In this document: positions 1-64,000 of the stretch, one piece after another | How the letters are laid out: the number at the start of each line of letters is the position of its first letter | How positions within the stretch are numbered: the first letter of the stretch is position 1 | Notes under the pieces: model-generated | Told to the model about the DNA's origin: nothing | What the model saw: only the letters and a program-made list of their open reading frames with translations | Database searches by the model: none | Source of the DNA: Diphasiastrum complanatum | Lineage: Eukaryota; Streptophyta; Lycopodiopsida; Lycopodiales; Lycopodiaceae | Length of the DNA: 64,000 nt | Direction of reading: 5' to 3' | Assembly (NCBI GenBank): GCA_029204225.1 | Contig: CM055108.1 | Location: forward strand, 19,067,779-19,131,778 | Position numbers and translations under genes: made by a program

Positions 1-1040
1 CATCAAATCCTTAGGAACCCTCACTGCTACAGTCTATCTGATTGATCTCTTGGCTCAAGAAAATATTGGCATCCCTCATTCAAGCTCTAGTTGATGTCCA
101 CACGGATCATTCTTGATCTGCATCCCAAGCATTGGACTATGCCATGATATCAACCTCAAAAAACTCTATTGCTTACCTGAAGTCGTGTTTCTCACAAAGT
201 ACATGCCACCTATAGCTTTGCATTGAAATCTAGCTTCATCAAATTGCTTATAATAGCCAAATCTTATGGATTAATGAGCCACACAATCAGACTCAAGAGA
301 AGTAACTTACAATACCGATTCTGTCCACCTATCTCCACATGTGCTTTCACATGTATTCTCACCATACATGTTTAAATGGAATTTAGAACAATCACCACAT
401 ATTTCCTCTTGAGAATACCCAACAGATACACATGAATGACAAACATATCAACTGATCACTGACTACTGAAGAAGATATCCTCCAGTATCGTACACCTTTG
501 TCATAGGTAGATCCACTGATACATCAATCATGCATCCATAGCTCCACGCATCTACCTTGAGATGTCTTTGGATGCACCATGTACCTCCCAAAGATACATC
601 CTTGTCCAAGTGTCCCATCCAAAACCATCCATTCCACTTAAATGCCTTGCCTTGCCAAGCTACCATTCATCCTTCATGCACCAAGCATACATGTCTTCCA
701 AAGACTCTGATGAATTCCCTTCATCTCATGAGCTTTCTCCTGTAGGTTACATGCTTTGACAAACATCCACAAAGAATATGGATCACATGTCAACTTGGAC
801 TACTCACAAAAAAACAAGCTAGAAAGCTTTGACCTATAAGTCAAGTGGGCTACCTTACCCTAGCATCCAACTCACCATCAAGACTTCCCAATCATGGATT
901 ACTAAGCTCCATAGCACCACATATATTATGCTGGTTGTTTTTTGTTACATCTTGTAACATTATCTATGAATATGCTCCCATATATCCTGAGAGTTATGTC
1001 TCATCAACCCTGATCTTACTGAGATAAAATGGCTTCACAT
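1..1040. other. No gene recognised
   Basis: About 1 kb with only short, overlapping reading frames on both strands and no domain I recognise. Base composition resembles the surrounding transposon debris. It lies downstream, in minus-strand sense, of the gypsy-like priming site at 1613-1634, so it may be decayed internal sequence of that element. This is inference from position only. Confidence 0.4.
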
Positions 1041-1048
1041 GACTTCAA

Positions 1049-1402
1049 CTAGGCTTCCTTGATCTCACCCCAAAAGACCACAAACCAAGCATACAAAACA
1101 TAACTGTCAACATCATCTGAAGATGTTCCTTTAAAATAATCATATTTGATCTTCGAAATTGAAGTGAAACGGGGAGCAGAGCCTTCCATAATCGGCTCTG
1201 GTTTTGGTTTAGGATCAGGTTCCGGATCTGGATTTGGATCAAACTCAAGTTTTGATTCTGGATCAGATTTCGGATTTGGTTTGGGTTCAAGTTCTAGTTC
1301 AGGATCTAAATCTGATTCTGGATTTGGATCTGGATCTGGATCAGGAACTAGATTTACAACAACAAAACCTGGTTCAGCCACAACAGAAACTTCAGGACGC
1401 AA
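1049..1402 (-). pseudogene. Asp/Pro/Glu-rich reading frame, possible gypsy gag relic
   Basis: A 117-codon minus-strand frame whose first two thirds repeat acidic and proline dipeptides (PDPDPDP, PEPDPKPKPEP), followed by a non-repetitive tail with FKGTSSDDVDSY. The repetitive part comes entirely from a degenerate GGATCTGGATTT-like DNA repeat. The frame lies about 200 bp downstream, on the same strand, of a decayed Tat/Athila-type primer-binding site, which is where a gag gene would be expected. No zinc knuckle is visible. An equally open plus-strand frame reads Gly/Ser-rich, so the coding strand is not certain. I see no proof that this was ever a gene. Confidence 0.25.
1195..1365. repeat. Degenerate GGATCTGGATTT minisatellite
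   Basis: Imperfect tandem copies of a 6- to 12-bp purine/T-rich unit (variants of GGATCTGGATTT and GGATCAGG). In either direction it gives a low-complexity peptide: Gly-Ser-Phe on plus, Asp-Pro-Glu on minus. Confidence 0.7.
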
Positions 1403-1612
1403 TATTTAGGTAAATTGATAGGATTAAGAAGATTATCAAAGAAAGTTTTGTTATAAATCTGAAAAGCTGATTCTCTTCTTTAAAAAGGTTCATAAAGTCT
1501 TTTGAAAAACTCTTCTCGAAGTTTCTGATATCTTTCAAGTCTGGCAGCTCTCTCTGATATGCACTAAGAAATGGAGATGAAGTTGTCAGTTTTGTATCAA
1601 CTTTATTTGGCT

Positions 1613-1634
1613 ATCCTCGACAATGGCACCAAAA
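1613..1634 (-). promoter_or_regulatory. Decayed Tat/Athila-type primer-binding site
   Basis: Read on the minus strand this is TTGGTGCCATTGTCGAGGA. It resembles the tRNA-Asp-complementary primer site of plant Tat/Athila gypsy elements (TGGCGCCGTTGCCGGGGA), with differences that are all C-to-T or G-to-A. Just upstream in minus sense, the sequence ending ATATCACAACA (plus 1643 onward) could be the LTR terminus. The LTR's far end was not located. Confidence 0.5.
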
Positions 1635-1642
1635 TTGGCATA

Positions 1643-2451
1643 TGTTGTGATATACAAACATAGAAATGATAGATTTGTGTAGTATTTAATGTCAAACCCC
1701 AAGAGGATAGCACTTAGAAGTTGATTTATTGATACAGTTTTGACTTATTCAAATGAAATGATGTTGGGTGTTATTCTGGTTGTCAAACAGACATTTTTTA
1801 TAAGTAACCAATATTACTTTTGTTGTGTGTGTGTGATGATGGTAATTTCCAGAAGAACAATCTTCCTCTATCGAATCGAATGAAAAGTGTTCTACAAGTG
1901 AAATGTGATCAGACTAGCACGAGTGAACTACACTCTGGCTGATTAAGTTGTCAATAAGGATTCGAGAGATGTTCGATGCATTCAAGTAAGAACAGACAAA
2001 TAGTTAATCTTATTCCTGAACTATCATGTTCTAGACAGTAGTCCTCAACAACTAAAGTCCAATCAAGGTTAAAGAGCTTGAATAGCCCACAAATATGTTA
2101 GAAACTTATATCTTCATTACACACATGAACACAGATCTATGACTCAATTCCTCAAGCAGGGACTACCATTTCAATTGTATACATATTGTTCTTCAATGAC
2201 TGTACCAAAGTGATATGTTATTCGGGTGCTGAATACAAAGTATTTGTGCAGACGAATAGGATAATTTTACAAAAACACAGCAAGCATATATAATGAACTA
2301 TTGCAACTGTCTGACCAAAGAGTGATTTAAGTAATGCAGAAGAGATTGCTAGTAGACTCAAGATTACTCACACTTAGCAGTGCAGAAAACAAAGATTAGA
2401 TAATATAATCTTCGATTCTCTATTCACTTCTTCAATCTCTCACAAGTACAT

Positions 2452-2454
<3 letters not shown>
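1643..2454. other. Possible gypsy LTR, no gene
   Basis: No gene is recognisable. The segment abuts the decayed priming site and starts TGTTGTGATAT, so part of it may be the LTR of the minus-strand gypsy relic. A second LTR copy to confirm this was not found. Confidence 0.3.

Positions 2455-2527
<73 letters not shown>
2455..2527. repeat. (CT)n microsatellite, about 73 bp
   Basis: Uninterrupted CT dinucleotide run. Confidence 0.98.
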
Positions 2528-2531
<4 letters not shown>

Positions 2532-2818
2532 CTGTGAGAATGAAGCGTGTCTTCCATATATTTCCTACGGAATGAGCAAACACACCTCTAGAGAATACAA
2601 GTGAGTCGCTCCATTAACTAACTCTAGTTAATAGATGAGCTACAAATATATGTAGATTATACCATTAAAGGTACATTTAACTATGAGATTAAAACCTCCA
2701 ATTTAAGATGGCGATTCGAATCTAGTTGATTCGTGTAGATGACTGGATTAAGGCTATTTCAAGCATCGTTTCAGTTCTGGAGGTCTTGTCCTTTTAGTAC
2801 AAGACAAGTCTTTAGCAG

Positions 2819-3094
2819 TTATATCCCAAAAAATGATATAGGCCTCTTCATAATATATAATTGTCCAGCGCATATTTTCATTTTCAAGTATATATTGCCA
2901 TATTCGAGTAGATATACATTATTTAGTAAATACATGGCATCATAGATTCTACAAATCAACTTCATATGCACTGAATCAAAGGGCTTTGCGTCTCCGATCA
3001 CCCCGGACCATCCTGTACCTCGTACGACGTCCTTACCATTGCTTGGTTCTGATGCTACTTTTGATGGAACCACTCTTCCAAGAGCTTCAATCAT
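2819..3094 (-). pseudogene. Possible start of a copia gag, truncated
   Basis: A 91-codon minus-strand frame that begins just downstream, in minus sense, of the initiator-Met-type priming site at 3117-3128. Its start includes MIEALGRVVPSK and GTGWSG, followed by VHMKLICRIYDAM. This is where the leader and gag of a copia element would begin. No zinc knuckle or pol domain follows on this strand, so at most this is a 5' stub. The gag assignment rests on context, not on a recognised motif. Confidence 0.3.
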
Positions 3095-3116
3095 GGACGT
3101 TCCTCCACAGCCTAAA

Positions 3117-3128
3117 GCTCTGATACCA
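3117..3128 (-). promoter_or_regulatory. Initiator tRNA-Met primer-binding site
   Basis: Minus-strand TGGTATCAGAGC, the standard complement of the 3' end of plant initiator tRNA-Met used by copia and many gypsy elements. The upstream flank ends ACGTTAACT, plausible for an LTR end. Confidence 0.7.
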
Positions 3129-3130
3129 AG

Positions 3131-4260
3131 TTAACGTTCTATGTAGAAATTATGATCTAGTGGAAAGTGCAAGTCATAGATGCAATCATTGACTGATTGC
3201 CAACCATCGAAACCATAAACAACATCCACAAGTAACATAGTGATACATGAGCTCACATAAAGCAAAAGAGCTCACAAAGCAAAAGCAATCATTATTACAA
3301 AGAAAGTGTTCATATACAATCAAATGTTCCCTTTAGCATGGGGACGCCACATGGCATAGGCCTAATAAATGCATGAATTTCATCGTTGGCCTCTTTGTGG
3401 CATTTTAGGCTATATACAAGTGTAATCCCGTTATTGGCCCGGGACAAGCCCCCGGGCTGGCTTTTAACTAAAGCCTACCTACCAAACTGAAACAGGTCAT
3501 AACAATTGTAAACTACACAAACAGTATAATCATAGTTGAGAGATCTCAAATTTTCGAAACAATTTTGCAACAACAAACACTTGGTTTTATGCAAGCGAGT
3601 AAATATCTATGCTTTTCCAAGTGCCAATGCGGAAGCGGAAGCGGAAGCAACATCATTCCATATGTGTTGCAACGAGTCCTACAACAGATTAGGGGAGGAT
3701 GATGTTGGCTGATTCTGAGGAATCCCCAAGATGTTGGGCTAAAGCTATTCTAAGAGCACCTCTCACCTTAGACCGAGGAGGTCTTTGAGAGAAGGATGAA
3801 GGATGAGAGCCAAGAAATACTAGCTAGAACATTTAGAAATCTTGTGAGCCTCATGGTGAATCCCAAGTGATGGAATGACCATGTAGGAGCTAGTATAAGT
3901 AGGCATTTGTAATAAATGTTGAAGACCCCTCTTAAATAAAGTAGAGTGAGCCACCTTTTGATGGTGAGCTCTAGTGGAGGAACTAATTCCACTTGTAATT
4001 TGCTAAATTGTGTAATTGCCACTTAGACTCCACATAGGCAACTCATTGGTTTATTTAAGGGCCCCCCTCTCTTGTGAGGGAGCTTTACTTGTATTGTCAT
4101 CTCTTGTTTTGAATAAAGTATAATCCTCCACGAGTTTTGGCATTCTTGGAGCTCCTTGATGGCTTTCTTGAGTAATTCCATCAGTGAGCATGTCCTTCCA
4201 TCCCTTTGAGTGAGCATGTCTTTTAGCAACTCACTTTGAAATCATCACAGCTAAAGTGAT
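3131..4260 (-). mobile_element. Probable solo 5' LTR region of a copia element
   Basis: Sequence upstream, in minus sense, of the priming site. It contains a minus-strand TATA-like TTTATTTAAG near 3935 and no recognisable protein, consistent with an LTR promoter. The outer boundary is a guess, because no second LTR copy is in the window. Confidence 0.35.
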
Positions 4261-4591
4261 TACGTAGCCAAACAATGAAAAATTGAATTATCAGACAAAA
4301 GCAAGAGATTCTAACATAATACTGAATGCAATAAAAAGATTGATTGATTCAGCAAAATGATGGGCACAAGACAATGGCAGATAGAAACCGTGTACCCTAA
4401 GCTATCTCTGAAAACTCTGTTTGATTTGCACTTCCGATGATGAGCAGTAAGCTCTAATAGCAAAACTCTAAAGAACTGAGCTAGAATGCTCAAGAGTGTT
4501 CAAGCTTGAAACAAATAAAGTCTATTTATAGTAATTAAGTAGATTATGCTACCATACTTCAAAACAATGTAATATTCTCTACAGATTCTAT

Positions 4592-7290
4592 CTACTCATT
4601 GTGTGCTATTTCTGAAATGCCATCCTCTTCATTGGATGTTCTTTGCCGAGGTACCCACCGCTTTCCGACACGAACTCGAGACATCCTCCATTCACTATGC
4701 CTTGTATTAATTGTGGATGATTGCCAAGCTGCTCTTCTAGCTAAATTTAATGAAGAGATCATTGAAGTCAACCCTAGATCCCATGTTTCTTCGATGTTTT
4801 GTCTGCTCAAAACTCCTCTATAAAACCACTAAAATATCTCTACCAAGGCATTGCTAAGACCTTTACCTCTGCCATGTCTTGAATTTTTGAAATACGCAGC
4901 CTTGGCCTTGTGATGACTCTTCTCCATCCCTTGGGTGTTCCAATAGCCAAGGATCCATATGTCTTAAAAAACCAAGGTCCATGAGCATACATAATGTGTT
5001 GTTAGCAAAAGAATCTAATTAGTAAAATTCACTTGGATAGAACTTACAAAAAAACAGAAAGACAAAACACTCACCATAGAATGAGTGATGTGTGTTTCTC
5101 CCCATGCATCAATCATCTATCGAGTGAAGCTTGTACTTCCCTCTAATATCTATCGTAATCTTCCTCCCTCAAGTCCTTTTTATTGATAGTCAGTGAAAAA
5201 GCATCAAATGCTTGCCACACCTTTGCACATGTTGCTGCAGTACGGAGATCTGAGCCAATATTTGTTGTGCATTCACACACTCTCTTCCAATACTTCATTG
5301 AAGACTATTTTCTCATCCAGTATGATTTGACAAGAAATGTCTTGCTTTTGCACCCCCCATGGAAACTTTTGCCGGCAAGTCTTGAGTTTTTTCACTGAAC
5401 TCAATGTCCTTGGAAAGATTCACATGGCCTCCGTGTAGTCCCATTTTTTATAATGCAATCTCTAGATTTGAATGCTAACATCTGCTCATGATTTGGGTTG
5501 CATATTCCATGCATAGCAACAATGCAATTATAACAACTTGTCCAATATCCGCAATTTACCATGCATTGTGCAAAAATGGACTCTTTCGAGAGGAATATCT
5601 AATACGGGACTCTAGGCTTTGTCTAGATTGTGCCTGTTTGGTGGAACTTGTTGGTTGCAATGCACACACCTTTATTTCGGCCACTTTCAGACATACAATA
5701 TATGCAAAAATGTTTGGCATTCGCACCGAGCCCGCAACCAAACATGCATTTTAGGGTTTTCAAATTGGTAGCTAAGTGCCATTCCACAATAAAGTTTTGC
5801 CTATCAACACTTAGTAATTGACCTCCTTTTTGAGCTTGGATTACCTTGGATATATTACATCATTCAAATACCCAATTCAACACATCGTGAGTCTCTTCAT
5901 GGACTTCGAATGCAGCTATCCACCATATATGATTTTCAGATTGCACACTAAATTTATTGGGCTCACTTCCACTCGACTCCTGTAATGCTTGGTTCATCAA
6001 TGTGATTGTGACACGTTCTAGTTTGCAACCTTTTACGATCTCTGCTTCATCCAACTTAATGACAAATATAACTTTCCCTCCAAAATCTGCAATACTAAAT
6101 TCTCATAAATAAGATATACACAATAATTGTTGGTGACAAAAAATAGAAAAATAAGAATTGAAATTGTTGTGAAATGAACTCACCATCTCCTTTGACATTG
6201 TAATGTCATATCATCATTGCTTGAAACTTTACCAGATCCAAAAATATACTGTTGTATTGTTTATAATGAAAACCAACGATAGATCCCTTTTGCTTGTTGG
6301 ATATTATAAAAGTATCCTAAATATGGAAGAATTCCCCTAATTCATTTTCTATGAATGAATTGCATTCTCGTTTCATAGATTAAAACAATTTGTAAGCAGG
6401 TAATATTTGATGACGTTTCAATCCCTTTTGGTGAGATTTCTTCATAAATTTTTTCAATGCTCTATATCCTTTCCAACTCACACCTCCTTGATCACATGCA
6501 TAAACTATCTCTGTAACATTTGGATTCGGTTTAAACTTGGTAGCAAGTCTTCTTGCAATCTTTAAACGAAATGAATCACTCGCTTCATTTTCCACATTAC
6601 CCTTCATGAATTGCTTCATATGTTTGGTGCTTTGGAAATGATCTCAGATCATGTTATTCAAAAACTCGTTCGTCAATCTCTTGAGTCTTTTACTAGCACC
6701 ACCACCTGGTGTTAGAACATCTAGTTTGCACCTTTTTGTATTTTCTTTTAATTGGTCATTTGTTGAGACTCGACGCTTTCGTTGTAATCCATATAACGTC
6801 TTTTGAAGACTAATGTTTGAAGATTGCAATTCTTCAAACTTTGTGACAGAAGTGGTGAGCTCTAATTTTAGATTTGTTATCTCTTTAGCCAATGTTTGAT
6901 TTGTTTCTTACAATGATTTTAATTGCTCAATCATGTTCAAGATATGAATGTTTGCACTATTTGCCAACATTTCAGCTTGGATTCTTCGAGAATCCATAAC
7001 TTCACAACTGTAGCCAAGAAGTCTGTTGGCACCATCACCAATGAATCTTAACAAACTATGTACATATCAAAATTGAGGAGAAATATTGGTCAATGGATTA
7101 GGTGGATACAAATCACCTTTCACCCATAGATCAATATTTTTCATTCCTTCTAACCTCCAACAATGCATTTCATATGAGTTCAAGTTAACACCCCATGTAG
7201 CTTTGGTTGTGGAATACTCCTTCTCTAACTTCACATGCAAGTGATATTTTGTTCCCATCTTGAAAATGTCCAAGGTCCAAGAAGATCTTT
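4592..7290 (-). pseudogene. Transposase-like gene of an unclassified DNA-transposon family, broken
   Basis: Minus-strand blocks in consistent order but different frames. From N to C: a segment around 7067-7273 (GTKYHLHVKLEKEY); a coiled-coil-like, Lys-rich stretch at 6644-6892; a basic block at 6380-6619; a block at 5860-6054 (IWWIAAFEVHEE); a block near 5630-5800 reading EWHLATNLKTLKCMFG followed by GANAKHFCIYC; and a C-terminal block near 4840-4960 reading GYWNTQGMEKSHHKAKAAYF. The pairing of a 'lead-in plus C-x2-C' block with a late 'GMEKSHH...AYF...HGRG' block resembles large transposase-like proteins seen in some plants and animals, but I cannot name the family. Stops and frameshifts show it is dead; some gaps could be introns. 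It has no relation to the flanking copia relics. Confidence 0.45.
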
Positions 7291-7689
7291 AAAAACAAAT
7301 TTGGCTTCATGTTAGTTTGAAGTATGCATTTGAAATGAGCATGGCATGAGTATTGTGTCATGCCTAGGTCCTATGTGTTGTACTTTTGGGATTGCATTCA
7401 ATGATAGCTTTGTCCTACTCTAAGGTTATCTTAGTATAGTCTATGCAACAAACCTACTAAATTCTATGAAAATAGATCTTAGAGCTAGCTCTTAACTCAT
7501 GCTCACTCTATGTGGTAACCCATGGTAAAGGTGCCACGTAGGATGGATTAGCATTAAACAATTATGATTAAGAAACTTGTTTAGGCAAGGAAGAGGCCCT
7601 TTTTGAGTTCAAAAAGGGCCCTAATGTAGAGTCCTATTCCATACCCCATTTTTTTGAGGTGTGTTTCAGAAACATGAGAGCTCCTTTAC

Positions 7690-8330
7690 TATGCCTCTTG
7701 ATCATTGTCCCATCTCATGATCCTGATCTTGTGACCAAGTTGCTTCTCAACCAATGTCTTCACTGAGTCTTGACAAAACTCTCAAACACCTTAGCTTTAA
7801 AAGAGATGATAAATCCAACAAAACTACTATAGTCATCAATAGATGTGATAAACATTGTAAATCTACCAATACTCATAGTGCTTGAAAAGTGAGTATCCGA
7901 ATGTATCCACCCTAAAGATTGAGAAGTCTTTGTGATCGACGTAAAAATGACAAGTTTGTGCTTTAGCCCAAGATTCCTAAACCTTTGCTACCTTGCCAAT
8001 GGACTTGAAAGATTGAGATCAAGTTCCTTCTTGCATATTGCCTTCGTGGACTTGAAGTTGATGTGTCCAAGTCCCTTGTGCCACATCTCAAATTTTGACA
8101 TAATTTATTAGCAACCATCACATTATGGTTAGATCAACATGAACATCCAACTTAAACAACGTTTAAAATTTGATCCCTCTTGCAATGACTTTACCCTTCT
8201 TCTTCATGTTACATTACTTACAATCAAAGTCATTATGAAAACCGTTATCAAGTAGTTGACCCACACTAAGCAAGTTATTGGTAACGAAAGAAATTTGTCA
8301 ATTAGCTAAATGTTCAAGAACATATTTTTC
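7690..8330 (-). pseudogene. Ty1/copia protease-integrase relic
   Basis: Minus-strand fragments in several frames. NNLLSVGQLLDNGF (end of protease, pre-integrase) is followed by KGKVIARG, then EMWHKGLGHINFKS (GAG-pre-integrase HHCC region), then TSIDDYSSFVGF, the integrase 'DDYS' region. Order and strand fit one copia element running right to left. Frameshifts are frequent and no LTR is attached. The next 110 bp downstream is the GA microsatellite. Family assignment is secure, activity is excluded. Confidence 0.75.
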
Positions 8331-8467
8331 TTGGAAATTGATATTAAATAATAAAAATAGTTGTGATTTCGGATTGCATAGAATTTATTTCAATTTGCAC
8401 ATTGTCTTTTGTAAAACCGAATTGAAGAGCAAGTTCTAGGTGAGAAACTCTCAAATTTTCCATGTAC

Positions 8468-9796
<1,329 letters not shown>

Positions 9797-10048
9797 CCAT
9801 TGACATGCAAGCTTTTCCCATGAAAGTTTTAATGAAGAGGTTGAGTCACGTACAATATTGTAAAGCATAACAATCAATTTCACAAAGTGTTTGCAAAACA
9901 TAATGCATACAATGCATCGTTTGCCTTCTCGCTTTGCCATTGACCTACAAGCTTTTCCCATGAAAGTTTCAAAGAGGGGTCAATGAAGAGGTTTAATTTC
10001 GCAAAGGATTGGCAAAATTTAATGCAAATCATGCATCATTTGCATTAA
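9797..10048. repeat. Imperfect tandem duplication, 140-bp period
   Basis: Two adjacent diverged copies, both containing CAAGCTTTTCCCATGAAAGT. Copy 1 spans 9797-9936 and copy 2 starts at 9937. The minus strand reads short related peptides in both copies (MGKAC.SM) but no known domain. Confidence 0.75.
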
Positions 10049-10399
10049 TAATCTACCTTGCGATTATCTACAATTGAAGGGATTCATCTAGGACCCTCCA
10101 CACCACGTTAGCTCATAGTCTAGTGCTATGAGATTTTCCAATCATCCAGATTGAATGATCTGATATCATCAACTTATTGAGCGCTGTCAACAAAATTTTG
10201 GGATAACCACGACACTTCATGCATCCCATAATTGTTCCCTTTACCTTGTTTTAAGTCGTCCAATCAGCATGCCATTACAAAGAAACTTAAACAAAACTTT
10301 CATTGAATCTAAATGGATCTCTTAGCCTTTGGAATTATGGTGAAACATGCAATAACTTGTGGGACCTTTAAAAAACGAGATAAGTTGCGCATCATGTAC

Positions 10400-11072
10400 T
10401 CTCAACCAAATAAAATGGGGCCTCGCGGGTGCAAATGAGCACCCACGAGCCCCCCAAAAAAATTTGAATCCAAAATAAACGTCGCTGGGTGACATTACCC
10501 GAAACCGTTAAAAAAGGACAACAACGTTTGTGCGACACTCAAATATGCTTCACGCAAACGTCGCTAAAGTTTTTCTTGTTAAACCCAATAAACGTTGTGG
10601 GGCGATGGGGGGGACAAGTGTCTCTAGACAACACTATATATTATGCAACAAAAGTAGACCTGAGAGTGTTTGCAACATTTGTAACCGTTGCTACGTGATG
10701 ATCCACTTTTTTTTTTCAAATTTTGTGCTCAAATATGATTCGACGTTATAGCAACACTTAACTATCGCTTAATCATCGCTGAGCAACACTCACTCATAAT
10801 TTCATTGGTCGTCGTGCGACGACGATTCGCAACAATAACCACCCCTAGCAACGTATTTAGAGACGTGCAACGGCGGACTTTCTGTCGCCTAAAGACGTTT
10901 ATTTGTTGCAAAAATGTCGCTAGTTTTGTCATTTTTGCTGCTGATATGTCGCGAGGCAACAGTCGAATAGCGATGCTTAAAAAAGAAGATAGCGACGTTT
11001 ATAGGGACGTTTGTACAAGTTGTATATGTCTAATATTTGCATAAACGTCGTTGTGTCATGGGTGTGGTAGTG
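10400..11072. mobile_element. CACTA-type transposon end with subterminal repeats
   Basis: The right edge ends GGTGTGGTAGTG. On the minus strand it therefore begins CACTACCACACC, matching the CACTA terminal pattern. Inside are about seven scattered variants of ACGTCGCT/AGCGACGT (near 10480, 10558, 10591, 10914, 10990 and 11044), typical of transposase-binding subterminal repeats. A GC-rich hairpin lies at 10417-10453. No coding sequence and no matching left terminus were found, so this is a fragment or a non-autonomous copy with unclear left limit. Confidence 0.5.
10417..10453. repeat. GC-rich hairpin
   Basis: Left arm GGGGCCTCGCGGGTGC pairs with right arm GCACCCACGAGCCCC around an AAATGA loop, with one mismatch and one bulge. 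Confidence 0.75.
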
Positions 11073-11399
11073 TAGATGCAAAATAGCTAGATTTGATGTC
11101 TAGATTTCGAGTAATTCAATCTAAGTGCAATTTTTGTTGTTTGATTCATGATTAGAGATCCAAAGAAGGTTCATAACCTCTAATTTCAACCAGGGTCGAA
11201 ATAGAGTCTAAATCGATTCAACCTCCAAGCCACATGAAATAGATTTTGATTCTAAAATAAGTTTCAATCCTCTGTTTAGAACTTATTGTTTTCAAAATTC
11301 CTAAGAACTTACACTTGTAGAAAGCACATTAACAAGTGAATTTCCACTTGATCTTTGGAATCCAGCACTCTTTTTTATCTTCAAATTTAGAATATTGTT

Positions 11400-11740
11400 A
11401 ATTATTGTCTTGTGATAGTGCTTTGGTGTAATCTACTGCCATAAACTTTCTTTTGCATAAAATAAGTGAAACCTCCTTGTCATATACTTTTCCCCTTACA
11501 TAGTGGTATTTGATTTCGATATGCTTACTTTGAGAATGAAACCTTGGATTCAGAGATAGTGCAATCAGGCTTGATTATCACAATAAAAAAATAATCATGT
11601 TGTTGAGCAAGGTTGATGTCTGCAAGCATATTTCTAAGCCAAATTGTCTCTTTGGTACCGTTTGTGGGAGCACTGCATTCTAACTCAATTGTTGATAATG
11701 CTATTGAGGTCTGCTTTTGATTGTTCCAGGATTTTGGGCC
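11400..11740 (-). pseudogene. Ty1/copia RNase H relic
   Basis: Minus-strand frames read SWNNQKQTSIALSTIELE, GTKETIWLRNMLADINLAQ and, after frameshifts, a piece like the usual 'HIEIKYHYVRGKVYDKEVSL'. This is the C-terminal RNase H end of a copia polyprotein. The conserved 'CDNQSA' segment is corrupted (PDCTISES). The fragment stops a few hundred bases before the HIT-finger gene and points away from it. No LTR was recognised, so it is a stranded 3' fragment. Confidence 0.8.
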
Positions 11741-11861
11741 TTCATTAAATAAAAATACAGTCAGAGGTATGTGGTGACCTATGTGCAACGGGATATAGAA
11801 CAAGCTATGTGAACTCGTAGCATGGAAAGAGCTTATCACCCCTTCACTCGTTCTTGACATT

Positions 11862-11889
11862 CCCCCACCCCCCCCCCCCCAAAAAAAAG
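11862..11889. repeat. Poly-C / poly-A tract
   Basis: A run of about 14 C directly followed by 8 or more A, about 230-260 bp upstream of the HIT-finger gene's ATG. Confidence 0.9.
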
Positions 11890-11912
11890 ACGAAACGTGT
11901 TGTATCTCGTTC

Positions 11913-11925
11913 AACCCTAGGGTTT
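11913..11925. promoter_or_regulatory. Palindromic telo-box upstream of the BCD1-like gene
   Basis: AACCCTAGGGTTT joins two inverted half copies of the plant telo-box AAACCCTA about 195 bp before the start codon. Telo-boxes are enriched in plant promoters of ribosome-biogenesis and translation genes, which fits the predicted snoRNP-assembly role. Confidence 0.5.
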
Positions 11926-12106
11926 AAGGACTAGCTTTAGGTTACGGCAAAAGGGTTTATAAGTTTTTAAGCCAGGAACAGCCAAAAGCAGGTGTTTTGA
12001 TTTTCTGAGCAGCAGGATCGGATATCTGCAGGTTTTACTTCGAAAACTGGTGTCAGATTTAGCTTGCTTTGCTTGTTGTGTAGGCAAACCTTACAAGGTT
12101 GAGTGA

Positions 12107-12115
12107 ATGGTTTGA
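12107..12115 (+). other. Minimal upstream ORF (ATG GTT TGA)
   Basis: A two-codon upstream ORF ends 5 nt before the main start codon at 12121. Whether it is in the mRNA depends on the transcription start site, which I cannot see. Confidence 0.4.
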
Positions 12116-12120
12116 TCGCT

Positions 12121-15100
12121 ATGGAAACTATTTGTGTCAGAGCTACAGAGTGTGGAGGCACCAAAGAGCATGAGGTTTGCATGAGAGATGAAGCTGTTGC
12201 CAGTCCTGTAGTGCAGCTGGTTGCTGATGGCGAAGACGGTGATGGAGTAGATGAAAGGAGGGATAATAGAAGCGGCACAGTTTGTGAAGAGTGCGGGAAC
12301 AATCTGGCTAAGTATAGGTGCCCTGCTTGTGCTCTGCGTTCGTGCGGGTTGAGCTGTGTGCGTGCTCACAAAGAGCGAACTGGATGCACAGGGAAACGTG
12401 ATCGGACAGCCTTTGTGCCGCTTTCTGATTATGATGACAATTTGCTGATTTCAGGTGCCTTCTTTTTAGACTCTTATTCTCACTGTCACTATTTTTTCTA
12501 GCAAGAAAATCTTGGCTGAATCATTAATAAAATCTGGTAGCAAGATTATGCTTCAAAAAAGGACCAAGTAGATCAGCAATTAGGTTAGAACTCTTTGTAT
12601 ATGATAATATATCACTGTGGCGATTAAAGTAATTCATGTTTGAAATAGTCATCTTTCATTCTACGGACTGTTTGATAGTATCTTAAGCTGGATTTTGAAC
12701 AAATCAAATCCTTATTATTGTGGCAATCTTGCATCCGTCAGTTTGCGTGTTTTTTTTCCACTTGCAATGCCCAGATGAAGCTTTCGAGAGCTTAAATTTT
12801 GCTTTGATAACAGACTATAATCTCCTGGAGGAGAGCTTAAGGATAACTGATTCTGCGAAGCGAATTAGGGACCATCTCGGAAGTTCAGAGAAGAAAATGT
12901 CCTCGCAAATGATCCAGTTAAGGAATCAGGCTGCGAATCGCAACATCAAAATTTTCTTCTTGGCTAATGGCATGTCTAGGAGAGAGACAAACACGGCCTT
13001 TTACAACAGGAGGTGTGTCTTAAGGAAAGAAACCTTTGTTTTGTACCAGCTGGCTTTTGCCTCAAATCTGCATAAATATCTGACTTATTAATCGATTTTT
13101 TTCCTTGTTGCTCAGATTCAAATGCATCTTTTGGAAAGTAGAGTGGAGATTCGATTCAACCGAGGTTAATCTTGTGGATCACAGGTATTTTTCACCGTAG
13201 GTTCACTGTTTTAAGATTTTGGGTTGGAAATGCGTAGTGATTGATCTTCTTCGAAATCATCATAACAAGGTTTTCAGACTCAAAAAGTAGCACCACAGAC
13301 AAGTACAATGCTTTCTAGTTAGGTTTTGAGCAAGCTGAAGTGATTAATTCTTATTTTTTCCTGAGGAAGCAGGGCCTTATTTGATTGGCTTTTCTCCTTA
13401 GTGCTAGCCATCGTCATGATCAAGTCTGCCCTTCACCTTCTGAGAAGTGATGGAAACTTAGTACTCTGGTCGTTGTATAAAAGTATGAAAGGTAATGTGG
13501 ACATGTGCACCACCATCGTTTGTGCTAGAAGTAGTGGATCTAACAACAGTAGCACTAGCAATGCCCTCCATGTTTGCATGCTCCATGCTAGCTACATATG
13601 TGCCAATGGTGAAGTCTTTGTATTTGTCACTACACCACACTCTCTCCAAAGCATCTGTGGGAACAACTGCTGTGCAATTTTTGATACCATCAATCTGAAT
13701 GTGTGATCACTTTGCCTAGAGGTCCTATGCATGACCTCCCACAATATGCAGAGGAGAAAGAGGTTCACTCTTATTAGTACCAAACTAGCTTTTAACCTGT
13801 AGAAGAGATATCAACCAATGAGGCATTAGCACTTGTATCTACAAGTGCAGATGGCTTACAATTTGTAGTATATACAAAGGATTTGGATCCCCCACATAAT
13901 GATATTTGATGTTATAGGACCATCAGAAAATTACTTCGTATAAATCACCTTCCCACAGTCTTGGCAAAGGCGCATGATCCTCCTATTATTTTTACAGTTT
14001 TGATAGGGGTGTGTCCTCGTCTAGTGGTCCTTATACATGCCAATGTTCTAGCACTTTTATAAGAGCTTATAGTCACTATAAACCTCTAGGCAGGGTAGTT
14101 CTTGTACACTTGACCTTGGTTCTTATGACTTTTTTGTCTTGGATATTGAGAGGAATTTACATTTGGTTAGTTGTTGCTTTATTTCATACTCTAGTGACAT
14201 GTACTATCATTGATGCTAACTGTTATGCATGGTTTCATTCACTAGCTTGGGATCTTTTGGTATCTGTAGATACATTTTTGCTTGTTGCCATTAGCTCTTG
14301 TTGATGGTGTTGGGCATACATGGTCCTTGTATATAGCTTGGGAATTTCGTAGACCACCAACCCCTCTTATGACTATTACTACATAGTAGCCTCGATCAAT
14401 ACGACAAGCTTGGTTTGCAGTAGTGCAGTTCCTACTTAGATTGTGTGGTATGTATGGTTCTAGTTTTTCCACAAACCGCGGTTTGTTGGCGAGCGAACTG
14501 CTTTTTATCAAAGAATCTGTCCATAGTTGCAAGCCGATTTGAACCATCTGATTTGAATCAGCTGATTTGATGCGATTCGAACTGATTCAAACCGGCTGCC
14601 TAGGTTCGAATCGGCGGCCGGTTCGAACCGTTTGTTTTTGGTTTTTGATTTTTTTGGGGAAAAATGGTTGGAACTGGGAACCAGTTCGAATAGGTTCCGA
14701 ACGATTCGGCGGTTCGAACTGCGGTTCGATGCAACTATGAATTGGTCGGGTCCTTTCATGCTCAGTTGATTAATTTTCGTTAGTGATCTCAGCTAGAGAT
14801 TGCTATACGACTCATCATTTTGCTGTCCATTTACAAAAGACTAAATAATCCAAAGGGTTTCTCTTTCATTATTATGACACATTTGTCTTAAATGCCAACA
14901 TATTGACTATTCAGATCAAGAAGTCTGGTTGGATTTATAGTCTTAGACTTTAGTGGTGGTTTTTTTTTCCTACTTGGAGGAAGGTGTAGCTAGAGATATT
15001 GTTGGAATCCATCAATAGTTGTCGTGGGGAATTCATACTATTTTCCTCATGTACGATTTGTTATGTGAATCGTTGAAGTTATTCAATCCTGGCTTTCTAC

Positions 15101-16974
15101 TTTGCAGAAACTAACCAGGGTAGAAACAATGTTTGGTAAAGTATTTGAGTGTGGAGTGGTCATTTGACATTGATTGTTTGTAGTGTTCTACCTAAAAGTT
15201 TGTGCATGATAGAGTGCTTGGAATTCCCACCATTTGGGTTTGTACAATATTTTGTACTTGGAACATGTTTCAGCCTTGTTTCCAAAATTCTCCCTTCACT
15301 ATCTGCCTACAGATATTTATTAGTTTAATCACGTTAGAATGCGTTGTATCGACACCCCAAGGTCATCAAACTTAAGGTGTATCCTCGAGTTTATCATTTA
15401 GCTCACTTATCCAACAAACACATAATTGTGCATTGGCAACTGAAAATTGACCAACCTAGCCATTCGTCACATTACTTAGGTAACCAACTCATCATAAAAA
15501 CAACCAAGCATCCCACATGAGGTAACCACCAAGAAGGCAAATTCCTGAATGGTCTTGATGACATAGTCCCTCCTGCAGGGACCGAATGGTACATAGCTTT
15601 TCCCATAAGACACCTTGATGGCACAAGATATGGTTCCTTTCCAATGGACGCCAGACATGGAAACTGAAACCCAACAATGTAGTCAACCAGGCCCCGTGGT
15701 GCCAAAGAATTAAGCACGAAGGGTTGTTAGTTTGATCCTGACTAATTCATGATTGGTCTTTGGGCCACCAACATAAGCTAGGCACATGTTTTTGGTAATG
15801 TTGGTAAGGTGAGCTGAGACCCGGCGTTGAAATCATGTAGCCTCTCTAGGTTTATTTTCTGACTGCCCTTCTCTCATAGTTTATTTTGCCATTTGGCACT
15901 TCCCCTCATTCCAAACACTCTGCTGATTTGGTACAATATGCTTTTCTGCAAGAGCATGTCACTAAATTGATTGGAAGGGGTTTCAATGATGATTCTTGTG
16001 ATTACAGTGAGTAGCTTTATATTGCTATCTTATCATCAGATAAAATACAGTGGCAAGGTTGAAATTATGCATCGCTAAAGCATGTGTCCTTTCTATGTCA
16101 AGGTTTCTTATACAATTCTGGAGCTTTTAAGATGCTTGATTAGGAATTCCTTTCCTCTAAATTAAGGTTGGGAGTTCGACTTCCATCCACAGCACAAATG
16201 AGGACATACAAGAACAAATTCTTTTTTTTGGAACCTTTAACATGCTTGATGAACAAGCCTTGAGAGTTTCTTGGCCTCTCTTGTCAGAAAGTTTATACCT
16301 TTGCTAGATCCTGATTTGATTGACGAATTCTGACAGTTTCATGCTGCAAACCTGCAGGGTGGATGAAAATCTGAAACTTGAAAAAGTTCTGGAGAAGCAT
16401 TTGGCAGCATACCCTGGTAATGCTTTGGTTCGCCATAAGCTACGACAGTTTTTGAAAGAGCCACTTCAGCAACTAAAGCTTCTCATGAAGAAGGAGCCTT
16501 GCAGTGTATGAATGATATGCCTGCTCTTTTCTTAAGGTTCTATGCTATGGTGACATGAATTTGAATAAGAACATCTTGTTATAGAATGAATAATGTTTCA
16601 GTCAAGTAACTCCTTAAGGAACCGCAGTGAATTCGTATACAGGTTTATCTAAAATCACTTCTGGAGAAGGAATTTTTTAAGTTTATCAAAGTTCTGAGGT
16701 TTTTGTTCTTTCCTTACAGGTCTCTAAAGAAGAATACTTTGAATTGAACATGAGTGAGCCCTTACGTAAACAACTGGCATATAAGTCCATATATGAGTAT
16801 CCTATTGTAAATGTTGTGCTACCATCAGAAGCACACAAGTTCAAAATCATCTCAGAGTCAATACCTTCTTTTCGAGTGCCAGAAGCCCCAAAAGTTAATT
16901 CTATGCCATACGAAGCACATGCTGGAACTTATTATCAAGAAGAAGAGATTGAGGAAGGGGAGATTGTTGAGTAA
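12121..16974 (+). CDS. HIT-type zinc-finger protein, box C/D snoRNP assembly factor BCD1/ZNHIT6-like
   Basis: Five exons join in frame: 12121-12454, 12814-13012, 13116-13184, 16358-16505 and 16720-16974 (1005 nt, 334 aa), all with GT-AG borders. Residues 55-89 form a zf-HIT finger (C55, C58, C67, C70, C75, C79, H83, C89; VCEECGNN, YRCPACALRSC). The junction after exon 1 restores SDYNLLEE, a BCD1 hallmark. Exon 4 carries YPGNALVRHKLRQFLKEPLQ and exon 5 the YPIVNVVLPSEAH region, ending in an acidic tail. BCD1 acts in the nucleus in early assembly of box C/D snoRNPs, which guide rRNA 2'-O-methylation. The first in-frame ATG is used; an earlier ATG at 12107 is out of frame. The gene lacks frameshifts, unlike everything around it. 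Only intron 3 (3.2 kb) is inflated. A symbol is withheld because orthology was not tested. Confidence 0.88.
13185..16357. other. Intron 3 of the BCD1-like gene, with inserted repeats
   Basis: A 3.2 kb intron, against about 100-360 bp for introns 1, 2 and 4. It contains a MITE-like inverted-repeat element at 14522-14739 and otherwise AT-rich sequence with short frames. A minus-strand LVDTSAN-like peptide near 13820 hints at a retropepsin relic, but nothing else supports it. Confidence 0.6.
14522..14739. mobile_element. MITE-like element with 10-bp terminal inverted repeats
   Basis: The 218-bp segment starts CATAGTTGCA and ends TGCAACTATG, a perfect inverted repeat. The interior is dense in GGTTCGAAC/CCGGTTCGAACCG palindromic motifs, so the whole unit can fold on itself. 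No clear target-site duplication flanks it. It sits inside intron 3 and has no coding capacity. The superfamily is undetermined. Confidence 0.6.
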
Positions 16975-17159
16975 TTCCATTCTCCCAGAAGAGATTTGCC
17001 TTGAGGGTGTTTGTTCTTTTGGTAGATCTTGACTAGAGCAGTGCGAGAGCAGTGTTATATGCCAAAAATCATTCAAGTAAGGCAGAACTTGTATCTCACT
17101 GATATGATTATAGTAGTGAGAGAAGTGTTGTTTCCAGTAAAATATATTGAGCTAATTTC

Positions 17160-17243
17160 CTTGATATCACTATCCAGCCAGCATGAAAGCCAGGACTTTT
17201 TCTTGATATCACTATCCAGCCAGCCTGAAAGCCAGGACTTTGT
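17160..17243. repeat. 42-bp tandem duplication in the probable 3' UTR
   Basis: Two nearly identical 42-bp copies (17160-17201 and 17202-17243) begin CTTGATATCACTATCCAGCC. They differ at two positions. They lie about 190 nt after the BCD1-like stop codon. Confidence 0.9.
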
Positions 17244-18190
17244 CTTGAGTGAAAATTTTGATCTGCCAGTTATTTACTTATATAGCTTGATATAAAAGCA
17301 TTAGGTGTCTTTGCAATAGCACCGTTACAGTGGAGCCTATCAGAGTTAAAGAATGGGTGGCCGGCTGCTCGAGAACTGCTGAAAATCCCAAGATCTTACT
17401 ACTGGACTATTCCATGATCTTTCAGTTGACCTTGTATAGCAATGTTTTATTTATTAATCAGTTGTGGCACTGTTGGATGCTGCTATCAAACTCAAAAATG
17501 GTTTTGGCGGTGTAAGTTCTGATAGTCCTAAAAGATGACTACATGATTTGAAGCATTAGTTAGTTGTCTTTACAAATACATGAATCTTGGCAAGTTTCTG
17601 TGCATGTTTCTTCTGTTTCATGGCATTTTTTCATCTGTCTATGCATCTTCATATCTCCTCTTATTAATTTTGCAAAAGTAGCATAGATTGTTGAAGCTAG
17701 TTAAGAGTATTAGATGTCATTGCGCAAATTTAGTCAACCCAATGCAAGCATCGAGCTCTATGTGAATATAAGTACAACAATTAGAAATCAGCATGTAAAC
17801 AATCTAGAACATTGGAAAATTTCCTTGCTACACTAAATAGGAGAGTCAGATCAGAACCGGATAAGAAGACTTTCATCATGTACTTGAGAATTATAATAAT
17901 AATGCTGTCAATCTGAGGAACGATCCTATTTCTAGAGCATGGCTGGCTTGCATGTGGATGGGCACATCAAATGACTTTCTATGGCTTAGTAGGGAGCAGA
18001 AAACAAGATCAACATTCAGGATTCTACAGTGAACCAAGAGAGAGAGAATTCCAATTGTTACATGAACCAAGAGATTCTTGTGCTATTTTTGAGCGGTGAG
18101 CACTAGCATTGATCAAAATTGCTCACACTTTTTGTGCTACGTATTATAAATCATAATGTGAATATATATGTATTCTATTTACAAAAAAAT
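17244..18190. other. 3' flank, no gene recognised
   Basis: Short frames only. The first part may be transcribed 3' UTR of the gene at 12.1-17.0 kb. Confidence 0.4.
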
Positions 18191-18214
18191 ATTTACATTT
18201 TTGCATGTACAACT

Positions 18215-18839
18215 TTAGTTTTCATCTGAGAAGAAGGCATTGCCTCTACGAATGTCTTCTTCCTCGTCGTCATCACCCCCACTGCTGCCGCCAATTCCCA
18301 CCACCATTGTTGTCGTCCCCTCATGTGCAAGTTCTTGATCAATCTGCACATGCAATCATAGGTCCTTTGTGAAATTTGAATGCAATGCAATCCTAAGTCA
18401 AAAATTAGGGTTTACCTTATCTATTGGAAAGATGCCTCTACTTTCCAATTCCCTAAGCATGTTCTCGAAATTACGATGGTAGCAGAGTTTATATTCTTTG
18501 TCAGTTGGCTCTCTGCCATAGATCGTATTCTATAGACACATCAAAGAAACTTGTTAGCAATTGAGCTATGAATATAGCTTAGTTGACTTAAGCTATGTAA
18601 TCTACAAAACGTTGTTCCCCCCCGGAGCCAATATAACTGATACTATTCATGCTTAATCTTACTCTTGTGGCTTCTTTATGCTTGTCATATTTATGAGAGG
18701 TTTTCCTAAACTCATTCATAAGCAAAGTCCAAGTACTTTTGCTACACGAGCTTGGCTTGTTTGGTCTACCTGGCCTTCGAGATTGTTGGCAGAGCTTGTC
18801 ACAATAGTGACGCATGTGCTCGCCAAGTTTTGTCTCCAT
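18215..18839 (-). pseudogene. CACTA accessory (TNP1/Ptta-En-Spm-like) gene, 3' part
   Basis: Minus strand. The last exon (18343-18215) encodes IDQELAHEG and an acidic stretch SSGGDDDEEED, then stops. The penultimate exon (18529-18416, 114 nt, phase 0 on both sides) encodes IYGREPTDKEYKLCYHRNFE and then MLRELESRGIFP. Upstream, 18839-18588 reads KHKEATRVRLSMNS, reminiscent of the Ptta/En/Spm plant transposase domain. The penultimate exon aligns with the 108-nt exon of the accessory gene at 41.86-43.61 kb (YGRLPTKEEYDFAF). Both genes end in a short acidic exon. The 5' part is missing or disrupted, so this is probably a relic. Family assignment is moderate. Confidence 0.5.
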
Positions 18840-19019
18840 CCATTTATCACTAAATGGAGTGTCAGAGGGAAATTTCCTATAAGTTTAGTCTTTGTTTGCT
18901 AAACCCATTTTGGATTTCTCCGAAATGCATCTAAATGGTTGTGAATTTTCTAAAATTCTTAACTCGGTGGATTTAGATTAGGAGCAAATAGAGTAAGATC
19001 ATAGATGAATTTAAAGATG

Positions 19020-20000
19020 TATTTTCAGTTGAATTACCTCATGGTTTTACCACTTTCTAAGTCATTAGATCACAAGATCGAGTTAATTTGAGGTGGTCAA
19101 CCTATCTCTAGACAACTATATCAGTTTTCTCTGAAGGAAGAAATAGAGATTACTAATCAAATTAAAAATTATCTTAAGATGGGTCACATATAACCTTGGA
19201 AATCACCTTGGAGTGCTCCTATTCTTCCAACGGATGTGCACGGATTACAAGGGGTAAAATAGCTATTAAAAATAGATATCCATTGCCCAAAATGGATGAT
19301 CTGGGTGGAGCTAAATATTTCACAAAAATAGATCTCAAGACTAGATAACATCAAATAAGAATTCACTTGAGTAATATGCAAAAGACTGATTTTTGGACGA
19401 GGTTTAGTCATTACGAGTTTTTAATGTTTCCTTTTGGGTTAACGAATGCACTTGCAACATTTCAACAGATGATGAATGATATATTTCATCCATACTTGGG
19501 TATATTCATAGTTGTATTTCTAGATGATATCTTCATCTACAGTAGAACTTTTAAGGAGCATATAAGTCACATCAAGACTGTCATGCGGATTCTTAGAAGA
19601 AAAATGATTTTGCTAAGGAATCCCAATGGGAATTCTTTAAGCATAGATTGTTATATCTTGGTCATAAGATCACCCCAGAAGGGTTGAAGATAGATGAAGA
19701 TAAAATCAACATAGTGCTTGAGTGGTCGATACCGAAAATGATTAGAGAAGTTAAATATTTTATTGGTTTTGTAGTTTTGTTTCGAAGATCTATGGAGGAT
19801 TATCTAAAAGTCGCAATGCCTCTTAATGATTTAACAAAAGGTAGAGTCAACAAAAGAGAGAAGAGAGGCCAACCTAGTTTTGAAAAGCTAAACCAATGTT
19901 TTGAGAAGCTCAAAATAATAGTGATTTCAGCTCCTGTTTTATATATTGTGGATCCAGATTTACTTACCTTACATCGTAAGAACTTATGCAAGTGATTCAA
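19020..20000 (+). pseudogene. Ty3/gypsy reverse transcriptase fragment
   Basis: Plus-strand pieces in two or three frames give the gypsy RT order: a region like KNRYPLPKMDDL near 19270, FTKIDLKTR, then FPFGLTNALATFQQMMNDIF, then the catalytic FLDDIFIYS (canonical Y/F-x-DD) near 19525. These are followed by a GLKIDEDKINIVLEW segment leading into RNase H (APVLYIVDPD). Several frameshifts and an early stop after LKTR kill it. Gag, protease and integrase of this copy are absent. It stops where copia and a different gypsy fragment begin near 20.05 kb. Confidence 0.85.
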
Positions 20001-20119
20001 AATAGGAGTAGTTCTTTTACAAATTGATAGACCGATAGACCCGATCAAAGATTTTCAGCCATAGGAACTTGGCGCCGGCTGGATTCTGGTCACGGTGGGC
20101 AAGAAACTTGCTAGACCAA

Positions 20120-20200
20120 AAGGTAGCAAGTGAGATGAGCAATCTTATAGTGACTAGCTTAGCAATAGGAGCAAAGGTCTCTTCAAAATCCACTTGGAAG
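20120..20200 (-). pseudogene. Short copia RT fragment
   Basis: The minus strand reads VDFEETFAPIAKLVTIRLL followed by ISLAT, the copia RT entry motif. It is a fragment of about 80 bp wedged between two gypsy pieces. Confidence 0.8.
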
Positions 20201-20314
20201 CAAACAAGGAACCTAAAAAGCTTGGAAAGACTTTTCCTACCAGGGAAAATGTTTGGTGTTCTATTTGTATAGGAAATCACACAGTGAACGAGTGTCCTCA
20301 ATTGAAAAAAAGAA

Positions 20315-21205
20315 ATGGAAATCAGTGTTCGCCATCTGTGTAATTCACCTGATCATGAGACTGCTTTTTGCAACTTCAACCCTCGGATAATTCAACAACA
20401 GTATGCCCAGATGGGATATCGAGAACCACAGTATGGAGGTAATCCAGTAGTAAGACCACGACAATCTGCTCTTGGATACCCGGAACGTTTAGTTTTACCT
20501 GCCCCACCAAAGCACATTGCTCCTCCAGCCAATTTGATGGAACCAGAACCTTACGAAAATGCTGAGCAATGGAACTATGGAAATGATCAAGCAAGTGGAT
20601 CTTCAGGTGGATCTTCAGAACAATATGCCATTTATACACCACTCGGATGCTTTGCATGTGGAGAAAATCAGAGAGTTGCAGAATGCCCAAATAAAGAGAA
20701 ATTTGTACCATTCTGTCGTGACTCTAGTTACGGGCATTGCTATAAAGACTGTCCAGCAAGACCGAAGCCACCGCCAGCTACAGCACCTGTAAATTTGATA
20801 ACAATCAAGCAAAGACCAGTAGCTCATAATAAACCAAGCGCACCCTTGATGGTGGTCACAAGGGCCAAGAAGCAGAAAGAACCAGTAATGGATCCAGTAC
20901 CTGCTGATTCTATACCATTGAATGATATACCAATAGCATCGGGAGTCTATCCAAATCTTAATACAGAAAAACGAAGATACCAAGATATGAGACAATGGAT
21001 CAAACATCTGCAAGAAGAAGAGGAGTTTGATGCTGCTAAAGCAACAACTGAAGTTCATTCTTCACCACTGCAGCCACCAAGAAATTTACATACGGATATG
21101 AATGATCAGTTACATAATCTTGAAGAACCCTTCAAGATTACTGAGCCAGAAGCATCGCATACAGAACTACTCATGAACATTTTGTCTAGCAAGATCAATA
21201 TTTAA
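20315..21205 (+). pseudogene. Gypsy (Tat-like) gag with altered zinc knuckles
   Basis: A 296-codon frame. A Pro/Gln/Tyr-rich N part (QMGYREPQYGG) is followed by two knuckle-like motifs, CFACGENQRVAEC and CRDSSYGHCYKDC, then a basic linker and acidic C part. The related copy at 48-49 kb shows the parent form as C-x2-C-x3-H-x4-C. Here the first knuckle has H-to-Q and the second C-to-S, so neither can bind zinc normally. The start lacks the 5' gag and LTR, so the copy is 5'-truncated. The capsid-like region is not recognisable. The next frame (21206 on) continues directly to protease, separated only by the stop codon. Confidence 0.75.
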
Positions 21206-22773
21206 TTGGGAGAGTTCCTGAAGTTGGTGCCAAAAGCAAAAGAAGTCTTAGCGCAAAAGTTAGCTCAAGAAGAACCAGAAGTCCATCAGGAGCCACTTTT
21301 TTGTGCTGGATTTGAAGAATCTAACGAAGTACTCCATGTTGGAGCTGCTTGGGAAAGTGAACAAAAGAATATTTCTCTGCCGATACAGCATAGACAATTT
21401 CCTAAAGAAGCAGCTGTGATAGATGGAGGTTCAGGAGTTAACCTGATTTCTACAAAGCTATGTGCAAAATGGGGCCTTAGAAAGATTAAGCCTGCTACTT
21501 TTGCTATTAAGCTAACTGATCAAACGATAGTTCGTCCACGAGAAATGGTGGAAGATATGCTTGTCAGAATTGTGGGAGTACAGTTCGTCATTACTTCGGC
21601 GTAGTGATGGACTTACCAGAAGCGCCAAATGTCTACCGAATTCTATTAGGACTCCATGGTTACAAGTTGCGCAAGTAGTTCATAACTGGGGTACCGGAAA
21701 AATCACTTTTGAAAATCGTGAATGTGCAGTTAAAATTGATCCTACAACTTGGACTATCAAACCAGTGGTTCAAAAAGAGGATGACAATTCATCAACAACA
21801 GATCATACTTGTGATCGACTAGAGAAAAATTTGGGAGTTCATTACGATTCTCAAACGAATACTGTCAATTGGCATGAAGCTCTTGCAACAATTGACTGTA
21901 CAGCAGGATATATGTGTCAATAAGATAATCAATTAGATTTGAGAGATTCCCTTATTAGATGAAACCTTGGATACACCAATCACGTTCCGACTGAATGTGC
22001 TGAATGTAGCTTGGATATCAACGGAACCTATACCAGGTCCGATTGAGGATGAACTCATTCTTGTGAGTCATGCCTTGACTTATGATGGCAATGCAGAACT
22101 TACGGATGAGCAGATTCTAAATCATATAGATCTGACCAGATTTGGAGTGCGTAATGTTCCTGATGAACTCACAGTAAAACCGCCCAAGGCAGTTATATTA
22201 AAGAAAGATAGGATCACAGGATCAATGACGAAGAAACAAGCTAAGCAATATTATAATACGGTCCTGAAATGGGAAAATCCCCCTCGAAAGATTGATTCAG
22301 AGAAAGTGCCACCCTTATTGAATTAAGGCAAAGAAAAGTCGAGGATGATTCTTCAAGTCAGATTTCTAGTAAAACATCATCGTCCAGGAAGTCCACTTGT
22401 GAAGAAAGATTTATCATCTCGAAAGTCATCACCTCCATGATCAATTCCTGCTAAGAAGGCTAAGCGAAGATCCAAGAAAAGTCCTTTCGAAAAAGAACAA
22501 ACAAATGCAGTCCAGCATGATATGCCTGAACATTTTAAACGTTATACACTAGATGATGTGGTTATCATGTTACCTAAAGCAAATCGTGAACCTGAAGAAC
22601 ATATGCCGAAATCTAAAGAGGTTTACAATGGCCCAGCTAGGATGCAGCCAATGAATCTTGCCGAACCAGGAGAACTAGAAAAGATTGTACAAGTTGGATC
22701 ACAACTTACTCCTGAACAGTATCAAGCACTCCGATTGTTACTTATTAAGTATCAAGATTGCTTTGAGATCTAA
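21206..22773 (+). pseudogene. Gypsy protease and pre-RT region, multiple frames
   Basis: The first frame (21206-21604) holds the retropepsin motif AAVIDGGSGVNLIS, with D-G-G-S-G in place of the usual D-S/T-G, then LTDQTIVRP. After a stop it continues as MDLPEAPNVYRILLG. Later frames at 21561-21923, 21967-22326 and 22522-22773 (PEHFKRYTLDDVVIM, QYQALRLLLIKYQDCF) lead to the usual RT entry but stop there. Corresponding segments on the minus strand at 46.6-48.3 kb match nearly residue for residue. Conclusion: an internally deleted gypsy copy lacking RT, RNase H and integrase. Confidence 0.8.
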
Positions 22774-22778
22774 CTCTG

Positions 22779-23087
22779 TTGGCGTCAATGGCAACTAGAT
22801 GGGACGATTGCCTCCCTCCTCTGGCATTCGATCCAAATAAGCCGATGGCCTCAGAGCAAATCAAAGATCAGTTGCCGGTTGCTCGTTTATATTTTCGTGT
22901 GGCAATGATGGGAGGCTCTTGGGAATCACGCTTCACATCATGGACAACCTCCAAGTGCATTGCCGGAGCCCACCGTTGTTTCCTGCCACACAATTTGGAT
23001 TTAAATACTGCACTTCTCGATTTTATGGAGAAGGTGCAGCATCATTTAATCAAGATTCGGCGCGAAGCCAATAAAAGTCCCCAATAA
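22779..23087 (+). pseudogene. C-terminal coding remnant before the gypsy 3' LTR
   Basis: A 102-codon frame ending NLDLNTALLDFMEKVQHHL and KIRREANKSPQ, directly upstream of a purine-rich tract and LTR. It probably represents the 3' end of the element's coding region, joined to the pre-RT region by a large internal deletion. I do not recognise the fold. Confidence 0.4.
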
Positions 23088-23138
23088 CTGCATATTGCAG
23101 GTGTCGTGGGACCGCCACCAGTTTTGGTGGGGGATACT

Positions 23139-23515
23139 GTTGGAGGGTGAGAGGGATTTGGCACCCTGCCTGTGTAAGTCCAACCCGATGATCACACAAT
23201 TATTTGATTGATTAGTTGAAAGTTAATAAAAGGACTTTAGGCCTTTTTGCGGGACTTTTAATGTCGCAGGGCCTAAATGTCAAGTTAGTGAATAAAGTTG
23301 GGTTTCCCTCCAATTTTGATGGTTCCCACACTTTTTTAAATTTGAATAAAAAGAGAGACAAGACTGGACCAATAGGATTCAGAGGCTAGGGTCCTTCTCT
23401 CTACTATAAGAAGGGACCAACTCAAGTTTCTCCGGATGTTCATTTTCTCATTTCAATAAAGCAGATTGGTTCTCTTCAAAAATGGATTGATGAATGTCCT
23501 TGTTCTTTATCACTT
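23139..23515 (+). mobile_element. 3' LTR of the gypsy copy at 20-23 kb
   Basis: A purine tract (GGTGGGGGATAC) is followed by TGTTGGAGGGTGAGAGG. The segment holds a TATA motif (ACTATAAGAAGG, 23403) and an AATAAA-type signal (TCAATAAAGC, 23454), the expected LTR promoter and poly(A) layout. The end near 23515 is approximate. No 5' LTR partner is visible in the window. Confidence 0.6.
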
Positions 23516-25100
23516 TTCCTCCATCTCTCATGCTTATTTGGATTTTTCTAATTGTTGGATCTGAATGTTATTGGGATTGTATGTTATTATACTTTTTATG
23601 AGAGAGAAAGGGAGAGAGAGAAAGAGTAAGCTATCTCTGTTGTAGATGTGTAGTGTTAAGGGATGTGTAGTGTTAAAGAGCAGGGTTAATGGATGAAGAG
23701 ATAGATGTGAATCCTCCATTCATGTTGAAATCTAAACTAAATTATCGCTCTCATGGGAACGAACCTACGCGTGACAACTAACTTCGTCTCCTTGATGCTA
23801 GATTGACTAGATCTTGGATTCAGGTTAGGCTAGGAAAGAAACCCACTACAAAAGTTCACCTAAACTTGCACATATATTTAGAATCTGTAAGACAACCATC
23901 TAATGCATAACGACTACATCACGTTCATCCATGCATAACATCAAACATCACGTTCATCTATGCATAACAACTATATCACATTCATCCAATGCTTAACAAC
24001 TACATCGCATTGAATAGTTAGATTATATGCTCCCAATGCACTTAATGCATTAATATATAGCGTCGATATTCTAATTAGATTCAAGTTACATAACACTAAG
24101 TAATTGCATTCATAGGGATTGGAATGATTTTTAAGAGTATTTAAGTAGTAAACCCTAACTTATTCAATCATTACCCAATATATGCATAGGTTCAAAAGAG
24201 TTAAAGCAAAAAATATTGTTTGGTTTGGTTTTATGGGCTTACTCTATGAAGTATATGTTGGTTTATGTTTACTCAACTTTCTTATATTCGTACGTAGTCT
24301 TAAAGCCCAATTGAACTTTATATACAATCTTCTACATACCATTCCCATTCATATATTATGAAACCACATTATTCTTTGGGATTGTGCAACCATAATATGT
24401 TTAGCGCCCAGTCATGAGAAATTGCCAAAAATTGGCAAATCTAGCTTGATCAAAACCATGTAAATTGTACATAGATGGGTCCCACACATGTGAGGCCATG
24501 GTTCCATGTGGAAATCTACACTAGAGTAGGTTAGATCATGTCTATAAAGTTGGTCAATTTTGTTTGGTAATGGTACCTACATTATAGAGCCAAATTCCTA
24601 GATTTATGGCGTAGGTTGACCAATCTAGCCACCTACATGGGAAGACTCAAGGATGAGGCTAGAATGGCAAATTAGGGCAAGAAAGCTCAATCATCTTCCT
24701 TATTACATGCTGGATTTTCACCTAACTCGAGGTGGGGAAGAGGGTTTCTATGTATTACCATCTCTCCATAGTAATGCCTTAGATTATTTTTGAGAGCTCA
24801 TTGGCAAACTCGATCTTCTACACTATGTACATTGATTTCCTTTGGACCTAAGCAAGAAATAAGTATTCTTAACATCATTTGTTTTCTAGAGGCCATATAC
24901 CGAGTACTATTTCACACGTGTGTGTGTGTGGTGTACATCACTTTTGGTTAATGATTTTGGGTTGCTCTTGCTTGATGCATGTAGAATTGTCAAAGTAGAT
25001 CTCAATTTTGTGTGTCTAGTTTGCATTTGTTCTATGATCAATCAATCGATCACTCTTGTGAGTCATTAATAGACTCAAGTAAGGTCCAAAGTACTATACT
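23516..25100. other. No gene; AT-rich with short repeats
   Basis: No gene recognised. It includes a GA-rich patch near 23600-23625, the 29-bp repeat at 23903-24013, and a short (GT)n near 24920. Confidence 0.5.
23903..24013. repeat. Four tandem copies of a 28/29-bp repeat
   Basis: Units start at 23903, 23931, 23960 and 23989, each beginning ATGCATAAC or ATGCTTAAC and ending TCATCC/CATTG. Confidence 0.85.
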
Positions 25101-25106
25101 TTGACA

Positions 25107-25118
25107 TGGTATTGGAGC
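25107..25118 (+). promoter_or_regulatory. Degenerate initiator-Met primer-binding site
   Basis: TGGTATTGGAGC follows directly after TTTGACA, a plausible LTR end. It suggests a plus-strand copia 5' LTR just upstream; no coding region follows. Confidence 0.4.
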
Positions 25119-25470
25119 GAGATACAAGAGACAATCATTAATCTTGTGTACAATAAAAAAATAGCAAGTTTTGATCCTAAAAGCTAGTATTGGAAGGCCT
25201 ACTAGAAATCAAATGTAGGAGTGGAAATTTGTGGATCAAATTAGATCAGGGTCAAAATCCGTACTGTTCACACATGTGGACAAGTCTGTACCAAAAAATA
25301 ATTCCCATTTTTCATTAGATCCATAAAAAATCATAGTGATAGAACTTGATGAGTATATGGTGACACTACTATGTTTTTTTGATGACACTAATATGCTCCA
25401 TCTTAAGAATTGACTCCCTCTTGAATATCTATCTTTCCTCTAAGATCCTATAAATGATAAATGGAAAAAT

Positions 25471-25863
25471 TTCATAGTTGATATAGAGAATAGTGTCCAA
25501 ATTGAATGCTTCATTATTTTGTACATCAATTTAGCATAACATGATAGAAAAATTACATGCATTAATAAATAGAATCATAATGAATGGATTCCTCCATGTA
25601 TAAACCTATGGTATCTTCGTAAAACAGAAAAAGCCATGTGTCCAACCAATCAAATGTAACTTGCTTTTTAGATGACACAGATTTCATAGTTGATATAGAG
25701 AATAGTGTCCAAATTGGATGCTTCACTATTTTGTACATCAATTTAGCATAACATGACGGAAAAACTACATGCATTAATAAATAGAATCATAATGAATGGA
25801 TTCCTCCATGCATAAACCTATGGTATCTCTGTAAAACAAAAGCAACCATGTGTCCAACCAATC
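25471..25863. repeat. 212-bp tandem duplication
   Basis: Copy 1 is 25471-25682. Copy 2 (25683-about 25863) repeats its first 180 bp with about ten differences (shared TTGATATAGAGAATAGTGTC). Confidence 0.85.
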
Positions 25864-26668
25864 CGATGGATGAGTGCATGCTTGTATCATCCACATTGCA
25901 CTTCACTTGGAGTGTTTGTAACATGAAACTCCATGAATGAGCCTCCATCACCATTTTGCCATAAGTGATCCTCAACATTTTAAAACCTATGTGCAAATGA
26001 GTGACATAATGAACCTCTTCCAACTCCATTCACATCAACAAAATTATCCAAGAATACTAGTACATCCTCAAGATGAAAATGATGGAGAACAATGTGACAA
26101 TTTTCACACATTGACATGACATTACACAAACATGAGATATAATGAGTAAATTAGTATATAAGGACACTTAATTGTTGATCTTTTTCCTTTACACAAGTCT
26201 TCAAACACCTGCAAAAATATACCCTCACTTCTTTGAACTTTTAGTTCCATCTTGATGCCTTTTCATAGTTCTAACTTGCGGCTTTGATGAAGTAAACTAA
26301 AACCAACTGTATGCTCTTCTAAAATTACATCATAATCTCTGATCAAAATGCCTTTTACACATTCAAACATGTATAAAACCAACATCTCAAACATGTAATT
26401 GAGATCATAAAATATTACATCAAACTTACCTCTTTACTAGCCATAGAGAAATCCATGTCACCATAAAAAATGAGATAGATACTATGATCCTCCTCCAACA
26501 TGAAGTAGAATAGGTGAACATGCGTGTCAAACTTGATCCTTGATTCCCCTTTGATTCCTATCCCAAACACGAGCTATGATTTTGACCGCCAACTTTGGAT
26601 ATGCTCCAGTTGTAGTTTCAGCATGAGCTCCATCCAGTTGTTGACATTTCTTTACCCTTCACCCTTAG

Positions 26669-26670
<2 letters not shown>
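25864..26670. other. No gene recognised
   Basis: AT-rich sequence with short frames and no recognisable domain. Confidence 0.45.

Positions 26671-26739
<69 letters not shown>
26671..26739. repeat. Compound (GT)n(GA)n microsatellite
   Basis: GT run 26671-26702 abutting GA run 26703-26739. Confidence 0.97.
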
Positions 26740-26741
<2 letters not shown>

Positions 26742-27143
26742 CTCGTATATTGGTTCAAATACCTTAAAGTGAAGCATGAAGGGGACGTGACTTTCAATTT
26801 CGCTTTTCACAATCTATCCATTCATGCATTGACTTTTGTTGAAACTTTTGCTTTTGCTTATGGCTCATGCAAACAAAAAAAGCTTTTACTTTTTCCTTAT
26901 GGCTCATGCATTGTTTGCATGACTTAGTTCTAATTTTTAAATGGCAATAGATGCATGTCACTTTAGCCCTCAGCAAAGGTTTCACCCTTAAAAATTAAGG
27001 TGACGACCACATAATATCCTTTACGTAATTGCCATTCCATTGATTTTTGGGCCATTTTGGGCCCTCTATTATTTTGCATAATATGTGCCCCCCAAAAGTT
27101 TTTTAATTGAAATAGGTGCCTGGGTTCGCATGAAAGATATCGC

Positions 27144-27148
<5 letters not shown>

Positions 27149-27187
<39 letters not shown>
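27149..27187. repeat. (GA)n microsatellite
   Basis: A 39-bp GA run. Confidence 0.97.
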
Positions 27188-27189
<2 letters not shown>

Positions 27190-27190
<1 letters not shown>

Positions 27191-27552
27191 CATGCTTGAA
27201 ATTCACAAGGGAAAGAAATTTGCACCTCTTTCACAGAATTGGCAATCTCAAGGACAATGCCATCCCCTGGGAGAAAAGTTGATGTTATGGTTTTCTCACC
27301 CGCAAAAGTTCCTAAGCCTTTTGCATTGCTCGACACATTGCCTACATCAAAAGCCGAGGAGGAGGAATTCATAGGGGACTGATAATCTGTCGCAGGAAAG
27401 GAGGCCAGAGCAGAATGGATGGCCCTAGCCAGTTGCATGGCACAAACAGAGGAGAAAGACTGCCGCCTGTTGCTGTAGCAGTCCCCACAACGGCGTAGAA
27501 GGAGTGCATCGCCATTCTTCAATGATAATTGTGTATGAGTTAGATAATACAT
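27190..27552 (-). CDS. Unrecognised 120-codon reading frame
   Basis: The minus strand encodes 120 aa with balanced composition: CGDCYSNRR near the start, then AMQLARAIHSALASFP, a Ser-rich linker and EKTITSTFLPGDGIVLEIA. There is no transposon motif, transmembrane segment or known domain I can name. It is bounded by GA microsatellites at 27149-27187 and 27724-27950. It could be one exon of a decayed cellular gene. The chance of a spurious frame is substantial; codon use could not be evaluated against neighbours. Confidence 0.25.
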
Positions 27553-27723
27553 GCAGATCCCTACTGCGAGAGTACGAGAAGCTGTACTACTTCATAATGG
27601 TTTGCTATAGATCTCTGATCTACAATGCGTTCGTCATAGCCAAAGCCTAACACGCAGACAGCCAGCCAACCAGCTAGGTCACACAGGAATGGCAAAACAC
27701 GAAAGAACGATTTTGTGTGTGGG

Positions 27724-27950
27724 GGAGAGAGAGAGAGAGAGAGAGAGGAGAGCGCAATAGGGGGGAGAGAGAGACGATAGCAGGAGAGAGAGAGAGAGAG
27801 AGCACGGGAGAGGGACAGAGCGCAAGAGAGAGGGAGAGCGCAGCAAGGAGGTCGAGGAGAGAGAGCGACAGGGGGAGAGAGAGAGAGAGAGAGGGAAAGA
27901 GAGCGCGGAAGAGAGATAGACCGCAGGAGAGAGAGAGAATCATGGAAAGA
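27724..27950. repeat. GA-rich complex repeat
   Basis: GAGAGA tracts interrupted by GCGC, GGGG, CACGG and similar patches over about 225 bp. Confidence 0.9.
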
Positions 27951-28700
27951 GTTTTAAAAAAAATCAATACAATTATGTGAAGCAATGGTTGATTGGTTAG
28001 ACTATTACCACAAATAATCTTTGGACAGCTCGTGGACTCCGCCACTCGTTGTTGGGTCCAAATTATTTATGGTAATGACCCTCCTAATGACCATTACTTA
28101 CTATGTAACAACTTATTGAGTTTTTTAGTGTGTATTTATGTGAAACTTTAAAAGTCACAATATCACACCTGCATTTATTATTTTAAGATTTGAACAAGTA
28201 ATAAATGTGTAATGCATTTTTACTATTTTTAAACACATAATAAGTGCATTACACTTTGTAATGTACTCTTACTATTATTAAAAAGTACAATTTTGTTATT
28301 TTTAAAATATTTAAACCTTAAACATACTATTATAATAAAACATTGACTATTTTTAACCAAAAAAAAACAAAAAAAATTCAGGTGGTTGTCACGACAGCGG
28401 AAGGCCCCAGGCGAGAGGGAGGTGCGCCCCAGGCGAGAGGGAGGCCTTTCGCACCTGGGAGGCGCCTCGGGCTGTTGCCCTCGAGCGCCTCCAAGCGTTG
28501 AAGACACCCCCCCCCCCACGGGGGCTTACCCTATAGATAATATCCTTTGATATAAACTAACCTCAACACATAAACTAACCTCAACACATATAGTATTGCC
28601 TTTTGCAATGCAATATCAAAAACGTAAAAAGCTTGGAGCTTTATGATGGGTACAGTCCGCGCTCGAGGGCTCCAAAGGAGGTTTTACCCTAAACCTAAAA
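27951..28700. other. No gene; contains a GC-rich repeat
   Basis: AT-rich to about 28375. Then 28395-28500 holds a GC-rich stretch with a direct repeat of CCCCAGGCGAGAGGGAGG and GGCGCCTCGGGC, resembling GC-rich plant MITE/hAT-like repeats, and a C13 run near 28506. Confidence 0.5.
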
Positions 28701-28720
28701 CATATGCGAGATATTTTTAG

Positions 28721-28968
28721 TATATATATGGGTGTGCGTTCCATACTTGGTGTCATTTTCTTCCGTTTCTGCGAAGAAATACCCAGCACGGCAGCGAGCG
28801 AACGAACGAGTCGCTCGAAACAGGTTCCTGCTCGACGATACCACACCACGTCTCCATCTTGCAAATCGTGGCCGTCGCAGCGCGCACATGTTAGCTAGCT
28901 CATTGACGGCTCGCTACGATCATCGTCATCTTATTCTTCGTTTTCGTTTTTGAGTGATCAGCTGCAGG
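28721..28968 (+). promoter_or_regulatory. Possible core promoter and 5' UTR exon of the protease locus
   Basis: A TATA-like run GTATATATATGG (28720-28731) is followed by a GC-richer segment and a splice-donor-like CTGCAG|GTATGT at 28969. No long conserved frame lies inside, so it would be a non-coding first exon. It is placed about 700 bp before the protease signal-peptide ATG. No transcript evidence; inferred from motifs only. Confidence 0.3.
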
Positions 28969-29663
28969 TATGTATCAACCCATATCGCATTTCCATATTA
29001 CGGTGTAATTTTTGGAGTTCGAGTATTGTTGTATTCATGCGCGCATTGAATTCCATTGTCAAATTGAGGTCGTGTAGCTTGGGATGTTCGTTTTTCTTTT
29101 CATTTGTCTTTGCAGGTTTTTCGGCTCCGTCTGGTTGCTTCTATCTCATGCTTTCTTCCTTTCGAATGATGTGCATAAAGCATACTAATATGTACTAGTA
29201 CACACATGATAGAGTATTGCACTGTATCTGCTTTTTTATTCGCTCGTCGACCCTGTCTGCTTGTTTTCGTTGACACTTGATGACGAAAATAGTGCCTTTA
29301 TTGTCCTTCCAGTCACCCCTTGCACTGCCTGAGGATATCTTTGCTCAATCGCTCATGTCTGTGTGCATTTGGATAGAGTATCTGAAGCATAGTCCTTATT
29401 TCAAGATTTCATTTGTTGTTATTGATGTACTAATTCTGAAATCTATCTTCCTTACTTTTCCAGAATAGTCGGTATCAGCATTCAGTAGTTCGCTGGCTTA
29501 TACTTGAGCCAATTCTTTCATGTTTTTGGCAAAGCATAGCTTATGTTTTACGACTACTTTTAATAACCTGATCTGAAATATACTATTAAAAAGTTTATGT
29601 GGAGCCAAATACGAAAGTAGAGCTAAGCAAGTATAAAATTGGATTGCTGCTGCAAGAAAAAAT

Positions 29664-30932
29664 ATGGCTTCGATTCTGAAAACCATGAACAGAAGGTTCA
29701 ACTTTCTTATTCATTTCATTCTTTGGGGCCCCATTACCTTCGACCTTTCGTGTGCCACAAGCTCAGATCTTGGAGTACTGGGCTCCCCCAAAGTGGCCAC
29801 TGTGCCTCAACAAATGTAATGAGTAGAAAACACAAAGCTGCAGATGTTGCCCATGCGAAATTTTCTTTAGAGAGCGCAAACAACAGAATTAGTTTGGAGG
29901 CAACACTAGGCTCAGGTCAGGATTTTGTAGATTTCTACATGGGAACGCTAGCGAGGAACTAGTGATCTAATTTGGATTCAATGCTACCCTTGTAGTAGAT
30001 GTTATTCGCAATCCAATCCTATCTACTATTCCAATAATTCGTCTTCTTTCTCGTCAGTTTCTTACTCTGTCAAACAATGCTTTCTTGTTCCAGCACCACC
30101 ACACGATTCTTGCGGTTCCAGGTTTCCAACAACACACGTACGTTTACAATGATGGATCTTCTAGTAGTGGCTAGCATCTGAGACGGTCACAATGATATCT
30201 AGCTCTGGAGAGAGTTTGAAGATCAGCAACATTACGTTTGGATGCGGCATAAGCAATGAAGGTCAGACTTTGCACGGCGTCCTTGGTCTTGGGCAGGGGC
30301 GTGTCTCTTTTGCATCTCAGTTAGGACATCTCTACGGAAGCATTTTTTTCTATCGTCTTGTGGATTATCTGAAAGCCACTACAGATAGAAGTCTGCTTGT
30401 GTTTGGAGATGCCAAGATTGAGCAATCTTTGAGGAATGCTATCCCATACACTCCACTTTTGAAGAATTGTATTACTATGTGGGAATAAAGCATGTTCGTT
30501 TGAATGGACGAGTTCTGCCTATCCCTTCAAAATTATGGCAGATTGACTCTGTCAGCTATGGTGGCACCATTGTTGATTCTGGCATGACACTAACATACTT
30601 CAGAAAAGCGGCTTATTCATTTATTGTAGCTGCATTTAAAAGAGCCATAACTGTGCCTAGAATAGCACCCATTCAAGGCCTTGATCTCTGTTTCAACTTT
30701 TCTGCTGCTTCGAGTATAAACATTCCTCAATTCTCAATCCTTTTGGAAGGAGATGTCCTCTTTCAGCCCCCACCAGAGAATTACCTTGTTGACACAGCTC
30801 TGGGTGTGAAATGCATTGCAATGCAAGGAGTTGATTCAACTCTTGGATCAAACACAATAGCTGGAAACTTGCTTCAGCAGAATTTCCATGTAGAGTATGA
30901 CAGATTAAGAGCGACGATTGGGGTTTCTGTTG
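29664..30932 (+). pseudogene. Pepsin-family (A1) aspartic protease pseudogene
   Basis: The first frame begins MASILKTMNRRFNFLIHFIL, with a signal-peptide-like hydrophobic core. Later frames give SLEATLGSGQDFVDFYMGT, then SDLIWIQCYPCSRCY, LASETVTMISS, NITFGCGISNEG, YYVGIKHVRLNG, GGTIVDSGMTLTYF and AGNLLQQNFHVEYDRLRATI. This is the order of plant nepenthesin/CND41-like secreted proteases. The first catalytic D-T-G-S segment, expected between MGT and SDLIW, is missing with a frameshift and stops. The second motif is DSGM instead of DSGT. At least four frameshifts follow. At the extreme C-terminus it runs into the gypsy relic on the opposite strand. The gene is dead; no working enzyme is possible. 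Confidence 0.85.
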
Positions 30933-32676
30933 ACAAACTGCTCCTCATCATCGTAGCCATGATCAACCACTCCATACTTCTCACGCATTATTTTCCAATG
31001 CATTGTGATAAACTTCAAAAGTAGATGAAGCTAGTTCTATACACAAATTTACCAAATACACCATCACAAACTTTTCCAAATATGGATGAAGAATATGTTT
31101 ATCATCTGCTTGAAAGTGGCTGGCGCGTTCGTGAGTCCAAAAGGTAACACTAAAAACCCATAATGGCCGTACCTGGATTGAAATCCAGTCTTAGGAATGT
31201 CTTCATTCCTAATCCTTATCTAATGGTATCCTGATCGCAGATCAAACTTGGAGAAATCATAGCTTCATTCAAACGCTCCATAACATCATCCATCCTAGGT
31301 AAGGGATATATGTTTTTGATGGTTGAATCATTTAACTTTACACACACGTGTGCTGCCATCCTTTTTATTAACTAAAAGGATTGGTGCTCCCCAAGGAGAC
31401 TTACTAGGCCGAATATGGCCCATCCTAAGAAGTTCTTGTAACTACTTAGAAATTTCATCCTCTTCCTTGATGCTAACCCTATATGGAAAAAGAGATACAT
31501 GTTGGCTTCCAAGAAGCAACTCTATCTGATAGTCAACACTCCTTTGGGGAGGTAGGCCATTAGGGAGTTTTTTAGGAAAAACATCGCTATACTCTTGTCT
31601 AAATTTGTTAAACATTCTTTCTTCAGGTGAATTAACACTAAGTCTTAAGAGATTATTTAAAGGCACTTTCAAAGGCAAATGCGATAAATCAATATTTAGA
31701 CTCTGGACTACATGGTCATCCACATAAACTTCATCTTATAAAAAACAAAGATAAACTTCATCACTAGAGTCTTTCAAATATTCAACTTCTTCTAAATCAG
31801 AAACCATAGGATCAAAAGGCTTATTTACATTGCCTTAGCTCAATGAGCCCTTATGCAAAATGAAAATACTATGTGTAACATAATCCTTTCTTAAAGACTA
31901 ATTTTTAGAGTAAAACTACTCTTTTCCTAAGATTATGTCTATGCTATCCAAATTCATTATATGAAAATCCAGTGGTTCAACATAATTTTAAATCTTAAGC
32001 GGCAGTTGAGGAACAAGTTGGTCCCAAGCTTGCCGATCTTCTTCCGATGCCATTTTCACCACATACAAGTGATTACTTGACATGGTCGCCGCCTTGAGCT
32101 TCTGCACCAGTTTAGCATTTATAAAGTTGTGTGTGGAACCATCATAAAAAAGAACAGTCACAGCTTGGCATCCTATGATTCCATTCATACGAATGAGGTC
32201 GTGGGGGCCAACAACAGTTGTATTAAAACAACAATTCTCACAACTAGTGCCATTCTTAAAGGATAAATCAACAAAGAAAATATTAGAATCATTTGGCGCT
32301 TTGAAAGATTTAGTTTGCCCGGCAAATTTCTTTTGCTTTTGCTTCGGGCAATCTTTTGAAAGATGCCCCTTCTCCATACATGAGAAGCACAAGCCGTCGG
32401 TTCTCGCCTTGTGATAGTTTGCATGATCCAACTTGACGCGCTTTTTTTCGCCTTGGGAACTGGTGTTCGTCTTGTCTTTGCTTTGCTTTTTTTTTAAAAA
32501 AAAAATCTTTCTGATCAGCCTTGGGAAAACATTTCTCCTTGCGGGAGGCAAAATGGATGTCATCGAAGATTTTCGCAAAGCGAATTGCATCCTTGATAGT
32601 CTGCCTTGGTTACTCCGCACTTCTTGAAATGTCTATGGAAGCCCCAAGATAAAATATCGGTGGCTCTGATACCAAA
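30933..32676 (-). pseudogene. Ty3/gypsy element, 5' half (gag end, protease, RT start)
   Basis: Minus strand, from the PBS at 32662-32674 (GGTATCAGAGCC). It reads a partial gag with zinc knuckle CFSCMEKGHLSKDC, then protease VLFYDGSTHNFINAKLVQKL, then an RT entry with FPKKLPNGLPPQRSVDYQIE. After frameshifts come [24 protein letters not shown] and [16 protein letters not shown] stops before the catalytic Y-x-DD box, and downstream (30.95-31.02 kb) reads FITMHWKIMREKYG. It lacks most of gag, RNase H and integrase. It runs into the last codons of the aspartic protease pseudogene. Confidence 0.8.
32662..32674 (-). promoter_or_regulatory. Primer-binding site, gypsy element at 30.9-32.7 kb
   Basis: Minus-strand TGGTATCAGAGCC, a perfect initiator-Met-type site, 2 bp from the LTR boundary. 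Confidence 0.85.
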
Positions 32677-32892
32677 TGTTAGAATCCACATCGTCGTTCC
32701 GGTCATTGCTAAAGCACAAATAGGTGACGAACGCTACGTTACCACCCAACCATAAAGGTACTACCACCTCACCCCCATGCACTAGTGCCATGCAAGCTCG
32801 GATCTCTCTCCTCCAATAAAAAACATAAACACATTTCTACCCAAAAAAGATAGAGTCCTTGACAGTCCATGTTGTACCACCAAACCATGCTT
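32677..32892 (-). mobile_element. Truncated 5' LTR of the gypsy element
   Basis: In plus orientation it starts TGTTAGAATCC, so in minus sense it ends GGATTCTAACA. It is cut at about 32892 where a gypsy fragment of opposite orientation begins. Confidence 0.6.
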
Positions 32893-34009
32893 TTAGCCAG
32901 TGCTGATACATACCATCTGGATCGTTTGGAAAAAGTATATGAACGTTATTGCAAACATGAGATCTCATGTTTACATTTTTATGGGTCATGCAAATTACTA
33001 TCGGATATTTATCCTATTTTTTGTGGACTTAGCACGACCTATATATAGATTGACTATTGAGCCTATATGGATGATTGAGGCGTTGGTAGCATTGACTCCA
33101 GAAAAGTGTCAGATTTGGGTTACTTGTAAAGTTGTTCTTGGACATGTGATATCAAGACATGACATTGCTACAAATTATTCCAAAATCAAAGTCATTGTGG
33201 AGCTACCGCCACCAGGAACAATTCAAGAAGTCTATATTCTCATAGGTCATGCAAACTATTATCGGATATTCATTTTGCTCTTTGCGGATTTAGCACAGCC
33301 TATATATATTGTACCTATTTGGACGATTGAGGCGTTGGAAGTATTTGAGAAATTAAACAAAAAGCTTTAGCTTCTGCACCGATTCTATGAGCTCCAAATT
33401 TGACAATTGAATTTCATGTTCATACTGATGCATCAAAATATGCTATTGAATCAGTTTTGACGCAACCAGGAGAATATAAGAAAGACTATCCTATCAGATT
33501 TGCTAGTTGACAATTTACTGATTTCTAAGAAGAATTACTCTATCACAGAATGAGAAGCATTGGCCATGATATTTTTCGTGAAATTTTTTTGACATTATTT
33601 AATGGTGACACATTTTGCATTTTATACCGACCGTCAATCGTTGCTTTATCTAGTAAACAAGACATGCAATACGGGATGCATTGCAAGATGGCTACTACTA
33701 CTAACCGAATTTGATTTTCGAGCTATGGTTCAAAACGGTAAACAATATTTGATGTATGTCAATGAGCACGTCGCCCTACGAAGCAAAACTATTAGCCTTT
33801 ACATTCGGTTCTATCACAAGCACCATTTGAAAAAAAGGGACATGACTATGTTGTTCTTATTCATCTTGCGACAAGAGGTTCTCAAGACAAATATATCATC
33901 GTAACAACTGATTATATGACCAAGTGGGTCGAATCAAGAGTAGTTCGAGTTTCCGATGCAAAGACTATGACCAAGTCTTGAATACGAAATATCATTGTTA
34001 TATTTGAAT
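32893..34009 (+). pseudogene. Gypsy (Tat-like) RT-end, RNase H and integrase-start fragment
   Basis: The plus strand reads YHLDRLEKVYERYCKHEI, then VVLGHVISRHDIATNYSKIK and VIVELPPPGTI, RNase H HTDASKYAIESVLTQ and YPIRFAS, and the integrase start YIIVTTDYMTKWVES. It belongs to the same family as 45.2-49.0 kb. Stops and frameshifts abound. A 110-bp segment (32978-33092) is repeated at 33236-33345. The fragment ends where a CACTA terminus begins, so CACTA probably inserted into its integrase. Confidence 0.8.
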
Positions 34010-34167
34010 CACTACAACAAGACACGCGATTTCAAGTGCTTTTTTTGAGCATTTTTTTTAAAGATAGAATTTAAAATGAGTCGTGGGGAGCTGTGGAAGG
34101 CTCGAGCATCGGGTCCGACATTTGGCCTCGGTATAAGCCTTGCAAATTTTAACATGGTTTTCAAAGA

Positions 34168-34251
34168 TTTATAGGGAGGTTTATATGGAGGATTATAGAT
34201 AGGGTTATACAAAGAGTTATAGAGAGCGTTATAGAGAGGGTTATATAGAGG
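34168..34251. repeat. Seven-copy 12-bp minisatellite near the CACTA end
   Basis: Seven consecutive 12-bp units, consensus GTTATAGAGAGG. The minus-strand peptide is (LYNP)n. Confidence 0.9.
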
Positions 34252-34662
34252 GAAAAGTAGGCCAAGAGGCATTCTAGAATACTCTATTCACTGAGGTTAA
34301 TACCGTGACTAATGAAAAAAAGGCCCCACAGTATAAACCATTGAATGTAATGGATCTCACTTTTCAAAATTGTTGTCTATCAACATACTGAATTCCAATT
34401 TCTATCAAAACTAGCTGCCATATCCACAATTGAATAAAGAAATTTATGTAGCACAAAAATATCATGACCACAATTTGTATACTCACAAGCATTGACATCT
34501 TGCTTGATATCAACTAGTCATATAATAAAGTGCAATTGCATTGATGAGCAATCTAATTAATATTACAATGAGTTGAAACATATCGTACTGTCTCACTTAT
34601 TCATTTGCTGATTCCTCATTATCATCATACGACAAATCCGCCAAACCAAATGAGTCTATCTA

Positions 34663-35386
34663 TTATTCTCTCCAAATATCTCCTATAGCATCGTTATTAA
34701 TAAGTTGATCTTCATAAGCTAATGGCGACGATGACAACGAGGGAGATTGAGAAGGCGTGTCGTGTGTCATAGATCCATCCGATGATGATGCATCATGCTC
34801 AATATCATCATTAGCTTGTGAAGCTTGCACATGATCCTCCGAAAATGTGTCATCGAATCCATCATCACGATCTTGTTCAGGTGCATCGGTTGGCAGCGCC
34901 ATGTCCTCCACGACATCTCTATCTTAAAAATTTCTTTTACTTCAAGGAGCGACTTGAATCACGTACCACCATATGGAATCTGAATGGTCAGGGTGAAAAA
35001 CCAACTATAATTGATTGATGTTACCATGCCATAAACATTGACTCATAATTAGTATCTATATCTATGTTACAATTGCTTGAGTATACAGACAATATACATT
35101 TTTTGTAGTATGCTAAAAGTCAATTGATTGAAAACAAAGGAGCATGGACATATTGAAGACATAAAAGAAATGTATATGTTCACATTGTCGAGAAAAAACA
35201 AATGTATTATTTTGATCCATCCAAAGCTTGGTGGAGTCAATGGTGAAATAACCACTCTCCTCTTTCCTGACAGTTGCATTGGGATCATTGCAAATAACTT
35301 TAAACCATTTGACATCAATATGAAAAAGTTGAATCCCCTAAATCCAACTTCAAAGATGTCATTGATTGTCTCACAATAATCAAGTT
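34663..35386 (-). pseudogene. CACTA transposase (TNP2) C-terminal part
   Basis: The minus strand reads a DUF4216-like segment (DVKWFKVICNDPNATV, YFTIDSTKLW, VFSRQCEHIHFFYV) and then stops. A second frame at 34911-34663 is an acidic tail (ASSSDGSMTHDTPSQS, YEDQLINND), like typical TNP2 C-termini. It is separated from the N-terminal part by the copia insertion at 35387-39201 plus a deletion of the rest of the DUF4218-like region. Confidence 0.65.
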
Positions 35387-36053
35387 TGTCAAATTTCAGA
35401 GTTTAAGGACTGAAATTGATCTACAAATGATCACAAAGAGTGATTGGTAGCTTGGGATCTTGATCTATATCAAGACTAGCTTCCAAATCTAGCTTCTACT
35501 TGACAATCGTTGTGATTCCAAGCAAGAACAATAGAAAATGATGATCCACGGCTTCACACGTGTGAATTACAGCTACTACACGGCCTGATAACAGAGAAAT
35601 AGTTTACTTATCATTTACTAAGCATTCATTCACAAAGAAAGTGCTTAAGAGAGTCAAAACACAAAGATTGCTTCACAAACCAAGATTTCTCATCATTAGC
35701 TCAATAATGGATCCATCATGGATCAAGTACAAAATCACAATACTCTCTCTCTAAGCTGCATCCAGCACGTGTGGGACAGCTCATTGTACTCATCCATATC
35801 CACTTTGGATAATATCTATCAAGTTTGCCACATCATCCATTGGTGGTTTGTGTTGACCTTCTAGATTCCTACAATCTAGGACCTAACTCCTATAATTTAG
35901 GAAATGTCATATTAGACTCAAATGAAAGCTAATCAAAATGGATTTGAATATTACAAGTGTCATTTCACACATGTGGACAGGTCCTCACACATGTGGATCC
36001 ACATAGATGTCAAAATACATCAAAAACCATGTGAAAATTGCTTATTTCTAATA
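35387..36053 (-). mobile_element. 3' LTR of the nested copia element
   Basis: A 667-bp LTR. In plus orientation it starts TGTCAAATTTCAG. In minus orientation it begins TATTAGAAATAAGC (TGTT decayed to TATT) after a purine stretch AAAATTGAGGAC. Its first 115 bp repeats at 39086-39201 with a handful of differences. Confidence 0.8.
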
Positions 36054-36119
36054 GTCCTCAATTTTTACATGATAAAACTATAGTACATCTATCTACAACT
36101 CCTAAGACTGATCTTAACT

Positions 36120-38533
36120 TGATAAATGAAGCCTTCGGCAAGGCTTTAGTGAGTAGATCAGCAAGGCAATCTGAAGAAGACACATGATGTAGCTTGATCT
36201 CCTTTGCTTGAACCTTTTCCCTCACAAAATGGTGAGCAAACTCTATGTGCTTGCTCCTTGCATGGAATGTGGGATTGGTTGGCTTGATTGGTTGTCACAA
36301 AATATTATTGGCTGCTCCTCAGCCTCCATGACTTGCAACTCCACCAAAAGCCTCTTCAACCATAGGATCTCCTTTGTTGTGGATGTTAGTGCCTTGTATT
36401 CCGATTCGGTTGAAGATAGAGAAATAGTATCTTGCTTTTTGGAAAGCCAAGACACTATGTCATTGCAAAAGAAGGTAACAAAAGCACTTGTGGGCCTCCT
36501 ATCCACCTTATCAATTGCAAAATCAGCATCCGAATATGCCCTTAAGGCAAGATTAGATCCATTATATAAAATGCCAAAGTTCTTGGTGGCCGAGACACCC
36601 TTTTTGCATTTTTCCAATGACAAACCAATGGATTTTGCATAGATTGGCTTAGTTTGCCTACACTATAACTTAGATCAGGTCTAGTTATAGTAAGATAGAT
36701 CAAGGAGCCTACAAGTCTCCTATATAGTGTGATGTCCTCAAAGGATGCTTCATCATCACTATTGGAAACTTTTACATTTTGGTCCATAGGAGTTTCTACT
36801 CCTTTACAATCTTTCATTTCAAACTTTTCCAAGATAGAAGAAGCATATTTGTATAGAACTCAAATCCTTGCCTCTTGAAACTTCTATTCCTAATATGAAA
36901 TGAAGATTACCAAGATCCATCATCTTAAACTCCTTAAACAATGCTACTTTCACTTCTTGTATACCATCAAGATCATTTCCACTAAGGATAATGTCATCGA
37001 CATACAAAATGAGAATGATGATTTTACCATCATTAAATCTTAAGTACAAAGAAGGATCATTAGCACTTACAACAAACTTAATAGAGTTCAAGAAAGTATT
37101 CAACCTAGAGTACCAAGCTCTAGGTGCTTGCTTAAGCCCATAAAGGCTTTTTAGCAAACAAACACGCTTTTCCTTCTTTGATGAAGCCCTCGGGTTCCTC
37201 ATGAAAATCTCCTCTTCCAAATATCCATTGAGAAAAGCATTAGTCACATCAAGTTGAAATAGAGGCCAATTGAAAGTAGTTGCAAGAGAAATAATCAACC
37301 TTATGGAAACTAGCTTAGCAACAGGAGCAAAAGTTTCATCAAAATCTACTCCCTTGGTTTGCAAGAACCCCTTTGCCACTAGCCTTGTCTTGTGTTTGTT
37401 GATGCTCCCATCTTGATTGTACTTCAATCTATAGATCCATTTGCACTCAAGTGGCTTTCTTCCTTGAGGAAGATCCACAAGCTTCCATGTATGATTCTCC
37501 ATAAGAGCATCATACTCCTTTTGCATGGCATCCCTCCATTCTTGTGACTCCATAGCTTCTTCAAAGCAACTTGGCTCATCAAACATAGAAGTTAGAAAAG
37601 TGTAAGAGGTAAGTGAATGTAGATCTTCCCTTTGTTCACCTTTGTCAACATAGGTGAGCCTTGAGAGCTTGGCCTTCCTTCTTGTAGATCTCCTTGGAGT
37701 CCTCGGATCTTGAGATGGATCTTCAAGATCTTGATCACATGTAGGCTCCTCCTCAAACCTTACAAGATCCTTGACATAAGATGTATTAGAAGCTTTCTCA
37801 TTCAACTTGTAGTAGTTAGTTACCTTCATCAAAAGTAACATCTCTACTCATTGAAATTTTCTTAGTGATTGGATTATAGACTCTATATCCTTTGCTATTT
37901 TCAGCATAACCAACAAAGATCCCTTTAATAGAAGTAGGATCATCCTTTTTTCTTGTAACTAATGCTTGAAAAACATAGCAAGTAGATCCAAAAATTCTTA
38001 GATCTTTAAAATTTGGCTTCTTACAAAATAGAGCCTCATAAGATGTTATGCCTCCAATGGGCTTACATGGCAATCTATTACACAAATAAGTTGCACAAAT
38101 AATAGCCTCTCCCCAAAAGGACTTAGGTAGAGATGCATCTAATCTCAAAGCCTTAGCACACTCACAAAGTGTTCTATTCATCCTCTCGGCTATACCATTT
38201 TGTTGAGGACTATAAGTACATGTAAGTTCTCTCTTAATGCCATTGGATTTACAAAACTCTATCATCTTGGTGGCTTCTTTCCACCTTTGGAGCTTGATGG
38301 TTGATCATCACTCTTGGTCTCTTTGTGTTGGATCTTCTTCTTTGACTTTGCCTTTTCTTGCTTGAAAAGTTGGCCTTCTCATCACCATCATGCAACTTCA
38401 AGGATCCAATCCTTTGGTCTCTAATGCTTTGAAGAACTTTGTTTCTAATCATAAGCACTCTAGAGGTATTTTTGGATTCATAAATTTCTTTAAGGTAGTT
38501 CCATGCCTCCTTGGCCGAGGTACAAGATGCCAC
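36120..38533 (-). pseudogene. Nested copia gag-pol, internally deleted
   Basis: Minus strand. Gag remnant 38533-38249 (SAKEAWNYLKEIYES) is joined by deletion to integrase at 38265-37816 (YSPQQNGIAERMNRT, LPCKPIGGITSYEALF). RT follows at 37841-36819 with KWIYRLKYNQDGSINKHK, ETFAPVAKLVSIR and catalytic LILYVDDIILSG. RNase H at 36832-36243 includes DADFAIDKVDRRPTSAF, SLSSTESEYKAL and FCDNQSS. The protease and the N-terminal part of integrase are missing. Small frame breaks at 36.83 and 37.83 kb indicate decay. RT itself is long and almost intact, so this is one of the younger copies in the window. Confidence 0.9.
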
Positions 38534-39072
38534 TTCCTATAGAAGTTCATTACTAACATTCATTTTCAAGCAATGTAATGCTAGTCTAGCTCTCTTTTTG
38601 TACCTCACTTGACCTTGCCCTCCATGAAGTTCTTCTTCCTCACCTATGACAAGATCAAACATATCTTGGAGCACAAGTAGTGACTCCATTCTTACTTTCC
38701 AAGTTGAATAGTTATTAGAATTTAGCCTTTCACTAGCCTCAAGAAGACTCCAATTGAACCCACTCTATCTAGTAACACCATTTACTCATCAAATCTATGA
38801 AGGAAACAATGGTTTTTCATAAGCACATCACTAGTTTCACTCTACACAACTTGTTTGAAGCTCAAATATTGAAAAAACACAAAGTTTTGGTGAAAATACA
38901 ACTCCAGCAGCCTCTCACAGTGTGAGAAGTACATCTGAACTTTCCACACTAATCTGAACCTCAACATTACAAGTAAACTATTAGAAAAGGTTGCCCTCCT
39001 TCAAAATGAATCTAGCACCAATGCTTTCACCAAAATGAAGACTTTTGGATCACCAACTAACCTCTTTGACTT

Positions 39073-39085
39073 GGCTCTAATACCA
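39073..39085 (-). promoter_or_regulatory. Primer-binding site of the nested copia element
   Basis: Minus-strand TGGTATTAGAGCC abuts the LTR end (TGACA). It differs by one base from the initiator-Met complement. Confidence 0.8.
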
Positions 39086-39201
39086 TGTCAAATTTTAGAG
39101 TTTAAGGATTGAAATTGATCTACAAATGATCACAAAGAGTGATTGGTAAACGTGGGATCTTGATCTATATCAAGATTAGCTTCCAAATCTAGCTTCTACT
39201 T
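39086..39201 (-). mobile_element. Truncated 5' LTR of the nested copia element
   Basis: Only the 116 bp next to the PBS survive. The rest was deleted, and CACTA sequence resumes at 39202. Confidence 0.8.
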
Positions 39202-41400
39202 ATGGATTGCAACATCTTATGCCAATCATGCGATTTCAATCCACTTAATTTACCATCTTTGGTAAATGATTTGCATAAAGAATGTGCATAGTCTGTTGGA
39301 GTTCTCATTTGTTTTATGATGTGTTTAACATGTGAGAGTTGCTCGTTTGTAAGAATCCATGGCACGCTAGGTAGAATCTCATCTCCACCTTCAGTGTATT
39401 GAATCCAATAGAATTTCACGTCGGCTGCTTGTAGATCTTCACGAGCTGCGGAGTTGTCTTTTATGCCAATGATGTGGTTCCATAGCGATTCACCAAAGTT
39501 TTTGAATATGTGCATAGGTTCCAATAGATGATTTATCAATAAATTTCTCCAATAGGATAATCTATGAAAAATAGACAACTGTTTCATACCATCAATGGAT
39601 TCATTCCATGACGAATTAACATCATGATGTATAAGCCATTCACCATGCCATTCCGCTACTCCCATGCGTGAGGGTGTGGTGTAGTTAAAAGATTATTTTC
39701 TTGCCCCCCAAAAAATTGCCTATTTTACCTTTGAAAATGATGATCAAGCGGCAAGTATTTGCGTTGATTTTTGTAGACCACTTTTTTCAACATATTTGTG
39801 CTATGCTGACCTTCCAAAAGTGGTTCACAAATGTAACATGCATTGTAACCCGATGTGGTTAAACCTACATAGTTCATAAACCAATGTGAGATAAGCTTAG
39901 TGAAATGTACTCAAACGCTAAAACCTAAAATGGATTCGTATGATTTTATACATAGATGATCATTCACTTAAACTGGGGTAGTCATGCATCGTCCACATTA
40001 GAATTCCACGAACAATGAAGCTTCTTTGTTGTATAGGTCTCGAGATGTCGTAAGCATAAATACCATTCCAAAAAATGCACAATTCATCAACCAAAGGTGA
40101 AAGTTATACATCCATGTTCTTGGCCTTGTACTTTCCTGGAATTAATAGAAATAATAACAAGTGGCCCGTTTTTATACTCAACCATATAGGTATAGTATAA
40201 TTAACAAGGACAACTGGCTATGTGGACCAAGTTGACGCAACGCTAAAAAGATTTACGTCATCCATAGCAAGGCCAAATCATAAATTACGAGGTTCATTTT
40301 TTAACTCGGGCCATTGGTCTTCAATATGTTTTCATGCAAGTGAGTCATTTGGTACTCGCATCACATTACCCATAGATTGATTTTTGACATGCCAATCCAT
40401 TAGTTGTGCCAATGATTTACATCAAAATAAACGTTGCAATCGTGGGATAATTTAAAAATGTCATAACACTTTTCGTGGCACTTTATTCCCATGTACGTCA
40501 TCTTGATAAAGTGAAGCGTACACGTTGGACATTGAAGCTATTCTGAATGCTCACCTCTATATAAAACATGGCCTTCTGGACATGCATATATTGTGTCATA
40601 ATCCATCCCAAGCACATTCTTTTCATGTTTTAGGTATTAAGTTTTCTTTTGGAAGTATTCTTTGCAACAATTAAAAAAAATAGCAATGTGAGTTGTTAAA
40701 ACTTAGAAAAAAAACTCAACTTAATGTAAATACACTATTAAGTACAAAAGTTGTGTTATGTGTTACGTACCCGAATAATGATGTGACACTACGGTTTCCA
40801 TTTGTATGTTACGTGAAGGTTTAGAATAAGAATTGACGTAGCTAGTCTCAAAATGGATGTTCCTGGATACAAAGGAGTGTCTGCCTCCTTGCGCAACAAA
40901 ATCTTGTCTTCATCCATCTCAAATTGTTTGTGATCTCCATTTTCATTAGAAGATGCATGCAAAGCATCATTCTCGTTTGTTTTCAAAGTAAGATTCAAAC
41001 ATATTGTGCATTGCTCCATCGTGTTGCACCTCAGCGTCATTATCATTAGAATCAAGTTGATTACTTTTTTTTCAAATTGTATATTCCTCTTGAATTTGTT
41101 TTGTTTTTTGTTCTCTAATGTCTATCAAAACTTGATGTTGATTATAATTAAACATAGATGGGTCAATTTTGTGGAATGGCATTTGATTTATTGGCTACAC
41201 ACATTAAACAAATTCAATAAATAACGTATATAGATTGACAAATATTATAATAAAAAAAGTCATTTAAAGCTAACAAACCTGAACGTCTTCCAAATTTGAT
41301 GGTTGACCCTCATCTTTTCTTCCACACTTCAACAAATGATTTTCAACAATGCATCTCTTAGGCATCTTTTGCCCATCACACTTGATGCATGTGCACCATA
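39202..41400 (-). pseudogene. CACTA transposase (TNP2) N-terminal and core part
   Basis: The minus strand starts near 41400 with RCIVENHLLKCG. Then comes KEADTPLYPGTSILRLATSI near 40.85-40.93 kb, the TNP2 N-terminal signature. Around 40.45-40.62 kb it reads LGMDYDTIYACPEGHVLYRG, CPTCTLHF and FKLSHDCNVYF, the next conserved TNP2 block. At 39665-39189 it reads LEPMHIFKNFGESLWNHI, SAAREDLQAADV and SGLKSHDWHKML, the end of the TNP2 core into DUF4218. Multiple stops separate these blocks. In domain order it continues into 35386-34663 beyond the nested copia. Assignment to En/Spm-type transposase is firm. Confidence 0.8.
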
Positions 41401-41856
41401 TTTTATCTTGAAATAATTTTTTTGTGAGAAACAAAAATCAAGTACATGTCACTTTAGCACAATATTCGAGGTCATGTTTAACTTATAGTAACAAAGTCTT
41501 TATGAACAAAAAGTTATACATATTTACTATTTACTATGTTGACTTGAGTAGTGTCTTCATTGCTGGACTGATTTGAATGTAATTCATCTCCTTTGTGATA
41601 AACTGCATATATGCACAAGTACAAAACACAAATAACATAGAATTTGTCAATTTGAAAATATGTTCATTTTTATCTTTCGATATTTAGATAACATGATTCT
41701 TATATGCAAATTATTGTATGATTCTCATGTTTTGATTTTTAGATAGTATGATTCTTATAAGTGGCATTAAAGTTTTGTAGTTGATTTTCTTTTCTACTTC
41801 ATATCCATATATTAGGGTTTATTGTAATGTATTGTATGTTTATGAATGTAGTAATC

Positions 41857-43609
41857 ATGTCGGGGTCCGACAGTGGTGAGAGCTCGAGACATTATGTTTC
41901 AAATTTTTATGCATCACTAACTCCCAAGCAAAAAGCACAATTGCACAGTTTGATGCTTAGCCAAGTCGAGGGTGGTCCCTCACAAGTGGTCGTGGCTCTC
42001 GCCCCTATCGAAGAGTCATCCACCAATCCCTATTACGATGTGGATCCTCAAGGGAACATAATCGCCAACCATAAAGGGAAGGTGGTTATGGATCGACAAT
42101 ATTCGTTATGCCAACGAAAGGCGGGCTTGCAAGTAAGCATGGTAAGTGAATCTAAACTACTCTTATAGTTTGTCTTTGATTTCATATGATTTTCTTTTTT
42201 AACATGCGTTATGACTAGTTGCTCCTATCTAGCTCTAAACTAAGTCCAACTAAAATTGAATGGATAGTTGGCGAACTATGGACGTCTACCAACTAAGGAA
42301 GAGTACGACTTTGCCTTTAGAGAATCATACGAGGCATTAGTCGAGAAATTGAAGAGCGAGGGTCATCCTCCACGTGTAAGTTTCTTTGAGACATTTAAAA
42401 TTTGTATTCTTTGTATATTATTGTTGTAAAATGTGTACGTGTTCACTCTTAACCATTAGTATGATCAAGTAATAAATAGTATTGTGTCTTGTATGTTTGT
42501 TTTCATGTAGAGCGGATGTCATGACGTGGATCGTCCTCCCACCCCTATCAAAAAGTCATCCATGAATCCCTATTACAACGTGGATGCTCAAGGGTACATA
42601 ATTGTCAACCGTAAAGGGAGGGTGGTTATTGACCAATTTTATTCATTATGCCAACTAAGCATGGGCTTGCGAGCAAGCATGGTAAGTGAATCTAAACTAA
42701 TCTTATAGCTTGTCTTTGATTTCATATGATTTCTTTTTAAACATACATTATGACTAGCTGCTCCAACCTAGCCCTAAACTAAGCCCAACTAAAATTGAAT
42801 GGGTAGTTGGCAAACTATGGACGTCTACCAACTAAGGAAGAGTACGACTTTGCCGTTAAAGAATCATGCGAGGCATTAGTCAATAAATTGAAGAGCGGGG
42901 GTCATACTCCACATGTGAGTTTCTTTGAAACATTTAAATTTTGTATTCTTCGTATATTATTGTTGTAAAATGCATACGTGTTCGCTCTTAACCATTAGTA
43001 TGATCAAGCATTAAATACTAATATATTTTGCTTGTTTTCATGCAGAGTGGATGTCACGATGTGGATAGTCCTCCCGCCCCTGTCGAAGAGTCATCCACGA
43101 ATCCCTATTACTACTTGGATCCTCAAGGGAACATAATCGCCAACCTTAAAGGGAGGGTGGTTATGGACCGACTACATTCTTTATGCCAACAAAAGGTGGC
43201 GGTCTTGCAAGCAAGCATGGTAAGTGAATCTAAACTACTCTTTGTCTTTGATTACATATGATTTTCTTTTTTAAAATGCATTATGACTAGCTGTTCCAAT
43301 CTAGCCCTAAACTAAGTCCAACTAAAATTGAATGGATAGTTGGCGGATTATGGACGTCTACCAACTAAGGAAGAGTCCATATTTGCCTTTAGGAAATCAT
43401 ACAAGGCATTAGTCGATAAATTGAAGAGCGAGGGTCATCCTCCACGTGTAAGTTTCTTTGAAACATTTAAATTTTGTATTCTTCGTATATTATTGTTATA
43501 AAACGTGTATGTGTTCACTCTTAATCATTAGTATGATCAAGCATTAAATACTAATGTGTCTTGTTTGCTTGTTTTCATGCAGAGCGGATGTCACGACGAC
43601 GATGAGTAA
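41857..43609 (+). CDS. CACTA accessory protein with tandemly repeated two-exon module
   Basis: Seven exons join in frame: 41857-42141, 42268-42375, 42511-42681, 42807-42914, 43046-43219, 43340-43447 and 43583-43609 (326 aa), every intron phase 0 and GT-AG. The first encodes MSGSDSGESS and LTPKQKAQLHSL. Then a module of exon A (STNPYYDVDPQGNI, GRVVMDRLHSLCQ) and exon B (YGRLPTKEEYDFAF, ALVEKLKSEGHPP, exactly 36 codons) occurs three times, period 540 and 535 bp, followed by SGCHDDDE and stop. Exon B is related to the penultimate exon of the CACTA gene at 18.4 kb, so this is probably the second (TNP1-type) CACTA gene, head-to-head with TNP2. In-frame ATGs from 41827 could extend it by 10 codons. 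I do not recognise a named domain. Confidence 0.6.
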
Positions 43610-44079
43610 ATTAGGTTTTTAATATAAATTTTTAGTTCATCTATCGTAAGTTAGAGAGACTACAAAAGTAGGAGTTTTGTGATACATTAATTGACATTTT
43701 CAATATATATATTATTGCAATTGATCACAATATTGTTATTGGTTCTATATGTTGAAATTTGAAATATGAGCAATGTCGGATTCCAAGATGTGCAATGTCT
43801 TAACTAACTAGGAATTTTGAAACTTTGTGCAATGTAGTATTTTCAAAAAGTAATACAATAAGATATTGTAATTGATAATGCGAATTAAGTAATATAAGTA
43901 TAGAAAGCACCTCATGCTTGTTGCTTGTCACTTGATCCAAATGTCGAATGCAATCCAAAGATATTGTCTCAAAAGCAATCCAAGACTAGCGTCTCTCCAA
44001 GAACACGACTCAAAGAATAAACCGATAAAAATGCGCATGCTATTTTTTACACATTATTTATTTATTTATTTACCCAATC

Positions 44080-44320
44080 AAGGTCGTCAGATTCCGACAT
44101 AAAAACCCATCGGGCATACGTAAGATTATTCGTCGACACCCGTCGGATGTCATCAGACACGGTTCTATTAACAAATGTTGAAATTCGACATGTTTTTAGA
44201 TGTCGGATTGCAATATTCATTTATACATCAGACACCCTCGTTAGACATTTTTTGAGCACGTTCGGTAAGAATAGACGTTAGAATTCGATATCATTTTGGA
44301 CGTCGGTATTGCGACATCAT
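44080..44320. repeat. Subterminal repeats of the CACTA element
   Basis: About eight variants of GTCGGATTGCGACAT in both orientations (for example CAGATTCCGACAT, GATGTCGGATTGC, CGGTATTGCGACAT). Confidence 0.6.
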
Positions 44321-45220
44321 CCACTGAGTGACCATGCTTGTGCTAGGAAGTATCATGATATCCGTTGCAGATGGGACATTACGATGGATAGTATAACGAG
44401 GAGACTGGAATGTATCTGTGGAAGACATAATGATCAGAAACGAAAAGTAAGACGCATGAATGTATATATGAAAACAGTTCAAAAAATTTGGAAGGCTTTG
44501 GTCGCGGGAAAAATTGGCAAGACCTTCGCTAGCACAAGTGAAGAATGAATCGAATTCAGCCAACTTATAGGTGAATTTGGAGGGTCCATTAATACTAGTT
44601 TGGTTGATCATTTCTGAATAAACATTTGCAGTCATATACAATACTGTGAAAATAGGCTATAAAAATCTCGGCAAAGGTTTCTGAGGATCTGAACCTATTT
44701 GGCGAACGTTTTCCAGGGCTGGTGGAGGATGAACCTTCGCCCAGGAGGGTCCTTCGCCCAAGTATTGTCATAGATGTATTTTTTCAAGATCTAAGGCTAT
44801 GGCCAACCTAATTTTGACATTTTAAGGTCATCTAGCATGTCAGCGAAGGTTCAGTAAGGTGCTCGATGAAGGTTTCCAAAATGACATATTGCTAATCATT
44901 CGCCTGACTCAAAAAATGAATTTTTTTTGGATAAGAATCTTCGCCCAACTCAATTTAGATATATCTGAAGTGGATGTATTGTTTGGAGGCTCAACAAGGG
45001 TCTTTGATACTCTATAGGCAACATCTAACTGAAACAATGATTTTATAAGTCATTTTTCATCAAAATTATTGTCCTTCCTTTTTCCCATGCTGATGAATTT
45101 TCTGAATTTTGCTCATCAGTCTTTTCTCAGTTTTTTTTTTAACTGTCTTTTTCAAACGGAAACTGAACAATTAAATAAAACAAAAAATTAAAAAAACAAA
45201 TAAAATTAAAAATCATTGAG
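44321..45220. other. No gene; recurrent CTTCGCCCAA-like motif
   Basis: No gene recognised. Between about 44515 and 44950 the motif CTTCGCCCAA (or its complement, e.g. TTGGCGAACG, GCGAAGGTT) recurs about nine times. It may be the 3' non-coding region or LTR of the minus-strand gypsy element beginning at 45222. Confidence 0.45.
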
Positions 45221-45221
45221 A

Positions 45222-48200
45222 TTAGGCTTGTTGAACTGGCGGAACAGGCTGCCAAAACTTGCGTAATCGGTTGCGATTCAGCGGAGTATAAAATCGTTTT
45301 CCATCCAAGTGGTCAAGAATTACTGCACCATAGTTCAGAATTTTCTTCACTTTATATAAGCCTTCACCGGTAAACTTCAATTATTCCTTGATCAACTTGG
45401 TTTTGTACATCAGTGCAAGATCTCTTGCTTTCAGATCCTTTTTGTGCAATTGACGATCGTGCCATGCCTTTCGGTGGGCTTTCTCTACTACAAACGCATG
45501 CACTATCATCAATCGTGTTTCACATAATTTGTGCAACGCTTCATGACGTAGTTGTAAAAACTTATCATCATTTAACAGTTCTGTTGCCGCTATGTGTAAA
45601 GATGGGATTAAAAATTCAATCGACATGACAACATCTTGACCATAAACCAGTTGAAAGGGTGTTTTATTTGTACTATTTTTGTAAGCGATTCTAAATGCCC
45701 ATAATGTTGTATACAGTTTATGTTCTCAATCAGACCAACTCGCTTCAATTGTCTTTGTCATAATAGTGTAGAGAATCTAATTGGAATACTCAGCTTGGCC
45801 ATTCCCTCTAGGATAGTAAGGAGTATTAAATCTGTGTATAATAAAAAATCTTCCAATAAACACTTTATTGTTTAATTAACAAATTGTGTACCCCGGTTAA
45901 ATGCAATATTGGTGTTGAAGTTAATGCTTTTTTTAGTTTTTCAAAGGCTTCTAATGCCTCTACTGTCCAAATAGGAACAATAGTCAGTTTTTATATAGGT
46001 CTTGCTAAATCCACAAAGAAGATAATAAAAATTTGATAGTAGTGACCCATAAACACATAAACTCCACGAATTGTTGTTGGTGGTGGCAATTCCACAATAA
46101 TCTTGATTTTAGAATAATCTGTGGCAATACCATGTCTCGATATCACATGCCCAAGCACAACTCCATGGGAACTCATATCTGGCATTTTTCTAGATTTAGA
46201 GAAATTTGATATTTGCGACATCTTTCAAGTACTTTCTCCCAAATGGTCTGTATCTATACTATGGACTCCTAGGTCATCCAAGTAAATTTCAAGGAATTTA
46301 TGTAGATAATCTTTAAAAGCAAATCGCATCACTCTTTGGAACAAACTTGGTGCATTACAGAGTCCAAATGACATTACTTTGTAAGCATAGGTGCCCCATT
46401 CTGTTGCAAAAGTGGTTTTATGGCGATCGGCAGGTGCAATCTTAACCTGGTTGTAACCACTAAATCCATCCAGGAAACTATACGCTTATGCTCCAGCAAG
46501 GTGATCCAAAATGCTTTCAGTAAAAGGTATCGAAAAGTGATCCTTTCTCGTCACTTTGTTCAAAGCCTTGAGATTCATACAAATTCTCAATTTTTTATTA
46601 TTCTTAGGAACAATGAAAATCTATGAGATCCATTCGGTATGGTCGATCTCATAAATGAAATCGGCATCAAACAATCTCTGAAGTTCTTTCTTTATCAGGT
46701 CCGCAACATTAGGATTACAATGATAGAACTTTGTAACCTTTGGAACTGCATCAGGTACTAAAGGTATGGTATGTTCAATAACTGACGTTGGAATACCCTC
46801 CAGATCTTGATAAGTCCATGCTAAGAAATCTTGATACTTAATAAGTAACATGCGGAGTGCTTGATACTATTCAGGATTAAGTTGTGATCCGACTTGTACA
46901 ATATTTTGTGGTTCTCCGGGTTTGGCAAGATTCATTGGTTGTGTCCTAGCTGGGCCATCATAAACATCTTTCGAGTCTGGCATGTGTTCTTCGGATTCAC
47001 GATGTGCGTAACATGATAACCACATCATCCAATGTATAACGTTTAAAATGTTCGGGCATATCATGTTGGACTACATCTGCTTGTTCCTTTTCAAAATGAC
47101 TTGTCTTGAATCTTCGCTTAGCCTTCTTAGCAAGAATTGATCGTGGAGGTGAGGACTTCCGAGACGATGATGTCTTGCTAGAATTCTGACTTCTAGAATT
47201 ATCCTCGACTTTTCCTTTTCCTTTATCCAATAAGGGTGGCACATTCATTGAATCCATATTTTGAGGAGGATTGTCCCATTTCATGACCATATTATAGTGT
47301 TGCTTGGCTTGTTTCTTCGTCGTTGATCCTATGATCCTATCTTTCTTCAATATAACTGCTTTAGGCAGTTTTATTGTTGGTTCATCAGGAACATTACGCA
47401 CTTCAAATCTGGTCAGATCCATATGATTTAGAATATGCTCATCCATAAGTTCTGCATTGTCATCATAAGTCAAGGCATGACTCACATGTATGAGGTCATC
47501 TTCAATCGGATCTGGTATAGGTTCCGTTGATATCCAAGCTACATTCAGCACATTCAATGGAAAAGTGATCGGTGTATCCAAGATTCGATCCAATAAGAAA
47601 ATCTTGCTCAAATCTAACTGATTATTTTTTTGACACAATATATCTTGTTGTACAATCAATCGTTGCAAGAGCTTCATTCTAGTTGACAATATCCGTTTGA
47701 GAATCGTAATGAGCTCCCAAATTTTTCTCTAGTCGATCACAAGTATGATCCATTGTTGATGAATCATCATCCTCTTTTTGAACCACTGGTTTGATAGTCC
47801 AAGTTGCAGGATCAACTTTGACTACATGTTCACAATTTTCAAAACTGATTTTCCCGGTACCCCAATAGGACTCGGTAGACATTTGGTGCTTCTGGTAAGT
47901 CCATTACTATGAAAGTAATGACGAACTGTACTTCCGCAATCCTGACAGGTATATCTTCAATTATTCCTCACGGATGAACTATCGTTTGATCAGCTAGCTT
48001 AATGGCAAAAGTCACATGCTTGATCTTTGTAAGGCCCGATTTTGCACATAGCTTTGTAGAAATCAGGTTAACTCCTGAACCACCATCTATCACAGCTGCT
48101 TTTTTAGGAAATTGTCTATGCCGTATCAATAGGGTGATATTTTTTTGTTCACTTTCCCAAGCTACTCTGACATGGAGTACGTCATTGGATTTTTCAAATC

Positions 48201-49008
48201 CAGTACAAAAAAGTGGCTCTTGATGGACTTCTGATTCTACTTGAGCTAACTTTTGCGCTAAGACTTCTTTTGCTTTTGGAACCAACTTTAAGAACTTTCC
48301 CAATAAAATATTGATCTTACTAGATTAAATATTCATGAGTAGTTCTGTTTGCGGTGCTTTCGGTTCAGTCATCTTGAAGGGTTCTTCTTGATGATGCAAC
48401 TGATCATTCATATCTGTACGTGAATTCCTTGGTGGCTACAATGGTGAAGAACGAACTTTGGTTGTTGCTTTAGCAGCTTCAAACTTCTCTTCTTCTTGCA
48501 GATGTCTAATCCACTGCCTCATATCCTGATATCTTCTTTTTTCTATATGAAGATTTGGATAGACTCCAAATGCTATTGATTTATCTGTTAATGGTATAGA
48601 ATCAGGTGGTACTGGATCCGCTACTGGTTCTTTCTGCTTCAGTGCTCTGGTGACCACCATCAAGGGTATACTTGATTTATTTTGAGCTACTGGTCTTTGG
48701 TTGAGTTATGAAATTTATAGGAGCTATAGCTAGTGGTGGCTTCGGTCTTGCTGGACAATCTTTATAGCAATGCCCATAACCACAGTCACGACAGAATTGT
48801 ACAGTTTTTTTTTATTTGGACATTCTGCAACTCTGTGATTTTCTCCACATGCAAAGCATCCAAGTGGTGCTCTAGTCCAATTTCTAGATGCTTGTTGTTG
48901 CGCGGCAACATAAACAGCATACTGTTCTGAAGATCCACCTTCTTGATCATCACCATAGTTCCATTCCTCGGCACTTCTGTACGGTTCTAGTTCCATCAAA
49001 TTGGCAGG
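45222..49008 (-). mobile_element. Gypsy (Tat-like) element, longest copy in the window
   Basis: Minus strand. Gag (48999-48730) has two intact knuckles of the form C-x2-C-x3-H-x4-C (CFACGENHRVAEC; CRDCGYGHCYKDC in the next frame). Protease at 48303-47968 has AAVIDGGSGVNLIS. A spacer protein spans 47882-46867 (ERFE-like blocks PEHFKRYTLDDVVIM). RT starts at 46851 (FLAWTYQDLEGIP, LQRLFDADFIYEID) and RT end lies at 46221-45991 (VVLGHVISRHGIATDYSKIK). An integrase region at 45626-45381 (HIAATELLNDDKFLQ) is followed by a pol C-terminus GEGLYKVKKILNYGAV before the stop near 45222. Many frameshifts. The core RT and catalytic integrase are largely lost. Structural parallels to 20.3-23.1 kb are close throughout. 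Confidence 0.85.
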
Positions 49009-49429
49009 AGGAAATCTTTGCCGAACTCACAAATGATACATTACTATATTTAGAATCCTCAAGAAACTCGACGAAGGATCTAGCAAAGAATCAAAAGTAA
49101 TACTGGTATTTTTGCAAAAAAGAAATTTTTTTGACAAAAATATGACAATATAACAACTGATCTTTTGGGAAACCTTTGCCCAACTTACTAATTATAAGAA
49201 ATAGTAAGTGGGGTTGACACAGACTCTAGCAAAATGTTAGGTGAAGGTTCTTCTTAGAGAACTAATATGTTTACAAAAAGTTATAAATTTTTCACAAAAG
49301 ACTACCAACAACTAGATGAATAGTCACTTTGACCTTCTATATTTGGTATTATTCTTCGCCGACCTGGCAGTGGATAGACCTGAACACCTATGCATAGTGA
49401 ATCTGACAAAGCTTCTTTTTTTTTTATTT
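49009..49429. other. AT-rich flank with CTTCGCC-like motifs
   Basis: No gene. Motif variants of CTTTGCCCAACTT and CTTCGCCGAC occur near 49015, 49070, 49171, 49231 and 49350, matching those on the other flank of the gypsy copy. Confidence 0.45.
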
Positions 49430-50959
49430 TTAGAGTTTTTGGTGGTTTTTCGATGTTTTTTGATAGTTTTTCTGATGTGTTTGCAAATTTGTTGGGAATG
49501 AATCTTCACCCTTCAATCTGAAGGGATACTTGATCGCAATGTGCTTTGTTTTGGAATTGAACATGGGATCTTTCATCAGGTGTACTGCAGAGGTATTGTC
49601 CATCTGCAAGACCAGAGGCTCGTTTCTTGTTTCGCCTAATTCGTCCAAGAACTGCCTTAGCCAGATTATCTCGTTGGCCATCTTAGCTACTGCAATGTAC
49701 TCTGCTTCGCAGGATGACTGGGCTACAATGGTTTGCTTCTTGCTGACCCAGAGAACTGCTGCTCCTGATGTAATGGTGCATCCTCCTGAGACGCTTTTAC
49801 AGTCGTCCTTGAGAGATGCCCAACTAACATCGTTGTAGGAAAGTATCTTGAAACCTGCATCACGACAATAGCACAAGCCATAATCCCTCATTAATTGAAG
49901 ATATTGCAAAATGCGTTTTGCAATCTTCCAATGTGTCGAGCCTGGATTCGTGCATAATTGGCTCATCTTGAACACTGCATAAGCAATATCAGGACGTGTG
50001 TTGTCGGCAAGATACATCAGTGATCCTATCAGCTTTCTGTAAGGTGTTAGCTGCATTTGTTCTCTCTCTTCCTCAATTCTCGGACAGTCATCATTTGTTA
50101 GTACCGTCCGTGCAAGCATTGGAGTATTCGCTCCTTCGCAGTTCAGCATCCCAAAGTCCTCTCGGATCTTCTGGGTGTATCTGGACTGGTGAAGGTATAA
50201 CTTATCTCCCTCGTAGTCCCCCTCAATTTGTAAGCCTAGGTAACACCTGGATTCTCCCAGATCCATGATCTCGAAATGTTTCAAGATGTCTGTCTTCACT
50301 TTAGCAATTACCTACTCACTACTACAAAGTATTAGAGTGTTGTCCACATATACAGCCACAATGATGATTTGCCGATCTGTAACTCTGACATATACATTGG
50401 AATCAGCCAACAGAGGCTTGAATCCTAATAATTTCAAGGCTTGATCTTTTTTCTTGTACCATTGTCGGGCTGATTGTTTCAAACCGTAGATGCTTCTAGT
50501 CAGGAAGTGAATTCGAGACATATCCTGGGGGTTGATCCATATAGACTTCATCATCTAGTTTGCCATGTCATCTACAATGTGGATCCTGATGTCATAAGCT
50601 GCTGCATATGCAAATAACAGACGTAGGGACGAATGTTTGATGACATGAGAAAAGTTTTCAGAGTAGTCAATACCATATCTCTAAGAGAAACCTTTCACCA
50701 CCAGTCTTGCCTTGTATTTCGTCACATTTCCATCTGGTTTGTATTTGAACTTGAAGACCCATTTGCATTTGACAGTCTTGCACTTATGTGGTAATGGCTC
50801 TAGTGTCCATACCTGGTTTTTACTCATGGACTCCATCTCTTCGTTCATGGCTTGGATCCATTTGTCCTCCTCTGGACTTTCAATCGCCTCCTCAAAAGTC
50901 TGTGGTTCACCACTGAATCCGCAGAACTCTTCTGATATGGAAGTTGAGCTACATGGCAC
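49430..50959 (-). pseudogene. Copia RT and RNase H (element 49.4-53.9 kb)
   Basis: Minus strand. The RT N part at 50959-50681 reads VWTLEPLPHKCKTVKCKWVF and VTKYKARLVVKGFS. Then comes IYGLKQSARQWYKKKDQALK with a catalytic box VAVYVDNTLIL, where the second catalytic Asp is replaced (D-N instead of D-D). RNase H at 50299-49430 follows with MDLGESRCYLGLQIEG, NTRPDIAYAVFKMSQL, VAQSSCEAEYIAVAKM and LQMDNTSAVHL, ending KTKHIAIKYPF. A short deletion and stop near 50560 remove the 'AFLHGELDEE' segment that the inverted relative at 62.1 kb retains. RNase H is nearly intact; RT is damaged. Confidence 0.9.
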
Positions 50960-51087
50960 ATATCTTGCTGGTGCTCTTCGTGGTCTTGCCGACCTCCTGG
51001 GAGATCTTCTTGGGAAAGCAATGCCTTTGCCCTTGTCTGCTCTGCTGGTCCGGAACCATCTTGGTTTATAGGAACTGTAGCAGTAGG

Positions 51088-52069
51088 CTATCTCTCGAAC
51101 CTTTCTTCTTCAGATTCGTCGCTCAAATGGGAGACGACTTCAAAATCTTTGTTTTCGTATTCGTCCTTTGCTCCCTTTGTCATTCGCGGCAGGTCATAGT
51201 ACTGTCTCTCCAGAACTTCGTAGCTGATAAGATCGTCGTTGGCCATTGTCCTGCTCTCATCAAATCTGACATCTCTCACTATTTTCACAGTGTTCGTGTC
51301 TGGCATGTAGATTCTGTAGTATGACGAATTATTGTCATAACCTACCAGAAATCCCTGCTCGGCTAACTCGTCAAGCTTCTTTCGAAGCTTATCAGGAATA
51401 TGTGCATAGCCAAAGATTCTAATGTGAGACAGGTTGGGCTTTCTACCCCACCATAGTTCATGTGGTGTCGTGTGAGGAACACCAACTTGCCTGTTATGTT
51501 CTGGATGTATGCGACGGTAGCTACTGCTTCAGCCCACAGTACCCTTGGAGCTTTTGAGTAGGCCATCATGCATCTGGCTGCTTTCATCAGAGTCCTGTTC
51601 TTTTCTTCTGCAACACCATTGTGCTGCGGTGTGTAGGCTGCAGTCCTTCTGTGAATGATGCCACGATCATTGCAGAAGTCAGTGAAGCGATTCGAGATGT
51701 ATTCGCCACCTCGGTCTATTCTGATCTACTTCACTTTGCTGTATGTACATCTTTCAGTCCAATTTACATATTCTGTGTAACATCAGATTTATTCTGAGTA
51801 AAATACACTCTGACAAATTTGCTATAGTCATCAATGAAGGTTATATAATATTTTGAACCTCCTACTGAGATCACATTGAATGGTCCGCAGATGTCAGAAT
51901 GCACTAGCTCCAGAATCTTGGTCGTTCTACAGAAGTCTTTGATGAATGGATTGCGTGACATCTTGCCCTTCAAACATGCATCACAGGTGGTCGAACTGGT
52001 TGCATTCGAGATGCTGACCCCTGTTATCACTCCATGATGGCTTGTTTGATAAAGTGCCATTGAGTTCAT
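51088..52069 (-). pseudogene. Copia integrase (element 49.4-53.9 kb)
   Basis: Minus strand. The HHCC region (MNSMALYQTSHHG, CDACLKGKM) is followed by ELVHSDICGPFNVISVGGSK and FIDDYSKFVRVYF, then after frameshifts ARCMMAYSKAPRVLWAEAVA at 51587-51363, and the integrase C-terminal region at 51306-51088. A stop at about 51770 interrupts the DDE core. The homologous stretch at 60.63-61.56 kb on the plus strand matches closely. Confidence 0.9.
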
Positions 52070-52081
52070 GTGTCATAGTCT

Positions 52082-53083
52082 TCAGTGCCACAGAGTGTCT
52101 GACGAGTCATCATGAGTCTGATGCATTTGATCTACAGGTAGGTGTACCTTCAGATGATATAGGCTTTTTTTTCTTCTTCCTTGAGCGATCAAAGTACTGG
52201 TACTAGCATCAATCACGTTGCGTGCTTCGTCAGAAAACGTCACACGCATCCCTGCATCTGCTAATCTTGCTACAGATAGCAAGTCTTGTTGTAGAGTAGG
52301 AACAAACAAAACGTCTTCGAGTCGTCTGTCTCTGTCGTTGGTGTTGAGCCACAATATCATTCACTTGATGCTTAGATCCATCTCCAAGAACTATGAATCT
52401 TAAAGGATCTGCACTTCTGAAATCAGACATTATTCGTCTTGATGTCACGAAGTGTGAGGTGGATCCTGAGTCTAGGGTCACCTCATGTGTATCAAATGTT
52501 GATGTTGCACACATGTCTTCACAGATATAAGCGGTCGAACAGTTTCTGTTCGTTCTTTCTTCGCCCATCTTTGAGCTCTCGGACTCTTCGACATAGGATG
52601 AATTGTTGTTGTTCTCCTGTCTGTTCTGCACTGATTTGTTCCTCGGGTTCTAGCAACAATTCACGGCTGCATGACCCTTTTTGTGGCAATGGATACACTC
52701 AATCTTGGGATTGAGCCAGCAGGTATCTATTGTATGCCCGTCTCTTCTGCATCTCATGCAAGTCTTCTTGTCTGCACCTTGCTGCTTCGACCTCCCTTTG
52801 GTCTTCCAGTTGCCTTTGCTGGTCCCCTCTGGTCACAATCCTGCCTCTGATTCGACTCCCTCTTAGGCTTAAATTGTTTCTTGGATTTTTCTTTGTTGTC
52901 ATAGAGGGCCTGGTCAGAACCGTCTTTGTGATCAAGATGTTCTCTGGCCTCGACTTCCTCTCGATTCTCGACAGTCGCCTTTTCGAGGTTCATGGTAGGA
53001 TCTTTCACGAGCAGGGTTCTTGTCGTCTGGAATGATCTGGGTAAGGCTCTCAATAGGTAAGTGAGCTGCTTCTTATTTGACAC
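52082..53083 (-). pseudogene. Copia gag with two zinc knuckles, and protease
   Basis: The minus strand reads a partial gag (KKQLTYLLRALPRSFQTTR), a basic linker, then two zinc knuckles: CMRCRRDGHTIDTC and CIHCHKKGHAAVNC, which ends at a stop near 52650. The protease follows with EVTLDSGSTSHFVTSRRI, the D-S-G-S-T catalytic motif, then VLGDGSKHQV. A shift to another frame continues VARLADAGMRVTFSDEA. Gag's N-terminal part is missing. Double knuckles are less common than single ones in copia. The family repeats at 60.6 kb. Confidence 0.85.
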
Positions 53084-53099
53084 TTCATTCTCTGCTCTG

Positions 53100-54590
53100 C
53101 AAATGTATTACAACTGGATCATCATATCCATTTGAATAGATGCCTGCATTCTTGAGATTGCACAGTCCAGCCACAAGCAATAACCAATTATAAGTTTTAG
53201 TCACGAAGATTAGCCAACTGCTAAAAAGTTTTCTCGGAAATCTAAAGTGCTTTCTAGAATGCTGCTGCTCTATTAGCTGATACCCTGAAGCTTGCTAACT
53301 AAGGGATGTGAAACCTTCTTTATTCACAATGAAGGAACTGAAAAAAATTTACAAAGAAGCAAATCTTCAGTAATGAAACGTTGAAGTGCTTCTCTCCCAA
53401 ATTTCCTACCAAAGCTAAAATTTGACCTCCACAAGAAATGTAATCTCTCTCTCAATTTTCAACCAAATTGGCTGCAAATTAGCTCAAATTCAAGCTAAGA
53501 CAGAGATCTACAATCCTATAGAATTACAGTCATAAAATTTGGCCAAAAGTACAACCAAAAATGAAAAAAAAAAAAACGGATTGCAAAAACCTAACTAGCT
53601 AAAATTGGAATGAAAATACTAAAATGGCCATAACTTGGTCATTATAACTCCAAATCAAAAAATCTCAGTACCTTTAAGAAGCTAAAAAAAAAGATCTACT
53701 GATCTACAATCAGAAATCACACAAAAAATGAAGATTAAATGGTCAAAAACTGAATCAAATCTTGCTGGAAATTGAAAAATCAAGAAAACTAGAACAAGAA
53801 ACTCTACCAAATTTAACAAAATCCACCAAATCTGATGGGGAAAGGATATAATGCTCTAATACCAAAATTATCATGTGCCAACCTTAGCATTCAAACATCT
53901 AATCCATTCATTAAACATCAAATTACAATGGAAGTGCAAGAAATCAAGAAACTAGTCAAAAATCAATAAAATAGCTAAAAGTCGCAAAACTTCACCAAAA
54001 TAGACAAAGTAAGGTATCTTTATTCATGATTATTGATCATTCACAAGATAGGGTCCTGATTCTAGAGCATGATCATAGCTCTCATGTGATTTTAGGCACA
54101 TGAACCACTTCCTCCATCAAGAAAGCTCTCCAAGAGAAGCTCCAAGATCTCTTAAAACTCAAAATTATAAAATGAACAATAGCCTCCAAATTTAGCACGA
54201 CCTCAGCTATTCATAGTGGTCATTTTGCCTCTACTATAATTTTGGGGACTTATTTGGCTAATTTGGGCCTTACAATCATTATTACAAGTTCGCTATTCAC
54301 AAATATAGCGATGTTGTTCGAGCCACCTTATTAACTGTCCTAATGACTAACTCTAGTCTACTTTAGCTCCATGGCCATATTTGGCAATTCATTAGTAAGC
54401 TCATGGGCTAATTACATGCAGCACATGACATTGGGCCCTTGTTGGCCTATTATCTTTATTAATTACTTTGAAGGGCCTAAAGAGGAAACCGCCTTGTTCT
54501 TAAGGCTAATAGCTCCTTTTGGGCCTACAAAGCTTACATTGGATATTATCTTGCATGTATAAGCATGGATGTACTAACAGTACATGACAA
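53100..54590. other. Leader and LTR region of the 49-53 kb copia element; no gene
   Basis: 53.1-53.85 kb is AT-rich with no recognised protein. A PBS-like site lies at 53853-53864. Beyond it, 53.87-54.59 kb may be its 5' LTR (minus sense). No LTR partner was found near 49.4 kb, so boundaries are open. Confidence 0.4.
53853..53864 (-). promoter_or_regulatory. Primer-binding site of the 49-53 kb copia element
   Basis: Minus-strand TGGTATTAGAGC, one base off the initiator-Met complement. It lies about 770 bp upstream of the gag remnant. Confidence 0.65.
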
Positions 54591-56200
54591 TTCATTGAGG
54601 AAGAACAAGAGTTGACACCTTGTCGAAGCTCCTGCAGATGCAAAGATCATCGACACTAAGTGGATCTTCAAGATAAAGCTCAATCCAGATGGAAAGCTTG
54701 TCTAGCCGTCAAAGGGTACAAACAAACTTATGGGATTGACTACACTGAGACATACAATCCAATAGTAAGACTTCAGTCAATTCGATCTTTATTTGCCTTC
54801 GCAACTGCCGAAGATATTAGATATGTTTCTAGTATATGTCTTTGTATGGTATGTTTAGGCAAAATTGCAATAGTTGGATAATTTAAAATATGATATATAT
54901 AGTATAGACATAGACACAAACACACACACACACACACACACACATACACACACACACACACAACAGATGGATGTTCAGACAACCTTTCTGAATGAATATA
55001 TACAAGAAGATATCTATATCTATCAACCTGAAGGTTACGTCCTTCAAGGCCATAAACACAAATTATGTAAGATGCAGAAAGCTCTCTACGGGATAAATCA
55101 AGCTCCAAGGGCCTGGTTTGATAAAATCAATCGATTCTTGTTGCAACATGACTTCATCTCGAACTCTTTGCTAGCTCCAATGTTTATGTCAAACACAAAG
55201 GCTCAAAGCTATGTCATAATAGCTCTATATGTTGATGAGTCACTAATCATCAACAATTCAAATGCGGCTACTTCATGAGATGAAGAGTCTTCTATTGAAG
55301 AAATTCGAAATGACTGATTCAGGCCCTGTGCACCACCTTCTGAAAATCGAGATAGACACAACAAAGAGAAGTATCACATTAAGTCAAGAAAGGTATCTAA
55401 CCAGTGTACTCTACAGGTATGGCATGGGAAACTGCAAGTCAATAGACTCACCTATGGACCCAGAACTGTCAAAGGATATGTGTCCAAAGACTAATGCAAA
55501 GAAGAAAGAGATGTGCAAATACCCCTATCAGTTGATAGTCGGATCAATCATGTATGTCATGGTCTGCACCAGACCTAGTGATCTAGCATTTACAATTAGC
55601 ACATTACCACAGTTTATGTCCAATTCTGGCCTACCTCACTAGAAGGCTCTACTAAGAGTACTAAGATACATTCAAGCCACTAAGCACTATGCTTTGTGTT
55701 ATGATGGAAATACAGAGGATGATTTGACATTAACTACTTATTCTGATTCTGATTGGGCTGGTAATATGGATACAAGAAAATCCACATCTGGCTATCTTTG
55801 CTTTCTAGCTGGTTGAAAGCATCTATAACAGTCGAAAGTAGAAATGCATTTTTTTATCCTCCACAAAATCAGATTATGTCACAGCTACCTCTACAGTGAA
55901 GAAAATCATCTGGCTCAAAAGATTCTTTCAAGATCTTATGATCATTCAAATCAGTCCAAGTATACTCTATTGCGACAATCAGAGCTACATTGCTCTATCT
56001 CTGAACCCACGAATTCACTCTAGAAGTAAACATATTGAAGTTCAGTTTCATTTTCTTAGAGAGAAAGTTCGGAATAAAGACGTCGAGTTAAGTTACGGAC
56101 AATATGTTAGTTGATATTTTGATTAAGCCTTTGTCAAGAGAAAAGCATATTACATTATATAGCTTGCTCTATTTTTTTTCAGGATCCTAGGAGTTAAGCT
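54590..56200 (+). pseudogene. Copia RT and RNase H (first plus-strand element)
   Basis: Plus strand. RT N part at 54660-54819 (LAVKGYKQTYGIDYTETYNP) is interrupted by about 140 bp with an (AC)n tract. It resumes at 54967 with MDVQTTFLNEYIQEDIYIYQ and ALYGINQAPRAWF, catalytic box ALYVDESLI (D-E instead of D-D), then FEMTDSGPVHHLLKIEID, RYGMGNCKSIDSPMD and TRPSDLAFTIS. RNase H pieces include YSDSDWAGNMDTRKSTSGYL, YCDNQSYIAL and HSRSKHIEVQFHF. Stops occur near 55640, 55815 and 56115. Gag, protease and integrase are absent (5' truncated). It ends at a polypurine tract directly before an LTR. Confidence 0.88.
54918..54962. repeat. (AC)n microsatellite inside the copia RT
   Basis: About 45 bp of AC repeats with one CATA interruption. 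Confidence 0.95.
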
Positions 56201-56210
56201 TAGGGGGGGG

Positions 56211-56693
56211 TGTTGGAGTTAAGCATCACTCCAACTCACCAAAATTTGACTCATTTGTATTCGTGTCATCAAAAAATGAATCGTTCAAGTTCGTCTCAAT
56301 TTCTCAGACTACATCACAGTTCACTTTAACACTTTTCAGTAACTACACTGTTTCATGCTCGTTGCCTACGCAGTCATATATACATAACGACAACTCACGT
56401 AAATGACATTGAGTCAATCTGTGATGAACACATGCAAGTGGAGAAGAGTAAATTAGAGTCTTGCATGAACTTGATTGTATTTTTACTATCTAATTCCATA
56501 GGATCAGAGATCTTAGAGAGGGGGCAAGCCATTCAAAAGATAGAGATAGTTATTTCATTTGTAACTAGCTAAGTAAGATCACTGCACATAGTGTGCCATT
56601 ACTGTGAACCATTCATGGGAATGTCTAATTTCGAAGAAAGCATGACTATCTCAAACGCAATATTATTCGTTCTCTTCATGGTTGTCTCTAACA
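56211..56693 (+). mobile_element. 3' LTR of the first plus-strand copia element
   Basis: Preceded by polypurine GCTTAGGGGGGGG. It begins TGTTGGAGTTAAGC and appears to end TCTCTAACA (56685-56693), giving matching TGTT...AACA ends over 483 bp. The 5' LTR is not in the window. The next copia element's coding debris starts right after it. Confidence 0.6.
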
Positions 56694-56699
56694 CCTACC

Positions 56700-57622
56700 A
56701 CTCTCTGTAAGCAGAATCACAGATCTAGGACATAGAGTAGAGCTCGAATGTGATCAAAGTAAAGTAGTTGATAGGACAGGCAAGATCTTAACACTCGGAA
56801 AGAGGCATAAATACTTGTATAAGTTGTCATTGTTTTTCTGCCTCTAGTCAGGCTCTCAGTACTTCAATTCATTCAAATAAAGGTTTACTTTGGCACTATA
56901 GACTTGGTCATTTAAATCATGCTGCAACATAATGAATGTCTAGACAATCTATTGTTCTTGATCTCGACTATCCTCGCAAAAAGGTTGAGTTACCTGTCTG
57001 TCAAGACTGTCTAGTTAGTAAACAGACTAGGAAACCATTTAAGTCAAGCCATCAGCATGTTGCTAGAGGATTGCTAGATGTTGTACATTCAGATATTTGT
57101 GGCTCGATGAAAAATCCTTCGCTGAAGGACGCCAAGTATTTTATAACTTTTATTGACGAATTCTCCAGAAGGATTATGGTGTACTTCATAAAGAAAAAAT
57201 TAGAAGCCTTCAACTGCTTCAGAATCTTCAAGGAGCATGCAGAAAAGGAGACTGGAAGGACGAGCAAAGTCCTAAGGTCAGACAACGGTGGAGAATATAT
57301 CTCTGTCAAGTTTAAGGAGTACTACCAAAGCCAAGGCATTGAGCAGCAATTCATCACTCCTTACAATCCTCAGTCTAATGGCTTAGCTGAGAGGAAGAAC
57401 CGTACTCTGGTCAAATCTGCTAAATGTATGCTATCACATGCATCGTTGCCCAAGAGATTTTGGGCTGAAGCTATCTCCACTGCAGCTTACGTCCAGAACA
57501 GATGTTCGACCAAGGCCCTCTCAGACAAGACACCCAACGAGATATGGACAAGCTCTAAGCCTTCTTTGAAGAACCTAAGAGTGTTTGGGTGCATTGCCTA
57601 CTGGTCCCAAAGTACACAATGA
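56700..57622 (+). pseudogene. Copia pre-integrase and integrase (second plus-strand element)
   Basis: Plus strand. A GAG-pre-integrase region near 56890 (LWHYRLGHLNHA) runs into integrase at 56936-57622: CQDCLVSKQTRKPF, VHSDICGSMKNPSLK, FIDEFSRRIMVYF, LRSDNGGEYIS and PQSNGLAERKNRTL, with the catalytic D, D and E all present. It breaks at 57.6 kb. 5' of 56.7 kb is the LTR of another element, so gag and protease are missing. The long, nearly uninterrupted core suggests fairly recent origin. Confidence 0.9.
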
Positions 57623-58747
57623 AGAAATTGGACTTCCAAGGTCTCAAGACCATCCTGATCGGATATACTTCTTTCTGATAACACTTAGAAACTGTATAAT
57701 CCTGATACCCAATAAATCTTGTATAGCCGAGATACAGTCTTTATCGAGGATCAGTTCATCAACCTCAAAGACAAGGATGTTGCTCAAGAAGAACCTTCAT
57801 CACCTGCCGTTGACACGATAGTCCGAGTTTCTGGCTCAGGCATATGTATTGTTGACCCACTTCGAGACAACGCATCAGACGAAGATGTTGCTGCTACCCA
57901 ACAACAAGTCCCAGGAGAAGTTCATCAGTTGAATCCTTGCAGAAGATCAAGCCGAGTGTGCACACAGCCCACAAGGTATACTCCTGAGTCTGCCTATCTC
58001 TTAATGCAGGAACCGATGACAGTCGAAGAGGCACTTAGCCAATCAGACTCTGATCTCTGGAGAGAAGCCATGGACAGAGAGTATTCCTCTCTGATCAAGA
58101 ATTAGACATGGTCATTAGTCGAAGCTCCTATTGGCTGCAATATCATTGATTGCAAATGGATCTTTAAGATCAAATATAATGCCAACGGAGCAATTGATCG
58201 AAGGAAGGCTAGACTGGTAGCACCAGGATTCACCCAGATCTCGAATGTCAACTACAGTGAGACTTTTAGTCTAGTCATCAAACATTCTTCTATCCGAATG
58301 CTCTTGTCTTATACTGCAGCTGCCGACCTCGAAGTACATCAACTTGATGTGCAAACAGCCTATCTGAATGGAGTTATACAAGAAGATATCTACATGATCC
58401 AGCCCAAAGGATATGTTCTGGAAGGCATGAAGAATCGTGTCTGTAAACTCCACAAAACACTATACGGCTTGAAACAATCTACCAGGGCTTGGTTTCAGAG
58501 GATCAACACATTCCTCATTGAACAAGGATTCAAACCAAGCACTGTTGATTGCAACGTTTATTCAAAGTCAGTGCAACAATCCTTCTTTATCATCACCTTG
58601 TACGTGGATGATAAGTTGCTCTTCAGCATCGATACCAATATGGTTAAGAATTCAAAACAGATGTTGTTCTCAGAATTCAACATGACTGATCTGGGCGAAG
58701 CTCAGTTCTATCTAGGAATTCAAATCCATAGAGACAGAGCAAATTGA
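57623..58747 (+). pseudogene. Copia RT (second plus-strand element)
   Basis: The post-integrase linker at 57719-58105 (CTQPTRYTPESAYLLM, EALSQSDSDLWREAM) ends at a stop. RT resumes at 58110-58290 in another frame (GCNIIDCKWIFKIKYN). At 58298-58747 it reads EVHQLDVQTAYLNGVIQEDI, LYGLKQSTRAWF, catalytic TLYVDDKLLF and MTDLGEAQFYLGIQI. The Y-V-D-D box is intact, but stops before and after it prevent a full-length enzyme. Confidence 0.9.
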
Positions 58748-59599
58748 CTGATTTACATCACTCAACAAAGGTATTTTCATAATGTTCTTAACAAATACAA
58801 TCTGATGAATTGTAAATTAGCTCACTCACCAATGGATCCAGGCCTGCATTTGTCAAAGGACCAATGTCCCCAGACCAAGCATGAAGAGGAGCAAATGAGA
58901 GAGTATCTATATCAATCGATACTAGGATCTCTTATGTATGCAATGGTCTAGACAAGACCAGATATCTATTTTGCTATTAGCTCACTCAGCCAATACATGG
59001 CTAATCTTGACATTACCCATTGGAAGGCTCTTATTCGAGTCATGAGGTATATTCGAGCTACCATGGACCAGTGCATCTGCTATGGAGATGTCAGCAACGA
59101 CAATCTTCATCAGCTCAATGGTTATTCTGATGCAAGTTTGGGAGGAGATGCAAACAATCGTAAGTCCACATCTAGATTTACATTATTCTTCAATGGCGGT
59201 TCTATTTTGTGGAATAGCCCTAAGCAAACCTCTATCGCACTTTTTTCTACTGAAGCAGAATACATTGCTGCTTCTCAATCTATCAAGGAAGCGTTTTGGT
59301 TGAGAAATTTGTTGTCAGACATCAATCTGTATCAGTACAGCCCTACAATTTTGTTTTGTGATAATCAAAGTGCTATTGCCTTATCGGCCAACCCTAGATT
59401 TCATTCTAGGAGTAAGCACATTGAGATCAGATATCACTACATCAGGGGCAAGGTTCTTGACATAGAGGTGAGCTTAAAGAACTGTAGAACGCAGGACATA
59501 GTTGCAGACATCTTCACGAAAGCACTCAGTGTTAATGCACACAACAAATTTTGTGCATTGCTTAGTCTGAAGATCAAGGCATTCACGGATCCAGATTAA
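58748..59599 (+). pseudogene. Copia RNase H (second plus-strand element)
   Basis: A stretch after a stop carries RQDPDIYFA-like TRPDIYFAISSLSQYM, then the 200-codon frame 58997-59599: THWKALIRVMRYIRATMDQ, YSDASLGGDANNRKSTS, FSTEAEYIAASQSIKEAF, LFCDNQSAIAL and HSRSKHIEIRYHYIRGKV, ending at a stop immediately before the PPT. RNase H acidic residues are retained. Apart from stops at 58.75 and 58.95 kb, this is the best-preserved 3' coding end in the window. Confidence 0.9.
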
Positions 59600-59606
59600 G
59601 GGGGGG

Positions 59607-60136
59607 TGTTGGATTTATTCCCTATACTATCCTTAAATCTCATTTTAATTTGCCTCCATTCATGTTGCATATTTACTAACGTTGTCGCGCAGTCTGCATA
59701 TTTACACGCAAATTCGCACAGACGAAGAAAAGGGGACATTATCATATAGAATGCCAAAGGTGCCCTAAAAGCAAAGGCACCTTGTAAATCTAATCCTAAG
59801 GCTACTCATAAGAGTGACATACTTTTTGCATTGTCATCACCAACGATCACTTCAGCACTAGCTGACGTCGCACCCTTTCCACGCTCACCCCATACAGCTA
59901 CGCTAACAGATTTGGACAATGACTGCAGCCACCCACGATCTCTTACAGACAACACATCCACTCTGTACTTTCCACATCTACACACTTGTAATATAATGTA
60001 TATATACTGGATACCATTTGCGTATTTAGGTTAATGAGTTATGAGTGAATGAGTTGATGAGCTGATGAATGAGACGAAGTAGATGCCTTGCGCATTGATT
60101 CTTGATTGTCAGCAATAAGGTTTTATTTCTTTAACA
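59607..60136 (+). mobile_element. 3' LTR of the second plus-strand copia element
   Basis: Preceded by polypurine TTAAGGGGGG. It begins TGTTGGATTTATTCCC and appears to end TTTAACA (530 bp). It carries a TATA-like TATATATACTGG near 60000 and downstream the usual R/U5-like AT-rich part. No 5' partner is visible. Confidence 0.65.
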
Positions 60137-60600
60137 GATTTTATAAGCTTCGTAGGGCACGCGGTTTTGTCTGCTATTGTCATGTGCTCTACCGCATTAT
60201 TGACATGTATACATGATACACTTAATCTGATACTGTTCTTTGTTCTGTGTTCATATCTATGTTAATATTGCTATGCTTATCATTCATTCTGTCTGATCTT
60301 TCTAGTTATTCTTTCTGGTAATAGACAACTAACAACTGGTCTTGTCTTTCGCGAATCATTCGCGACTAATTATCAGTCGAGCACCGTCTAGCTCTTCGCG
60401 AATCATTCACGATGAATAGTTTGTCTTACTATTCACGACAAACCATTCTTCTGGAGCTTCATTCATTTATTAAAGCTTGGCTATGTAATCAAAAACACCT
60501 ATGATTTCCATCACTACCATTTTGTTCATTCTGATAGGCGTAGTCATGCTTACGGAGAGAGTCGTATAGCTCGTTCCGCTACGCACAAACATTTTTAGAC
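60137..60600. other. No gene; palindrome-rich spacer
   Basis: Contains near-perfect palindromes TCGCGAATCATTCGCGA and related TTCGCGAATCATTCACGA within 60350-60450, and a mirror of ACTATTCACGACAAACC. No coding sequence recognised. Confidence 0.45.
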
Positions 60601-62480
60601 ACTCTGTGGCACAGAAGACTCTACCACATGAACTCAATGGCACTCTACCAAGCAAGTCATCATGGAGCAATAGCAGGGGTCAACATCTCAGATACAACCA
60701 GTTCGACCACCTGTGATGCATGTTTGAAAGGCAAGATGTCATGCACACCATTCATCAAAGACTCCTACAGAACGACAAAGATTCTGGAGCTGGTGCACTC
60801 TGATATCTGCGATCCATTCAATGTGATCTCAGTAGGAGGTTCAAAATATTATATAACCTTCATTGATGATTATAGCAAGTTTGTCAAAGTGTATTTTATT
60901 CAGAATAAATCTGAAGCACTCGATAGATTCACAGAATATGTGAATTGGACTGAGAGATGCACAAGCAGCAAGGTGAAGCAGATCAGAACAGATCGACGTG
61001 GCAAATATATCTCGAATCACTTCAGTGACTTCTGCAATGATCATGGCATCATTCACAGAAGAACTGCAGCCTACACACTGCAGCACAATGGTGTTGTTGA
61101 ATGAAAGAATAGGACCCTAATGGAAGCAGCTAGATGCATGATGGCATACTCGAAGGCTTCAAGGGCATTGTGGGCTGAAGCAGTAGCTACAGCTGCATAC
61201 ATCCAGAATCTGGTGTTCCTCACACGACACCACATGAGCTATGGTGGGGTAGAAAATCCAACCTGTCTCACGTCAAAATATTTGGTTGTGTGGTATATGC
61301 ACATATTCCTAATAAGCTTCGCAAGAAGCTTGACGAGAAAGCCGAGCAAGGATTTCTGGTAGGTTATGACAATAATTCATCATACTACAGAATCTACATG
61401 CCAAACACGAACACTGTCAAAACAGTGAGGGATTTCAAATTCGACGAGAGCAGGACAATGGCCAACGAACACCTTGCTAGCTATGAAGTTTTGGAAAGAC
61501 AGTACTATGACCTACTGCCAATGTTAGAGGGAGCAAAGGACGAATACAAAAACAAAGATTTTTGAGTCGTCTCCCATTCGAGTGATGAATCAGATGAAGA
61601 AAGATTCATGAGGCAACCTGCCACCGCAGTTCCTATAAACCAAGATGGTTTCAGGCCGAGTAGAGCAGAGCAGACAAGGGCAAAGGCATAGCTGTTCCGG
61701 GAGGATGTCCTAGAAGGTTGACAAGACCACGAAGAGTGCCAACAAGATTTGTGCCAGGCAGCTCAGCTTCCACATCAAAAGAATTTTGCGGGTTTACTGG
61801 CGAACCATAGACATTCGAGGAGGCGATTGAAGGTCCAGAAAAGGACAAATGGATCCAAGCCATGAACGAAGAGATGGAGTTTATGAAGAAGAACCAGGTA
61901 TGGACGTTGGACCCATACCTCATATGCGCAAGACTGTCAAATGCAAATGGGTTTTCAAACTCAAATATGGACCAGACAGGAGTGTGACGAAATACAAGGC
62001 AAGACTGGTAGCGAAGGGTTTCTCTTAGAGATACGGTATTGACTACTCTGAAACCTTCTCTCCTGTTGTCAAACATTCATCCCTACGTTTGTTGTTTGCA
62101 TATGCATCAACTTATGACCTCAGGATCCACATTGTGGACGAGAAGACAGCCTTCTTGCATGGCGAATTAGATGAAGAGGTCTACATGGATCAACCTCCAA
62201 GATTTGTCTCGAATTCACTTCCTGACTATGTATGAAGAATGCATAGAAGCATCTACGGTCTGAAGCAATCAGCCCGACAATGGTACAAGAAGAAGGATCA
62301 GGCCTTGAAATCATTGGGACTCAAGCCTCTATTGGCTGACTCCAATGGCTATGTATAGATGGGCAGATCATCATAGTGGATGTATATGTGGACGATATTC
62401 TAGACTTTGCAAGAGTGGGCAGCTAATTGCTGAAGTAAAGACAGACATCTCGAAGCATTTTAGATAGTGGATCTGGGAGA
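60601..62480 (+). pseudogene. Copia integrase-RT fragment, inverted relative of the 49-53 kb element
   Basis: Plus strand. Integrase (60628-61104) reads MNSMALYQASHHG, CDACLKGKMSCTPF, SVGGSKYYITFIDDYSKF and RTDRRGKYISNHFSDF (D-R instead of the usual D-N). After a stop it gives ARCMMAYSKASRALWAEAVA and, to 61565, the integrase C-end. RT at 61.8-62.35 kb reads YSETFSPVVKHSSLRLLFAY, KTAFLHGELDEEVYMDQPP and YGLKQSARQWYKKKDQALK, then ends near VDLGEARC at about 62480. RNase H, gag and protease are absent. Conservation with the minus-strand copy is high. Confidence 0.88.
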
Positions 62481-63107
62481 AGCCAGGTGTGATTAGTTGT
62501 AGATGTATAATCACTCTAATCTTAGGTTTACATAGAGAGACCATACTTATGGGATAATACTTGACATATATCAGAACAAGATACACAGAGTGTAACCAAG
62601 AGAAAAGACACTGAAGAAGTCTGATGCTAGTAAGCAATCAAGGCAAACACAGACAGAAGCTCCGTCTATGTGTAGAAGATAACTTTGTCTAGGATCAGAA
62701 GATCCAATTGTCCACTAGTGAAGCGAGACTACTACTCATGAGAGAACCGTGCTTCTCTCACACCAACGCACTGCGTGGACTCGCATGCAGTGTCCTAAAG
62801 AAATCAGAGAAAATCAATATAGATTATTTTCTGGTTGTGTCTGATCTTGGATGTTGAATGCTTATGCTATTTATTTCATATGTCTGAGTTTTCTTGTTTC
62901 CTTTGAATTTCGCACCTTGGTTGAAATAAAGTCAAATGCTGTATTAATTTTATGAACGTAGATAAGTAGTAACTGACTACTCTCTGGAGAATTGTAGGAG
63001 TTTTTCAACTGGCAGTGCCCAGCAAACGCATTTGAACTCCATCTGAATCTTGAAAGAGAGTCGCGACTGTTTTGTGAATTTTTCTCCCCCTAGATTCATT
63101 ACATGTA
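62481..63107. other. No gene recognised
   Basis: AT-rich spacer between the copia fragments, with an AATAAA-like signal near 62930. It could contain an LTR, but no partner or terminus was verified. Confidence 0.4.
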
Positions 63108-64000
63108 TTAGAGCATCTCACGATTCTCATCAAGCCATACTTTTGCTTCTTCACCAACTTTCACAAATCCAGGTGGTTGCTCCATGTAGATCTCCTCCTC
63201 AAGATGACCATTGAGGAAAGCATTAGATACATCAAATTGAAACATCCTCCAATTGTGATAACATGCAAGTGAAATGAGAATTCTTATAGTTACCATAATT
63301 GCAACAGGTGCAAAAGTGTCTTCATAATCAAGACTTTGAAGAATATCCTTTGGCACAAAGTCTTGTTTTGAATTTGTTGATGGATCCATCATTGTTGTAT
63401 TTGATCCTGAACACCCATTTGCATCCAATGATATGCATGTTGGTAGGTGGATTGACAAGCTCCCATGTGTTGTTTGACATCAAGGCATACTCGAGGGTCA
63501 TTGCTTCAACCCACTCCTTGGATTGAAGTGCTTCTTGGACATCTCTTGGCTCTTCATGTGATATGAAGAATGCATGATAGGAAGTGCCTCCTACATCCTC
63601 CACTTGCTTTCCTCTCTCCACATATGAGAGCCTACTTGGCTCGAATCTTTCTCTTATGGACCTTCTAGGTGCATGTGCTTGAGGTTGCTCCTCCTCAAGC
63701 CTTGCCCCCCACATGTCTTGAACAACATCAAGATTGATAATGGTAGATCCTGCATGAGATTCCTTGATCTTTGTCTCATCCAAGTTATACTTCTGATCTT
63801 CATGGAAGATCACATCTCTTATAGCATTCTTGTTAGTAGAGGGAGCATAAAGTTCCTTGGAAGGTGCATGTCCAACAAAAATGCCTCTAATAGCACTAGG
63901 ACCATTCATTTTCCTAGTCTCTAAAGGAACATGCACATAGCATAAACAACCAAATATCCTAAGATGATCTACCTTAGGCTTTTCTTTATACACAAGCTAT
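63108..64000 (-). pseudogene. Copia integrase C-end and RT start, continuing past the window
   Basis: Minus strand, entering from the right edge. KPKVDHLRIFGCLCYVHVPL and AIRGIFVGHAPSK (integrase C-terminus) are followed by RRSIRERFEPSRLSYVERGK. RT follows with NNTWELVNPPTNMHIIGCKW and NDGSINKFKTRLCAKGYS. A frameshift at about 63.35-63.45 kb is followed by YEDTFAPVAIMVTIRILISL and DVSNAFLNGHLEEEIYMEQ (63458-63108), ending before the catalytic Y-x-DD. Codon order is unbroken apart from that shift. It resembles the nested copia at 36-38 kb. Confidence 0.9.

Follow-up and report, generated by a model that had tools for sequence, protein, structure and literature searches.

The predicted accessory gene at 41857..43609 of the window (the whole 64,000-nucleotide stretch of Diphasiastrum complanatum DNA analyzed here) is probably a rearranged gene of a CACTA (En/Spm) element that underwent an in-frame deletion, then an in-frame triplication, and is now a relaxed relic. 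An in-frame deletion of 330 nt first took the core out of exon 1. The last exon would next have recombined with the middle of that exon, leaving a tandem copy whose exonic junction is in frame, and one further round would have brought the number of units to three. Unequal exchange would be the copying mechanism, and the tripled product is most likely without function today.

The repeat array and its CACTA element

The gene lies on the plus strand and comprises seven predicted exons with phase 0 throughout; its splicing is predicted from the DNA sequence. Exon 1 (41857-42141, 285 nt) contains the start codon, a unique 5' part and the A segment of unit 1, and has homologues in the other copies of the family, while exon 2 (42268-42375, 108 nt) is the B segment of unit 1. 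Unit 2 consists of exon 3 (42511-42681, 171 nt), in which the start of the last exon (SGCHD) is fused to the exon-1 A segment at a junction around 42526-42535, and of its own B in exon 4 (42807-42914, 108 nt). Exon 5 (43046-43219, 174 nt) is the fusion exon of unit 3 and carries one extra codon, exon 6 (43340-43447, 108 nt) is the third B, and exon 7 (43583-43609, 27 nt) is the original terminal exon, which encodes SGCHDDDE followed by the stop and has a homologous terminal exon in other copies. The joined frame is open over 981 nt (326 aa plus stop), and the six introns are all GT-AG, 120–135 bp long and 26–33% GC. Other starts than the ATG at 41857 could be chosen, as the frame remains open upstream of it and has another in-frame ATG at 41827; the stretch upstream of 41857 is conserved in a cousin subfamily (L048-L051, described below).

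The A-intron-B-intron unit occurs three times, with a repeat spacing of 540/535 and 539/533 bp. These exon coordinates agree with the earlier note, which had described a 7-exon gene with an open frame, phase-0 boundaries, three B exons of 108 nt and periods of 540 and 535 bp. Its claim of a tandem duplication at the DNA level, introns included, is likewise confirmed by BLAST of the window against itself, in which 41986-43059 pairs with 42526-43596 (86.3%) and 41996-42526 with 43071-43598 (89.5%). The phase-0 regularity is the product of two ancestral introns that were copied and does not represent six independent facts. Over 246 aligned positions of A+B, the coding differences number 35 between units 1 and 2, 25 between units 1 and 3 and 40 between units 2 and 3; the introns differ less than A+B, at 27/256, 21/255 and 19/250 positions respectively. 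A Pfam scan of the repeat protein gave nothing above the cut-off (best E 4e-4), and the matches under it, all weak, were taken as chance, perhaps summed over the repeats. No relative was found by a PDB sequence search or by a search of viral contigs with exon 1, Rfam gave zero matches in the window, and the structure predicted for exon 1 together with the other A exons has a mean pLDDT of 43 and no usable fold.

The surrounding element has a left terminal inverted repeat, CACTACAACAAGACACGCGA (34010..34029, plus strand), that agrees at 15/20 positions with the right end of another copy (L016), read in reverse complement as CACTACAACACCCGCCGCGA. Up to two mismatches being allowed, CACTACAAGAAA has 15 matches in the window, the left end among them, which is no more than chance would give. 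The four ATGTCGGA/TCCGACAT sites that the window contains all fall inside the element (34114, 43773, 44093 and 44200), and seven copies of a 12-bp unit, TTATAGAGAGGG, with 80% matches, are located at 34169-34252, just inside its left end. A Copia-type LTR retrotransposon (35387..39201, minus strand) is nested in the TNP2 side; its repeats of about 115 bp (35387-35501 and 39086-39201) are 94.8% alike, and one piece of it (38252-38536) has a gag-polypeptide match below the cut-off (E 1.1e-4). The TNP2 transposase gene (39192..41437, minus strand) stands head-to-head with the accessory gene and is broken into separate pieces, with minus-strand matches to Transposase_21 at 39963-40103 (E 6.4e-8, above the cut-off) and 39728-39910 (E 4e-4, below it) and to Transpos_assoc at 41273-41437 (E 6.6e-5, below it). 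The earlier note, which had described a CACTA accessory gene with a dead TNP2 partner on the opposite strand, is upheld in that TNP2 is broken and stands head-to-head with the accessory gene. The spacer between the divergent genes (41438..41856) has a homologous spacer in other copies and may serve as a shared promoter region.

On the right side, the subterminal region (43773..44318) contains ATGTCGGA-type repeats, GTCGGATTCCGAC-like repeats being present at the right ends of other copies, and 44318 is the furthest point to which other copies remain homologous. The element is truncated at about this position, and a search of the window for sequence similar to the left end did not find its right terminal inverted repeat; a right end of the form ...TGTAGTG lies further on in 8/27 other copies, that of L016 corresponding to CACTACAACACCCGCCGCGA in reverse complement and the others being similar. 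Because it is without its right end, this copy of the element is unlikely to move, even with help.

Several other features were seen in the window. The segments 20521-22763 and 46823-49012 form an inverted pair, 86–88% alike, and the open reading frame at 20306-21205 is gag-like by eye, with CCHC-type cysteines. A second inverted pair (50243-52100 and 60597-62490, 83% alike) has frames nearby that look Copia-like by eye. At 25469-25863 a 212-bp unit occurs in about two tandem copies (93% matches), and a 200-codon open frame at 30422-31024 resembles by eye the C-terminal portion of an aspartyl protease from plants.

Parent gene, core deletion and breakpoints

A search of the 1.74-Gb host assembly with the gene gave 1392 first-look candidates, 40 of which were scored, namely the window and 39 other loci of about 6 kb each; 12 of these were less than 3% apart from another and were dropped, leaving 27 non-redundant copies. 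Exactly one exon B hit was obtained in 39/39 of the other scored loci, so that the survey of module copy number across genomic copies, suggested in the earlier note, did not show the array at any of these loci. Some accessory copies at different places (L026/L035, L030/L031/L033/L034, L012/L013, L009/L010 and others) are only 0–1.6% apart over the intron-B block and are either recent copies or assembly duplicates.

In the parent gene, which stands head-to-head with TNP2, there are three exons (exon 1 of about 205 codons, exon B of 36 codons and a last exon of 8 codons). Upstream of the accessory gene, TNP2 pieces were seen on the other strand at 18/39 loci (14/27 of the non-redundant ones); at the remaining loci none was found within about 3 kb on that side, and one locus (L025) also has TNP2 pieces downstream, on the accessory gene's own strand. 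Among the non-redundant copies, the intron-1 donor is GT in 25/27, its acceptor AG in 25/27 and the intron-2 donor GT in 25/27, while the intron-2 acceptor is AG in 19/27 with 8 not covered; all four sites are standard in 16/27, which supports the exon boundaries independently. A protein query of 98 residues covering nearly all of the piece lost from the window gene matched 150/150 scored places (among 2812 first-look candidates) with E < 1e-40, about 66 of the 150 being free of stops inside the match by hand count. Two of these core matches (G000:C11:32608355-32608648 and G000:C4494:16965-17258) fall in listed frames of 3533 and 1856 aa despite internal stops.

A cousin subfamily of four loci (L048-L051) has a 284-codon open frame with exon 1, the same architecture and the same donor position, and an open exon B was recognized by pattern in two of the four; a fifth relative, with a different exon-1 start, was left out of the comparison. 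Between the window family and these four cousins, dN/dS is 0.05–0.09 for A, 0.09 and 0.28 for B, 0.38–0.44 for the core and 0.26–0.28 for the 3' part of exon 1, whereas values among the four cousins are higher and noisy (0.27–1.13 for the 3' part of exon 1). With dN/dS between subfamilies this low, the parent was a real gene under constraint, which was strongest in A and B. These results also bear on the reading of the gene model as a chance chain of open segments with no gene behind it. The absence of any Pfam match above the cut-off would fit such a chain, which is nevertheless very improbable in view of the conservation of exon 1, B and the splice sites in copies and cousins and of dN/dS values well below 1 between subfamilies. 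A Pfam scan of two of the cousin relatives gave no match. A resemblance of the core to Transposase_24 was not confirmed: Pfam scans of the window protein, the family consensus and the cousin proteins list neither Transposase_24 (PF03004) nor Transposase_23. From the position of its gene, the parent protein is probably the element's TNPA-like partner and a putative DNA-binding protein.

The earlier note missed a 330-nt in-frame deletion of the core that preceded the duplication. In other copies with hits on both sides, extra sequence lies between the equivalents of window positions 42114 and 42116, and in a 15-copy consensus the missing piece measures 330 nt, that is 110 codons of the conserved core (0 mod 3). 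The exon-1 part of 468 nt containing this piece is at least 80% present in 20/27 non-redundant copies. The scar (42114..42116, plus strand) has its counterpart in units 2 and 3, and the deletion is placed before the duplication because all three units are without the same 330-nt segment. A 28-nt pattern of the unit-1 scar has one match in the 1.74-Gb genome at up to three mismatches, the unit-1 scar itself, a count that leaves uniqueness unproved given the poor recall of the pattern, which at three mismatches did not recover the scars of the other two units, diverged as these are.

Exons 3 and 5 both open with SGCHDVD, similar to the SGCHDDDE-stop of the terminal exon, after which comes sequence from the 3' part of exon 1. 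The duplicated unit thus has one end within exon 1 and the other within the last exon, both breakpoints being exonic; in our reading of the alignment, about 10 nucleotides at the junction fit neither parent simply. This excludes a symmetric-phase exon duplication with breakpoints in introns of equal phase and goes against the earlier suggestion that symmetric intron phase had preserved the frame. The reading frame survived because the exonic fusion junction is in frame, and intron phase was irrelevant to it because whole introns were copied along. A 27-nt pattern of the fusion junction, fitted to both window copies, has two matches in the genome, both in the window, although the recall of such patterns is limited, as copies diverged by about 10% often exceed three mismatches and old relatives may be missed.

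Age of the units and selection on the frame

In the block running from the exon tail through intron 1, B and intron 2, the units are 8.7–11.5% apart and the family copies a median of 10.2% apart; the units lie 5–8% from the family consensus. A tree of 30 sequences (the 27 copies and the three units) places the units in one clade with a support of 92/87 (not starred) and a stem of 0.006, and of 200 bootstrap trees 90% recover one origin for the three units, which is thus moderately supported. The tip of unit 1 measures 0.055, that of unit 2 0.078 and that of unit 3 0.045, against 0.022–0.069 for the other copies. Substitution rates in plants are 7e-9 to 1.3e-8 per site per year, at which the unit tips correspond roughly to 3.5–11 million years. 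With distances close to the family median and tips of this length, the duplication is not the recent event that the earlier note had considered.

Tandem repeats are a known assembly hazard, and on this general ground the array might be suspected of being an assembly artefact, which is scarcely credible for units that differ by 8.7–11.5%, with two distinct copies of the junction and a single 49.6-Mb contig spanning the array. It is also unlikely that ectopic recombination or gene conversion with dispersed copies supplied part of the array, so that not all units would have arisen in situ. The units are about as far from each other as from other copies, unit 3 is nearer to L018/L019 than to unit 1, and the fork joining units 1 and 3 has an SH-aLRT of only 13; these points are outweighed by the absence of the same segment from all three units and by the clade support and bootstrap frequency given above.

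Pairwise dN/dS between units over A+B is 0.77–1.47 by NG86 and 1.11–2.47 by maximum likelihood. When changes were placed against the family consensus, with seven two-unit or multistate sites set aside, those common to all units were 2 N:4 S, those private to unit 1 were 3 N:3 S and those private to units 2 and 3 were 24 N:3 S, a slight excess of N over the neutral expectation of 70% (P 0.034). The contrast between unit 1 and units 2+3 has a Fisher P of 0.058, and unit 1 alone is not clearly neutral. Other copies, pooled over ungapped segments, have 160 N:107 S, fewer N than neutral, which fits a family that was once under constraint. Amino-acid constraint was present before the duplication and is not seen after it, at least in units 2 and 3. 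The selection suggested in the earlier note, taken as purifying selection on the repeated peptide after duplication, is not supported for these units, and the combination that the same note had named as contrary to its reading (dN/dS near 1 between units, with frame disruptions in other copies) is in substance what was found.

The exons also vary more than the introns (variable sites 30/138 in A and 48/246 in A+B against 33/250 in introns, P 0.03 and 0.07 respectively). This was not taken as positive selection, since the exons are richer in CpG (5.4 and 6.5 CpG per 100 nt versus 0.0 and 3.1 in the introns) and, in the other copies, G in CpG (17.8%) and C (13%) change much more often than T (5.0%) or A (1.9%).

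The frame itself provides a real but modest hint that, for some of the time since it arose, it was kept open. Among the close copies, an open exon B is present in 22/27 and an open 3' part of exon 1 in 0/20; the 5' part of exon 1 is strictly open in 1/15, or in 3/15 if compensating gaps are allowed according to our reading. Pooled close copies contain 76 frame lesions in 11,896 nt (6.39 per kb), from which 6.27 lesions would be expected in 981 nt and none is observed; the Poisson P(0) of 0.0019 overstates the case, because lesions shared by descent (the same stop in several copies) and gaps split by the alignment inflate the rate. From substitutions alone, the probability of remaining open is 0.063 by simulation and 0.071 by a second calculation. 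None of the three changes in length (the deletion, the fusion junction and the single extra codon) shifts the frame, for which chance would give 1/27 if they are independent. The open frame, which sets the gene apart from the close copies examined, leaves some room for selection on the frame.

An improbable alternative is that the tripled A+B protein was selected as a multivalent binder, for instance as a repressor acting on the subterminal repeats or on TNP2, and not in support of transposition. The frame, the splice sites and the coding indels are all intact, A and B are at once the most constrained parts of the parent protein and the parts that were multiplied, and the slight N excess in units 2 and 3 could also result from diversification. 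Against this, units 2 and 3 show no purifying selection, the conserved core and the right end of the element are both lost, and the structure predicted for exon 1 with the other A exons has no usable fold (mean pLDDT 43). The junction patterns, whose recall is limited, matched nowhere but here, so that there is no sign of amplification. Less probable still is that a helper was reshaped into a multivalent regulator by discarding the 110-residue core and tripling A and B, the frame being kept while the sequence diversified; such a trivalent regulator might act as a dominant-negative or silencing-blocking binder of the subterminal repeats. A rearranged accessory gene that has since relaxed into a relic is retained as the preferred reading.

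Relation to known systems and significance

In domain-repeat genes, tandem exon duplication can take place between introns of symmetric phase. The window gene shares with them repeated exon units, phase-0 introns and an open frame; unlike in them, its breakpoints are exonic and phase was not what saved the frame. Among plant CACTA (En/Spm) elements, the gene recalls the TNPA/TNP1-type second gene, also a multi-exon gene beside TNP2, although it is transcribed divergently from TNP2, has no Transposase_24/Transposase_23 row and binds DNA only putatively. TNPA-type DNA-binding partners beside TNP2 are reported to be highly divergent between CACTA elements (PMC2613891, PMC8195511). Internal deletion appears in part of the same literature as a general pattern of CACTA derivatives (PMC2613891), and the dSpm/Inhibitor-type derivatives are comparable in this respect; here, by contrast, the deletion is small and in frame and was followed by an in-frame tandem triplication of the remainder. 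Chenopodium CACTA elements are reported to have captured satellite DNA arrays near their 3' end (PMC8978399) and thus also hold tandem repeats inside the element, whereas the repeats of the window are the element's own coding exons. No report of such an exon array was found in the literature surveyed, available to us in part, which is not proof of absence.

The locus represents a clean natural case of a deletion and two tandem duplications with exonic breakpoints that left one frame running through seven exons, for which dozens of array-less relatives in the same genome serve as controls. A common inference is thereby corrected, in that phase-0 introns flanking repeated exons need not mean that phase saved the frame. 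If the tripled protein were expressed, the locus would offer a test of whether transposon partner proteins can become multivalent. The parent family, which stands head-to-head with TNP2 and has no Pfam match, merits description in its own right.
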